Positions 1-64,000 of a stretch of DNA of 64,000 bases are shown in pieces. Within the stretch, counting starts at the first letter, position 1. Every line of letters begins with the position of its first letter. The position numbers and the translations under genes are program-made. The notes beneath the pieces were generated by a model, which saw only the letters and a program-made list of their open reading frames with translations, had not been told where the DNA came from and did no database searches. The stretch is taken from contig JBBELK010001011.1 of assembly GCA_037783545.1 (NCBI GenBank), positions 265,293 through 329,292 on the forward strand, given 5' to 3'. Source of the DNA: Henricia sp. BOLD:AAB3569. Its lineage: Eukaryota > Echinodermata > Asteroidea > Spinulosida > Echinasteridae.

Positions 1-497
1 AAGCCGTCAGTTTTCATGGTTCAACTATAACCATACGTTTTACGGTCACGACGGTATACATACACAAAGTTGTAAAATTATCTTTACGTATAGTCTTATT
101 TGACTCGACACTACACATTTCGTCACAAAAATAATATATACCAAGTATGACAAAACATTCCTTGAAAATACTTAGTCCAGGTAACTTGGACCCTAAAATT
201 GTTTTTTTTAACATGTTATGATTTGTGTACATATGTATAGGGTCCAAGCTGGTTTTTCCTGGCCCACACATGACAAACAATTGCAACATTTTTCACCTGA
301 AAAATGGCCACAAATACACCTCACACAATGGATATCATGGTTTAAGTTGAGCTACACTGACTTACGTATGTCCTCAGACATAAAGTTAATTTTTAAGGGT
401 CTTTACGTTATCTGATCGAATACCCTCACTGTACTTTTACCCTACACCTACGTAGTATAATACACTCTTTTTCGATAACCACTTTATTTTCCCACAG
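1..497. other. Upstream ALDH intron sequence
   Basis: AT-rich sequence before the first visible ALDH exon. I see no exon, repeat or RNA gene in it. The missing N-terminal exon(s) and promoter must lie further upstream. Confidence 0.6.
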
Positions 498-602
498 CTC
501 TTCATCAATAATGAGTTTGTAAACTCCGTCAGCGGGAAGACATTTCCAACAATCAATCCGCAGACAGGAGAAAAGATCTGTGACATTCAAGAAGGAGACA
601 AG
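498..602 (+). CDS. ALDH coding exon a (residues 1-35 of the visible protein)
   Basis: Follows acceptor tttcccacag and ends at donor gtaatg. Encodes the start of the NAD-binding domain, beginning [20 protein letters not shown], the usual ALDH1/2 opening after an N-terminal exon. Phase 0 at both ends. The exon before it is not in the window. Confidence 0.93.
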
Positions 603-3600
603 GTAATGTGTCCTCAGAAAGCTAAGAGTTGCTTGGACAGGCTTGCTTTCGCAGTTCAAGTGGTCCAGTGGACATTTGGACCAATCAGAAGCCTCGACAC
701 ACAACACTTAGGCGGAATAGACGGCCAAAAGCTAAAGCCCTGTTTTAACTTTCATGATCTATAATATGATGCATGGCGATCTATAGAGCGATGTAAGTCT
801 TGGTGATTCTTGTTGACATCTTAGTGACGTCGGGAACTAGTCTTGGCACGTCTTGTTGCATTGTCATGGGTCAGGAGGACCCACGAAATGCACCCCAAAC
901 ATTTTTGAAATCCTAAAAAGTTTTGGGCTACCTTGATGTGTCTTGTTACGTCTTGATGATGTCGTGGTCCTTCTTGTCGATGTCTTGGTGATTTTGTGAC
1001 GGCATCTTGCTAATTCTTTAATATTTGTGGAGATTTGTGAGGAAAGAAAATTGCCAAGAAACCAGCAAGACATCGTCACAAAACTGTCAAGGCATATCAC
1101 AGCCAAGAAGAAGCTAACAAGACACCGCCAAGAAACCGTTGTGTCGACCTCTTGAGACGTGGCATGTCGTACTATATAGCAGCATTCGGGATGTTTTGTA
1201 TTGGCTGTGTTACAGACTGTGACAATTCTTGGTGATTCTTGTCCGGTTTGATGAGGTCGTAGCGGTGTCTTGCAACACTGCTGCGAAGTTGTAACAGCGG
1301 TGTAGTGGTGATTTTGTAATGCCGTTACCACTTGATACATATGTACAATGTAGGTGTGACACTTTTTTAAGTCGAATAGCAAAGAACCACCGTGAACTAA
1401 AGAAATTTCTGCAGGCTACATGTAGTTTATCAACATTCCCCTTTAGATAATATACCGGTAGGGAGGTTTAGATGCACGTAAAATGCAAATGTGAATGCGA
1501 AATTGGCTTGAGCACTGGTCATATCTTTAGGAAGTCTCATTACCCATGGTTTAAATTTGTCACAGGCTCACAGCAAAAGTCATCTTGCCACGAAAGTCAC
1601 ATTTGTTGATTTTTGTTTTCATCTGTTCTAAGATTTCCCCAAAGTAACAAGTGCTCAAAGCATTTCACATTCACGTTTGTGTTTTATGTGTATCTACATT
1701 TAAACCTCCCTTAGGTACGATAATGCTGTTCCAAGAATTAATCTGCAAATACACAATGGGCAATTAAAGCTTCGCAAAGTGTGGTTGCAAAACTGGTCAG
1801 TGTTTTTTTTCTTCTATTTTCTGATGCCAGGCTGATGTTGACCTTGCCGTGAAGGCAGCTAGAGAGGCTGTCAAACTTGGGTCACCATGGCGACGCATGG
1901 ATGCAGCAGACCGCGGCAAGCTCATGTACAAACTGGCTGATCTGTTTGAAAGAGATGCAAAGTACATTGCGGTAAGACAATTTGTATTTATAAGGGAATT
2001 AAAATCTTTCCTTTTTCAAGATTTGGCATTCACATTCAAAAATGGTTACAGCAGATCTCGCACAGTTAAGATGAATTCACGCTGAGCCTCTTCACTTTGA
2101 CAAAAAGTGGCGTGGAGAGAATTTGGAATGAAATGACACAGAAAACTACAGAATTAACTTGGGTGGAAACAGTTTTTGGGATTCTGTGATTTTCAGTGCG
2201 GCATTCCACTCCAAATTTCCTGCACACTGCTTTTTCTCAAAGTGACGTGCCTCGCATCAATTTACATGCAAAAAGACCCAGTATAAATCCACTCTACCAA
2301 CTGACTGAGGAAATTAACTTTTGACGGATTTGTAACACTGCGTTTACACTAAAAAAATTGTGACCGCAAACATGAAAATTTCGCATGTTTACACAGTGTA
2401 TTGATTTGGGTTCATATACCTTTCCAATTGCAATTGTACATGCAGTGCATGCCTGGTGTTGTGGAACTGCATGGCACCGGATTTGTCAGTTAATTGAATC
2501 TTCCCCACGGTATGCACTGTCTGCACCAGCTTATCACCCCAAGTATGCTCAAATTTCCAAATCTGTATTTGGGTAGCGTTTAAACTGCAAGAGGCCTTAG
2601 TAATTTCCGTGTTCAACCCGCCGATTGTATAGTTCAACCCTCCTCTAATGAAAAAGGCAGGTCGGACCCGTGTCTGATCCGCCTCTTTTAACCCTCGGAT
2701 ATGCACCACCCAAGAATTTGCACAGAGGCTCCAAGGCGGGGAGACTCTGGAAGGCACTTTCTATAACGCATATAACACTGTTTGTCAGACACAATCCTTT
2801 CTGAAATGGCCTAAGCAGATGAATGGATGTCCCCTCAAGACACGGCTGTTTACTGGGCCTGCAGTCATGGCAGTAGGATGACTGGTAGCTGCTTTTAGGC
2901 AAAGAGGCAAAAAGGGCCTTACATGTTTAGGCCTATATACTCACAGAACATATAAAGAACACATGTTTGTACACAAATCAAAGGGCCTGAGGCCAAGATT
3001 TTCCAGGGTGAACCTGATGACCGGTAAGTGAACTCAACATTAAAGGTGACTACAGGGGAACCATCCTCTTGCAACAGTGCCCCTTTAACGCACTCACCAA
3101 CTCCCTGTTGAAACCGGCCCCATTTTGCGGGGAAACAAGCGACAGAAATCTTGTCGTCTCTGCTTGACCAATCAGGACGCTTGGCAGTGCATTGCAGGCA
3201 TTCAAATGTCACGCGCGCAGATTGTAAACACCGTGCATGAATGTGATACATGTACTCGGTAAGGCTGACCGTTGGCCGCGTTAGCGATTGGCTGCTATTT
3301 AAAGCATACTGGGGAATCCGTTCCATTACATTCGTGAGCATGCATCCCTGTTATTAATTTGAAAAACTGCGGAGTAAATTAAGATCGTCGCCGGAAATTT
3401 TGGTAGGAATGGGACAGTCATAAGGAACGTACAGAACCCAATACAATTTCTAGAAAGTATAAAAATCTTTTCTTTTCGGCATAACATGACCGAATTTATT
3501 AAATTACATCAAAATGACTCAGGCGTGTGTTGTCCGAACACAACAGCCGGCTTACATGTACTCCACAGATTTGCGTGGATTTCCTCAGGGTATTGTATCG

Positions 3601-6600
3601 TCGCTTAGCAGAGTGGAAATTCCCTGAGATCTCAGGATGCAGGGGAACAGGCTAGGATAATTGATTGAGGATTACATGAAGTTTGAGCGGAATTGGCCAA
3701 AATGTATTTATTAATTTAAAAAAAACCAAAAAAAACAAATGTGCCTTCCGGGAGCTCCCCATTGCGGCTCCGAGGGTTAATCCACCATTTGTGTTAAACC
3801 AGGTTCCATTTGCCTTTTTCGAAAATGCAAGGTTTAATTCGGAAAAGCTGAGTTGAGTGTAAACGAGTCTTAAAAGGTGTTTCCAGTTCCAGTACATTTT
3901 GTTTTTCTGTCTCTTTACAGGCACTGGATACACTTGATAATGGTGCTTTGTTTACGACCATGTATGGTTGCATGGTGGGATCCATTGAGGTAGTGCGCTA
4001 CTTTGCGGGATGGGCGGACAAAATTCATGGCAAAACAATTCCAATCAGTAAGTATAAGCAACATTTTCTTTACAAACATCAAAAACATTGCTTGCAACTG
4101 AGGCAGCATTCATTTTGTATCATGCAATTATATTTCAGCCTACATTGTATAGTCTCGAAGACTCGCACTGTATTTTATCCCCTGTAATAAGGTCGGCACC
4201 ACCCGTTGTAGAAAGGAATGTCCCTTCTATAAAGCTCCCTGTAACTCAGTGATGCATGCCTTTGTTCAACGTCAGTCCAACTTTGGGTCCATGTGTGCGT
4301 CCGCGTTGGCCCAATTTTGGCCAATGACGTTGGGCCAGGGGGGCCATTGGCCCCCCACATTTTCGACTGGGGTGCATGAATCCAGGGGGCGTAGGGGCGC
4401 TTCCTTAAAAAAAAAAATTTAAAAAATAAAAATTATCGATAACTTTTGCAACCGCTGGGGTATCTGCATCATATGACATCGCACGTTTGCCTGCTTAAAG
4501 TGGTTAAATATTGCCTAATATCGCATCACAGAGCATCTACACTGAAAACTTTATTTCGTCAATTGACAAAACAAAATTAGTCATACACTGGGTCTTATAT
4601 GACTAATTTATAATTAGTCATACGTGGTTTGAATTGACTAATTTTAATTAGTCATGAAAAAGGGTCTTATTTGCTTAATTTAAAAAATGATTAGTCATGC
4701 GGGAAAATTAATTGGTCATGAGGGAAAATTAATTAGTCTTGCAAACAAATTATTAGTCCTGCAGAAAAATTGATTAGTCTTGCAGGAAAATTAATTAGTC
4801 CTGCAGTAAAATTAATTAGTAATGTCAGTTAGTCAGCCTGACAAACTTACTTTGCCACGTGCAATACACGGTGTGTTTCGTATAACGGACTGAAATAGGC
4901 CTACGCAGAATACGTGCAATGACTGCACGGTGTGTTGTGTTAATGCAACAAAGATATCCGCAGTTTGATGACGATAATGGGGACAACATCAATGGAAGAG
5001 GCAACGATGTACCCAGGAAAACATCCAGTTACTATTCGTAGCTTATTTTATAAACTTACTTCTAACTGCAGCGAGGAAAGGAGTCCAACCTGGGCTGACC
5101 TAAAATTACGAATACGTACTGAGTTGTCCTTACAGATCATGACTATTTGTGTCAATACACGGATGTTGAGACCCGAGGCACGGCCTCAACTATATGTGAC
5201 CCGCTCTGCAAAAAAGGTCTTAAGTCGCGCTGGCTAGTATTCTTTTTGCGACCATCAAAAGAAATCCGCGTCAAATCCACGCTCAATAAAATACCAAAAC
5301 AGAATTCTGCCCGTCACGTGGTTATTATTATTATTTCTGTTTTAGTAAGTGCGCAGATTTTGCATTGACATTTGTAACCTGGCCGTGCGTGTCGAACATA
5401 TCCAATTATGTAAATAAAGTACATTGCCTAAAGCAAAGGGCTTGGCCAATTTTTAAATATAAAAAACACAATGCGCACGCGCAAAGACGACCAATTACAG
5501 ATCAAGATGAAGCGCCCTTTACCTGTCCTTATATTCTCCTGTGTGGAATATGTGGACGGGAACCAGTCTAGTATTCTGCGTAGGCCTATTTCAGTCCGTT
5601 CTTCGAAACACACCGTGTAATGCACGTGACAAAGTAAGTTTGTCAGGCTGACTAACTGACATTACTAATTAATTTTACTGCAGGACTAATTAATTTTCCT
5701 GCAAGACTAATCAATTTTTCTGCAGGACTAATAATTTGTTTGCAAGACTAATTAATTTTCCCTCGTGACCAATTAATTTTCCCGCATGACTAATCATTTT
5801 TAAAATTAGGCAAATAAGACCGTTTTTCATGACTAATTAAAATTAGTCAATTCAAACCACGTATGACTAATTATAAATTAGTCATATAAGACCCAGTGTA
5901 TGACTATTTTATTTTTGTCAATTGACGAAATAAAGTTTTCAGTGTAGATGCTCTGTGGTGCGATATTAGGCAATATTTAACCACTTTAAGCAGGCAAACG
6001 TGCGATGTCATATGAGTTGGAAATGGATATATTTATTATTTTTTATTTTTTTATTATTTTGTTTTAAGGAAGCGCCCCTACGCCCCCTGGTGGATTTTTT
6101 GTTATGGCGCACACGTTTATCCTGCAGGCTACTCCTGGCACTGTTGCCATTATTATCGCTGCCATCACGGAATCACCAAAACCATTTCGCTTCAACATGG
6201 CTACCCAGCCAAGGCACACAACCCTATCGGTAGTTAGATTGTGACATTCCCCTCTAACAGCTCGAGTTGATGAGGCAATTGAGATTAAGTGTCCTGCCCA
6301 TGGTCACAAACATGTTGGCACAAATGAGACTCTAACCCTTTCAACCGCGTTTACACAGTACAACTGCATAAACACTAGACTACACATGCTCCCACAACCT
6401 GACAACCTACATGTATGATGGAAACAGTACATACATGTATGAAAAATTCCTCAAATTGGTTGCTTTTTTTTATTACTTTTCCAGAGGGTGACTACTTTTG
6501 TTACACCCGGCATGAGCCAGTGGGTGTGTGTGGAGCAATCATTCCTTGGAACTTTCCCATCGAGATGTTTGCATGGAAGCTGGGTCCCGCACTCTGTTGC

Positions 6601-9600
6601 GGGAACAGCCTGATCATCAAACCAGCAGAGCTGACGCCCCTCAGTGCTATTTACATGGGCACTCTGATTAAAGAAGTAAGTTTGAGGCACAACTCCATTC
6701 ATAAATACCTTAGACATTTACGCCGCGGCCACCTGCGTATCTCAATGTTTATTAAGCGGCATATAATGGATGTAAAACATTGTGATCCCTCGTTTAAGAG
6801 CAATATATATAAATGCTGCAATTATTATTATGACAACATGATGGCAAGGTGCTGTTCATCTTGACGATCAATTAAGCCAACCGAAACCATTACAGTGCTG
6901 CACTATAAGCACAGCTAATGCTTGGCTGTTAAGAAATTTAGTTTGAGGTTTGTGATATGACTGCCCCGAGGCAGGTCTACCGCACCAGGTACGTACACAT
7001 TTTAAAGGAGTGTAATGGATTTCGTTCTTATCTAACAATTATATAAAAAACCTTCCCAAAATACTCCATGGGAAGAAAATACAAAGTTGCAATCTTGAAT
7101 TAGGATACATGTGGAAACAAAAAGGTTGGTGTAATTACTGCACAGCTGTATATGGAACCAGATAAATTAGTTTAAAAATATATACGGATTGAGAACGCGA
7201 AATTTCAGAATGATAATGAGAAAAATAATGGCGTATTACAAGTATATTGTATCAAAATCTCAACACCCATGGTGATCTGGACACGCTCTTTTAACCATTT
7301 CTCGCAAACTTCCAAAATACATGTAGGTCTGTTGATAAGGCAGGTTCATACTTTATATGAAAATGAATACCGGTACAATCTTTTCATCTACAGTAAACCT
7401 TGCATAAGTCGGATACGTTTGTCGGATTTTCACTTATCTCGGACAAAATCGCTTGGAGCGTTTGATTTCGTATGTTATTCCTAATAAAAATCATCACTTA
7501 AAGGCCCTGTAGATGATCTGTTTTTGAGCGATTCTGCGAATAAAACCATTATAAATCAAAAGAAAGACATCAACAAACTCATCTGAAGAAATTTCAGCTT
7601 TGTCAAATGTAACATGTTTCAACAAACCCATGAAAATCCATATGCATTGTTCTGGTCTTGGCGGGGTGTTTCAAATATTCGTTCTAATCGGGTACTATGT
7701 GGCTTGCGTCATGCACTCTGTGGCGCACATCATTATACTGCGTGTGCGCGCGATCCATAAAAATGCATCGCGTTGGAACACGCACACGCAGTACACAGCG
7801 CCCGTGCATTTTGGACTGCGTAGATGCGAACCAAAAATAAGTAAATCGTTTGCAAACGATCTAAATAATTTCATCTTTACGGATTATTTTCTGGTAAAAT
7901 TATATCATTTTGAGCGGAAACCTTTCAAAAGTTTCATTGGGTAGTTGCTATTAATTTAATCTTTACTTTTCCCCTGTAAACTCGTCGATTACTTTTTGGG
8001 GTCATTGCAAATGATACACTGGCCTTTAAGTCGGATCGCGTAAGTCAGATTTTTGCTTATCTCAGACTCATCAATCTAGAACGTTTGTTCAATTCCTTTG
8101 TGTTTTACCTCTTTTAAGTCGGGGAGTTGAGGAATTTCCCGGTTTTATTTAATTATTGCAGGGCCATTTTCGCCGCCTTTTGAAGCCTTAAAAGTTAAAA
8201 CCATAGTTCCGGCGTCCGTCGTGCGCTTAAAACTCACGCAAGCACAACTAAGTTGACACGAACCATTTTAGAAACTTACGATCTTTGTTTTGGACGTTTT
8301 TTGCCAGCGAAGCGGTTAGTAAAGTTCACAAAGTTACGTGCATAATACGATAGGCGCTATGCATGCAACGCACGCAAAGTAGCGATTTCGGCCCCACTTT
8401 TCACCCATAATGCACCGCGGTAAACATCGCGTGACGTCATTACGTTTCGGGTCTATTGCGGAAAGGGTCGAGTACGCTGTTATTACCCGTGGTCACCCAG
8501 CGCCGGTCTGTTGGTGTTGCTCCGAGGAGAGTCGTCGGAACGGCGGTTATAATTTTTTAACAAATGAAATAAATGTATTTGTGCAATAAATTGTCGGTAA
8601 ATATTTAAATTAATTTCTGCTACAATTCGCCTGTGTCTTTTTATTGTTTCGACAAAACGTGTTAGCAATTCTGTACAGTTTACGCAGCTAAGTTGAGGAG
8701 GATGTTACCTCCCACCCCCCTCCCCCACCCAACCCCCCCCCCCCAACCCCCCCCCAATTCAATGTTGTTCGGAATTGCGAAATGGGGGGAGGGGGGGGAG
8801 GGGGGGGGGTGGGTGTCGATATTGGCTCATTAATTTATGTAACATTCGACAAAGAAGCGAGGATGGTGTTTATGATAACTATGAAAGGCCCGCCCCCACC
8901 CATACATGTAACACTGTGTAGTGAAAACATACATGTACTTGCCATTTCTGTAGTAATGACAAATCGAGGACGTCCTCGATTCGCAAGGCGTCCTCGATAC
9001 GTTGGTAAGTTTCCACATACAAGACCTCAATTCGCGGCTTAGACAAGTGCCTTATCACTTATCAGCAGCAGTTTCTAGTATGTGCACACATGATCACAAG
9101 CTGCATTTTTCATGGCTAAGGTGGGTGTGTACATATACTGTATGGCCACGATCAGACGATGGCGACGCTCAAGGCATAACAAGTATGATCGCGCCTGGCA
9201 AATGATGCTTACGATTTTCTGTCTTAGGTACATGTATGAAAATGTACATGTAGTGTAAAAATAAAATGTTTTGGTGTTGGAATTCATGCTTTTTCTTACT
9301 GTCGACCGATGGGTGGTTGGAGATCATGTATGCGTGTTTTCATCTTCGCGTAAGTCGGATAAAATCGCTCGGTCCCTTTGGATCCGACTTATCCGGATCT
9401 GGCTTACCTGAATCGGAATATTTGAGCATTTATAATGAGATTTGTATTACATAATAATTGTCTTCCGGATCCGTAGGCTGGATTTCCACCTGGTGTTGTC
9501 AATATCATTCCTGGCTATGGCCCCACAGCTGGTGCTGCGATATCTGAACACATGGACATTGACAAAGTCGCCTTCACTGGATCAACTGAGGTAATAAAGG

Positions 9601-12600
9601 GCTTGATTGGGGATAGGACTGTTACATGTAGGGTACGGCTACGGCTACGGTTGAGGGTTTGGGCCCTGGTGGGCATTAGGGGTTTGTGGGCTTGGGGGTG
9701 TGGACTTATGGGGTATGAGCTTGGGGATTTGAGGGTCCATGGGCTAAAGCCACCCTCGGGTCGACCTGCGAATGATTTCCGTTGTGACAGAGCACTTGTT
9801 AATTATAATAAAGCAAAAAAGTAACACTCGGGTCACAAACCAGAACAAATCGTGAGAGTATCGCTGAACAAGCGGAAACTCAACACAACTCAACACAAGC
9901 ATGCTCATGTTACACACGATGGTGTTATTTTTCCGCATGGTGATTGGGTGAAGAAAAACTGGACGCCCGTGCCACACGTGCTTCTTGCGTGCATCTTGTT
10001 TTCTTTCTTAGAACTTGCCTGTGAAGGTCGGCATCACGTCGCAAAAGTTTAACATGTTCTACTCTTGTGATTGGTTTTTTTTTTAGTGCTGCCTGATGCC
10101 GATTGTCTAAACGTCGTCAGAGCTACACACGACTCTCAAAACAATTGCCGACATGTGCAGCTCAGGCATATCTTTGTCCTAAAAAGCCACTCGTCAATTA
10201 TTTTGTGTCGCCGCAAAGTCAACCTGAGAGCGGCTTTTAATAGTGGCTTGGGGGGCTGTGGGCCTTGGACACAGGACTTATAAGGACCGTGGTCTTTGAT
10301 GTCCTTTGAATTAGGCATTTGCATGTTTCACATACATGTATGCATAGTATGGCAGGGGCATAGGCTTAGGGGGAGCACAACCCTTCACCATCAGAGGAGT
10401 TCCATCTTGCAAGACAAAATGTTCTTCAAAAATAAATTTGTTTCACAAAAATATCGCACTGTTGGCCCCAACCACAGACCAATCACCCAACTTGACGACC
10501 TCAGCTTTAGGGGGTGCGGGCTTTAAACGCACGTTCCCTCGCTCAAATGCCAGGATTGGAGTTCCAACCAACCTATGCCCCACTCTGGTACATTGTATAC
10601 TGACATACATTCTTTCACATACACGCTTCGTATCCAAATGGCCAGACTAAAATATTGTTGCTAATACGACTGGGTGCATGTGAGAGGGTACTGTATGTAG
10701 AATAATAACACATGCATTTGTAAAGCGCCATCTATCTATGTAAACATATTCCGAGGCGGCTGTTGCCATTATTACCGCTGCCATCAGGAAATCACCAGAA
10801 CCATTTCGCTTCAACTAGGTGTGCAACCCGGCCAAGGCGCACAATCCTATCAGCAGTTAGATTGTGGCATTCCCCATAACAGCTTCCCATATATCGCTTG
10901 GGTTGACGAGGCAACTGGGATTAAGTGCCTTGCCCAGGGACACAGACACGTTGGTCGAAGTGGGGCTCGAACCCCCAACCTCTGACTGGGAGTCCCGCTT
11001 CATACCCACTAGACCACACGCGCTCCCAAAGTAGCATAAAGCAACCATACTGACGGTCGCTGGGCATTATAGCAGCAACAGCATAGTATTAGGACTTTCT
11101 AAACTGATCCATTTGAAAGTAGAGAATTAGGGGTGTCAGCTATAGTGCGACGGCTACATGCAAAAAGCTAATTGGCGTTGTGTGGGCTTGGGATCTCGGG
11201 TCCCCAGATTAAGGGCCCTTGACTTTTTTGTGTCATATACTTGGACCATCTCATTTCTATTTTCAGATTGGAAGGCTCGTTCAGGCAGCGTCAGGAAAAA
11301 GCAACTTGAAGCGTGTTTCCCTGGAAATGGGCGGCAAGAGCCCAAATATTGTTTTTGCTGATGCAGATAGTAAGAAATTAGCCTCAGACTTTTTTGAGAT
11401 TTTGTAATTGATTATTTAATGTGGATAAAATTCACAAAAATGCACCAGGAACACAAAAAGGAGGGAGACATGATTAATCAAAGTTGTCATTTGGATTAAG
11501 TGCTTAAAGTTAGGACACATCATTGGTAATCTCGAAAATCCGAAATGTTCACAGATTTACACATAACTTACGCAATATAAACATGATGACGGTAGTAAAC
11601 TTCCCCTGAAATGGTTTTGTCCTATAGTCTTTGAGAAATAAGCAAAACAATTATTTTTCGTCTCGCGAGACGTAAATTCACTTCGCCCCAAAACCATTTT
11701 GCCCTGCGCCACTTCGCCCCAAAAGCCACCTTGCCTCAAAACCACTTCGCCCTTACACCACTTCATCCGAATACCACTTCGCTTCAAAAACACTTTGTGC
11801 ACAAGCCGTGGTTCAGGCCGAAGTGGTTCGGGCGAGATGGTTTTGGGGCAAAGTGGCCGTAAAGCCTTTTTTGACTGTTTTCTCAAAAGTTAGGCAAAGT
11901 ACGGAGCTGATTTTTGCTCAGGTTGGTTTTAATCATTCATATCTTCAGTCACACAGGGAGATAAAACAATTTGTAACGGTTTACCAATTATGTGTTCTGC
12001 ATGGTTTTTTTTTTTTTTTAAAGCGCCTTCATTTGAGAATTTCTCCTCAAAAAGTAACAAACGCATCACCTGGTATTCTGCCTCATCACAACCAAACTTG
12101 GGATGAGAGAAAAATCGTAAGGTTCCATTTTACATGAGAAAAAATCATGTGGTGTTTGTTACCATTGCTATCAACACTTTTAGTTGGTTTTTCTTGTCAA
12201 CTTGTGAAGTAAAATTGTTGGTAACTGGAAATGATAAACTTTTTTAAGAGCCGTACATACAGATTTGTATCTATAGATTGTACCTTTTCATCAGGCCTGT
12301 ATATGTGCAGTAGCTCTCTATGATCTCATCTAGTTACTGTACAAAATTAAAAATTTACACCTTTCCTACACCCACCACAGCCTATTTTTGGCTGTCCCAT
12401 TTCCAGCATCATTGCTTTTGTCTCTGGAGAATTTCAGTAAGTGTCCACCCAAAGATGTGATGTTTCTTTTCAAGCCCCAAAACAACATTTGCAGTTAACC
12501 AAAATTTTACTTAACGAGTTGACAAGAAAAATCTGACTAAAAGTGTTGATAGCAATGGTAACAAACATGATTTTTTTTCCCAGTGTAAAATTGTACCTTT

Positions 12601-15600
12601 GTGGAAGAAATTGCCAACTGAAGATTTTTTTTTAAATGTCTGCAGACATTTTTCTTACCATTCATTAAAAACAAAAAAACATGCATGCATTTTTCAGGTT
12701 TTCTGAAATATTACTGCATATGGTTGAAATGTCTACAGGAAGTTTATCAAATTATTCTTTAGTTATGTAATGCTATTATGTAATCCAATGGTAATCTGTC
12801 TTTAATGCTCAGTTTATATCTACTCGATTGAAATTGATTGGTATTACATTGTATTGTAGTGGACTATGCTGTGGAAGAGAGCCACGAGGGCCTGTTCTAC
12901 AACATGGGGCAGAATTGCTCGGCTGGCTCGCGAACCTTTGTTCAAGAAGACATCTATGATGAGTTTGTTGCAAAGAGCGTTGAGCGGGCCAAACGTCGGG
13001 TCATCGGCAACCCATTCAAAGAGGAGACTGAGTCGGGACCTCAGGTATGGCAATTGCTTTGAACCAGCTATAGTATACTAATTGATATTAAATAAGCCTG
13101 TGCAGTTGTAGGTAGAACGTGAACCGGGTATCCTAGGGGTTGGGTTTACAGGTATCCTTGAACAAGCTTGTCCAGATTTTTCAAGAAAATTAATTCCGTT
13201 CTAAATTTACAATCATATAAAAATACTTCCCCAAAATAACCCCCATGGAAATTTGCAATCTTTAAAACAGACATTTGCAATCTCCAATTAGGATTTGGAA
13301 GCAAACAAATTAGTACTTCCTCCAGAAGACAAAATTGCGCTTCTGGGGCGGTATTCAATTAATTATTAAATTAAGTAAAACTTTTACTTAATAGCTTGAC
13401 TAAGAAAATGAGCTCTCTCGTATTAAAATGCCTTCTAAGCATTTTACTTTAGTAAGTAAAATACTTAGATAAATTGTGACGCTACAAATTAATGCAGAGC
13501 ACAGAACTCGCTAAACATCAAATTGAATACTGCGTGGGATGCACCATAAACCACGCATTCTCATAAATGCTCTACATGCGCACCCAAACAAGACCGGTCA
13601 AAACCGGTTGCAGTGTGCGTGTGATCTACATGTACATGTATGTAAACAAAATTGCCTAAGTGTGCTTCCCTGCCTTCTCAAAGTTAAGTGTACTTAATGT
13701 TCTTAAGAATTTTTCTGAAGTAAACAACTTATGAATTGAATACCAATTTTGGCTAAGAATTTTGCTTTAGCCAAAAACTAGGTAAAATTCTTATATATTT
13801 GGATTAAGTATTAAATTTAATACCACCCCTGAATCCCCAACTTTGAATCGTTTCTAATCAGCTCCACAGAGGATTTGCCCAAGCCTTATTTCAACCCTTC
13901 TCCTTTGTAATGGTCGTTTGTCACAGATTGACAGTGAGCAATTTGACAAGATTCTGAAGTACATTGAGATAGGCAAGCAAGAAGGAGCCAAATTAGAGTG
14001 CGGAGGTCAACGCTATGGCGACAAGGGCTATTTCATCCAATCAACTGTCTTCTCCAATGTGACTAATGATATGAGAGTGGCACAGGAAGAGGTACATTTT
14101 TAAAGACTAAAAATATAAATATACATGTATTGACGACCAACCGTATATATAAGACATTGACTAGCTTTAAAGTTGCACTGTCCGATTTTAGGCCGATTTG
14201 AGCGTCAACATTTTTTTAAAAGTTAAATTGCTATTTTTCTAGAATAGAAAAAGTTATCAGCTTCCGTTTCGTACCAAGAACGTAAAAATTCGTAAAGGAT
14301 TATAATTAATGCCAGTCGATAAAAACAATAAAATAAAATAAAAGACAGGCCCGGTCTATTATTCAACAGGGTTATGACGTAAATGTGCACGTACGTGTGT
14401 ACATTTTACACATACTATGTACATACGAACGTTTGCGAACATGTGCATCCCGTTTCAAGAAAAAGGCTTGCCGACTCCAATTCTTGACGTCGAAAATTTA
14501 AAGAGCTAGAATCCCCCTTGAAGGAAAATCCAGCAGTTAGGCTTTTTTCAATAGTCCAAACATCCCTCTTGCCGACGTGTATTTTTCGAAAATTAGATTT
14601 TCGTGATTTCTGAAACGCTCATTAGGTATTAATTATATGCGCGTGACCCCGTGACGCAATCCTGAGAAAGAGAAGTCAACACGATTGTTAGCTCCATACG
14701 TTTACACGCAAAAAACTTGGAAAACCGTCTCTGTTAGATGGTGTTTTTTGAAGAATTGTTTTGGTCCAAAAAGCCAGAGATATGCCCAGTAGTTGCGTGG
14801 TTGTATGTTTTACCAGACACTATGAAAAAAAAAGAGCAGAAACATTTTCTTTATTATTTTGAAGAATGAGAAAAATGAGTCGCGCGAAGGTGTACTTATA
14901 GGCGAACTTGTACCGGGTAGGCTGCCGTGAGTTGGGTTATGTGATACGGCTAGGCTGCCGTGTGTGCGTGCGTACAGGGGCTATGCATCACATCACAATT
15001 TTTAAACTAGCTGTCTATTCATTTTCATTGACGATTCCGCACGTAAATTGGACGCAATTTAACAAGCATAAAACAGCAACCGCTTGATGAATTTTTGCAA
15101 CAAAGGTATTTTTGAAATCTGTTGCAGCTGGTCTGTTGTTTGAAAGTGGTTTTAACTCAAAATATATATTTTTTCCAAGTCGCTAACAACGGTCGAGCTG
15201 GTGCAACAGTCAATTTGAAGTTGACCAAGAACAACGCTCGACCGTTTGCCAACTGCCGCTGTGGCACTCATATGTTTTGCTTCAGTTAAAATCATAACTT
15301 TGTCTCAATCGTCTTTTTTTCCATCAAACTCTCACTGTTTCGTGGTTTACAGCTCATAACAAGATGTGGAATTCAACTCCTAAATTCATACCAAATTAAT
15401 ATTTTTTTTTCAATTTCAAGACGGCCGTTCGTGTCAAAACCAACGGCCGCGATTCACTGAAATTTACTTCAAAAGATCATCATTGTGAGCCACAATTTCA
15501 TTTTTTTCCACAAAAAGATAACAATAAATTGTTGTCCTAGTACAGAAAGTATTTTTCACGTTTGTAATTTAAATTACAAGGACGAAACAGGCATGATGAA

Positions 15601-18600
15601 CATACACTTCGTATGTTTTCCATTTAATACTACACAGGCCGTTTTGAGTTGTTCTCAGGATGACGTCACGCCCCTGTTTGTAAACAAACCAAGTGACCTC
15701 GAGCGTTTCAGAATTTCGGGTGAAGAGAGTCGGAACTGAATTGCGTTTTAAACAAAAGACTGTCGGTTTTTGGCGGAAAACACGTTGTAATCGCGTTGTA
15801 GAAACATAAACCTCCGTGATAAACAGGAAAACTAAAAAAAATGTGGATGGGGGATTCTAGCTGTTCAAATTTTTTTATATTTTTCTAAAGTCGTTCGCTT
15901 GTGTAAATTAATTTGTTTAATCCTTTCACCCAAACTCGGACAGTGCAACTTTAATTTGTTTACCTTTTTGTCAGGTTTTTTCTCACCTTACTGCTCCACA
16001 GTGAGGTAGCTTAGCAAAAAAAAAATTCCGTCCATCTGTCTGCATAATAAAATGTCAAAAGTTTTTCTTGCTACTAAATCAAATACAGAACACCCCCCAT
16101 AAAAAATTCAGCCGGGATTCCCGGCGGGATTCCAACTGGGATCCCGGCGGGATCCGGGAAAAACTTGCGGGAAAATTTGGCGGGATTTACCGGGATCCCG
16201 GTTAACCGGGATTCCAGCCAACCGGGATCCCGGTATTGCACCGGGATTGCACCGGGATCCCGGTAAATCCCGCCGGGATCCCGCCGGGATCCCGGCGGGA
16301 TTCCACCGGGATCCCACCGGGCCGGGATCCCGGCGGGATTCCACCGGGATCCCGGCGGGATTCCACCAGGTTCCGAGTAAATCTGACCACGATCCCAGCA
16401 GGATTCTCCCGGGATATACCAGTACGTGTACATAACAAATTAACATGTACATGTCATCTGGGTGAAAAGAAGTGAGTTATAATTTTAAAAGACAGGCAAT
16501 TCTTTGCCAATTTTAGATATTTGCCAATTTTAGATCAAATTAAACTTGCATACAAAACATAAGAACTATATAGACTAGCTGACTTCCAAGTAATCCAAGT
16601 GTTTTCTCACGACGAGTCTTCAATTTTCTTTTCCCTCCTCGAGGCTCAAAACTCTTGAGGCTGCATGGAGCAATTTCCTTGGCACACCTAATTGTTTACA
16701 TGTACTGAATTGACCAGAATATGTTTTGCCTTAAAAGTTAAAATGACTCATAAAAGTCACATTTTTAGGAAGTTAGTTTATGTTAATTTAGATGTAAATC
16801 AATTTTTGAGAAACAATTTGAGCCTCTTTCATTCTACAATAAGTTCTACGGATGTTCTACAATACAAAGCCAATTTTTTGTCAACTTCTCCATTATATTT
16901 CCTTTCTAAGTTCTTATACTAGGCCAACTCCTAAATCTTTTTTTGTTCACATCAAATCTGCAAAACTGATAATTAGGTAATTTTAAGAGTAATTAAGTTC
17001 CAATAGTTTGATATAGATATATAGGCCTATACAATATTTTTGTGCCAGTCCATGCACATATGCACATACACAAATGCACATACTTTTTCTAGTGTACATT
17101 GTGTGCAAAGGAAACAAACCACTGATTTTGCAAATTTGCTACACAAGAAACAAAGGATTTCCAGGATGCAGTTTGAGCAAACAGCCACAAAATTCACTCC
17201 ATAATTTCAGTTTTGTGCAATTATCACAAGTATTACCTACACATGTAAATACAGTAAGAACATGCCTGATGGTAAGGATGATTTTCAGATGACAGACTTC
17301 AGCCACATGCTTCAGCAAAATTTGAATGTCACATTTCTAAACCAACATGGAGTACACTAGTCTGGTTCTGGCTGTAAGCATATGTATTAAATAGGGCACC
17401 AGACATCAATAGACTGGTTCTCAGTCTAAACTATACAATAGACTGGTTCTTAGTCTTTTCAAAACTATAACCAGGCCAGGATAACAGGTGTATGAATCAC
17501 TATGAACATCTTCTAGGGAATATTGCAATTTTCCCTTAAAGATAGGTGTAAATTTAATCCCTGTGTTACCTAGTGGAGTGGAAAATCCCTCACACAAGAT
17601 TCCATTGTGTATATAGGGCCCCTTAAACATAGGCTTAATTCTCCTCTCGTGAACAAGTTACATGTACATAGCCATGTTTCAGGGGCTATATTAAAAATAC
17701 TGTACACAATGTAATTTTGTTTAAAAGGGATTACATGCACCTAAGTTGAAGGAAAAAGTTTCAATTTAATGCAATTTAAGGGGTTACTGTAGATCATATC
17801 TTTTTCGCCACTACAGTTGCTATCCCGGTATGGAACCAGGATCCCGGTTGGCATCCCGGTATGTAACCGGGATCCCGGTTGGCATCCCGGTATGGAACCG
17901 GGATCCCGGTTGGCATCCCGGTATGGAACCGGGATCCCGGTTGGCATCCCGGTAAGGAACCGGGATCCCGTCGGGATTTCTCAATCCCGGCGGGATCCCG
18001 GCGGGATCCCGCCGGGATCCCGGTCTTATTTTCTATAGGGACATGCATACATGTAGCTGCCAATCCTCCTGGATTTTGCAACAGATTCCCTGGAAAATGA
18101 CTGAGCTCTTGACTCCTGACACTAGATGAAAACCCACCTGGATTGCCAATTAACTATCTTAGAGATTTTCCGATTTGTCCGATGTCAGGAGATCAACCTA
18201 TTTTCCAGATGTCTTCTAAAAAATCTGGGAAAGTTGGCAGCTCTACACATGTCATCAGCTTGACAAACTCAAATAAGGTTAACTCTGCAGTTTATTTTTT
18301 TTTATACAAAAGAAGAAAAAGAGTGTGTGTCCACATACAGGTTGGAAGAAATTGAATGTCTACAAATCTGAATATTCTGGTTCTTCAAAACCAAATATTT
18401 GCTAGTTCAATTTACATGTACATGAGCAGCAAGGCATCAGATAAATATTTTATAAGTGCACCGTCCACTCTGCTGACGAAGTTCGCAGGAAGATCGGAAC
18501 TCGACTCACAAAAAGAGGATTGTCTCTTTGTTAGGCCTGTGCATTTTCGAATAATTTACTATTCGAATAATCGGTTTCATTTTCGATCGAATATTCGATA

Positions 18601-21600
18601 TTCGATGCTTGAATTTTTTCCTAAGATTTTGACAAAAATTTTTTTGCACATCCGAACTCACAGCTCAAAGGAATACAGCGGCCTTTTTATTGCTGAATTT
18701 GCCGCCTCGAAAAAAAAAAAATCTGTGCACAAACAACAGACTTCATGTTGTTACATGTACTTGCATAGCAGTCTTTCGCCCGAAGAGGTTTTTGCAGACA
18801 TTATCATCGGCCCTTGTACACTGGACACATCAAATCAGCCGTTTTGGCAAAGGAAAAAGGTTTTTTACTTGCTGAAAGACATGTTTGGTTTGGAGTAGTA
18901 AAAGCACATACCGAATATTCAATTTGGTAAAATGCTATTCGAATATTCGATGGACGACCGAATATTTGAATATTCGATTCGTTAGGCACAGCCTTACTCT
19001 TTGTTTTTGTTCTTGAACACCAATTCGACTGGTATTATAGAGAAGTATGGCACCTTTGTTTTTTGTTAGATGATAGCGGTGCGCTGCTGCATCTTGCGGT
19101 TAGAGGTGTTTGTGTGGCCAAACTAGTTAAAATAAACATGTCTTTTGTTTGGATTAATTCTGCTTTCGTAAACTGCATTTATAGCTTCACATATTTTCAT
19201 CAATTTTACAGGTCTTCATTTAACATTCTGTTTCGTACATCCGGTTTCCAAACATGCCAAATGTGGAACCAGATATCTAGTAAAATAAAAGAATTTCCAA
19301 AAGTTGGTTTAAAAGGCCCATTGTATCATTTGCAATGACCGCAAATTTTACTTAACAAGTTGTAACGAAAAACCTTGTACAAAGCGATTACAGTAATGCT
19401 AACAAAAACCCTATGAAGTTATTCAACCCGAGGTGTGGTTTTTTTGTCTTTTAATGAAGAAAGAAGTACATTAAAAAAATAAATAAATATATTGAGCATT
19501 AAAATAAACTTATCAAGATATTTTTATTTTTTGTTATCTGTGTCTGTGTTGAAACGTTAATGACTGATGACAACTATTCCTAAATGTCAATTTCACCTAC
19601 ATTGTTGGTAACCCAAAATGGAGCATGCTTGAGTGCCTCTCTATTTGTTAACTGCCCAATTTGACCTTACTGCTGAAAAAAGGTTTATTTTGACTTTCAG
19701 TATAAACATGAGTGTCCACACTCATTCTTTGTGATATGTTTGTAATTTGTACGGTACATTGGTGCACTGTAAGCATGCATATATTTTCACAGTGTACTGC
19801 ATCTGTAGAGCTTAAGATTAGTTTTTTGTGACTCAAATTTCCCTGTGACGTCCATCATTCCAGGAACTGATTAAAAATCATTATCCTAGCCTTAATCCAC
19901 AGGTAGTGTGTCAAGTTTGTGACATTTCCACATGTACATTTCCTCATTTATTCATGGATGTGTTGCATTTTCTCATGTTTGGCAGATCTTTGGCCCCGTC
20001 CAACTCCTCGTCAAGTTTAAGACATTGGAAGAAGCGATTGAGCTGGCCAATAAGACTGAGTACGGCTTGGCAGGGGCTGTCTTTACCAAGGACATTGACA
20101 AGGCTTTGATTGTTGCAAACAGCCTGCAAGCTGGCACCGTCATGTTAGTATCAGTAGAGTTTGGTCAGAGACATTTGTAAGGTACCGTGACCGACTGACT
20201 AGTTTGGGTCATTGACTCGCAAGACTTACATGTAGGTGAGAACTTTGTAGTGCAGGTTCGATATCTGGTTGTGGTGCCTGTGTCTTTAAGCAAGACATTT
20301 AGCCACACTTGCTCCATCCTTCGGAAGGGACGTAAAGGCCCGTCTACACTATGATATTTTCGTCTGACAGGCATGACAGATAATTGTTTGCATGTCTGAA
20401 GACTTCGTCCACACTATCAGACAATTTAAGTCGTTGTTTGATGATTTTGTTCAATCATGCATGTGGTCACTCAAAGGTCACATGTTATCAAACTGTCCAT
20501 TGATTGGCTGTTGTCCGTCCAGACTTCAGACTTTTATCTGAATTAATGTGCATGTTGAATCTTTTGGCGAGTTTGATCATTTCTGACAGTGTCTGATGGT
20601 GTTTGATGCGTAGTCAATGGCGGTACCGGTACATGTATCAGATTTTTGTCTGACAGACACGTACAAATAATGTCTGTCGGGAAAAAAATATGCTAGTGTA
20701 GACGGGCCTTAAAGCCGTTGGTGGTCCAATGTGTTGTGTGACACACTTAAAAGATCCCAGAGCACTCTTTTGTAAAGAGTAAAGCAATTTCTCTGTGTAT
20801 CTGGCCGTTGGTTGCCTATGGTGTCACCTACATTTTGTCTTGATGTTTAGGTGGAAGATACTTGTAAGCTTTGTGCAATTCAGCCTACGGGCTTCAAATT
20901 CAAGTTCCGTTGAGCTAAACAAAATCCTATTGAAGGGCTTAATAAATGTAATTGATCGGGTATTCATAAATACAGTTTACGCATTCCTATTGGCTGAGAG
21001 CACGTCACATGGCCAGTCTTAAATGGATGATAAAGACCAGTCGGCCAGTCTAAAACACTTTCTTGCCTCAGCCGCGGCCGCAGCCACGCCCTAGTCAGTG
21101 CGTATGGAACATGCTCACGTACACAGAAATTGCACGCGCAAAATGTAGACTGTGACAAAAATAAGTACCCCGTACAATAGTCTTGGGAAGCTCTCCCGGA
21201 AGGTTTAACTTTTTCTTTGTTTTTGCCTAGGCTTTCCTAGGGAACCAATCAGCGAGTGACCCAAATACAGCAGCGCGTCAGAATGCAGCGCGCGACCCAA
21301 ATACAGCGCGTCGGATGCAGCGAGTGACCCAAATACACCGCGTGCACGCGCTTCGAATGGTTTGAAAAATATAAGGTGGCTTACAAGAAACATCGAACAT
21401 GACCGTTTTATCGTTGCTAATATTTTCGGTGGAATAATTTTCTTGGCAAATGTTTGCGAATATATTTACAAACATGTTTGCAAAAGCGTATGACATCGCA
21501 AAATACATTTTGTATGAAGATAATTGCGACATTGCAAATATTTGCAAAGATATCTGTGGTATGCCATGTCCCTTGTGTGCCATCATAGAACCCTGTTCAG

Positions 21601-24600
21601 CTATTTATATAAAACGGTACCGCCCCCAATGCTGAACTTCCGGGAGGGTTTCCCAAGACTATTGTAGTCGCGCAAAGGGCTGGTCTGTTAGTGCTGCAAG
21701 AGGGCGCACTGCCGGGAATGGCCAACGCGTACACAAACCAATATCGACTAATAGTTTTGGGCCAAGACTAATGGAACACGCGCACACACACAGAAACTGC
21801 TCGCCCAAAAAATCAAAATGTGCACTGTGACAAGTAGTATGTGCGCGTACAACACGCCTGCATTACAATGTACATGCATGCGTAACGCGTGCATCGAACT
21901 AAAACAACTCGACGCACAGCAGTTTGAACGAACGCGATGTCATGCATGTATGTAGGAAAGTGATGCAAATCATGGCAAAGCGATAGATTATCAAAGAATT
22001 TCGGTGAGTTTTACTGATTAACACAAAAAGGTATTTATGAATGGGAATAAAAGTGAGTTTGACCAGTCTTAAGCAATACGTTTAAAACCGGCTAGGGGCC
22101 TGGACGAGTGATTGCCAGTTTTGAACGTATGTTTAAGACTGGCCACAGCCACTTTTATTACTTAATTATTATTTGGTGACAGAGCTAACGCCATTTCGTA
22201 CAAATAATTTTATTGAAAGATGAATTTAGAAACACGAGAAAATTGCAGTGCCCCGACTGGGAATCGACAACAATCTTGTGTTTGCCTCTCTTTTTCCAAC
22301 AATGCAGTGGGGCAAATCCATGCCAGCTAATTGGCTACTCTGATGTAGTGGTGCTCCGGCGGGTTTGAATCCCAGTCGGGGCACTGCAATTTTCTCGTGT
22401 TTCTAAATTCGTCTTTCAATTATCAATCCTGGCCTGTCATATACATGTACCTTCAAAATAATTTTATCTTTTCCAAAAAGAGAGGGAATAACTTTGAGTT
22501 GCCTTAATAAAGAAAATAGCTTTTATAAAAAAACCAAAGTGTTACAGATAATGTGCCTGTTTAAACCTCCCTCCCTGCCCGTAAAAAATTCCCCCCCACC
22601 CCACCCCCGCCCCCGCCCGTACAAAATTCCCATGCAACTTTAGAAAAGACAGACAAAGTTGCCACACAAGTGTCTGTCCTTGTTACAATAATAACATGGA
22701 AATATGGAAATCTGTCCAGTGATGTTTTAAATAGGCACACTGTTACACTATCGGGGGTTTTTTAAAACAAAATTTCACCCTCCCCCACCCCACCCCCGCC
22801 CGTACAAAATTCCCATGCAACTTTAGCAAAGACAGACAAAGTTGCCACACAAGTGTCTATCCTTGTTACAATAATAACATGGACATATGGAAATCTGTGC
22901 AGTAATGTTTTAAACAGGCACACTGTTACACTATCTGGGGTTTAAAGATAGTATACATGATTGGTAAACTGTTACAAATAGTTGTATTCCCCAGTGTGAT
23001 TATTATATATGCATGATTAAAACCAACCTGAGCAAAAACCAGCTCCGTAAAGTAAAATAAAGAGGGTTTGCATAATTTTGCCCTAAAACCACTTCGCCCT
23101 AAACTATTTCGCCCTGAACCACGGCCTGTGCACGAAGTGGTTTTGGGGCGATGTAGTGTTTGGACGAAGTAAGTAATTTGGGGCGAAATGGCACTCGGGC
23201 GAGGTGGTTTGGGGCGAAATGGTTTTTAGTCTCAAAGACTATAGCACTTCAGACAAAACCATTTCAGGGGAAGTTGTCTACGGTCATCATGTTTATATTG
23301 TGTAAGTTGGGCGTAAATCTGTAAAAATTGCTGATTTTCGAGATTACCAATGATGTATACTGCCTTTAAATTATCTTTTGGCAACAGTTTAAAGGTTTTT
23401 TTTGTGCGTGTGGTTTGTGAGAAAAGTAGAACAATTTATAGAAAAATATCTCAATCACCGAATGTACCCCTTAAGCATGTTCAGAGTGCTCATCATGCGT
23501 AGAACGACTGCCAAGCATTTGTACCATACAAACTGGCAATGCATTGTGTCATCAGTGATGTCATGATATTAACATGTTCATGTTATTTTATTGCCGTTCT
23601 GATCAGGGTCAACAACTACAGTGCTAGTGGTGCCAATGCACCCTTTGGAGGTTACAAGATGTCGGGCATTGGGCGAGACCTGTAAGTGCATGTTGTTGAA
23701 CATAAACCCCATGAATCCCTTTGATTTTTAGGGATTACAGAAAATAGCTCGCCTTACGATCCCTACAAATGCAGAGTGGCACTGGTAAGCTCATGAGAAG
23801 GGAGGGAACTGAGAAGACGGGGATAAGCAGCGTGGGTGTAAATGATCTCATGGGGCTTGAAAGAGCCAACAGGAGTTAGGAAGCTAGGAGGAACCACGAG
23901 GTCAGACCCGGAGAGTATGAAGCCATTTATCAATAGGTAAATAAATGCATACAGTCTCATCTCCGGATAGGCTTTGACGGCAGCTTGGGCAGTTCGTCTT
24001 CATGTTGTGGCGTCTACAAGGGCCTAGAAAAGAGCTAACAGAAGTCCGGTATAAAAAAATCATAAGGTTTAGACCTGGAGAATTAATAGATATTTACATA
24101 TAGATGAATACAATGTACAAAGTCTCATCTCCGGATAAACGCTTTGACGTCAGTTTGAACATTTTGTTTTTATGTTCTGTCATCCTGTGCACCACATGGG
24201 CCCTGATAGAGCCAATGGGAGTCATATGGCAAGGCTCGGAAAAATTTGTAAAGCTATATTTGTAAATAGGTAAATCCAGTCTCGTCTCCTGATGGGAGCT
24301 TTGAAGGTAATGTGGACAGCTTGTCTTCAAGTGCCGACCTTCTGCATCACATAGGTCCTAAAAGAGCTACATGTAACAAGAGTCAGATATGAGGAACCAT
24401 GTGGTTAGATCCGGGGAATTAATAAAGCTATTTACAAATAGGTGAAGTGATACCTACAGTATCATCTCCAGGTGAAGACTTTGACGGCAGCTTTAACATC
24501 CTGTCTTCATGTCATGCTGCCCTTTTGCACCATATCCCGGAGGTAGCAAGAAGTGAAGGTGGCATGGTTCTTCCAGCACACTGCTTGCATAAGGACCGGA

Positions 24601-27600
24601 ATTGAAATACCTCATAGTGTACTCTATCTGCTTGGTTCTTGAATCCAGCATAAGGCCCGAGCCTGTTGGTCCACCTTGCAGATGAGACACCACCCGACCA
24701 GAGTGGGTCTCTGGTCTCATCTGGCCTTGAAGATGTGGCTGCACTCCAGGGGTTCTGGTCTCTGGCCTCGTCCGGTCTCGAGGATGAGGCTCCACCCGAA
24801 GGATTCGAGTCTCTGGTCTCATCAGGTCTTGAAGATGAGGCTTCACCAGATCACTAAAGGCCTCTATCTCTGAGACCCCACAAAGGGATGAGCTGTCAAC
24901 ATGGAGGCGTTGGAAATCGGCTGGCTAATGGCGATACAGACTATTGGAATACTCATCAAAGTCTGCCAATCTGTATCCTATAATGTAGCCATCTGGACGC
25001 CCGAGATGATGATCTATAGAGGGGAGATCCTGATGTCTCTTACAGATGCAGGGCTAATCTCTTCATTGGAACATCACTTGATGTACATGTAGTGATGAAA
25101 TTGTTATCGTAAATAGACCTTGTGAAGGCTTTAAATACTGTTCTTGACTTGAAGGGCTGAAACGTTCTGAAAAGGTCTCTTAGACAGAGATGCAGGGCTT
25201 TTAGGCAGAAAAATACAAACTGCATGTTGAAACAGCAGGTCCCGGTGTTAAGGAGGAAACTCTGGTGAGCATGTCAAAGGCATATGGGTCATTCTATAAA
25301 TTTGGGGTCCAACGTGTGACATTTTTCTGTCCCCGTTACACCTGACATACTGCTATTTTCCATACAAGTATCATTAAAAATGCCTTCAAACCATATTTTT
25401 ATGAATTGTATTTTATGTAATCACTCTTTGAAATAGAAGGCATTTAAAGAATATGTCCTGAATTTACAAAATACAACATTTTACAAGATGTCAGATGTAA
25501 CGGGGACAGAAAAAGTGGACCCCAAATTTATAGAATGACCCATATGTGAACCAAGGATTGCAAGGTGAAAAGGGGTCAACAGAATAATCTTACATTTTCC
25601 TACTCAATCCTTGAGAAACTTGAGGGAGTAGCAGATTTCCTGCTAGTTGAAGAGCCTCCGTTCGCCGAGCTTTCCGGAAAGGCGGACTGAGAGCAGTTTG
25701 TTGAGATGGTCTGATAAGAATGTTGACAACGTAACGCACTACGGTTTGATGTAAAGACATGATTCCGTGGGGAGAGTACGACCTGGTAGTAGGATTTATG
25801 CAATGGTGTCCATCTATCAGTTAGGCTGGTTATAGATAGAGATCCCGCGAGATTAAGAGATTCCATGTTGCCATGATGGATGGAAGGAGGAATTCACAGC
25901 CAAGAATTGATCATCATAGAGTGATGGGCTATTCCTTATTTCATGTTTTGAAGGACCAAGAAGACGGCAAGCTAAACCTCGAAGGAAATTCGTGTGACAC
26001 CCACCATTGTTCAGTTTTGTCGGCAAAATCATGGTACTGTCGGCGAAAGAATTAAGAAATTTGAGAATTTAAGTGATATAGCATCGTTTAACAAAACAAC
26101 TCCACCCCCTTTCCTCGCTGAGCGACTCCGCGAAGGCCCAGCAACCGTCGGCAAATTTGTCACCCCTCCCCTTCTACATATTCCTGGTCCTTGTGGGGTT
26201 TTGGAATTGACCACCTTTGGACACTAAAAACGATGGTTTTTCGACTTTATTTACCTATTTTGTTTAAACCCTCACGTTTAGCGGTTACTAGAGACCCCAA
26301 TTTTGATTTGTGAACAGAAAATCTTGAATTTTCCTTAAATAATTTAGTGTTTTTGGTGCGAAAACTAAGGACTGTCGAGAACCCCCCAAGGACCCGAACC
26401 ACCCAAGGACCAAACCCCACAAGGACCAAATCCTCTAACTTCTTCATAGACTTGTGCACAACCCGTGCACCCCAAGGACCAAAATATATATATAATCTCA
26501 TAACTCCCCCCCTCCCCCCCCCCCCCCCCCCCACACCCAAAGTCAATTTCCAACTTGCAAAAAATCGATTCTTTGCCATTACAACGTTCTCATGATCTCT
26601 TCATTTGTATTGTCATATACAGAGGAGAAGACGCGCTCCATGAATACTATGAAGTCAAAACAGTAAGTGTGCTTTTTCTTGATTGTTTTCATAGATTTGC
26701 TATTAATTAGTTCGGCATATTGGATCTAACGGATCGATATTCATCAACAAAATCAATAGACCATCATCCGCCATAGCTGGGACGCAGCTTTTTTTCAGTA
26801 CATGTACTGTGCGTTTTGTGTTGTTGTTAAATCGAACAGCGCGCATCCATGACGCACGCAGTGCGCTTTTTGCAAGTAATTGCTTTGAGAAAAAGCGGTG
26901 TGGAGGGAATTTTGAGTGAAAACGATGCACTGAAAATCAATGAATTATATAAACGCTTTCCGTCCAAGCTAATTCTGCATGAAAGAAATTTGGGGTAAAA
27001 CAACGCAATACAAACCACAAAATTAGCTTGGACGGAAAGTGTTTTTATAATTCAGTGATTTTCAGTACATTGTTTCACTCAAAATTTCCTCCACGTTGCT
27101 TTTTCACAAAGCGACGCGTGTCGTAATTAGCGCGAAAAGGCTTAGTGTTAAACAACCATTACAATAAATGCGCAAATTGTTCGTATGCAAATTGTTTAAA
27201 TGTTCATGGGTGAAGATGTTGCCCTTTGAATATTTGAACACGCTCATACATTTGTTAGACGAATATACACGTGGTCTACCTGTTTGAAGAACACAATAAC
27301 AAATATGATCAACATTTATTGGGAGATCGTGAGATCAAAGAATGAACACATTCTGTCTTTATCTAAAGAAATTAACACGTGGCCCAATTAAATTTGGTGA
27401 ACTGGAGACAATTTTCTAATGATACATGTAGTGGGCAGACTATTGATAAAAACTGATATGATATACATTTCACTTTTTCTGAAAATGACAATGCACCTTG
27501 ATTTCACATGATAGTTTAGACTTTCATTCACTCGCAAGCAAACATTGTACTAGCCTTTGTTCAAGGCCTAGCAGCTGGTGGTATCGCGCGACAGAACGAG

Positions 27601-30600
27601 AGCGCCACCATGCGACGAGGACGGGGGAGCAGCGCAGCTACAATGGCTTTGGCGACCCTGAATTTTGCTACCACTTAGGTAGAAACATTATAATTACCGT
27701 ATGACCGAGTGTGCGTGTTCAAGTGCGTTGAATAGCTAACAATGCGCGCCGGTACATGATTGGTAAACCGTTACAAATATTTTCACCCCCTGTATGATTG
27801 ACAAGGTACAATGTATATGCGTGATTAAAACCAACCTGAGCAAAAATCAGCTCCCTACTTCGTCTAATTTTTTTTTTAGAAAACAGTCAAAAAATGGTTT
27901 AGTCACTGATTCCTCGAGATACCAATCATGTATTCTACCTTTAAGCACGCGCCCATGCGCCACATGTACAACGTGCGTATACGCCAACACATACGTTCGC
28001 AGAACATATAACGCAGGGCCAGGTATGAATAATGCAATAAGTAATTATTCCGGGTCACCATAGCATCGCAGCTGTGCTGCTCCTGACCTCCCCGTCGGTG
28101 CTCTCGTTCTGGCACGCGACACAGCTGTGAGGCCTTGAACAAAGGCTAACAGGCAAACTCCATTATTAAGAGATTAACTTGTTACAGTCAAACCTACTGT
28201 ACTATTAGGGCCACCTTGATAAAGAGGCCACCTGCTTTTAGTGGCCACCCGTCTTTGGTCCCAAATGCCATGTGTTTAATACTAAACCAACCTTTTTAAA
28301 GGGGCCACCTGTTTATAGTGGCCAGTTTTTACCGGAGGGTGGCCAATATAGATAAGGGTGGCCAATATATTATTGAGAATGAAAACAATGACGAACATAA
28401 ATTGAAACCTAAATGTTTCCTTGTTATGAACAAAATGATGCATTCTTGAAGGTTGTATTGGCTGTATTTCAAGATTCGATATGTTTTGCTTTGTGACAGT
28501 TGCAACTGTGAAATTTTTCATTTTCTGAATTTTTACTTTAATATTAATGGTATCTTTGGCTTTCATCACATCACAGGTTTTGGTGAAAATTCCTCAGAAG
28601 AATTCTTAGACCCTGCAGTCACTGACAGAGCGGGATGCAAAACAGGTCTTTGATTCGTTATAAAATATCCACAGTTTGGACTGTAATTTTGGTGTATTCA
28701 AAATACAATGACGGTACCAGGCTGTATTTTGTTCTATATCCTTTATAGTAGGTCTACTCCTGGGCGATAAACTCAAAAGATTATTTGTGAGTGATAATTG
28801 GTGCTCATGAGTAATGAGTTTTTTGTATTGATTATTCACGGTGGTGCGAGATGTGTAGGTGTATCTTCAAGTCAGGAGATCGGCCTAGTTTCCATGTGTT
28901 GTCTATGCAATTCGGGAAAATTGGCAGCTCCGGTATTTATCAAAAACTAATTAACAATAATGACTTACTGCGTTGACTTTATAGATGCTTCAACCACATA
29001 CCATAATTTTCTTGAACGAATACATAACAATGGAGGCTTGTCATTGACAGTTAATTAATGTGCGCTTGGCCTGTTTTAAACTAACGTGTACAAGGCAAAG
29101 CCGAAGGCAATTATGATGTGACCAGGGCTGGATTGCAATATAACCGTCTTAGGATAACTAAACTTATTAGGTGTCATAAATTTCTTCGAAATAATAAAGA
29201 AAATGTTTCTGCTCTTTTTGTTTTCATAGTGTCTTGTAAAACATACAACCACGCAACTACTGGGCATATCTCTGGCTTTTTTGGACCCAAAACAATTCTT
29301 TAAAAAACACCATCTAACAGAGACGGTTTTCTAAGTTTTTTGCGTGTAAACGTGTGGAGCTAACGATCGTGTTGACTTTTGCTTGCAATTTATCCACTTA
29401 TAACCGACAATTAAAATTTTTTTTTTTATTGCAAGACAAAATTAATCTATTATGCCTTAGTTAAGACGTCTTTTTCTTTATTGCAATTCATCCCAGGCCC
29501 GTAGCTATTTTTAAATGTACTCGAGGGGACTGCATAAACAATTTATTAGGAACAAATTACAGTGTTTCTTTCCAGGTAACTTTTTTAGCAATTTGCAAGC
29601 CTGAAAAAAATTACATTATTAATTTTAGAAAATAAATTAGGCATATACTATAAGCTTTTGTCCTGCGAAAAACATGTTGGAGAATTACTGGATAACATGA
29701 AGTTGGGACTTATTTCCCAAGTTTAAAAAGTGATGATTTATTTGATTTTTGTTTTTAGTTCCAATTTTTTAGTTTGGAATTAAATTTATCAATTATAATA
29801 TTAAAACCCTTATTTTGTTAAGTATATTAAAATCATCGCAAAATAATAAGACATTTTGAAAACAGTTTAAGATCGTTCATATAATTGTATCAATAAGAAA
29901 ATGTAGAGGTCCTAAGATGAAACCTTGTCGGACCAAAACACCGCCCATTGGGTCATTCCATGTCAAATCACCCAATGGGTTAAACTCGAGCCTCTCAGAT
30001 TTTGGTGAAACCTGGTATACTTGTTGGTTGGGATCCCACAGCACCAAATATCAAAATTTAGATCAATCGGACCAGTGGTTCCGGAGATTACGGCACCCGA
30101 TATTTTGGAATTTTTGGCTAAAAGCGGCACGGACGGCCCACCTTTGAACCATAATATCTCAGGGACTACTGAGCCAATCTTCACAAAAGTGGTGTTGTTG
30201 GAAAAGGGATTAGTCAAGAATTCAAAATCTGCCATGATTTTGGGGACTGAAGTACATGTATGTTAGGGGTGCATTGACCTTTGATATGACCTTGTGGATC
30301 ATTTTACCTTAAAATGACCTTTCCTGAAATTTAATCCCCCGCTCATTAACTAAAACATATGAAATTTTCAGAGGTGTAATATTCTTTGTTTAGCAGTAAT
30401 ACTGATTCAAAAGTTGCCCACCTGCAAGGATGATTGATACAGTGCATTACAATGTGCATGGACTAAATACATGTGTGACAATAGACCTATGACATAATGA
30501 CGTCACGCAATGTTTACCGCGGTGCATTATAGGTGAAATGTGGGTACGAAATCTCTGCATCGCTAGTTTGCACAATTATTCCAGGGCCATTTTCGCCGCC

Positions 30601-32611
30601 TTTTGAGGCCTTATAAGTTAAAACCATAGTTCCGGCGTCTGTCGTGGGCTTAAAACTCGCGCAGGCACAACCGTTTTTGGTCAAAACCGCCATCAACGTA
30701 GTGACACCGCCAGTAGTTTTTCATAGTTTTCCCCTACCCGCCACACATGTGTTTTTCTTCGCGGTGCTACTGCGGAACAAGGGCGGAACCACGGCGGTGT
30801 CACTGCGGACATGGCGATCCCATTGAGTTACCACTGCGGTCTGATGGCAGTGCCACGGCGATAATTGGCGGCAGGACTGCGGTGTTGGCGGAAGCACTGC
30901 GGGGCCAGTGAGGTGCCACTGCGGGGCTGGCGGTGCTACTGCGGTGGCGCTGCGGCAGCAGGGCGGCTCTAAAATATGCCCGCAGTAGCACCGTGCAAGC
31001 ACCTCAGTGCAACCTCAGTGGAAACGCCATTGCCGTACAAGCACCTCAATAACACCGCCGGCACCGCCGTAGGAACGCATTGGCACTGCAGTAAGATCGC
31101 CAAATTTTCTAAAATTCCTCCCTGGCTCCGCAGTCGCACCCCCATACCCGCAGTGCTCCCGTGGTAGCACCGCCATAACCGCAGTAGAACCGCCACGGGA
31201 TCGCTGTAGGGTCGCCAGTCTACTTTTTCGGCGATTGCACGGCGGTTGTACTGCGGAGGCACGGCGGTGATGGAGGTGCTACTGCGGTCCTTGTACGGTC
31301 CCACGGCGGTCATGGCGGTGCCGCGGCGATCCCAATGCGGATTGGCCCAACCCGCAGTGGCATTGCGGAAGTTTTGAATATGTTCAAAGTTTCCGCCGTG
31401 CCACCGCGAAGGTCCGCGGTTTTGACAGTTTTCCGCGGTGCTACGGCGATCAATGGCGGAACCACGGCGATCCCAGTGGCACCGCGCCTCCGGTGTGACG
31501 GGGGTATAAGTTGACACGAACCATTTTATACATTTTTTGTTTACGTTTTTTTGCCAGCGAAGCGGTTAGTAAAGTTCACAAAGTTACGTGCATAATACGC
31601 TATAGGCGATATGCATGCAACGCACGCACACTAGAAATGCAGAGATTTCGTCCCCACTTTTCACCGGTAAACATTGCGTGACGTCATTACGTTTCAGGTC
31701 TATTAAAAGTTTAAGGCAAAAAAACGTGGTTTGATTTGCATTTCTTTGAACATTGATGCTTTCAAGTTGGACACAATGTCATATGTTGATTTGTAAGTAT
31801 CAATGTTTTCTTCATAATACGTATTACCGGGGTATCATAAAATTGTATAAATCAATTCAATCGGACATATGTCCAAAACAAAAATGTGCATGTTTTTGTT
31901 CAAAAATGGTAGACATGGGCATTGCGATACGTTTAATATAAAGCATGTGTTTGAGTGTTTTTTAGTTGATTCACAATATAGAGCCTGAAGAGATATTTTA
32001 TCTTCGGCGCAACCGCCATGTACACCAACCAAAAAGGAAGATAAAGTAACACCTAAGTGCAATACCAATGTAATTTGTTTGGGTGATTTGACATGGACTA
32101 ACCCGCTAGATTTTTGTTACTTTCTTAAACAAACTTTTCCTATTCGTGAAGTACACGAACTGTTACACCAAGACAATAAATGGTGTTTCTCAAATTCCGT
32201 ATAGTAATTGAGTTTGTATAAGGTTTAAAACATTTTATACTCTGACCGAAATATCAAGGAAGCTGAGAGATAGAACATATTTTATGGGTTATTAACGTCT
32301 ATGACCACCTCTTGTGGCAGGGCTGACTGCAGCAGCCTATGTAAGACCGCTGAGGCAGGGTGCGCCACTTTGCCTGATAAAGTGCCTCTGGAGATCAGCT
32401 CTGACACTTTTATATTGAGAGACGCGCGGCTCGAGAGGTCAGCTCATCCCATGCATTGTTTAACCAGGTTAAAAATGGGTTTTCTGAGAGCCGTTAACTA
32501 CTACAGAGTTCTCCCATCAGAAACAGGAAATTCCCGTACTGTGGGAATCTTTTTGTTTCTTTCAAACAGGTAACAATCCTGGACAAAATCACTAAGGCAG
32601 AGCAGTCTTAA
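498..32611 (+). CDS. Aldehyde dehydrogenase, ALDH1/ALDH2 class (12 coding exons; 5' end outside window)
   Basis: NAD(P)-dependent oxidation of aldehydes to carboxylic acids; ALDH1A members act on retinal, ALDH2 on acetaldehyde. Exons: 498-602, 1831-1971, 3921-4047, 6485-6675, 9477-9590, 11267-11369, 12860-13044, 13927-14091, 19986-20143, 23607-23681, 26623-26662, 32570-32611. All junctions are GT-AG and the 1,446 nt join in one frame (481 aa plus TAA). In window numbering, Asn147 (IPWNFP), Lys170 and Glu173 (IKPAE), Gly223 (FTGSTE), Glu246 (SLEMGGK), Cys280 (GQNCSAG) and Glu377-Ile-Phe379 sit exactly 22 residues below ALDH2 Asn169, Lys192, Glu195, Gly245, Glu268, Cys302 and Glu399/Phe401. The alignment is therefore essentially gapless and only about 22 mature residues are missing. 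No start codon or leader can be seen, so cytosolic versus mitochondrial location is open. [13 protein letters not shown] is ALDH2-like. The paralogue (ALDH1A, ALDH2 or an invertebrate-specific branch) is not decided. Confidence 0.95.
794..1155. repeat. Degenerate hairpin repeat of TCTTGGTGA-like words
   Basis: Lies in ALDH intron 1. The left half repeats words such as gtcttggtgatt and tcttgttgacatctt. The right half carries their reverse complements (agcaagacatcgtcacaaaa against ttttgtgacggcatcttgct). It is probably an old fold-back miniature element; the ends are fuzzy. Confidence 0.45.
1459..1713. mobile_element. Fold-back miniature element (MITE)
   Basis: Arms of about 65 bp begin gggaggttta and end taaacctccc. 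Inner blocks such as aatgtgaatg and cttgagcact are matched inversely by agtgctcaa and cattcac. It has no coding capacity. The superfamily is not assigned. Confidence 0.7.
1831..1971 (+). CDS. ALDH coding exon b
   Basis: Acceptor ctgatgccag, donor gtaaga; 47 codons in phase 0. Encodes [20 protein letters not shown] and on to KYIA, the helix following the first strand pair. The match to mammalian ALDH1/2 is clear ([14 protein letters not shown]). Confidence 0.95.
2083..2262. mobile_element. MITE, AAAAAGTGG-TIR family, copy 1
   Basis: Inverted ends: ctttgacaaaaagtggcgtg at left and the reverse-complementary type cactgctttttctcaaagtg at right. The inner blocks gagagaattt and aaatttcctg also pair. 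Same family as the copy at 26872-27121. In ALDH intron 2. Confidence 0.65.
2263..3920. other. Rest of ALDH intron 2
   Basis: I see no exon or named repeat. Reading frames here lack family resemblance. It ends in the exon c acceptor. Confidence 0.5.
3921..4047 (+). CDS. ALDH coding exon c
   Basis: Acceptor ctctttacag, donor gtaagt. Encodes [16 protein letters not shown], then [17 protein letters not shown], and ends one base into a codon that the next exon completes as Lys. Choosing the consensus donor gtaagt at 4048 gives the correct phase. Confidence 0.93.
4382..6090. mobile_element. Non-autonomous DNA transposon with about 525-bp terminal inverted repeats
   Basis: In ALDH intron 3. Left end ccagggggcgtaggggcgct, right end its reverse complement agcgcccctacgccccctgg. 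The arms pair to about 4917 on the left and 5568 on the right, sharing the ggtcttatatgactaattta block, a run of (A)ATTAATTAGTCNTGCAG tandem words and a gtaggcctatttcagtcc block. About 650 bp of unpaired centre has no recognisable transposase. No clear target duplication was found, so the superfamily is open. Confidence 0.8.
6103..6402 (-). mobile_element. tRNA-derived SINE, copy 1 (diverged)
   Basis: Aligns with the better copy at 10704-11033: gttgccattattatcgctgc, accatttcgcttcaac and gttagattgtg appear in the same order. The tRNA-like head lies at the high-coordinate end (actagactacacatgctccc) and is badly eroded. Confidence 0.65.
6485..6675 (+). CDS. ALDH coding exon d (oxyanion Asn and cofactor Lys/Glu)
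   Basis: Acceptor ttttccag, donor gtaagt. Two bases finish a split codon, then [22 protein letters not shown] with the oxyanion-hole Asn, GPALCCGN and [10 protein letters not shown] with the NAD ribose-binding Lys and Glu. Ends in phase 0 at LIKE. Confidence 0.95.
7001..7295. mobile_element. MITE with TTAAAGGAGYGTG ends
   Basis: Left end ttaaaggagtgtaatgga, right end gacacgctcttttaa, imperfect inverted repeats. The internal block ggattgagaacgcgaaattt recurs at 36508-36646 and another part at 13185-13320. In ALDH intron 4. Confidence 0.55.
7391..8135. mobile_element. Possible pogo/Tc1-like remnant with a nested MITE
   Basis: Starts after a TA with cagtaaaccttgcataagtc, resembling pogo/Tigger-type ends. 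Related words (taagtcggat, ttatctcgga) recur after 8030 and around 9345-9400. The element is split by the MITE at 7498-8031. No transposase is readable and the far end is not defined. Confidence 0.4.
7498..8031. mobile_element. MITE nested in the pogo-like remnant
   Basis: Ends ttaaaggccctgtagatgat and, inversely, atgatacactggcctttaa. A TTAA or TAA target duplication is plausible. Noncoding. Confidence 0.6.
8150..8480. repeat. Interspersed repeat, AGGGCCATTTTCGCCGCC family, copy 1
   Basis: Shares long identity with the 30479-31711 copy: gggccattttcgccgccttt, accatagttccggcgt, gccagcgaagcggttagtaa, gcgtgacgtcattacgttt. This copy lacks the GCGG-rich insert found in the other. Confidence 0.75.
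8710..8814. repeat. Poly-C tract facing a poly-G tract
   Basis: Runs of C at 8710-8755 and runs of G at 8783-8814 flank a short centre holding aattc and gaatt. Together they form an inverted repeat, and the G tract could form a quadruplex. In ALDH intron 4. Confidence 0.8.
9477..9590 (+). CDS. ALDH coding exon e (FTGSTE)
   Basis: Acceptor gatccgtag, donor gtaata; 38 codons, [20 protein letters not shown] then [10 protein letters not shown]. Contains the GFGPTAG-like loop (here GYGPTAG) and the FTGSTE turn that contacts the NAD pyrophosphate. Confidence 0.95.
9591..10703. other. First part of ALDH intron 5
   Basis: Holds a G-rich low-complexity stretch around 9625-9740 (ggctacggctacgg and GGGTTTG-like words). 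Otherwise I see no gene, exon or named repeat. Confidence 0.5.
10704..11033 (-). mobile_element. tRNA-derived SINE, copy 2
   Basis: Read on the minus strand, the head starts gggagcgcgtgtggtctagt (box A) and reaches gggggttcgagccccac (box B), a tRNA-like promoter. A body follows (caactgttgcc-type sequence in reverse), and a tail ends in ggcgctttacaaatgcatgt near 10720. Copy 1 is at 6103-6402. Confidence 0.75.
11267..11369 (+). CDS. ALDH coding exon f (general-base Glu)
   Basis: Acceptor attttcag, donor gtaaga. [20 protein letters not shown] then [21 protein letters not shown] is the PROSITE glutamate active-site motif (usually LELGGK). Ends one base into the Met codon finished by the next exon. 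Confidence 0.95.
11505..11998. mobile_element. MITE, ATCATTGGTAAT-TIR family, copy 1, with internal minisatellite
   Basis: Left end cttaaagttaggacacatca then ttggtaatctcgaaaat, right end ttgtaacggtttaccaatta. Between them (11650-11860) lie tandem ccacttcgccccaaaa-like words that switch strand around gtgcacaagccgtggttc. Copy 2 is at 22941-23370 and a shorter one at 27750-27955. Confidence 0.7.
12118..12602. mobile_element. Fold-back element with about 120-bp arms
   Basis: Left arm tgtttgttaccattgctatc, right arm its complement gatagcaatggtaacaaaca. Pairing continues through acttttag and ttcttgtcaact. A diverged piece of the same family sits near 19343-19420. In ALDH intron 6, close to the catalytic-Cys exon. 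Confidence 0.75.
12860..13044 (+). CDS. ALDH coding exon g (catalytic Cys)
   Basis: Acceptor tattgtag, donor gtatgg. Contains [20 protein letters not shown] with the nucleophilic Cys. The residues beside it differ from mammals: Asn before and Ser after, where ALDH2 has three Cys in a row. Then [20 protein letters not shown]. Confidence 0.95.
13185..13320. repeat. Fragment related to the 7001-7295 MITE
   Basis: Matches ttccgttct, caatcatataaaaatacttc and ccccatgg in the order seen at 7020-7100. Diverged. In ALDH intron 7. Confidence 0.4.
13345..13830. mobile_element. MITE with GGGGYGGTATT ends
   Basis: Left end ggggcggtattcaattaatt, right end aatttaataccacccc (inverse). The interior is AT-rich with further self-complementary words such as acttaat and attaagt. 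In ALDH intron 7, immediately before exon h. Confidence 0.65.
13927..14091 (+). CDS. ALDH coding exon h
   Basis: Acceptor tgtcacag, donor gtacat; 55 codons in phase 0. [40 protein letters not shown] and AQEE, whose last Glu corresponds to ALDH2 Glu399, a nicotinamide-ribose contact. Confidence 0.95.
14171..15950. mobile_element. 1.8-kb non-autonomous DNA transposon with TTAA flanks
   Basis: Ends agttgcactgtccga and tcggacagtgcaact are exact inverse copies, flanked on both sides by TTAA (14167-14170 and 15951-15954). This suggests a TTAA- or TAA-targeting superfamily. No transposase frame is readable. A reversed internal fragment recurs at 29186-29385. In ALDH intron 8. Confidence 0.8.
16100..16400. 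repeat. GGGATCCCGG minisatellite 1
   Basis: Irregular tandem words of ccgggatcccggcgggattc type, each itself palindromic, so every frame on both strands is open and rich in Pro, Gly, Arg and Ile. These open frames are a composition effect, not genes. In ALDH intron 8. Confidence 0.85.
16440..17815. other. ALDH intron 8 between the two minisatellites
   Basis: AT-rich. Has short repeats such as agactggttctcagtc near 17410-17455 but nothing that reads as a gene or a defined transposon. Confidence 0.5.
17821..18025. repeat. GGGATCCCGG minisatellite 2, about 31-bp unit
   Basis: About five copies of a unit reading ggttggcatcccggtatgga then accgggatccc, followed by cgggatcccg words. Shares its palindromic core with minisatellite 1, 1.4 kb upstream in the same intron. 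Confidence 0.85.
18165..18262. repeat. Interspersed repeat fragment (recurs at 28855-28945)
   Basis: The words gtcaggagatc, ttttccagatgt and gggaaagttggcagctc recur as gtcaggagatcgg and gggaaaattggcagctc near 28870-28935. Family unknown. Confidence 0.45.
18532..18996. mobile_element. hAT-type non-autonomous element with perfect 8-bp target duplication
   Basis: Ends taggcctgtgc and (inverse) gcacagcctta, flanked by ctctttgt at 18524-18531 and again at 18997-19004. An 8-bp duplication plus TAGG-TGTGC-like ends is the hAT signature. Sub-terminal regions are full of gaatattcga-type words. Internal frames are not transposase. Confidence 0.85.
19986..20143 (+). CDS. ALDH coding exon i
   Basis: Acceptor gtttggcag, donor gttagt. 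[44 protein letters not shown]. Intron 8 before it is about 5.9 kb. The split codon at the 3' end becomes Met, where vertebrate ALDH1/2 has Trp (AGTVWVN). Confidence 0.93.
20185..20860 (+). mobile_element. tRNA-headed SINE, split by a MITE
   Basis: Head with a box-B-like aggttcgatatctggttgtg near 20253, then body ctttaagcaagacatttagc and tgctccatccttcggaaggg, a SINE body recurrent in marine invertebrates. The body stops at gacgtaa and resumes after the MITE as taaagccgttggtggtccaa and ccagagcactcttttgtaaa. In ALDH intron 9. Confidence 0.75.
20336..20709. mobile_element. Harbinger-type MITE inserted in the SINE
   Basis: Ends aggcccgtctacact and (inverse) agtgtagacgggcct. TAA occurs on both sides (20333-20335 and 20710-20712) and only once in the inferred empty SINE site. 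A 3-bp TAA duplication fits PIF/Harbinger. Confidence 0.85.
20960..22165. repeat. Interspersed repeat family TTCATAAATACC, copy A, with nested MITE
   Basis: Begins tattcataaata and shares ttacgcattcctattggctg, agagcacgtcacatgg and, near 22090, aaaaccggctaggggcctgg with copies B (36660-38590) and C (38577-39218). It is interrupted by the MITE at 21173-21666 and its right end is truncated. Confidence 0.65.
21173..21666. mobile_element. MITE nested in repeat copy A
   Basis: Ends tacaatagtcttgggaagct and (inverse) tttcccaagactattgta, with tcccggaag and cttccggga just inside. Confidence 0.75.
22206..22425. mobile_element. Short hairpin element with about 45-bp near-perfect arms
   Basis: Left arm aaacacgagaaaattgcagt then gccccgactggga, right arm tcccagtcggggc then actgcaattttctcgtgttt. 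The right arm contains ggtttgaatcccagtcgggg, which looks like a tRNA box B and T-stem. In ALDH intron 9. Confidence 0.75.
22595..22940. repeat. 183-bp tandem duplication
   Basis: Two copies of a unit beginning ccaccccacccccgcccg and running through acaaaattcccatgcaactt and gttacaataataacatgga. The copies differ at a few bases. In ALDH intron 9. Confidence 0.85.
22941..23370. mobile_element. MITE, ATCATTGGTAAT-TIR family, copy 2
   Basis: Ends tttaaagatagtatacatga and (inverse) tgatgtatactgcctttaaa. The internal cgaagtggttttggggcg words flip strand around gaaccacggcctgtgcac, like copy 1 at 11505-11998 but in the opposite order. Confidence 0.75.
23607..23681 (+). CDS. ALDH coding exon j
   Basis: Acceptor tctgatcag, donor gtaagt. 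[20 protein letters not shown] then [13 protein letters not shown] is the conserved substrate-channel and oligomerisation stretch near the C terminus. Confidence 0.93.
23790..24520. repeat. Diverged tandem repeat, about 165-180 bp unit, 4-5 copies
   Basis: The block catctccggataggctttga then cggcagctt recurs near 23957, 24122, 24282 and 24462, each followed by tgtcttcatg-like and taataaagctatttacaaat-like words. In ALDH intron 10. Confidence 0.7.
24666..24857 (+). repeat. 51-bp minisatellite with an open frame (17-aa repeat)
   Basis: About 3.5 units of gatgaggctccacccgaagg then attcgagtctctggtctcat. In the plus frame it reads [17 protein letters not shown] repeated, ATG to stop in 63 codons. 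It lies inside ALDH intron 10 with no splice or promoter support, so it is probably noncoding. Confidence 0.6.
25281..25556. mobile_element. MITE with GGGTCATTCTATAAATTTGG ends
   Basis: Left catatgggtcattctataaa then tttggggtcca, right tggaccccaaa then tttatagaatgacccatatg. The inner pair gtccccgttacacc and gtaacggggac also matches. In ALDH intron 10. Confidence 0.85.
26503..26536. repeat. Poly-C tract
   Basis: Almost pure C for about 30 nt, 90 bp before the 40-nt ALDH exon k. G-rich on the other strand. Confidence 0.8.
26623..26662 (+). CDS. ALDH coding exon k (40 nt)
   Basis: Acceptor tcatatacag, donor gtaagt. One base completes Leu, then [13 protein letters not shown], matching the family GEYGLHEYTEVKT. 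Very short, with strong sites on both sides and the correct phase. Confidence 0.9.
26872..27121. mobile_element. MITE, AAAAAGTGG-TIR family, copy 2
   Basis: Ends gctttgagaaaaagcggtgt and (inverse) gttgctttttcacaaagc. The inner pair cgctttccgtccaagctaat and attagcttggacggaaag is near perfect. Copy 1 is at 2083-2262. In ALDH intron 11. Confidence 0.8.
27551..28149. mobile_element. Element with about 100-bp TIRs, hosting a nested MITE
   Basis: Left arm agcctttgttcaaggcctag then cgacagaacgagagcgcc, right arm ggtgctctcgttctggcacg then ggccttgaacaaaggct. The ATCATTGGTAAT-family MITE at 27750-27955 sits in the middle. In ALDH intron 11. Confidence 0.75.
27750..27955. mobile_element. MITE, ATCATTGGTAAT-TIR family, copy 3 (short)
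   Basis: Ends tacatgattggtaaaccgtt and (inverse) agataccaatcatgtattct then acctttaag. Internal gattaaaaccaacctgagca is shared with copy 2 near 23020. It lacks the CGAAGTGG minisatellite. Confidence 0.75.
28185..28380. mobile_element. Possible pogo-like terminal fragment
   Basis: Starts after TA with cagtcaaacctactgtacta, then aaagaggccacctg and further GGCCACC words in both orientations. Pogo/Tigger elements often begin this way. The other end was not found. Confidence 0.4.
28381..29185. other. ALDH intron 11, middle part
   Basis: AT-rich. Contains the 28855-28945 repeat fragment shared with 18165-18262. Nothing else is recognised. Confidence 0.45.
29186..29385. repeat. Reversed fragment of the 14171-15950 element
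   Basis: Reverse complement of the 14690-14870 part: aaaacaccatctaacagaga, catacaaccacgcaactact and gggcatatctctggc appear inverted relative to that copy. Confidence 0.7.
30479..31711. mobile_element. AGGGCCATTTTCGCCGCC-family element, copy 2
   Basis: Inverse arms: left tgacgtcacgcaatgtttac then cgcggtgcattat, right cggtaaacattgcgtgacgt. The body matches 8150-8480. The body is interrupted by the insert at 30671-31506. Confidence 0.7.
30671..31506. repeat. GCGGTGCTACTGCGG-rich insert
   Basis: Absent from the sister copy at 8230, where the flanking words are contiguous. Built from short words such as gcggtgctactgcgg, ccacggcggtg and cgcagtagcaccg. Word orientation changes near 30980 and again near 31220, making large imperfect hairpins. 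Confidence 0.75.
32570..32611 (+). CDS. ALDH last coding exon and stop
   Basis: Acceptor ttcaaacag; [13 protein letters not shown] then TAA. It matches the position of the family C terminus (VTVKISQKNS in ALDH1A). No clear AATAAA was seen downstream, so the 3' UTR end is unknown. Confidence 0.88.
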   Translation, partial: VTILDKITKAEQS

Positions 32612-34131
32612 TCTTGAAAGCGATCGGTGCCCTGTCGATCCACGAGTTTACTGCATTCGGAAAACTTGTGTTCTGATCAAATGATCAAGAATTGTTATTT
32701 TAAGAAAATTGCTTTTCTTTTATTGAACCAGCAATATTTGTATTAGTACTGAAGTGGAGAATCCATCGCTCTGAAATTAATTTGACTGTATCATCAACTG
32801 TAATCGATGTTACTTTTGAAGAGGCTTTTCTAATGATTGAGAACTAAAATAATGGTTTTTCAAGTATATTCTGATTGTTTTTTGTCCTTTCTCGCTATTA
32901 AATTTGTGCTTTTTTTGTCTCGGCAGCCCTCAGAACATTTTAAGGATATTTCTATATACCGTGTACAATTTAAAGGGACAAACCGGCTTTGTTGGGCTAT
33001 TTTCGGCTCGAAATAGACCCGGCATGATTCTGAAGCTCTTTCCGAAATAACCTGAAAAGAAGCCACCAAATTTGGACGTTTTTTAGCATTTGTCAAAAAA
33101 TCTAGGTCACGTGATTTATCGAAACCAGATTCTGGTTCCGATAAATCGCATGTCCTTGGAGTTAGTTTTATTTCCAGCCGTATGGCCGTGTGATACACAG
33201 TTTATTCCTGAAGTTTATTACTGCAGTCTAATGTATTGCATCAAATTCAGCTCTGATATCAACATATTTATGAGTATTTGACAAAATGTTATGAAACAAA
33301 GTTAAACATAACTCTGAAAAATCGAACATAAAATTTGGACAATGTCCGAGAAACCGAAGCGATGTGACATTTAGCGCCACGGCACACACACGTTGCCCGC
33401 CCAAAACCGGTACGTGCTGTGGAACTACAATTATACGTTCGTGAAGACAAACCATGAATGTCAGCTCCTGATCCTCTACGGAAAACTGAATAACCCATTC
33501 GGTCGTCCAGGCTGCACTGTAAAATATTGTGTTGTGTTACAGTCGTTTTTCTGTTGAAAAAGTCAAAAACGAACTGTAACTTTTACCTTTTTTGGAATTT
33601 GTTGTCATTGCACAAACATTCTTCCGTCTGTGTACATTTTAAAAATATGTTTCTGTTTGTACAGACGATTTGCTGTTAAATTACAGTTTTGTTCAGGAAC
33701 AAGACACTTCGAATACTCATTTGTTCACCAACAGTTAAATTTTCCGCCTATGTTCCCTGGTACGCGGCAGCAACTGTGCGGCGTTGATAGCGAGTACCAA
33801 TGTACGCTGTCGCGCGCGGGAAATGACCAGCAAAAATCAGTCATTAACTGCACTGTGCATGTAGTTGGACGTGCAATTTCATGTCTGAAAATGCCAGCTT
33901 TTGCCAGGCGTCTCATGCCGAAATGTGTGCTGCAATTCCTCAGTAAAGTGCTGATTTAAACGTGAAGTAACTGCTCTAGATACATGTCGTGAAAGGCAAG
34001 TTGGTATTTCTCTTACATTTTTGGTTTTTATTTGCGTGTTATTTGTAATGTAGTGCAGTGCTATACTGCATGCAGTGGGGGTATACAGGAGCGTGCAGCC
34101 TGCCTCAGTCATAGTTACGGGAATACAATGG
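32612..34131. other. ALDH 3' flank and intergenic DNA
   Basis: Probably begins with the ALDH 3' UTR; no AATAAA was found close by. No gene recognised. The short plus-strand frame at 33630-33959 (109 codons) has no visible family motif. Confidence 0.5.
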
Positions 34132-34275
34132 TTATTTCCTAATTCGCAAGCTCAAACGTAAATAAATTATTTCCTATTGCGCCTAGCGTCACTATGTACC
34201 TGCAACAAAAACATAAAATACACAAACTTTGAGGGGAGCGCAGTTCTTAAGCGCTAGGGCCGATGACGTCCGTGC
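34132..34275. repeat. Direct repeat, left copy
   Basis: Block ttatttcctaattcgcaagc to ggccgatgacgtccgtgc. It recurs almost unchanged at 35813-35955 in the same orientation. Confidence 0.8.
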
Positions 34276-34559
34276 GCGTACCAGGAAAAGATGCTATCTC
34301 ATTTCAGCCCCGATGTACGTAACATCAAATCAAACAACGTGACATCAGGACTATATTTTATCTGTTTTATTCTGGGATGCTGCAGTCACCTACGCCCACT
34401 TTAAGTAGGCCCACTTAAAACTTTATACACGTAATAAACACAAAAATCTCGCTCTGGAAAAGCTCGATCACGATTTATCAAACTATAGTTGAAACAACAT
34501 TAGTGAATTTCTAAAAGAAAAAGTTGGCACAAAAATACGGTCCAAAGACAGACCGGTTA

Positions 34560-34745
34560 AATCCGACCAACACGGCCGGTAGATAATGCCCGCCCGACCA
34601 ACATATCGGTCAAAACAACCAATCACAACGGCTAAAATGCCCAATCCGCATTGGTTAATCGATACGAACCAGCCACCTCAACCAATACGACCGGCCACCC
34701 CAACCAACACAACTGGCTACCCTAACCACCACACCAGCCGGACCC
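34560..34745. repeat. Degenerate CCAACACGGCCGG words
   Basis: Loose tandem of gaccaacacggccgg, accaatacgaccggcc and accaacacaactggc. Low complexity, not coding. Confidence 0.5.
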
Positions 34746-35257
34746 ACATCAGGGTAGTATTTCTCGAGGAAAATAAGAATGAACGAAATATAACGTTATC
34801 TGTTAAAGTACTATTATTAAGTTGTTCATTTATGACCATACAGAGGCTGTAAAAAAGACTACACGGCCTGTGTTGTGCGGTGTCTTATCTGCAAAGTGAC
34901 CAAATTCCCCCTCAATATTGAAAGAAAATGCATGCGATGAACCACATACTACTTCAGTGTTAAGATGACACTTTTGCAAACGCACCCTAATTCAATTTAT
35001 ATGCGTCATGCGCACACTAATTTGACAACTCTTTAAATATTGTGCTCAGTATACTCGGGGAATCTTTGGCTACTGAACTTGCCGAATGTCATGCTAATAC
35101 CGAAAAGTTACGGAATAAAATTAATACACATCTTGTGTTAAACCATATTCCCCGGGCAATCGGGGTTAAAAGAACAAAAGTATGCGGACATGGAATTAAG
35201 ACCTTTTTAGATAAAAGATGGAAGTGATATGAAACCGTACAAGAGTGTAACCCTCAA

Positions 35258-35306
35258 CAAAAAAAAATAAATAAATAAATAAATAAAAAAAAAAAAAAAA
35301 AAAAAA
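35258..35306. repeat. A-rich (AAAT)n and poly-A tract
   Basis: aaataaataaataaataaat then about 25 A. It looks like the tail of a retroposed sequence. The upstream 61-codon frame at 35042-35227 has no recognised family. Confidence 0.6.
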
Positions 35307-35812
35307 AGGAACTATACGACGCGGTGACTGCGAATGTCTTGCAACAGCCCAGCATGCGTGCCGCTTTGCACTTCACATTCCACGCACCAGTGCACAAACC
35401 TTCCAACCTTACGTAACACACCCACCAACAGGTGCTCTCACACTTCAATGAGATAGCAATTCTCTTTCTATATTCATGCTAAGAGAATTTATAATTTCCT
35501 GGTGCTAAGCGCACACTCCAATAAGCTTCTATTTACCCTGAATGAAGGACATTACACTCTTACGTTCTTTCCTTGAAACATTTGCAAATTATTTACTTAG
35601 CGACGATCAGTGGCTGCAACTTGTCCCAGATCCCTTCCAAACTGTTTCTCCTTGAAGTACATTTGGGACGTCCATTTTCGGCTGCGTGAAAACCGTCAAT
35701 GCCTTTACCGCCTTTCCGCGTTGTCATGCTTCCACTCAAGCATGACACCTCATCTGCATATGAACGAGTACTACGTACGAGGTACTCCCTGCTACACAAT
35801 AGGAAAGTATAA

Positions 35813-35955
35813 TTATTTCCTAATTCGCAAGCTCAAACGTAAATAAATTATTCCCTATTGCGCCTAGCGTCCCTATGTACCTGCAACAAAAACATAAAAT
35901 ATACAAACTTTGAGGGGAGCACAGTTCTTAAGCGCTAGGCCGATGACGTCCGTGC
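35813..35955. repeat. Direct repeat, right copy
   Basis: Partner of 34132-34275, separated by about 1.54 kb. The pair lacks clear LTR boundaries or a priming site, so it is left as a plain direct repeat. Confidence 0.8.
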
Positions 35956-36185
35956 TCCCATTTTCAAGGATTAAACAACGGGCCAAGCACTGCAGTTCAT
36001 TTATTGGCCAACAGTTTCGTTCTGATATATATCAGCAGTTGTACGAATATGAGGATGTCTTCTAATGGAACCATGCCAAGTATTGCGTGCGTTACTTGCA
36101 CATTTCATTTACTAATCGTGTAGTACCAAGATAAAACTGGCCTTAAAGGTTGTTTTCTTAAACCTGAAGTACAGTGTATACCACC

Positions 36186-36256
36186 GTGCCTCGCAGCTCA
36201 GCTGGCGTAGTCTATGTCCAGTCTACCAGAGGCATTGGGTTCGACGTCCAATGGGT
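36186..36256 (+). repeat. tRNA-like SINE head (low confidence)
   Basis: tcagctggcgtag resembles box A and ttgggttcgacgtcc resembles box B at the expected spacing. No cloverleaf with paired acceptor arms can be drawn, so it is a retroposon head or chance. Confidence 0.35.
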
Positions 36257-36507
36257 ATACGTAACGTGCTAACATCTCAACGTTTGCGCAACACCATGCG
36301 TTCATTTCACAGAGCAGTTTCTGTATATTTTCACCTCCGTGCAACATTTACAATCCTGGATTACTTAAAACTTTGAAATGGTACAACAAACTTTCACTCA
36401 CATATCTGCTTCTGACGTATACGTATTTCGGCGACCTTGTACTGTTACTGCTTTATGTAACCAAACAAATTAGTTTACAAAACATCAGTGGGTTTTTGAC
36501 GACATCC

Positions 36508-36646
36508 CTGGAAATATACGGATTGAGTGTGCGAAATTTCAGAATGGTAATGAGAAAAATATGACACATGATATGGTATCAAAATCTCAACACATGGGGA
36601 AAATCGGAGTGCTCAAAATGTGATCTGGTCACGCTCCTTTAAATTT
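36508..36646. repeat. Copy of the 7001-7295 MITE interior and right end
   Basis: Matches atatacggattgag, gcgaaatttcagaatg, atcaaaatctcaacac and cacgctc-ttaaa in order. Confidence 0.65.
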
Positions 36647-36969
36647 GGATACTTTGGATAAACTGAATGTAAATAATTAGGAATTAAAAGTGGGTTTGGC
36701 CAGTCTTAAACATACGTTTAAAACCAGCTAGGGCCCGCCTGGATGCTGATAATGCCTGAGCCGCCAGGCAAGGGTCATCATCAGCGTCAAGGCCCCAAGC
36801 GTCAACGGATTGTTTAAGACTGGCCAAACCCACTTTTAATCCCATTCATAAATACATTTGTGTAAATCGGTAAAACTTACAAAAATTAGCTTGTAAAACT
36901 TACCAAAATTAAACTTCTAGCTGTGCGTCGAGAAATGCAGGTTTGTTGTGTACGCGCACACACACGACC

Positions 36970-38449
36970 TGGGCCCAATTTCATAAAACATGTTAGCACC
37001 CGATTTTTGATTAAGCGGCGCATTAAGCGGCCGATGGCATTTCATAAAAGAATTAAGCAGTCTTTTTTTGCTTAAAGCCCTTAGCAAGCCAAATGGCATG
37101 CTAACGGCGCCATTTTTTTTTATTTTGTTCGTTGCGAAGCAAATTACTAGAGTAAATATGGTGTTGCAACGGCGCAGAATTAGAAGACGACGAGGAGATA
37201 TTCCTTTTGAGCGGCGATCTAAATTGTTTAGAGACCGAGAGAATCCGCTGGAGGTGTATAGTGCGGCGCAAGTCTGGCAGCGCTATCGATTTCGGCCGGG
37301 CACAATTTTACGTTTGACCGGATTGCTGTCAGAGGAATTAATGCACACAACCGATCGGAATATGGCCTTGCCTCCCATATTTCAGATTTGCCTGACACTC
37401 TTGTCGTCGGGCACTTTTGCGATTGTTGTTGGCGGCACGTACGGTCCCCATGGTCAGTCCCCTAACGGCATGGAGAGCGATAGCAAGGGGAGTCAAGGCC
37501 ATCGTAAAAGTGCTAGGCGATCAGCGCCAGCTTATTGCTTTTCCGCAACCTAGAGATGAGGAGAAGCTCACTAGCCTGGAACAAGGCTTCTTCAAAGTAG
37601 CTGGTAATTAGCCTAACTAGGCCTTAGGCCTACATTATTTTTTTAAAACTTGCATATGGCTAAGCTACAAAGATTAATAATAAATCCCTATTCAACACGT
37701 TCGAGTAAAAACTTCAAAAAGTTGAGTTGGGTTTTGAACCTAGCCTAGGTTCAATTTAGGCCTAGCGTCAGGCATGTTTAGGCCTACAATAGACGAAAGT
37801 TCAACTTACCGCTAACGAGGCTTATTCCTTTCGTCAATCATCAAATCCATGTGTGTCCCGTGTCGCACTGTGGACTTAGTGGTTCGACTGCGATTTCATG
37901 ACAAAATAATTTAGCATATACCCACTGTGACTTTTAGGTAGAAGAAAATTACAAACACGACTGACGCACTACGTTTTAACAATGTATCAAATTTCAACTG
38001 AGCTCTTTAGCCCTTACCTCTGCCCTACATACGTGACCCTATTCGGTAGTGCAATATTGTCAAATCGCCAATCGTTATGCAAATCACATAATGTATTATG
38101 CATGTTCAACAGTCTTACTGCAGAAAAGCAGTTATAAACACTCATTTCGTTTAACGTGTTGTCGCACGTACGTACATGTAGACGGCTAAACTTCGTCCAT
38201 TCACGCAAGCCAAAAAGAAACATTTGGCATGAAACATTCGCCCGGGAAAATAATTTAATAAATCAACGTGCAGCTATATCTGACAGTCACACAGCGGACG
38301 ATAAAGTGCAAAACAAAGGAGACGAACCGTGTTGCGCGCGCGCGCTTTTCATTGCTAAGCATAGCAAGCGGCTATGAATGGTAATTTTCGTGCTACGCTT
38401 AATCAAAAATTTTGATTAAGCATAACATGTTTTATGAAATTGGGCCCTG
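36970..38449. mobile_element. PIF/Harbinger element, degenerate
   Basis: Ends gggcccaatttcataaaaca and (inverse) tgttttatgaaattgggccc, a Harbinger-type terminus; the flanks share CTG. It carries only the N-terminal part of a transposase (37158-37611) and no DDE domain, so it is non-autonomous. Confidence 0.8.
37158..37611 (+). pseudogene. HARBI1-like transposase, N-terminal fragment
   Basis: From ATG at 37158 the frame reads RRRIRRRRGDIPFERR, FRDRENPLEVY, WQRYRFRPGTILRLTGLLSE and ALPPIFQICLTLLSSGTFAI, close to the N-terminal helices of PIF/Harbinger transposases. A frameshift near 37440 moves the homology to another frame (VKAIVKVLGDQRQL, EKLTSLEQGFFKVAG). It stops at gctggtaatt, which looks like the splice donor that precedes the family GVIGAIDGTHI segment. 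The DDE catalytic part is not in the element. Inactive as it stands. Confidence 0.75.
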
Positions 38450-38576
38450 GTAGATTTGTCACAGTGCATATTTTGCTTTGGGAGCGTGCAGTTTCTGTGT
38501 GCGTGTTCCATACGCGCTGACTAGGGCGCGGGCACAAGCGCGAGCAAGCCGGTCATTATCACTGGTCATTATCTCT

Positions 38577-39218
38577 TATTCATAAATACCTTGGACAGTT
38601 TACGCATCCCTATTGGCTGAAAGCACGTCACATGGGCAGTCTTAAATTAGCGATAAAGAATAGTGATAATGCCCGGCTGGCTGTCCCGCGTTTGTGCCGT
38701 AGTCAGCGCGTATATAGAAAACGCACATGCACAAAGAAACTGCACGCGCCTGAAAGCAAATTGTGCACTAATATCCATGTCGTGTGTGTGCGCGAGCAAC
38801 ACGCCTGCGTTACTCGTAACGCGCGCGATCGAACAAAAACAACATCACGACAGCTCGCAGTTGTACGAACGCCGTGTTGACACTAGACTGTAGGCATAGG
38901 AAAGTGAATGCAAAATATGGCAAAACGACGAGCTAATTTTGGTGAATTTTACCGATTTACACGAAAAGGTATATGAATGGGATTAAAAGTAGGTTCGGCC
39001 AATCTTAAACAACCCGTTTAAAACCAGCTAGGGGTCCTGGGCACTGATAATGCCCTCGCCTGGCGGCTCGGGCATTATCAGTGCCCAGGACCCCTAGCTG
39101 GCTTTAAACGTGTGTTTAAGATTGGCCAAACCTACTTTTAACCCCTAATTTAAAATACGGTCATGTGATGTGGTGTGCTCTCAGCCAATGCGGATGCATA
39201 AGGGTATTTATGAATTAC
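38577..39218. mobile_element. TTCATAAATACC element, copy C
   Basis: Ends ttattcataaatacc and (inverse) ggtatttatgaatta, with ttacgcatccctattggctg and cagccaatgcggatgcataa inside them. Noncoding. It contains the perfect hairpin at 39024-39101. Confidence 0.75.
39024..39101. repeat. Perfect hairpin, 32-bp arms, 14-nt loop
   Basis: Arm 39024-39055 starts ccagctaggggtcctgggca; arm 39070-39101 is its exact reverse complement. Weaker pairing extends outward through ttaaac and ggcca to about 38980-39140. Confidence 0.95.
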
Positions 39219-40960
39219 TTCTTAAGGCAAGAAACATGGGTCAAACAACAACAGTTATGCACCAGAATGTGCCAATATTAGTGAAAGGCAAATCAGCCAA
39301 ACATCAAATGAAGTCAGCCACAAAGTGCTTTTGGCCAAAATATGTTCAAGGGTGTTGACAAACATCAATGAACATATTTTCTGACTATCTCCAAATGAAA
39401 GTACAAATTCAGATTATACAAGGTATTACGAGGTCAGAGAATGTAGTTCAAACCCAAAGTTAAATGTTCTAATGCATCCAGATGTGTGGCTGTCTCCACC
39501 AACTGTTACATTACCTTCTGCAGGAATGTTCATGTAGATAAACAATGTCAAGGGGAAATGTCCAAAATGCTGTGGAACTCAAAACAATACGCTATCTGGA
39601 AGTGTTTGTGTAGAAATGCGCGGCCGAACAATGGCGGCGCGTAGAAGGGTATTAACGCGTCACTTTGCTCTTGTTTTGCTGCAGTATGTAGGCTATACAA
39701 TGCATATTATGCGTATAGAGTAGGAGTATTGGGAAATTTGTTATTTTGGAAATGTGTGTGTCTCCTTTCAAAGAATTTAAGAAAGTTTACGTTAATCCCG
39801 TAACGTGTTGACAATCCCTTAAGTTATAGGCTAGCGTCCTATAGGCTACATGTATATTTCGAAACCGGGTCACGGCTGAACAATGGATCAGGCCAATTTA
39901 ACAGCTAAAGTCCATGGGCCAGAGGCCAAAATTTCACTTATTGGTACCACCTGAGGTGGCAAAATCTAAATGCATTTTTTTGAAAGGTCTATATCTAGGG
40001 ATGATAAATTGATGTGATAGCAATCCCAGGGTGGCAGCTTAGTGGTAGAGAATGCCTACTTTTTAAGCCTAGTCAGAATGAAGCTTCTTCATAAATCCTT
40101 AGCACTTGGGTTAGGATATGGTTGAACAATTCGCAATTACACCATTATGCTTTGTTGTATGATGATGAAACTTGGTCAAATTGTTGTTTAGCTATAGCTT
40201 TTAAAAATGACGTCACGTAAAAATATATTTTGTCTCTAGAGGGCGCTGTTCATAGACGTATATAATGTGTTCATATATTACACAATTTTGTTTAGATGCT
40301 AAACAGTATTTTAAACATTAATCTTTTGTTCTTGTCCCCTGTGAAACAAACCAAACTTAATTAACGGTTTAAAAGTGTTGGTTTAGGTATGTTTTAACTA
40401 TTTAGACGGTAACATTTAAAAACATTGCCAGTATAGCACCTGTCTGAGTAACAGTATTGTCTATACATCATATATGTACATTGTAGTATTTATATTAGCA
40501 TCATGTGTACATGTATGTTGTTATCACCTATGTCTCAAATGTGCTTCCAAAGACATCACAAATTAAGTAACCATACTCCACGTGATGGTGAAATTCACAT
40601 GATGACAAATTTATTGCCATGGCAACTATATATAGAGGGCGCTATACTTGGATGATTATTTTGTACATGTATATGACACTTAATTAGAGCAACTTGTATG
40701 ACCATACAATATCCTGTGCACATAAATAGTTACAAATAACCTGCTCTTCAGTGGTGCATCTTGCCAGCTGCATTGTAAGGCAAATTGTATATGAAAAGTG
40801 ACAGCTACAATGTAGGGTTACTATTAACAACGGATAGAAAGTTGGCAACAGCCAATTCATTTAGCTACAGGGTTAACTTCATTGTGTTAGGGAACAGCGT
40901 GAGTCAATCTGCCCGAGAATTCCGAGTGCCTATCACAGGAGATACCAGAATCTTCAGGTT
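39219..40960. other. Intergenic DNA
   Basis: No gene recognised. ACATGTA-rich and AT-rich. A short ttagtggtagag word near 40050 resembles a tRNA box A but has no box B partner. Confidence 0.5.
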
Positions 40961-42379
40961 ACACCGTTCTCAGATCCGAGATACCTCCGGTATCTCAAAA
41001 CCGACTTGACCATTCTTGTCCTTTACACACGTAGTAACCAACTCCCTAACCCAACAAAATATTTGGAAAATCCATCTCCACCAAATACACTTGAATAACG
41101 GAAATCTCCATTTAACTTTGGTGGAACACGTCACTGATCCTATAAACTCGGAAAGAAAAAATACCAATTCGTTATCAAAAATAATCCAAAACATACAATT
41201 AATCGGGATAGCCCATACAACAAAAATCAGGTAATTTACCAAAAACCCACACTCAAGGGTAACTATTGAAATTACCAAAACAAAAACTATACCTCAAAAA
41301 TAGCTATCCCACCCAACGGATTCTTAAATTTAACGTGTACGAATGACACAAAATCCCAAAAATATAAACTGTGGAAATAAAAAATAAACAAAATAACACA
41401 ACACATCGGTAAAACTCCAACTATAAAGGACTACAACACATTGCAATTAACTCGATTTTGATTGCAAATACCCTAAAAAGGTCCTTTGCCACAAAATAGG
41501 AACACAATCCGATGATAAATTTCCACCTACGGATCACACGCAGATATCAGGATTTTCCTCTCTGCTGAACACGAATGCTCATTGGACAACGGAACCAAAC
41601 AATGGGAGGTCACGCAGAGCATGATGCATCCACGACGCATAAAGAGCTGGGAAACCCACACCAAACCAACTAACTGCAACAATGACGTGGTCGAAACACA
41701 CCAGGCCTGTCAAGCCAGCAATGTGTCTCAACTTAACCGTATATACAACAGACACATCACCAAACTTTGACAGTCTCTACCATAACCTAGACCAACTAAA
41801 AGCAGAAATTGCGCAAAAAAGCGCAAAAAAATAGATCGCTCAACTCAAAACAAGAGATAAACGCCTTGACAAAAATTACCCAAACACTACATAATATAAC
41901 ATAAACAGCAGCATATCGTTATATTCATACCGAAACGCCTAAAAAAAGTCAAAACTGAGAGATCACCAAACTTTGAAAAAAAGCAAACCAACTACAAATG
42001 GTTGCGAACGCAAACTGTAAAAACCTAACTAGCAACAACCTTTGAACAACTACCAACCTATCCAAAACAAATCCTTCAGGAACTGAAAAATATACCGCTT
42101 TGGGTAAACAACTAAGAGTTTGTTCCGACAATTGCTAAAACATTGGGAAAAATCTACGAGCGGTAGATAACCTTAAAACACCCATAAATGAGAGTGGCCA
42201 GAATGTTAAACACGCAAAAATCCTTTCTAACACCAAACGGCGACAACAATAAAGCATGCCGGCACACGCCTAAACAAGCCAACGTATAAAAATAATGAAA
42301 GGACAAAACTCCACTCAGTGTTAATATCCATAACAATACCAGTGACAAACCAGAACTATAAAAAGAGCAGTCACTGAAC
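40961..42379. other. A/C-rich, G-poor stretch left of the inverted DIRS pair
   Basis: The plus strand is strongly A and C biased (ccaacaaaatatttggaaaa, acaacaaaaatcagg). Frames on either strand show no family motif. It could be the remnant of a retroposed strand-biased sequence. It stops exactly where the DIRS-like arm begins. Confidence 0.5.
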
Positions 42380-42414
42380 TATGGAATTCCATATGTGCCA
42401 ATCAATCGGTGTCT

Positions 42415-42555
42415 TCTTTTTTTCCAGTCGCATTTTTTTTTTCGTCGCATTTAACTTTGTTGGTCGCATTTGTTTTTCCGTCGCATTTATTTTTTCGTCG
42501 CATTTGATTTTTTTGGTCGCATTTGATTTTTTTCCGTCGCATTTTTTTTTCGACT
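42415..42555. repeat. TCGCATTTT tandem words, left end
   Basis: About nine irregular repeats of gtcgcatttttttt-like words just inside the left terminus; mirrored at 47960-48165. Confidence 0.8.
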
Positions 42556-42774
42556 ACTGCTACTCACGTCTGTTCAAGGCCCATAGAGATAACGGGCACA
42601 GACTATTTTTCTGGGCTTGGACGCGTGATTCCACGCCGCCGGAGTCGAGTAGAATCGATATATTTTGAGGAATCGATTACCTGTAGAAATCGATTACCTG
42701 TAGAAATCGATTCCCTTTTATCTAGAACCAATAAATGAAATGAATGAAATCAAATTAACCCGAAGGCATTTTTC

Positions 42775-43266
42775 TTATGGATCTGACCCCTGAAACACCC
42801 TGATGACTAGCTGAACCTGGTGCATCGTTTGTACTGGTGACGCGCCGTAGATCAACCAGTCGTCCAGGTACATGCAAAGGTTGACACCCTGCAGCCTGAG
42901 GTACGCTCCCACCGCCCTGGTAACCATCGTGAACACCCTGGGCGAAGTGGAAAGCCCGAAGGGGAGGCACGTCCATTTGTACGTCTGGCCCAGGATTTCG
43001 AATCTGAGCCAGTGCTGGTCTAGGGACGAGACCGGGACGTGCAGGTAGGCATCCTTCAAATCGATACTGAGGATGCCCACCTTCCCTTTAGCGGGCAGCG
43101 TAGGATGGACGCAAAAGTCTCCATCCTGAACTTGCGGGGCCGTATGAAACGTTTCATAGTCCCCGGTCTTCTTGGGAGCCAAGAAGAACGTCAACCAAAA
43201 CCCCTCGCGAAATGGGAGGGGAGAGGGGGGGGGGGAGGTCGACCGGAGAGATCGCGCCTTTGGCAA
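42775..43266 (-). pseudogene. DIRS-like reverse transcriptase fragment, left arm
   Basis: Reads SIDLKDAYLHVPV, LPFGLSTSPRVFT and MYLDDWL, the usual DIRS reverse transcriptase blocks. Only the front of the domain is present. Fossil. Confidence 0.8.
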
Positions 43267-43634
43267 GCAGGGCCGAGATCTCTGTCATAAGGATGACATC
43301 CTTCTGACCCCCATCCTGTGGATAAGGGGTAGGTTTCGGTTAAAAAGTCGCTGGGGGTACCGCCGTGAATTCCAGGCGATAACCCCGAGACACAATCTCC
43401 AGAACCCAAGCGCCCGGGGAGCTGAGATGGCTGGCCACTCCGGAGCATACAACCGAATGCGGCCGCCCACCGGAGGTGGTAAGGATCCCGTTACATGAGG
43501 GGATTCCGCGGCCGCCAAGCCCTCAGGACCGACGTTGCTTCCCCTTCTTTGGGCCCTTGCCCTTCGAATTGGGAGGCTGGCCAGACCTGGCCCTGAATTT
43601 CTTCTGAGAAGAACCCGGGGCACCGGACTGCCTG

Positions 43635-45385
43635 GTGTCCTGGGAAGTGCCTGACTTCCCCTGCTTGGCGGGCGTGCCAGAGCTTGCCCTTGCTCGAAGG
43701 TTTTTTGGGAACCAGAAACATTTGCCTGTGCTTGCTTTAGCGCTTGCTCACTCTCAACCCGCTCAGCCAAAGCGAGCAGGGAAGAACAGAACGCGCCTCC
43801 GAAGAGGACGTCCTGTTTCTCAGGCTTGGTCTTCGAGACCTCAGAAGCCAGGTCTGAGCTTAGCGACCAGAGGGAAAAAAATACATTTTACGCCGGAGGG
43901 TCAGCGCCATCGAGGTCTCCGTCTGCCGGGTTACAAGCGCGGCCATTACCATGGCAGCATCGGAGACTTCCGTGGCGGCATCTGCTCTGTCGCCCATAAC
44001 AACCGACGCATGTCGTGGGCGACGATCATGGAGAAGGCGCCTATAGCCGAAGGCTGGAGGACACCGCCAAGTCAAGAAGGCGCAGCTGTTCCTCCCAGAA
44101 GGGAGAGAAGACCGCTGGAGGTCCATTGGTCGACGGTAGCCTAGCGGCGACGTCATGGTCCATGGAGGATGTCCTCAGGAAGGAGTCATAAGCCTAGTCC
44201 GGAATGATCTGGTGAAACCCTTCACCGAGAAAATTCCAGACTTCTGGGGAACAGCCCCGACCTGTCCCACACTATACGAACGTCTGTGGGCAAGGAGCAT
44301 GCCTGGACCCGTGGAGTCGGGAGAAGAGGAAAGCCAAGATCGAGTTGGCCCTTCTCCGCCTACTGCTCGGGCGCACAGGACAAGCCGAGCTTCTCGGTCG
44401 CCCTACGAACCACAGCAGGGGTACACGCTGGAAGAGTGTCCACCTCCTCTGGGTCCATAGTGGCCGCCGGCTGGGCCAGGACGGATGTAGCCTCGTCAGG
44501 AGGATCGTCCGAACCCGAGTCATCCTCACCGCTGCTAGCCTCCGATACATCGAAGGTTAGTGGGCGGTAGGAACCCGCGGAAGACGGGGCAGCCGATGGA
44601 ACCAAAGGAGAATGAGCGGGCGCGCATCCATCTGGGTAGAGGGCGCCGTTCCCGATGGACCTGGGGGCTCGTGAGCCGGCACTGACTGGTCAGCCCCAGT
44701 AGAACGGTTGGGCTGGACCCGACCGAGCCCCAACGATGGCCCAAGCCGGTTCTCCGTAGGCTCGACGCCTCTTGTCCCTGAAGTTACGCTATCCGAGGGA
44801 CGGGGGTCACTTGCGTAACCGCCGTGCTCAGCTCTCATACTTGGGCCTACCGAATCGGCAGTACCCCCTTCCTTTGAAGAGAGAGATGAGTTCCCGTAAC
44901 AACGGTGTGTAGCGGCCCCAACTGACCCAAGACCAGGGGGCGAGCAGCCGGTGGTCGGGTAACGGCGTAGCCATAGTCCAGTGGAGCTTCCGCTAGCGGG
45001 AGCCCCGGTCGAAAACCCGTGCCGGACTGGTCCACCCCGACGTGCCAACCAGGCTGGGGTGTATTGGTTACGTACTGCTGGGCAGCTAACTCCGAAGGGA
45101 CTAGCTGTTGCAGGTACTCAGCACCGGCGGGACCCAGCCAAACTGGCTGACCCGCCTGTGCCCCGGTAGCATAAGCACTAACGTCATGTCCAGCTACCGG
45201 GTCTCCCGCGGTCGGGGACGGTGCAGGAAACCCATCGCTGAACGCGGTCGCGGGTGTACCCGTGTAGACGGTCGAAACTGGCCGGGCCAGTTGGGCCATG
45301 AACGGGAAAGATCCCTGCCGCGGCACACCGCTTCCCGGCCTAAACTGGGTAGGTGTCGGGTGAGCCGGCGGCTGAGGAAACCCTC
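43635..45385 (-). other. Gag-like region, left arm
   Basis: Minus-strand frames rich in Pro, Gly, Ala and Gln (for example AGAEYLQQLVPSELAAQQYV at the 5' end) with a mirror in the right arm. Its position before the reverse transcriptase fits DIRS gag. Fossil, interrupted. Confidence 0.5.
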
Positions 45386-45439
45386 AGAGTCGGACCCCTG
45401 AAAACCTCTAGGTGATTTCACATGGAATGACCCAGCTAT

Positions 45440-47350
45440 GCGGGGTTTCCTCAGCCGCCGGCTCACCCGACACCTACCCAGTTTGGGCCGGGAAGCGGTG
45501 TGCCGCGGCAGGGATCTTTCCCGTTCATGGCCCAACTGACCCGGCCAGTTTCGACCTTCGACCGCGTTCAGCGCAGGGTATCCTGCACCGTCCCCGACCG
45601 CGGGAGACCGGTAGCTGGACATGACGTTGGTGCTTATGCTACCGGGGCACAGGCGGGTCAGCCAGTTTGGCTGGGTCCCGCTGGTGCTGAGTACCTGCCA
45701 CAGATAGTCCCTTCGGAGTTAGCTGCCCAGCAGTACGTAACCAATACACCCCAGCCTGGTTGGCACGTCGGGGTGGACAAGTCCGGCACAGGTTCTCGAC
45801 CGGGGCTCCCGCTAGCGGGAGCTCCACCGGACTATGGCTACGCCGTGACCACCGGCTGCTCGCCCCCCTGGTCTTGGGTCAGTTGGGGCCGCTACCGAAC
45901 GACCTCTGGTTAGCGAGGTACGTAGCACCGTTGTTACGGGAACTCATCTCTCTCTTCAAAGGAAGGGGTACTGTCGATTCGGTAGGCCCAGGTATGAGAG
46001 CTGAGCACGGCGGTTACGCAAGTGACCCCCGTCCCTCGGATAGCGTAACTTCAGGGACAGGAGGCGTCGAGCATACGGAGAACCGGCTTGGGCCATCGTT
46101 GGGGCTCGGTCGGGTCCAGCCCAACCGTTGTACTGGGGCTTACCAGTCAGTGCCGGCTCACGAGCCCCCAGGTCCATCGGGAACGGCGCCCTCTACCCAG
46201 ATGGATGCGCGCCCGCTCCTTCTCCTTTGGTTCCATCAGCTGCCCCGTCTTCCGCGGGTTCCTACCGCCCACTAACCTTCGATGTCTCAGAGGCTAGCAG
46301 CGGTGAGGATGACTCGGGTTCGGACGATCCTCCTGACGAGGCTACATCCGTCCTGGCCCAGCCGGCGGCCACTATGGACCCAGAGAAGGTGGACACTCTT
46401 CCAGCGTGTACCCCTGCTGTGGTGCGTAGGATGACCGAGAAGCTCGGCTTGTCCTGTGCGCCCGAGCACAGGAGAAGGGCCAACTCGATCTCGGCTTTCC
46501 TTTTCTACCGCCTCCACGGGTCCAGGCATATGCTCCTTGCCCCACAGACGTTTTTCTACTGTGGAACAGGTCGGGGGCTGTTCCCCAGAAGTCTGGAATG
46601 TTCTCGGTGAAGGGTTTCACTAGATAATTCCGGACTAGGGAGAAGGCTTATGACTCCTTCCTGAGGACACCCTCCATGGACCATGACGTCGCCGCTAGGC
46701 TACCGTCGACCAAGGGACCTCCAGCAGTCTTCTCTCCCTTCTGGGAGGAACAGCTGCGCTTTCTTGACTTGGCGGTGTCCTCCAGCCTTCGGCTATAGGC
46801 GCCTTCTCCATGATCGTCGCCTACGACATGCGTCTGTTGTTATGGGCGACAGAGCAGATGCCGCTACGGAGGTCTCCGATGCTGCCATGGTAATGGCCGC
46901 GCTTGTAACCCGGCAGACGGAGACCTCGATGGCGCTGAACCTCCGGCGTAAAAATTTATGTTTTTCCCTCTGGTCGCTAAGCTCAGACCTGGCTTCTGAG
47001 GTCTCGAAGACCAAGCCTGAGAAACAGGACGTCCTCTTCGGAGGCGCGTTCTGTTCTTCCCTGCTCGCTTTGGCCGAGCGGTTTGAGAGTGAGCAAGCGC
47101 TAAAGCAAGCACAGGCAAAGGTTTCTGGTTCCCAAAAAACATTCGAGCAAGAAGAGCAAGGGCAAGCGCCCTTCCAGGTTGGAGCTCTGGCACGCCCGCC
47201 AAGTAGGGGAAGTCAGGCACTTCCCAGGACACCAGAAGAAATTCAGGGCCAGGTCTGGCCAGCTTCCCAATTCGAAGGGCAAGGGCCCAAAGAATGGGAA
47301 GCAACGTCGGTCCTGAGGGCTTGGCGGCCGCGGAATCCCCTCATGTAACG
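45440..47350 (+). other. Gag-like region, right arm
   Basis: Plus-strand mirror of the left arm gag-like region: the same AGAEYL-QIVPSELAAQQYV type reading, then long Ser/Pro/Arg-rich frames. Fossil, interrupted. Confidence 0.5.
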
Positions 47351-47390
47351 GGATCCTTACCACCTCCGGTGGGCGGCCGCCTTCGGTTGT

Positions 47391-47765
47391 ATGCTCCGGA
47401 GTGGCCAGCCATCTCAGCTCCCCGGGCGCTTGGGTTCTGGAGATTGTGTCTCGGGGTTATCGCCTGGAATTCACGGCGGTACCCCCAGCGACTTCTTAAC
47501 CGAAACCTACCCCTTATCCACAGGATGGGGGTCAGAAGGATGTCATCCTGATACAGAGGTCTCGGCCCTGCTTGCCAAGGTCTCGTCCCTAGACCAGCGC
47601 TGGCTCAGATTCGAAATCCTGGGCCAGACGTACGAATGGACGTGCCTCCCATTCGGGCTTTCCACTTCGCCCAGGGTGTTCACGATGGTTACCAGGGTGG
47701 TGGGAGCGTACCTCAGGCTGCAGGGTGTCAACCTTTGCATGTACCTGGACGACTGGTTGTTCTAG
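47391..47765 (+). pseudogene. DIRS-like reverse transcriptase fragment, right arm
   Basis: Mirror of the left-arm fragment: LRFEILGQTY, LPFGLSTSPRVFT and MYLDDWL end close to the terminal region. Fossil. Confidence 0.8.
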
Positions 47766-47959
47766 AATCTAGATGAAAGGGAATCGATTTCGACAGGGAA
47801 TCGATTTCTACGGTAATCGATTCCTCAAAAAATATCGAAACGCGATTCGAAGTGGAATCGATTCTTCTCGACTCCGGCGGCGTGGAATCACGCGCCCAAG
47901 CCCAGAAAAATAGTCTGTGACCGTTATCTATATGGGCCTTGAACAGACGTGAGTAGCAG

Positions 47960-48165
47960 TAGTCGAAAAAAACTGCAACGGAAAAAAATAAAATGCGACA
48001 AAAAAAAATGCGACGGAAAAAATAAAGGGGACAAACAAAATTAAATGCGACGAAAAAAAAAATGCGACGAAAACAAAAAATGCGACGAGAAAAAAATGCG
48101 ACGAAAAACAAAATGCGACTAAAAACAAAAATACGACGGGAAAAAAAATGCGACGGGGAAAAAAA
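47960..48165. repeat. AAAATGCGA tandem words, right end
   Basis: Reverse-complement counterpart of the left-end words, with more copies (aaaaaaatgcgacg repeated). Confidence 0.8.
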
Positions 48166-48204
48166 GAAGACGCCGATTGATTGGCACATATGGAATTCCA
48201 TACT

Positions 48205-48232
48205 AATGTGATAACCGCTACACCACGGAATC
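48205..48232 (-). pseudogene. tRNA-Val fragment at the array edge
   Basis: aatgtgataaccgctacacc then acggaatc is the 5' third of a tRNA-Val gene (minus strand). The rest is replaced by the end of the DIRS-like pair. It is followed by the spacer that normally follows the TAC gene. Confidence 0.8.
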
Positions 48233-48324
48233 AGGTCGTGCCATGTGTTCCATTCTTTGTACTGTATTTTAGTGCATCCAAGACGGCAGTAGATGACTAA
48301 TTCCTGCCAAAAGAGATAGATTCA

Positions 48325-48397
48325 TGTGTCCGCTCGGGATCGAACCGGGGACCTTTCGCGTGTGAGGCGAATGTGATAACCGCTACACCACGGAATC
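48325..48397 (-). tRNA. tRNA-Val(CAC), unit 1, acceptor-stem variant
   Basis: Anticodon loop ctcacac gives CAC (reads GUG). The 3' acceptor strand ends cggacac instead of cggaatc, giving two mismatches against gattccg, so this edge copy may be non-functional. Boxes A and B are intact. Confidence 0.85.
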
Positions 48398-48500
48398 TGA
48401 AATTCATAGGTCCGAGGATCAAGTTTTCCGCAGTCACAGCTACAGGTCTGATAATTATTTGAGGACACGGCGTATGGATCCAGAAGGGCAAAATCTAAAG

Positions 48501-48573
48501 TGATTCCGCCCGGGATCGAACCGGGGACCTTTCGCGTGTTAGGCGAACGTGATTACCGCTACACCACGGAATC
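48501..48573 (-). tRNA. tRNA-Val(AAC), unit 1
   Basis: Acceptor gattccg with cggaatc, anticodon stem ttcgc with gcgaa around ctaacac, giving anticodon AAC (read as IAC, decoding GUU, GUC and GUA). T arm ggttcgatcccggg. TTTT lies about 9 nt downstream. Confidence 0.97.
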
Positions 48574-48872
48574 TTGACACGAGTGATGTTCTCTTAATAT
48601 CACACACAATTCCAGCTATGTGGCGTTCTTAGCCCTGTCCACACACGCCAGGTAATCGGTACTTTCCGCCAGTGCAAGTAAAAGAGACTGTAGCCTGGTC
48701 CTTCCGCACACCAACAATTCCAGACACTCTGGTCCGGCCAGTCCATCGTCGTCATGGGATTTTCAGACGCTGACCGACTTACAGTTTGCAGCCTGCCGGT
48801 GAATATGCTGTAGAAGACAATAGTGAGATCAGTCTGTCATAAGAATCGTGGTAAAAACCCTGGTGGATTAAG

Positions 48873-48945
48873 TGATTCCGCTCGGGATCGAACCGAGGAC
48901 CTTTCGCGTGTAAAGCGAATGTGATGACCGCTACACCACGGAATC
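48873..48945 (-). tRNA. tRNA-Val(TAC), unit 1
   Basis: Anticodon loop tttacac gives TAC (UAC, reading GUA and GUG). Acceptor gattccg with cggaatc. T stem carries cctcgg paired with ccgag. TTTTT about 17 nt downstream. Confidence 0.97.
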
Positions 48946-49037
48946 AGGTCGTGCCATGTGTTCCATTCTTTGTACTGTATTTTAGTGCATCCAAGACGGC
49001 AGTAGATGACTAATTCCTGCCAAAAGAGATAGATTCA

Positions 49038-49110
49038 TGATTCCGCTCGGGATCGAACCGGGGACCTTTCGCGTGTGAGGCAAATGTGATAACCGCTACA
49101 CCACGGAATC
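49038..49110 (-). tRNA. tRNA-Val(CAC), unit 2
   Basis: Same as the CAC consensus except tttgc in the anticodon stem, a tolerated G-U pair with gcgaa. Confidence 0.96.
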
Positions 49111-49213
49111 TGAAATTCATAGGTCCGAGGATCAAGTTTTCCGCAGTCACAGCTACAGGTCTGATAATTATTTGAGGACACGGCGTATGGATCCAGAAGG
49201 GCAAAATCTAAAG

Positions 49214-49286
49214 TGATTCCGCCCGGGATCGAACCGGGGACCTTTCGCGTGTTAGGCGAACGTGATTACCGCTACACCACGGAATC
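49214..49286 (-). tRNA. tRNA-Val(AAC), unit 2
   Basis: Identical to the unit 1 AAC gene. Confidence 0.97.
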
Positions 49287-49585
49287 TTGACACGAGTGAT
49301 GTTCTCTTAATATCACACACAATTCCAGCTATGTGGCGTTCTTAGCCCTGTCCACACACGCCAGGTACTCGGTACTTTCCGCCAGTGCAAGTAAAAGAGA
49401 CTGTAGCCTGGTCCTTCCGCACACCAACAATTCCAGACACTCTGGTCCGGCCAGTCCATCGTCGTCATGGGATTTTCAGACGCTGACCGACTTACAGTTT
49501 GCAGCCTGCCGGTGAATATGCTGTAGAAGACAATAGTGAGATCAGTCTGTCATAAGAATCGTGGTAAAAACCCTGGTGGATTAAG

Positions 49586-49658
49586 TGATTCCGCTCGGGA
49601 TCGAACCGAGGACCTTTCGCGTGTAAAGCGAATGTGATGACCGCTACACCACGGAATC
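49586..49658 (-). tRNA. tRNA-Val(TAC), unit 2
   Basis: Identical to the unit 1 TAC gene. Confidence 0.97.
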
Positions 49659-49750
49659 AGGTCGTGCCATGTGTTCCATTCTTTGTACTGTATTTTAGTG
49701 CATCCAAGACGGCAGTAGATGACTAATTCCTGCCAAAAGAGATAGATTCA

Positions 49751-49823
49751 TGATTCCGCTCGGGATCGAACCGGGGACCTTTCGCGTGTGAGGCGAATGT
49801 GATAACCGCTACACCACGGAATC
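49751..49823 (-). tRNA. tRNA-Val(CAC), unit 3
   Basis: Consensus CAC gene with anticodon stem ttcgc and normal acceptor pairing gattccg with cggaatc. Confidence 0.97.
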
Positions 49824-49926
49824 TGAAATTCATAGGTCCGAGGATCAAGTTTTCCGCAGTCACAGCTACAGGTCTGATAATTATTTGAGGACACGGCGTA
49901 TGGATCCAGAAGGGCAAAATCTAAAG

Positions 49927-49999
49927 TGATTCCGCCCGGGATCGAACCGGGGACCTTTCGCGTGTTAGGCGAACGTGATTACCGCTACACCACGAAATC
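49927..49999 (-). tRNA. tRNA-Val(AAC), unit 3
   Basis: AAC gene starting gatttcg, which makes one U-G pair in the acceptor stem. The same variant occurs in unit 5. Confidence 0.95.
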
Positions 50000-50298
50000 T
50001 TGACACGAGTGATGTTCTCTTAATATCACACACAATTCCAGCTATGTGGCGTTCTTAGCCCTGTCCACACACGCCAGGTAATCGGTACTTTCCGCCAGTG
50101 CAAGTAAAAGAGACTGTAGCCTGGTCCTTCCGCACACCAACAATTCCAGACACTCTGGTCCGGCCAGTCCATCGTCGTCATGGGATTTTCAGACGCTGAC
50201 CGACTTACAGTTTGCAGCCTGCCGGTGAATATGCTGTAGAAGACAATAGTGAGATCAGTCTGTCATAAGAATCGTGGTAAAAACCCTGGTGGATTAAG

Positions 50299-50371
50299 TG
50301 ATTCCGCTCGGGATCGAACCGAGGACCTTTCGCGTGTAAAGCGAATGTGATGACCGCTACACCACGGAATC
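50299..50371 (-). tRNA. tRNA-Val(TAC), unit 3
   Basis: Consensus TAC gene. Confidence 0.97.
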
Positions 50372-50463
50372 AGGTCGTGCCATGTGTTCCATTCTTTGTA
50401 CTGTATTTTAGTGCATCCAAGACGGCAGTAGATGACTAATTCCTGCCAAAAGAGATAGATTCA

Positions 50464-50536
50464 TGATTCCGCTCGGGATCGAACCGGGGACCTTTCGCGT
50501 GTGAGGCAAATGTGATAACCGCTACACCACGGAATC
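50464..50536 (-). tRNA. tRNA-Val(CAC), unit 4
   Basis: CAC gene with the tttgc stem variant. Confidence 0.96.
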
Positions 50537-50639
50537 TGAAATTCATAGGTCCGAGGATCAAGTTTTCCGCAGTCACAGCTACAGGTCTGATAATTATTTG
50601 AGGACACGGCGTATGGATCCAGAAGGGCAAAATCTAAAG

Positions 50640-50712
50640 TGATTCCGCCCGGGATCGAACCGGGGACCTTTCGCGTGTTAGGCGAACGTGATTACCGCTA
50701 CACCACGGAATC
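50640..50712 (-). tRNA. tRNA-Val(AAC), unit 4
   Basis: Consensus AAC gene. Confidence 0.97.
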
Positions 50713-51011
50713 TTGACACGAGTGATGTTCTCTTAATATCACACACAATTCCAGCTATGTGGCGTTCTTAGCCCTGTCCACACACGCCAGGTACTCGGTA
50801 CTTTCCGCCAGTGCAAGTAAAAGAGACTGTAGCCTGGTCCTTCCGCACACCAACAATTCCAGACACTCTGGTCCGGCCAGTCCATCGTCGTCATGGGATT
50901 TTCAGACGCTGACCGACTTACAGTTTGCAGCCTGCCGGTGAATATGCTGTAGAAGACAATAGTGAGATCAGTCTGTCATAAGAATCGTGGTAAAAACCCT
51001 GGTGGATTAAG

Positions 51012-51084
51012 TGATTCCGCTCGGGATCGAACCGAGGACCTTTCGCGTGTAAAGCGAATGTGATGACCGCTACACCACGGAATC
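51012..51084 (-). tRNA. tRNA-Val(TAC), unit 4
   Basis: Consensus TAC gene. Confidence 0.97.
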
Positions 51085-51176
51085 AGGTCGTGCCATGTGT
51101 TCCATTCTTTGTACTGTATTTTAGTGCATCCAAGACGGCAGTAGATGACTAATTCCTGCCAAAAGAGATAGATTCA

Positions 51177-51249
51177 TGATTCCGCTCGGGATCGAACCGG
51201 GGACCTTTCGCGTGTGAGGCGAATGTGATAACCGCTACACCACGGAATC
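51177..51249 (-). tRNA. tRNA-Val(CAC), unit 5
   Basis: Consensus CAC gene (ttcgc stem). Confidence 0.97.
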
Positions 51250-51352
51250 TGAAATTCATAGGTCCGAGGATCAAGTTTTCCGCAGTCACAGCTACAGGTC
51301 TGATAATTATTTGAGGACACGGCGTATGGATCCAGAAGGGCAAAATCTAAAG

Positions 51353-51425
51353 TGATTCCGCCCGGGATCGAACCGGGGACCTTTCGCGTGTTAGGCGAAC
51401 GTGATTACCGCTACACCACGAAATC
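51353..51425 (-). tRNA. tRNA-Val(AAC), unit 5
   Basis: AAC gene with the gatttcg start shared with unit 3. Confidence 0.95.
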
Positions 51426-51724
51426 TTGACACGAGTGATGTTCTCTTAATATCACACACAATTCCAGCTATGTGGCGTTCTTAGCCCTGTCCACACACGC
51501 CAGGTAATCGGTACTTTCCGCCAGTGCAAGTAAAAGAGACTGTAGCCTGGTCCTTCCGCACACCAACAATTCCAGACACTCTGGTCCGGCCAGTCCATCG
51601 TCGTCATGGGATTTTCAGACGCTGACCGACTTACAGTTTGCAGCCTGCCGGTGAATATGCTGTAGAAGACAATAGTGAGATCAGTCTGTCATAAGAATCG
51701 TGGTAAAAACCCTGGTGGATTAAG

Positions 51725-51797
51725 TGATTCCGCTCGGGATCGAACCGAGGACCTTTCGCGTGTAAAGCGAATGTGATGACCGCTACACCACGGAATC
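51725..51797 (-). tRNA. tRNA-Val(TAC), unit 5
   Basis: Consensus TAC gene. Confidence 0.97.
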
Positions 51798-51889
51798 AGG
51801 TCGTGCCATGTGTTCCATTCTTTGTACTGTATTTTAGTGCATCCAAGACGGCAGTAGATGACTAATTCCTGCCAAAAGAGATAGATTCA

Positions 51890-51962
51890 TGATTCCGCTC
51901 GGGATCGAACCGGGGACCTTTCGCGTGTGAGGCAAATGTGATAACCGCTACACCACGGAATC
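51890..51962 (-). tRNA. tRNA-Val(CAC), unit 6
   Basis: CAC gene with the tttgc stem variant. Confidence 0.96.
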
Positions 51963-52065
51963 TGAAATTCATAGGTCCGAGGATCAAGTTTTCCGCAGTC
52001 ACAGCTACAGGTCTGATAATTATTTGAGGACACGGCGTATGGATCCAGAAGGGCAAAATCTAAAG

Positions 52066-52138
52066 TGATTCCGCCCGGGATCGAACCGGGGACCTTTCGC
52101 GTGTTAGGCGAACGTGATTACCGCTACACCACGGAATC
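52066..52138 (-). tRNA. tRNA-Val(AAC), unit 6
   Basis: Consensus AAC gene. Confidence 0.97.
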
Positions 52139-52437
52139 TTGACACGAGTGATGTTCTCTTAATATCACACACAATTCCAGCTATGTGGCGTTCTTAGCCC
52201 TGTCCACACACGCCAGGTAATCGGTACTTTCCGCCAGTGCAAGTAAAAGAGACTGTAGCCTGGTCCTTCCGCACACCAACAATTCCAGACACTCTGGTCC
52301 GGCCAGTCCATCGTCGTCATGGGATTTTCAGACGCTGACCGACTTACAGTTTGCAGCCTGCCGGTGAATATGCTGTAGAAGACAATAGTGAGATCAGTCT
52401 GTCATAAGAATCGTGGTAAAAACCCTGGTGGATTAAG

Positions 52438-52510
52438 TGATTCCGCTCGGGATCGAACCGAGGACCTTTCGCGTGTAAAGCGAATGTGATGACCGCTACA
52501 CCACGGAATC
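52438..52510 (-). tRNA. tRNA-Val(TAC), unit 6
   Basis: Consensus TAC gene. Confidence 0.97.
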
Positions 52511-52602
52511 AGGTCGTGCCATGTGTTCCATTCTTTGTACTGTATTTTAGTGCATCCAAGACGGCAGTAGATGACTAATTCCTGCCAAAAGAGATAGATT
52601 CA

Positions 52603-52675
52603 TGATTCCGCTCGGGATCGAACCGGGGACCTTTCGCGTGTGAGGCAAATGTGATAACCGCTACACCACGGAATC
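52603..52675 (-). tRNA. tRNA-Val(CAC), unit 7
   Basis: CAC gene with the tttgc stem variant. Confidence 0.96.
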
Positions 52676-52778
52676 TGAAATTCATAGGTCCGAGGATCAA
52701 GTTTTCCGCAGTCACAGCTACAGGTCTGATAATTATTTGAGGACACGGCGTATGGATCCAGAAGGGCAAAATCTAAAG

Positions 52779-52851
52779 TGATTCCGCCCGGGATCGAACC
52801 GGGGACCTTTCGCGTGTTAGGCGAACGTGATTACCGCTACACCACGGAATC
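52779..52851 (-). tRNA. tRNA-Val(AAC), unit 7
   Basis: Consensus AAC gene. Confidence 0.97.
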
Positions 52852-53150
52852 TTGACACGAGTGATGTTCTCTTAATATCACACACAATTCCAGCTATGTG
52901 GCGTTCTTAGCCCTGTCCACACACGCCAGGTACTCGGTACTTTCCGCCAGTGCAAGTAAAAGAGACTGTAGCCTGGTCCTTCCGCACACCAACAATTCCA
53001 GACACTCTGGTCCGGCCAGTCCATCGTCGTCATGGAATTTTCAGACGCTGACCGACTTACAGTTTGCAGCCTGCCGGTGAATATGCTGTAGAAGACAATA
53101 GTGAGATCAGTCTGTCATAAGAATCGTGGTAAAAACCCTGGTGGATTAAG

Positions 53151-53223
53151 TGATTCCGCTCGGGATCGAACCGAGGACCTTTCGCGTGTAAAGCGAATGT
53201 GATGACCGCTATACCACGGAATC
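53151..53223 (-). tRNA. tRNA-Val(TAC), unit 7
   Basis: TAC gene with one change inside box A (tggtatagcgg instead of tggtgtagcgg). Confidence 0.94.
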
Positions 53224-53315
53224 AGGTCGTGCCATGTGTTCCATTCTTTGTACTGTATTTTAGTGCATCCAAGACGGCAGTAGATGACTAATTCCTGCCA
53301 AAAGAGATAGATTCA

Positions 53316-53388
53316 TGATTCCGCTCGGGATCGAACCGGGGACCTTTCGCGTGTGAGGCAAATGTGATAACCGCTACACCACGGAATC
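53316..53388 (-). tRNA. tRNA-Val(CAC), unit 8
   Basis: CAC gene with the tttgc stem variant. Confidence 0.96.
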
Positions 53389-53491
53389 TGAAATTCATAG
53401 GTCCGAGGATCAAGTTTTCCGCAGTCACAGCTACAGGTCTGATAATTATTTGAGGACACGGCGTATGGATCCAGAAGGGCAAAATCTAAAG

Positions 53492-53564
53492 TGATTCCGC
53501 CCGGGATCGAACCGGGGACCTTTCGCGTGTTAGGCGAACGTGATTACCGCTACACCACGGAATC
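53492..53564 (-). tRNA. tRNA-Val(AAC), unit 8
   Basis: Consensus AAC gene. Confidence 0.97.
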
Positions 53565-53863
53565 TTGACACGAGTGATGTTCTCTTAATATCACACACAA
53601 TTCCAGCTATGTGGCGTTCTTAGCCCTGTCCACACACGCCAGGTAATCGGTACTTTCCGCCAGTGCAAGTAAAAGAGACTGTAGCCTGGTCCTTCCGCAC
53701 ACCAACAATTCCAGACACTCTGGTCCGGCCAGTCCATCGTCGTCATGGGATTTTCAGACGCTGACCGACTTACAGTTTGCAGCCTGCCGGTGAATATGCT
53801 GTAGAAGACAATAGTGAGATCAGTCTGTCATAAGAATCGTGGTAAAAACCCTGGTGGATTAAG

Positions 53864-53936
53864 TGATTCCGCTCGGGATCGAACCGAGGACCTTTCGCGT
53901 GTAAAGCGAATGTGATGACCGCTACACCACGGAATC
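53864..53936 (-). tRNA. tRNA-Val(TAC), unit 8
   Basis: Consensus TAC gene. Confidence 0.97.
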
Positions 53937-54028
53937 AGGTCGTGCCATGTGTTCCATTCTTTGTACTGTATTTTAGTGCATCCAAGACGGCAGTAGATGA
54001 CTAATTCCTGCCAAAAGAGATAGATTCA

Positions 54029-54101
54029 TGATTCCGCTCGGGATCGAACCGGGGACCTTTCGCGTGTGAGGCGAATGTGATAACCGCTACACCACGGAAT
54101 C
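54029..54101 (-). tRNA. tRNA-Val(CAC), unit 9
   Basis: Consensus CAC gene (ttcgc stem). Confidence 0.97.
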
Positions 54102-54204
54102 TGAAATTCATAGGTCCGATGATCAAGTTTTCCGCAGTCACAGCTACAGGTCTGATAATTATTTGAGGACACGGCGTATGGATCCAGAAGGGCAAAATCT
54201 AAAG

Positions 54205-54277
54205 TGATTCCGCCCGGGATCGAACCGGGGACCTTTCGCGTGTTAGGCGAACGTGATTACCGCTACACCACGGAATC
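54205..54277 (-). tRNA. tRNA-Val(AAC), unit 9
   Basis: Consensus AAC gene. Confidence 0.97.
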
Positions 54278-54576
54278 TTGACACGAGTGATGTTCTCTTA
54301 ATATCACACACAATTCCAGCTATGTGGCGTTCTTAGCCCTGTCCACACACGCCAGGTAATCGGTACTTTCCGCCAGTGCAAGTAAAAGAGACTGTAGCCT
54401 GGTCCTTCCGCACACCAACAATTCCAGACACTCTGGTCCGGCCAGTCCATCGTCGTCGTGGGATTTTCAGACGCTGACCGACTTACAGTTTGCAGCCTGC
54501 CGGTGAATATGCTGTAGAAGACAATAGTGAGATCAGTCTGTCATAAGAATCGTGGTAAAAACCCTGGTGGATTAAG

Positions 54577-54649
54577 TGATTCCGCTCGGGATCGAACCGA
54601 GGACCTTTCGCGTGTAAAGCGAATGTGATGACCGCTACACCACGGAATC
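54577..54649 (-). tRNA. tRNA-Val(TAC), unit 9
   Basis: Consensus TAC gene. Confidence 0.97.
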
Positions 54650-54741
54650 AGGTCGTGCCATGTGTTCCATTCTTTGTACTGTATTTTAGTGCATCCAAGA
54701 CGGCAGTAGATGACTAATTCCTGCCAAAAGAGATAGATTCA

Positions 54742-54814
54742 TGATTCCGCTCGGGATCGAACCGGGGACCTTTCGCGTGTGAGGCGAATGTGATAACCGC
54801 TACACCACGGAATC
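54742..54814 (-). tRNA. tRNA-Val(CAC), unit 10
   Basis: Consensus CAC gene (ttcgc stem). Confidence 0.97.
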
Positions 54815-54917
54815 TGAAATTCATAGGTCCGAGGATCAAGTTTTCCGCAGTCACAGCTACAGGTCTGATAATTATTTGAGGACACGGCGTATGGATCCAG
54901 AAGGGCAAAATCTAAAG

Positions 54918-54990
54918 TGATTCCGCCCGGGATCGAACCGGGGACCTTTCGCGTGTTAGGCGAACGTGATTACCGCTACACCACGGAATC
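54918..54990 (-). tRNA. tRNA-Val(AAC), unit 10
   Basis: Consensus AAC gene. Confidence 0.97.
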
Positions 54991-55289
54991 TTGACACGAG
55001 TGATGTTCTCTTAATATCACACACAATTCCAGCTATGTGGCGTTCTTAGCCCTGTCCACACACGCCAGGTAATCGGTACTTTCCGCCAGTGCAAGTAAAA
55101 GAGACTGTAGCCTGGTCCTTCCGCACACCAACAATTCCAGACACTCTGGTCCGGCCAGTCCATCGTCGTCATGGGATTTTCAGACGCTGACCGACTTACA
55201 GTTTGCAGCCTGCCGGTGAATATGCTGTAGAAGACAATAGTGAGATCAGTCTGTCATAAGAATCGTGGTAAAAACCCTGGTGGATTAAG

Positions 55290-55362
55290 TGATTCCGCTC
55301 GGGATCGAACCGAGGACCTTTCGCGTGTAAAGCGAATGTGATGACCGCTACACCACGGAATC
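55290..55362 (-). tRNA. tRNA-Val(TAC), unit 10
   Basis: Consensus TAC gene, the last whole TAC copy. Confidence 0.97.
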
Positions 55363-55454
55363 AGGTCGTGCCATGTGTTCCATTCTTTGTACTGTATTTT
55401 AGTGCATCCAAGACGGCAGTAGATGACTAATTCCTGCCAAAAGAGATAGATTCA

Positions 55455-55527
55455 TGATTCCGCTCGGGATCGAACCGGGGACCTTTCGCGTGTGAGGCGA
55501 ATGTGATAACCGCTACACCACGGAATC
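55455..55527 (-). tRNA. tRNA-Val(CAC), unit 11
   Basis: Consensus CAC gene (ttcgc stem). Confidence 0.97.
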
Positions 55528-55630
55528 TGAAATTCATAGGTCCGAGGATCAAGTTTTCCGCAGTCACAGCTACAGGTCTGATAATTATTTGAGGACACGG
55601 CGTATGGATCCAGAAGGGCAAAATCTAAAG

Positions 55631-55703
55631 TGATTCCGCCCGGGATCGAACCGGGGACCTTTCGCGTGTTAGGCGAACGTGATTACCGCTACACCACGGA
55701 ATC
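55631..55703 (-). tRNA. tRNA-Val(AAC), unit 11
   Basis: Consensus AAC gene. The spacer beyond it carries several changes not seen in inner units. Confidence 0.97.
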
Positions 55704-56002
55704 TTGACACGATTGATGTTCTCTTAACATCACACACAATTCTAGCTATGTGGCGTTCTTAGCACTGTCCACACACGCCAGGTACTCTGTACTTTCCGCC
55801 AGTGCAAGTAAAAGAGACTGTAGCCTGGTCCTTCCGCACACCAAAAATTCCAGACACTCTGGTCCGGCCAGTCCATCGTCGTCATGGGATTTTCAGACGC
55901 TGACCGACTTACAGTTTGCAGCCTGCCGGTGAATATGCTGTAGAAGACAATAGTGAGATCAGTCTGTCATAAGAATCGTGGTAAAAACCCTGGTGGATTA
56001 AG

Positions 56003-56055
56003 TGATTCCGCTCAGGATCGAACCGAGGACCTTTCGAGTGTAAAGCGAATGTGAT
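56003..56055 (-). pseudogene. tRNA-Val(TAC) remnant, unit 11
   Basis: The 3' two thirds of a TAC gene, with substitutions in the T arm (ctcagg) and the anticodon stem (cgag). The 5' acceptor strand and most of the D arm are deleted, joining straight to the next spacer (tgtactgtattttag). Cannot fold as a tRNA. Confidence 0.9.
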
Positions 56056-56092
56056 TGTACTGTATTTTAGTGCATCCAAGACGGCAGTAGAT

Positions 56093-58648
56093 GACTATTT
56101 GCACATCCGTCGACGTTGAGGGCAGCGTAGGAATCTACGCAGTCTCGAGTATAGCAATCCGTCTGGTGGACGTCTGTGTGATCGCTCGGGATAATTAATG
56201 GTTTTGAATTCTCATCCAAGCTGATATATTTCGAGGAAAATGAAAGTGCAGTAGTACCTAGCGTCGAGTTTGGGAGGTTTTGTAAGGCGAAATCAGGTAA
56301 CCAGAGTAATTTAGAGGCATTTAAACACTTGGGAGGTGTGGGCAGCACCAGTATCATTACGGCGGTTTTCAACAATCGTCGTTTACCGCACGTACGGTTG
56401 CACTACGTTGGGATGGAGCCTATACGTTGTGCACATAGTCAAATTGGCTCTTTCTCAACAATGGTAGAGCGCGCTCCAGTAATTCCTTTTGAATTTCCGC
56501 GCGCCTTAAGCAATGCACACCCATTGGGCTTGCGCGTGTATTATAGGCTATAATGCCAATACTGTGTGCGGGTTATGCTGCCTCGTCGTGTTTTATGTAC
56601 CGGACAAGTTTCCAACTGGCACGCTTATTTTAATGTGGTCCAGGGGCACCTCTTTGTGCCAGAGGTCGGGCCTCTGAATCCCAAAGTTAAAGTACCCCGT
56701 TCGCAACAACCTTAAAAAGCGCCGACAACGCCTATGCGCTTTGTCTATGGGAACAAAATCAGAAGAAAACGGAAGAAAAAAAAACTAGAGCTACGTCTGT
56801 TCTATGAACAGAGCGTAGGGCTTTTTCGATTTTTTTTAACTTCAAAAATGAGCATGCTTAGCTTGCAAAAAGTATATAAAGTATTTAATTAAAAAAATGT
56901 TTACCTTTAATGTGTTACCTTTAAAGGATTGATGACGTAATCAATGTTTTAACAATACAGACATGTTTGGTGGTCGACGCACTCTAAATTCACCACTATT
57001 GGGCTAATTTGCGCAAACACTGCTATCAAAGGGTCATTTTAAGACTTTTTAATGTTGCCGCTAGAGGGCACCCTTTTATGGAATGACGTAGAAACTTACA
57101 TTTTTGGAAACCCTATTTACCTTAGACACTAACACTACCAACCGCATCTCGGCAGCTTTCCCCACTTTTACAAAATAGGTTCATTTAAATGCACTTCCGG
57201 TTTCTACCGGAAGTGAGCAAGGTCACAGCGATATTTTTTTGGATACCCCACCCTAGTCGAACTCAAACACCTTTGACCCCATCCAAATACCTCTTACCAG
57301 TTTCAAATGGCAAGGCAAAGTCTGTTTGACCAATAGGGAATGAGGTCAAATGTGAAGGCATGTGGGCATCTGAAAGACCTTATTAATGATCGTATATGCC
57401 GAAAGAATCAAGATCGTAGGTCAAACGGTTGATTTTTTATGAATTTTTGCATATGGAAACATTAAATTTCATGCCCCTTTAAACTTACACCTGATGACGT
57501 CATGATGACGCCATTGTTGGGTGCACACCTCTTCTACTATGTCTTTGATGTTACCAAGTTTGTTTAAGAACAACCTCAAGTTTGGGAACAACCTCAAAAA
57601 GTGCCGACAACGCCCATGCGTTATGTCAATGGGGAAAACATCAGAAGAAGAAATAAACGGAAAAGCCAAAAGTTAACGACCTTTGCTAGTGATCGTATAT
57701 GGGAAGGAATCAAGGTTGTAGCTCGCATTTGTTAATATTTCATATTTATAATATTTGTATCACCTTTAATCTGACACGTGATGACGTCATTATGAGATCA
57801 TCAGTTAAATACCTTTGTTAATTACCGTATATGGCGCAGGAATCACGATCATAGGTGAATCGGCTGATTTGTTACGAATGTTTGAATATGGAAAACATTA
57901 AATTGTATGCTCATTTAATCTTATACCTGATGATGAACCGTTTTTGAGTTGTGTCAGTTTGCCTGAGTGTACTGCTATACAGATCTGCCACTTCCAAGTG
58001 TTTGATGAACTGTGAGATACCAAGTCATGGCGCAGGTAAAAACTTTTGATTACTTAATTAGCTGCTTGAGGAGTATCATAACATGTATGTTCAGGATTTA
58101 TACTAAGAGAGTCTTGGGCCAAATTTCATATAAAACAAAATAACATGTACATTATGTAAACAGTACAGTTACCTTCATCGATTGAGAAAAGATTTGTTTA
58201 GATTTGAAAATATGGCAATTTTCAGTGTTTGCACTTTTAAAAACATCAATTTGGTTACTGTAAAATTAGTACTATTTGTAATAATGTCACATGGGCGTTA
58301 TAAATTAAATATTTAAAAAGTTTATCCTGAAAACTCAGTTTAGAGGCAAGTTTGATTTCCCTTTGCGAATTCTAAACTGTTCATTTTTAGTTTGTTTTGT
58401 TCACATCTGGGACGGAAACGCGATGTTTACTCGAAATACTGATATACATATATTAGTCATCAAAGGCAGAAATCAGAGCACATAATTAGTTTAATTGAAA
58501 AGAGTTTGGCCAAGGAGGACAATTTCGTAATTAGATTTTTAAAAGATGGTTCAATAAAATCCAGACAATGACTTAATTATTTCAGGCCTATATTTAGCTT
58601 TTGTTTTTAAATGGGACGTGCACTGCATGTTCGCGCAACTTACAACAA
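56093..58648. other. Region between the tRNA array and the Ngaro-like element
   Basis: No gene recognised. It holds diverged repeats. Block caacaacct-aaaa-agcgccgacaacgc occurs near 56705 and again near 57585. A block reading gatcgtatatg, aaggaatcaagatcgta, catatggaaacattaaattt and acctgatgacgtcat occurs at about 57380-57510, 57685-57800 and 57820-57935. Confidence 0.55.
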
Positions 58649-58730
58649 TTCCTTTCTAATCTCCCGCAATTAGCAACAAACAAAATATTATGTTTGGAGT
58701 GGCAGTTCCTGACAACACACTTGTTACTCC
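58649..58730 (-). repeat. Split direct repeat B2 (element 3' end)
   Basis: Copy of B1 with two visible differences (ggcag and gttactcc). It marks the far end of the element. Confidence 0.88.
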
Positions 58731-58910
58731 TTTTATTCATCTTGTTAAACATTTAACAATTCTTCAATACAGAAATCCGTAAGTCAGTCTGATATGGTAA
58801 GACCAACAATTTTCCATTATGAATAAATATACAACATAACTCGCTTGTAATTAAAAAACAAAAACGAGAAAGCATATTGCCCAAAATTCTACCAAACGAT
58901 ACACGCAGAT

Positions 58911-59331
58911 TACCGTCAATGCGACGTACATGGGCACCAGACTAAAGCTACAGCTAGCTCCGAGTCGTTGGTCACCAAGCTAAAACCAAGCTCCGAGCTA
59001 ATTACTCGTCAATGCGACGTACATGGGCACCAGACTAAAGCTGCAGCTCCGAGTCATTGGTCACCAAGCTAAAACCAAGCTCCGAGCTAATTACTCGTCA
59101 ATGCGACAAACATGGGCACCAGACTAAAGCTGCAGCCCCGAGTCAATGGTCACCAAGCTAAAACCAAGCTCCAAGCTAATTGCTCGTCAATGCGACGTAC
59201 ATGGGCACCAGACTAAAGCTACAGCTCCGAGTCAATGGTCACCAAGCTAAAACCATGCTCCAAGCTAATTACTCGTCAATGCGACAAACATGGGCACCAG
59301 ACTAAAGCTCTCAGCTCCAAGTCGATGGAGA
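58911..59331. repeat. 89-bp satellite, about 4.7 copies
   Basis: Unit starting gtcaatgcgacgtacatggg, then caccagactaaagctgcagc, and ending ccgagctaattactc. Unit starts at 58915, 59008, 59097, 59186 and 59275 (first interval 93, then 89). Lies between A2 and B2 of the Ngaro-like element. Confidence 0.9.
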
Positions 59332-59625
59332 TATCATGACTAATATATGCTATCGGTCCAATATCGGATACATCTGCTGCCAATACCGCAGCGGCCTGTG
59401 CATCAAGTTCTAAAGAGTCAGCACACACGCAACCCCTACGCTTGCCTAGATAAAAACCCGTGGGCCAAAAAACTAGGAGAGAGGACGTGTCTGGGAGTAT
59501 GCATGACTCAAAGTGCCCAGGTCACTTGAACTAATGCAATCCTACTAATAATAATAATAATGAAAATTTATAATGCGCCGGTATCCATCAAAAAAGATGC
59601 TCATGTAACCTGCAAAGAATAGGTA
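59332..59625. repeat. Spacer with a truncated SINE tail
   Basis: From about 59547, aataataataataatgaaaa then tttataatgcgccggtatcc resembles the tail of the SINE at 10704-11033 (aaagcgcc). Otherwise nothing is recognised. Confidence 0.45.
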
Positions 59626-59812
59626 AAGTAAACTTGGCGTGTACGCCATGTATGTGTGTCAGAAAGCCGAATGACAAACCGCAAGAACACAATACTTATA
59701 TGGCCTGCCTAAGCAACGCTTAATTGCCCAGGCAGGCCATACCCCATTCTAATTGCTTACGAACCGAAAGGAAAGTGTTTCTCTTCTAACAAAAGACCGA
59801 AAAGAAACACAT
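59626..59812 (-). repeat. Split direct repeat A2
   Basis: Copy of A1 located 3' of the ORFs; abuts B1 exactly at 59812/59813. Confidence 0.9.
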
Positions 59813-59894
59813 TTCCTTTCTAATCTCCCGCAATTAGCAACAAACAAAATATTATGTTTGGAGTGACAGTTCCTGACAACACACTTGTCACTCC
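59813..59894 (-). repeat. Split direct repeat B1
   Basis: ttcctttctaatctcccgca to ttgtcactcc; recurs as B2 about 1.1 kb away. Confidence 0.9.
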
Positions 59895-59924
59895 CGAAGC
59901 GCAAAGATAGCGAGACCATTGGAA

Positions 59925-60986
59925 TCAGAGACCCAAGGATGAACTTACAGACAATTTAGAATCGATACAGTCCTTTACATACATATCTTTCGCTGTCTCG
60001 CTTACCCAGCGACCGTGAGACTTGAAAAGTCGATCAGGTACTCCTGCATTGGCTGCGGCTGTAGCGCCGCCTGACCTTAGGCTATGAAGACCATACAAAC
60101 TTTTGTTTAAACCGACACTTTCGAGTTTTTCTAGAAAGATCTCTCTAGCCCTTGTGTATGAGAGCGGAACATTGTTTGCTCTTAAGGCAGACCCATTGGG
60201 AGTGAGTGCACGGAATAAATATAACTCAGAGTCCATTGGACTGAACAAACCTATTCTCATTAGATACAATTTCAGTCGTTCATGAGGACAAAGCTCTGAG
60301 AAGGTTTTAGCAATAAAAACCGTATTTCCCTGACGAAATTGATCTGTTTTACACTTCTCGATAAAAATGGTCAAGTGGTGATCAAATAATTTAACATCAC
60401 ATCTCTTTATGGAACGTAATTCGTCATATCTAAGGAAACCAGAGAAAGCTAAAAGACACATAGTCATAAATCTCAAATTGATCAGGGGTGCAGATGGCTT
60501 TCCATACATATTGTTTAACAGAAGTAGGATATCCACACTTAAAGGCTCTTTCGCATTTTTTGGTTTGCAAAGTGACCTGCGAGCAGAATCTCTGATTGAT
60601 TTGACAACCCTAGATTCACATGGGTTAAACAACCCGCAATTTGAACAAAAACTATATATCCAACTTATGGCATAGTACGCTGCATCAATTTGTGCAGGTG
60701 AACTACTTGTCTGGGATAACGAGATCAAGTATAAAGAAAAATATAACGGGTCGACTGGGAAAGGTTTTACACCTGGATACAATTCTGTCCATTCCCTCCA
60801 TCTCATATAGGCATAGCTGTACTTTCTCGTAGTTGCATTTGCTCTGGACGCAGTTAAGGTGTGCTTCAATTGATTGAACAGCGCTTTCAGAGATGGATGG
60901 GATAAGGCTTTCCCGGCCAACCAGAGACCGTCTACTTTCTCGATATCTGAAAAAAATAATAGCCATGTAAAGAAAAATAACATCAA
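59925..60986 (-). CDS. Tyrosine recombinase ORF of the Ngaro-like element
   Basis: 353 codons. An N-terminal SAM-like half (RKYSYAYMRWREW), then FSGFLRYDELRSI, HSLRSGGATAAANAG and a closing HGRWVSETAKDMYV give the expected recombinase boxes in order. This family inserts its circular DNA by site-specific recombination instead of a DDE integrase. Part of a fossil element. Confidence 0.85.
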   Translation of the reverse strand: MMLFFFTWLLFFSDIEKVDGLWLAGKALSHPSLKALFNQLKHTLTASRANATTRKYSYAYMRWREWTELYPGVKPFPVDPLYFSLYLISLSQTSSSPAQIDAAYYAISWIYSFCSNCGLFNPCESRVVKSIRDSARRSLCKPKNAKEPLSVDILLLLNNMYGKPSAPLINLRFMTMCLLAFSGFLRYDELRSIKRCDVKLFDHHLTIFIEKCKTDQFRQGNTVFIAKTFSELCPHERLKLYLMRIGLFSPMDSELYLFRALTPNGSALRANNVPLSYTRAREIFLEKLESVGLNKSLYGLHSLRSGGATAAANAGVPDRLFKSHGRWVSETAKDMYVKDCIDSKLSVSSSLGL

Positions 60987-60991
60987 TTAAA

Positions 60992-61811
60992 TTAATATTT
61001 TAAGTTCAATACAAGAACGTTGGAAATAAATGGAGAATTACAGAAAACTGAAGAATCATGTGACCCCGGTTGAAAAAATCCGGTTGGTCGGACATACTCT
61101 ACAAGATCAATAGCTACACTACCGTTTATAACGTTGGCTATTAACGGCCAAAAGTAGGCGCTGTGCCATTTATGCACTACTAATGTACCCGAGCACTTGT
61201 ATTGATGCATGAATGCAAGCAATTTGCCAATCATACTGACTGGGGGAACAAGCCAGCTATTAAAAGTGTGAAAATCATGGGCAAACGCATCAATACCGGC
61301 TGTACCCGGGCACCAATACTTAGAGAAAAACCGCGATACTTTGGAGTTGTGGTTATTTGCAAAAGCATCTAATTCATATGGGCCCCAACGTCTGTTAAAA
61401 AGAGTAAAGACCGACTGAGAAACGCCCCAGTCATCATAGTCCACAATTCTGCTGATGTGGTCTGCTTTGTCATTGAGGCTGCGTACGTGGGATCCATTCG
61501 GGAAAAAATATTAATATTTTTCTCTAGACAAAACGTGACTATGGCTAAAACCAATTGTTGCAGATCGACCTCCATGCTACCCGTCGACAAGATCGTAGCA
61601 ACATTATGGCTGTCAGTGTACCATTTAACGTAAGTATTTGCTAAATCGTCAGCCCTTGATATTAGGATAATAAAAACAGCCTTCAGTTCTCTCCAGGCCG
61701 AACTCTTTTTCTGTTCGACCGGGGAGAATACATCGTAACAGGGGTGATCGTCAACATTTACAATGTACCCTCCGCATGCATATTGAGAAGCGTCACTATA
61801 TACAACCCTTG
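60992..61811 (-). other. RNase H and linker region of the Ngaro-like element
   Basis: Readable stretches such as GPYELDAFANNHNSKVSRFF and YWCPGTAGIDAFAHDF fit the post-RNase H part of DIRS/Ngaro polyproteins. Not a single open frame; part of a fossil element. Confidence 0.65.
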
Positions 61812-63215
61812 TTAATCTAGGATTACTCTCTGTAGGGAGACTCCGTTACATTTCAACAGCTGTTTTCTCCAAAATTGCAATTCGTATAAACCAGCGCTAT
61901 CAATGTGCAGTGGGCTGTCCCATGCACGCCTGTTCGCTATCAGTACTTGTAAGCATTTGGTCATGAGTATTGCAATGTTACCAACGCCAGGTCGGCATGC
62001 GACTAAACGACCGACCAATTGTGCAACAATCCTAGCTGTAACACTAGCATTAGAGAGGGTCGTTTGGATAAGTGAATCTAACATGTCCAAAATATCAGTA
62101 ATTTTCGATAAGGGAACCGAAATAGTAAACCGCTTTGTATCTATAACAAAACCTAACCAGGTGAGACTCTGAATGGGGAACCAATTAGATTTTTGTTCAT
62201 TAACGATAAAACCAGCATTACGCAAGTCATTTGAAACAGTATCGGCCTGCTTTGTAAGTTGTTGTTCATTTGTATTGGCCACTATACCGTCATCTAAATA
62301 CAATACAATGGCAATACCTAGTCGGCGCCATCGCTTTACCAAAGGCCTTAACAATTTAGTGAAAATATGACAAGCTGTAGACAGGCCGAAGGGTAGAACC
62401 TTAAAAACAAAATATCGACTTGTTTTGGAATTGGCAAATTGCCAAGAAAACCCGAGATATTTGCAATGTGGACTACAAATCTCAACGTGGTGATAACCCG
62501 ACTTTAAGTCGAATGAGAACATGTAGGAGTTTGGTTCCAAGTATTGCTTTAGAATTTTTAGGTCTTCGTATTTCACTGGTAAATAATCCAAGTGCTTGTT
62601 AACTTCTCGAAGGTCCAAAATCAATCTGCACTTGCCAGAACGATTGGTGGAAACACTCAAAGGGTTAACGACAGTTGGGGGAGAAAAAACCTCTTCAACT
62701 AAATCATTAACCAGTAATTCAGCTATGGCAGACTCTACAAAGACTGAATTTTCTTTCGCTGAACGATTATTGGAAAGAAAACACGAATTAGGTATTGATA
62801 AGAATGGCAATTTATAACCTAGCTCAATGGTCTGCAAAATAAATCGGGAGGACTCTATTTCTCTCCAAGAGGGGAGACCTTTAAGGAGACTACCACGCAA
62901 AGGTAACAATTTCGTTGGAACATTAACGTTGAAATCAATACTTTCTCTGAACCCTAGATCTGTGAACACATCATTGAGAACAGCAAAATCACTTATCTTA
63001 TCATCTACAGTGTTCTGTACTCGGTTAAGCTGAGGGTTGGGTAGAACTTCCGGGACCAATGGTGTAGGCTTTTGCCCAATGTCCTTGTTGCCCACAGCGG
63101 AAGCAGTACCCTCTTTCTTGGGCGCGTCTGGATACCCCTGCAATGGCGCCTCGTGCAGGGGCGGTGTTACGAAAGGGCCTCCAAGGGGCAGGACTTGGTC
63201 TGGACCCCCCAGCAT
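61812..63215 (-). CDS. Reverse transcriptase ORF of the Ngaro-like element
   Basis: 467 codons. Visible blocks in order: LILDLREVNKHLDYLP, FSFDLKSGYHHVEI, KVLPFGLSTACHIFTKLLRP, VLYLDDGIVAN and WLGFVIDT, a tyrosine-recombinase-type reverse transcriptase leading into RNase H. Part of a fossil element. Confidence 0.88.
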   Translation of the reverse strand: MLGGPDQVLPLGGPFVTPPLHEAPLQGYPDAPKKEGTASAVGNKDIGQKPTPLVPEVLPNPQLNRVQNTVDDKISDFAVLNDVFTDLGFRESIDFNVNVPTKLLPLRGSLLKGLPSWREIESSRFILQTIELGYKLPFLSIPNSCFLSNNRSAKENSVFVESAIAELLVNDLVEEVFSPPTVVNPLSVSTNRSGKCRLILDLREVNKHLDYLPVKYEDLKILKQYLEPNSYMFSFDLKSGYHHVEICSPHCKYLGFSWQFANSKTSRYFVFKVLPFGLSTACHIFTKLLRPLVKRWRRLGIAIVLYLDDGIVANTNEQQLTKQADTVSNDLRNAGFIVNEQKSNWFPIQSLTWLGFVIDTKRFTISVPLSKITDILDMLDSLIQTTLSNASVTARIVAQLVGRLVACRPGVGNIAILMTKCLQVLIANRRAWDSPLHIDSAGLYELQFWRKQLLKCNGVSLQRVILD

Positions 63216-63778
63216 TGGAAGTCTTGAGCCGCTTCTGCTTGCGCTCTTTTAAGGTACGTTCGGCGTCCTTCTCTGCTTATCTTCTTATCATCTTCCGAAT
63301 CCGAAGCCAGGTCGTCGGCGATGTACTGGTTGACGGTCTCCCATCCAGACGGTGATTTATCCGCCAGCTTTATCAGCTTGATGCGATTGTCGACGACGGC
63401 CTGCAGTTTGTCAAGCTTCTCTAGTGCGTCATCGCGGTGTCGATCCAAGATGGCCGACTTCACTTCTGCAACACCCTCCGCAACGTTAGCGCAGAATTTG
63501 TACTGGGCCAAATTCCCTTTGCTCTTTATGTCTGGGAGCTGAAGCGTGGCCTTCGTTGCTTCCCTTGCATTCTGCTCCTTGAGGCTGTCGAATTTTCTAT
63601 CGAGGTAAGTCATAAGCCCGGCCATGTCTACTGGAGGCGCACCGTTTTCAGCCATGGCGTATGGGTGTGGCGAGGTAGACGTGCAGGCGCAATGGGGCGT
63701 GTAGGCAGGGGAGGAAGTAAACTTGGCGTGTACGCATGTATGTGTGTCAGAAAGCCGAATGACAAACCGCAAGAACAC
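63167..63778 (-). CDS. Gag-like ORF of the Ngaro-like element
   Basis: 203 codons from an ATG inside A1; an inner Met is at about residue 42 (MAENGAPPVDMAGLMTYLDR). Charged and helical, with no zinc knuckle seen. It overlaps the start of the reverse transcriptase frame, as is common in this family. Treated as part of a fossil. Confidence 0.6.
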   Translation of the reverse strand: MFLRFVIRLSDTHTCVHAKFTSSPAYTPHCACTSTSPHPYAMAENGAPPVDMAGLMTYLDRKFDSLKEQNAREATKATLQLPDIKSKGNLAQYKFCANVAEGVAEVKSAILDRHRDDALEKLDKLQAVVDNRIKLIKLADKSPSGWETVNQYIADDLASDSEDDKKISREGRRTYLKRAQAEAAQDFQCWGVQTKSCPLEALS

Positions 63779-63900
63779 AATACTTATATGGCCTGCCTAA
63801 GCAACGCTTGATTGCCCAGGCAGGCCATACCCCATTCTAATTGCTTACGAACCGAAAGGAAAGAGTTTCTCTTCTAACAAAAGACCGAAAAGAAACACAT
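63715..63900 (-). repeat. Split direct repeat A1
   Basis: aagtaaacttggcgtgtacg to agaaacacat; matches A2 with few differences. Contains the palindromic stretch atggcctgcc and ggcaggccat. Confidence 0.9.
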
Positions 63901-64000
63901 GTACATGTACTATATGTTTACACGTACTGCGCATTCTCTCTTTAGCTATACATGTACAACTATGAGGGCGCTATATCACTTTCACGGTAGCAAATTGCGA

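Follow-up and report, generated by a model that had tools for sequence, protein, structure and literature searches.

Gene amplification is known to take the form of tandem tRNA arrays, and a tRNA repeat of 3.18 kb occurs in Xenopus. The eukaryotic valine set comprises AAC (read as I34), CAC and TAC and reads the GUN codons. Repeated units with several isoacceptors of one amino acid are listed for Entamoeba: [SPPP] of E. terrapinae and [SPPPCK] of E. moshkovskii carry all three Pro isoacceptors, CGG, AGG and TGG, and [FVV5] of E. invadens carries two Val isoacceptors (PMC2652664, Table 1). Ser-Tyr-Tyr (SYY) and tRNA-Pro clusters are described from Arabidopsis chromosome 1 (PMC12308677), the tRNA variable-number tandem repeat at human 1q23.3 varies in copy number (PMC4041453), and 220 tandem pairs serving one amino acid with different anticodons, Val included, are reported for plants (PMC12652284).

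The window analysed here, a stretch of 64,000 nt of Henricia DNA, contains a nuclear tRNA gene array at 48205-56100 on the minus strand. It consists of eleven 713-bp units and a partial unit at each edge, as determined by the lag-713 identity and by blastn of the flanks. The lag-713 identity was 0.99 over 48201-56100, and 713, 1426, 2139 and 2852 were the only lags among 50-2999 with an identity above 0.6. Chance or a reading error as the source of the repeat was ruled out by eleven units at 99% identity. The 713-bp repeat with eleven units had been proposed in the preliminary description and was recovered here, while the span given there, 48233-56092, lies within the array and stops slightly short of its limits.

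With ARAGORN, 32 whole tRNA-Val genes (11 CAC, 11 AAC and 10 TAC) were detected in the window, all on the minus strand and in the order CAC-AAC-TAC along the plus coordinates; tRNA genes other than valine were absent from all 64,000 nt. In a laxer search of 47950-56400 the Rfam tRNA model matched 32/32 genes, and with default filters over the whole window just 13 of the 32 were listed. All 32 scored above the gathering score of the model (29), the lowest being the CAC gene of unit 1 with 44.9 bits. The ARAGORN genes and the lag-713 repeat bear out the earlier claim of a full eukaryotic valine set amplified in step. The units are arranged head to tail with uniform spacers, as in a tandem array. 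The locus is also a homogeneous tDNA cluster (neighbours <1000 nt apart, one amino acid), since all 32 genes are valine genes and the widest spacer between whole neighbouring genes was 299 nt.

As in the Entamoeba arrays, several tRNA genes form short tandem units present in uniform copies. However, the multi-isoacceptor units given for Entamoeba also include genes of other amino acids or 5S RNA, whereas the Henricia unit carries valine alone, and the Val set is CAC, GAC and TAC in Entamoeba compared with CAC, AAC and TAC here (PMC2652664). The Arabidopsis clusters, as described, likewise have a tandem multi-gene unit, a uniform core and pseudogenes near the ends, but differ in unit content, which covers either two amino acids or a single anticodon family (PMC12308677). 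The human repeat is a multi-tRNA tandem unit too, with 98% inter-unit identity; in contrast, its unit measures 7.3 kb, and the five genes (Leu, Gly, Glu, Gly, Asp) are spread over both strands (PMC4041453). The homogeneous tDNA clusters of Bermudez-Santana et al. (2010) similarly join genes of the same amino acid with neighbours under 1000 nt apart, yet those reported are mostly small, whereas here a strict three-gene unit is repeated in eleven copies (PMC2888827).

The distinctive point of the Henricia array is a unit with the full set of one amino acid and nothing else; it is regarded as an unusual form of the known arrays and not as a new system. As the Entamoeba [SPPP] and [SPPPCK] units already hold three Pro isoacceptors, the arrangement is less novel than first supposed, although a valine-only unit is still unusual. 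No description of a tandem unit restricted to the complete isoacceptor set of a single amino acid was recognised in the literature covered by the search, which is no proof of absence. As matters stand, the locus is mainly one more unusual tRNA array, in an animal genome. Should the unit recur in other species, it would offer a clean case for distinguishing isoacceptor ratios set by linked amplification from ratios that merely follow repeat turnover, because copy number changes jointly for the three genes and the array-specific marks, the U29 form of CAC and the U5 form of AAC, would be distinguishable in small-RNA data.

The left partial unit (48205-48324) consists of 28 nt from the 5' portion of a Val tRNA gene, equal in sequence to CAC and one base off TAC, followed by the spacer found upstream of TAC in full units. 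Unit 1 (48325-49037) has CAC at 48325-48397, AAC at 48501-48573 and TAC at 48873-48945. Units 2 and 3 (49038-50463) make up 1426 bp that recur without change as units 4 and 5 (50464-51889), the pairwise differences being 0 for 2 vs 4 and for 3 vs 5. Units 6, 7 and 8, of which 6 and 8 are identical, occupy 51890-54028, and units 9 and 10 occupy 54029-55454. Unit 10 equals the consensus, and its genes, detected with both ARAGORN and the Rfam tRNA model, were taken as representatives: CAC at 54742-54814, AAC at 54918-54990 and TAC at 55290-55362. Unit 11, which runs over 55455-56002 as far as its TAC gene, retains whole CAC (55455-55527) and AAC (55631-55703) genes. The last stretch, 56003-56100, contains the broken TAC gene, with a remnant to about 56055 and a 45-bp deletion, and a remnant of spacer C. 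A complete valine set in every unit, as stated in the preliminary description, was consequently found in ten of the eleven units.

Units 1-10 differed pairwise by 0-6 bases in 713. The variable sites among them were 5/219 in the genes and 4/494 in the spacers (Fisher p = 0.14), in agreement with the earlier observation that spacers are conserved like genes; a gene variation no lower than the spacer variation is what recently copied and homogenised units should show. An identical tandem dimer, as in units 2-3 and 4-5, was obtained in 3387 of 100000 shuffles of the unit order. At sites 44 and 330 all four combinations were present (four-gamete), the fourth coming from unit 11 alone. This unit equals the consensus over its first 258 positions, on the interior side, and then has 9 differences in the next 342, before the deletion; 7 differences from the consensus were counted in its spacer B. 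The alike copies, the four-gamete result and the edge gradient, all from one assembly, indicate concerted evolution within the genome. Repeated rounds of unequal exchange are suggested by the variants inside the array, and the last unit is homogenised on its inner side only. The three spacers shared nothing beyond an 8-bp match, and with unrelated spacers a recent duplication of gene plus spacer as the origin of the unit was unsupported.

The CAC, AAC and TAC gene types have 4-6 differences from each other over 73 sites. Consensus matches of the A-box and B-box were present in 32/32 genes, and in every whole copy TTTT started 12 (CAC), 7 (AAC) and 15 nt (TAC) downstream of the gene, the TTTT background per 25-nt stretch being 60/419 in spacers and 353/1679 in window 1-42000. 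The sole defect of the AAC and TAC consensus genes was the 13-22 non-pair, common to all three types. A C50.A64 T-stem mismatch was detected in 11/11 CAC genes, and the cloverleaf energy of CAC was -16.0 kcal/mol compared with -23.1 for AAC and -21.1 for TAC. In the CAC gene of unit 1 the acceptor stem was mismatched at 2-71 and 3-70, and the 12-23 pair was missing (A12.C23) in the TAC gene of unit 7, the single TAC copy affected. The C50.A64 mismatch probably weakens the CAC member, which leaves it doubtful that each of the three products is sound.

Judged from the sequence, the locus is with a probability of about 0.72 a Pol III tRNA gene array that expanded through unequal crossover and gene conversion and whose restriction to one amino acid is a by-product of descent. 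Three related valine genes may have come to lie side by side by old local duplication and anticodon change, with spacers long diverged; the 713-bp block would next have been multiplied by unequal crossover. Crossover and gene conversion would keep the units uniform, while the edges would escape and decay. As the three spacers are mutually dissimilar, no direct trace of a local duplication of one gene is seen, and convergence of separate genes is a possible alternative origin. If the array is active, each gene would be transcribed singly by RNA polymerase III, directed by its internal A and B boxes and ending at its own T-run, with three valine tRNAs for the GUN codons as products, and the valine tRNA pool would scale with the number of active units. 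The CAC gene combines TAC-like bases at positions 26 and 64 with AAC-like ones at 32 and 50. On a further reading, which we consider improbable, the locus would be dedicated to valine supply, and gene conversion, both between units and across the borders of the isoacceptors, would maintain their similarity; C50.A64 in the mosaic CAC gene would mark such conversion, and the array would remake its own isoacceptors and act as a dial that sets valine decoding by copy number.

The preliminary description had also suggested that the arrangement would keep the isoacceptor ratio fixed. On a selective reading, the unit would be maintained as a one-of-each valine set whose ratio stays fixed as copy number changes, for example in a tissue with a valine-rich protein. 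The unit indeed comprises exactly the three eukaryotic valine isoacceptors without another tRNA gene, and the Ser-Tyr-Tyr array of Arabidopsis is reported to be on in root cap cells, its deletion changing the accumulation of a Ser/Tyr/Pro-rich glycoprotein (PMC12308677). However, with the TAC gene of unit 11 lost, 10 TAC stand against 11 CAC and 11 AAC genes, a departure from a strict ratio within the array itself; the CAC gene of unit 1 is further damaged, and the T-stem mismatch fixed in every CAC copy is unlike a dosage module tuned by selection. Gene conservation was no higher than that of the spacers, and with a separate promoter and T-run for every gene, the gene ratio need not match the tRNA ratio. 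A fixed ratio as the function of the unit is a conjecture, and such selection seems very doubtful. Less improbable, but still unlikely, is an array that is for the most part silent or decaying; repeat dynamics would have amplified it, and it would be mostly heterochromatic while dispersed valine genes do the work. The CAC mismatch with its weaker cloverleaf, the broken edge genes and the repeat-rich flanks with retrotransposon pieces would suit it, as would clustered plant tDNAs, reported to be mostly methylated and repressed (PMC11700998). Against it, the AAC and TAC consensus genes are without defect apart from the 13-22 non-pair, the promoters and T-runs are intact in 32/32, and the CpG observed/expected ratio, 1.07 in the array and 0.84 in window 1-42000, does not speak for prolonged loss of CpG through methylation.

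The 1426-bp identity of units 2-3 and 4-5 and the identity of units 6 and 8 could also arise if the copy number were in part an assembly artefact, wrongly expanded or collapsed, but the remaining units have private or shared variants, both edges are broken in a manner no assembler would invent, and the window has zero N; we hold this to be quite unlikely. A comparably low probability is given to the neighbour outside the unit, an imperfect 5.8-kb palindrome (42380-48202) with inverted copies of a reverse-transcriptase fragment, having driven the amplification, as a cruciform-prone repeat whose breaks are mended through unequal exchange, or having removed the left part of the array by its insertion. 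Its outer ends match each other (42380-42425 and 48157-48202), and the latter nearly touches the array start at 48205, inside a tRNA gene. This adjacency is the support for such a role, with neither an empty site nor a relative found, and the arms share 95.8% identity over 2621 aligned columns against at most 6 differences in 713 among units 1-10, so the ages may differ.

A mobile element carrying the array was rejected, the flanks being without similarity that would form terminal repeats. When one unit was compared by blastn with the remainder of the window, the only match had 22 bp (E 0.46). Exact patterns of the tRNA and, separately, of a spacer gave 0 matches in viral, bacterial and archaeal contig collections, which says little. 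Free RNA folding of seven genes resulted in z-scores of -0.57 to -1.79, which are weak and not usable as functional evidence, and was dropped as proof of function; among these seven, the minimum-energy fold was the full cloverleaf for the TAC consensus gene only.

In the window, 32 whole tRNA-Val genes were detected by ARAGORN between 48325 and 55703, all on the minus strand and, along plus-strand coordinates, in the strict anticodon order CAC-AAC-TAC; no tRNA genes other than Val were found by this program in the window. All 32 were matched by Rfam's tRNA model in a lax search of the array region, and 13 of them were picked up when the whole window was searched with the fast default settings. 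The array proper (48205–56100) has a period of exactly 713 bp, with a lag-713 identity of 0.99 over 48201–56100. Within each unit the genes take up 219 bp, the remainder being three spacers (103, 299 and 92 bp).

According to the best-supported reading, these are ordinary tRNA genes in an array predicted to be transcribed by Pol III, each gene being read separately. Matches to the A-box and B-box consensus were present in all 32 genes. In every whole copy a TTTT started 12 nt (CAC), 7 nt (AAC) or 15 nt (TAC) past the gene. This three-for-three occurrence is suggestive but not strong, because the TTTT background per 25 nt was 60/419 in the array spacers and 353/1679 in window positions 1–42000. 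The predicted products would decode GUN, which is read by AAC (as inosine-34), CAC and TAC tRNAs. Regarding cloverleaf pairing, pair 13-22 was missing in all three gene types, and it was the only pair absent from the commonest AAC (9/11) and TAC (9/10) forms. U5.G68 was found in two AAC copies, A12.C23 in one TAC copy and the wobble pair U29.G41 in five CAC copies; the CAC gene of unit 1, the leftmost whole unit, had lost pairs 2-71 and 3-70.

Beyond the observations of the preliminary description, all 11 CAC genes carry a C50.A64 mismatch in the T stem, where the AAC and TAC genes have C50-G64 and U50-A64, respectively. The cloverleaf energy of CAC was -16.0 kcal/mol vs -23.1 for AAC and -21.1 for TAC, and the Rfam scores of the commonest or unmarked forms were 58.2, 62.6 and 65.0 bits, respectively. 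The mismatch is older than the spread of the unit, or has itself spread through the array, since the rightmost unit 11 also has it. The CAC gene resembles TAC at positions 26 and 64 and AAC at 32 and 50; this mosaic may have come from a patch of conversion from one isoacceptor to another, or may be an ordinary pair change caught halfway, the four sites fitting either.

Units 1–10 differed pairwise by 0–6 bases per 713. The earlier claim that the spacers are as conserved as the genes was borne out between copies: nine sites varied, 5/219 in genes and 4/494 in spacers (Fisher p = 0.14), which speaks for units that were copied recently or are still being homogenised rather than for selection on individual copies. 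The dimer formed by units 2-3 recurs unchanged as units 4-5, and unit 6 equals unit 8. The repeated dimer is moderate evidence of exchange, because a tandem identical dimer was also obtained in 3387 of 100000 shuffles of unit order. All four combinations were present at sites 44 and 330, one of them in unit 11 alone, implying exchange or recurrent change. The first 258 positions of unit 11, on its interior side, equal the array consensus; nine differences follow in the next 342, and after this divergent stretch 45 bp are deleted inside the TAC gene. The left edge of the array begins within a tRNA gene. Unequal exchange is expected to leave homogeneous units in the middle and degraded ones at the ends, and the SYY cluster of Arabidopsis has this shape as well (PMC12308677). 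The array would have arisen via unequal crossover and conversion.

Tandem tRNA arrays of this sort are already known. Multi-tRNA tandem units, as here, occur at human 1q23.3 (PMC4041453) and in Arabidopsis (PMC11700998, PMC12308677), and Entamoeba arrays hold up to five tRNA genes per unit. Pro CGG, AGG and TGG share one unit in E. terrapinae [SPPP] and E. moshkovskii [SPPPCK], and the E. invadens [FVV5] unit has Val CAC and GAC (PMC2652664). In plants, 220 tandem pairs of the same amino acid with different anticodons, Val among them, were reported (PMC12652284). A unit with the whole isoacceptor set of one amino acid alone was not found in the open-access literature searched. The valine-only content would be accounted for most simply if the genes had been duplicated locally long ago and had then changed their anticodons, a course of events described as common within isoacceptor classes (PMC4981973). 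Against such an origin counts the comparison of the three spacer sequences, in which no trace of common origin was found. The proposal in the preliminary description that the unit keeps the valine isoacceptor ratio fixed as copy number changes could be right but finds no support here: the three gene types already stand at 11:11:10, the CAC type is the structurally weakest, and each gene has an independent promoter.

The left edge of the array adjoins an imperfect palindrome of 5.8 kb (42380–48202), whose arms, 59 nt apart at their closest, are 95.8% identical (2621 aligned columns, 581 gap columns). It terminates in TATGGAATTCCATA on both sides, and an A/T-rich, ATGCGACGAAAA-like minisatellite lies close to both ends. 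The TA flanking it at either end may represent a target duplication or be coincidental. In the Pfam search, which covered 30 chosen open frames of the window, a reverse-transcriptase match was detected at 42775–43284 in one arm, part of it having an inverted copy in the other. To the right of the array, minus-strand open frames at 59925–63796 (RVT_1, 68.2 bits; Dam, 29.7; a weak Phage_integrase match below cut-off, 19.6) look like a DIRS-type retrotransposon. Between this element and the array lies an 89-bp tandem repeat of 4.7 copies (58909–59328).

Intron-split pieces of an aldehyde dehydrogenase gene were identified with Pfam on the plus strand at 3852–14103 (3852–4187, under the cut-off, 6403–6864, 9477–9824 and 13858–14103), the best frame being nearest to chains named retinal dehydrogenase 2. 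The window thus probably belongs to the nuclear DNA of an animal. Two arrays of 21-bp units, at 4682–4824 and 5664–5801, lie about 840 bp apart, and their consensus units are apparently inverse complements of one another. Several small arrays with GGGATCCC/CCGG-type units occupy 16189–18023; in one of them a 31-bp unit is repeated 4.8 times (96%).
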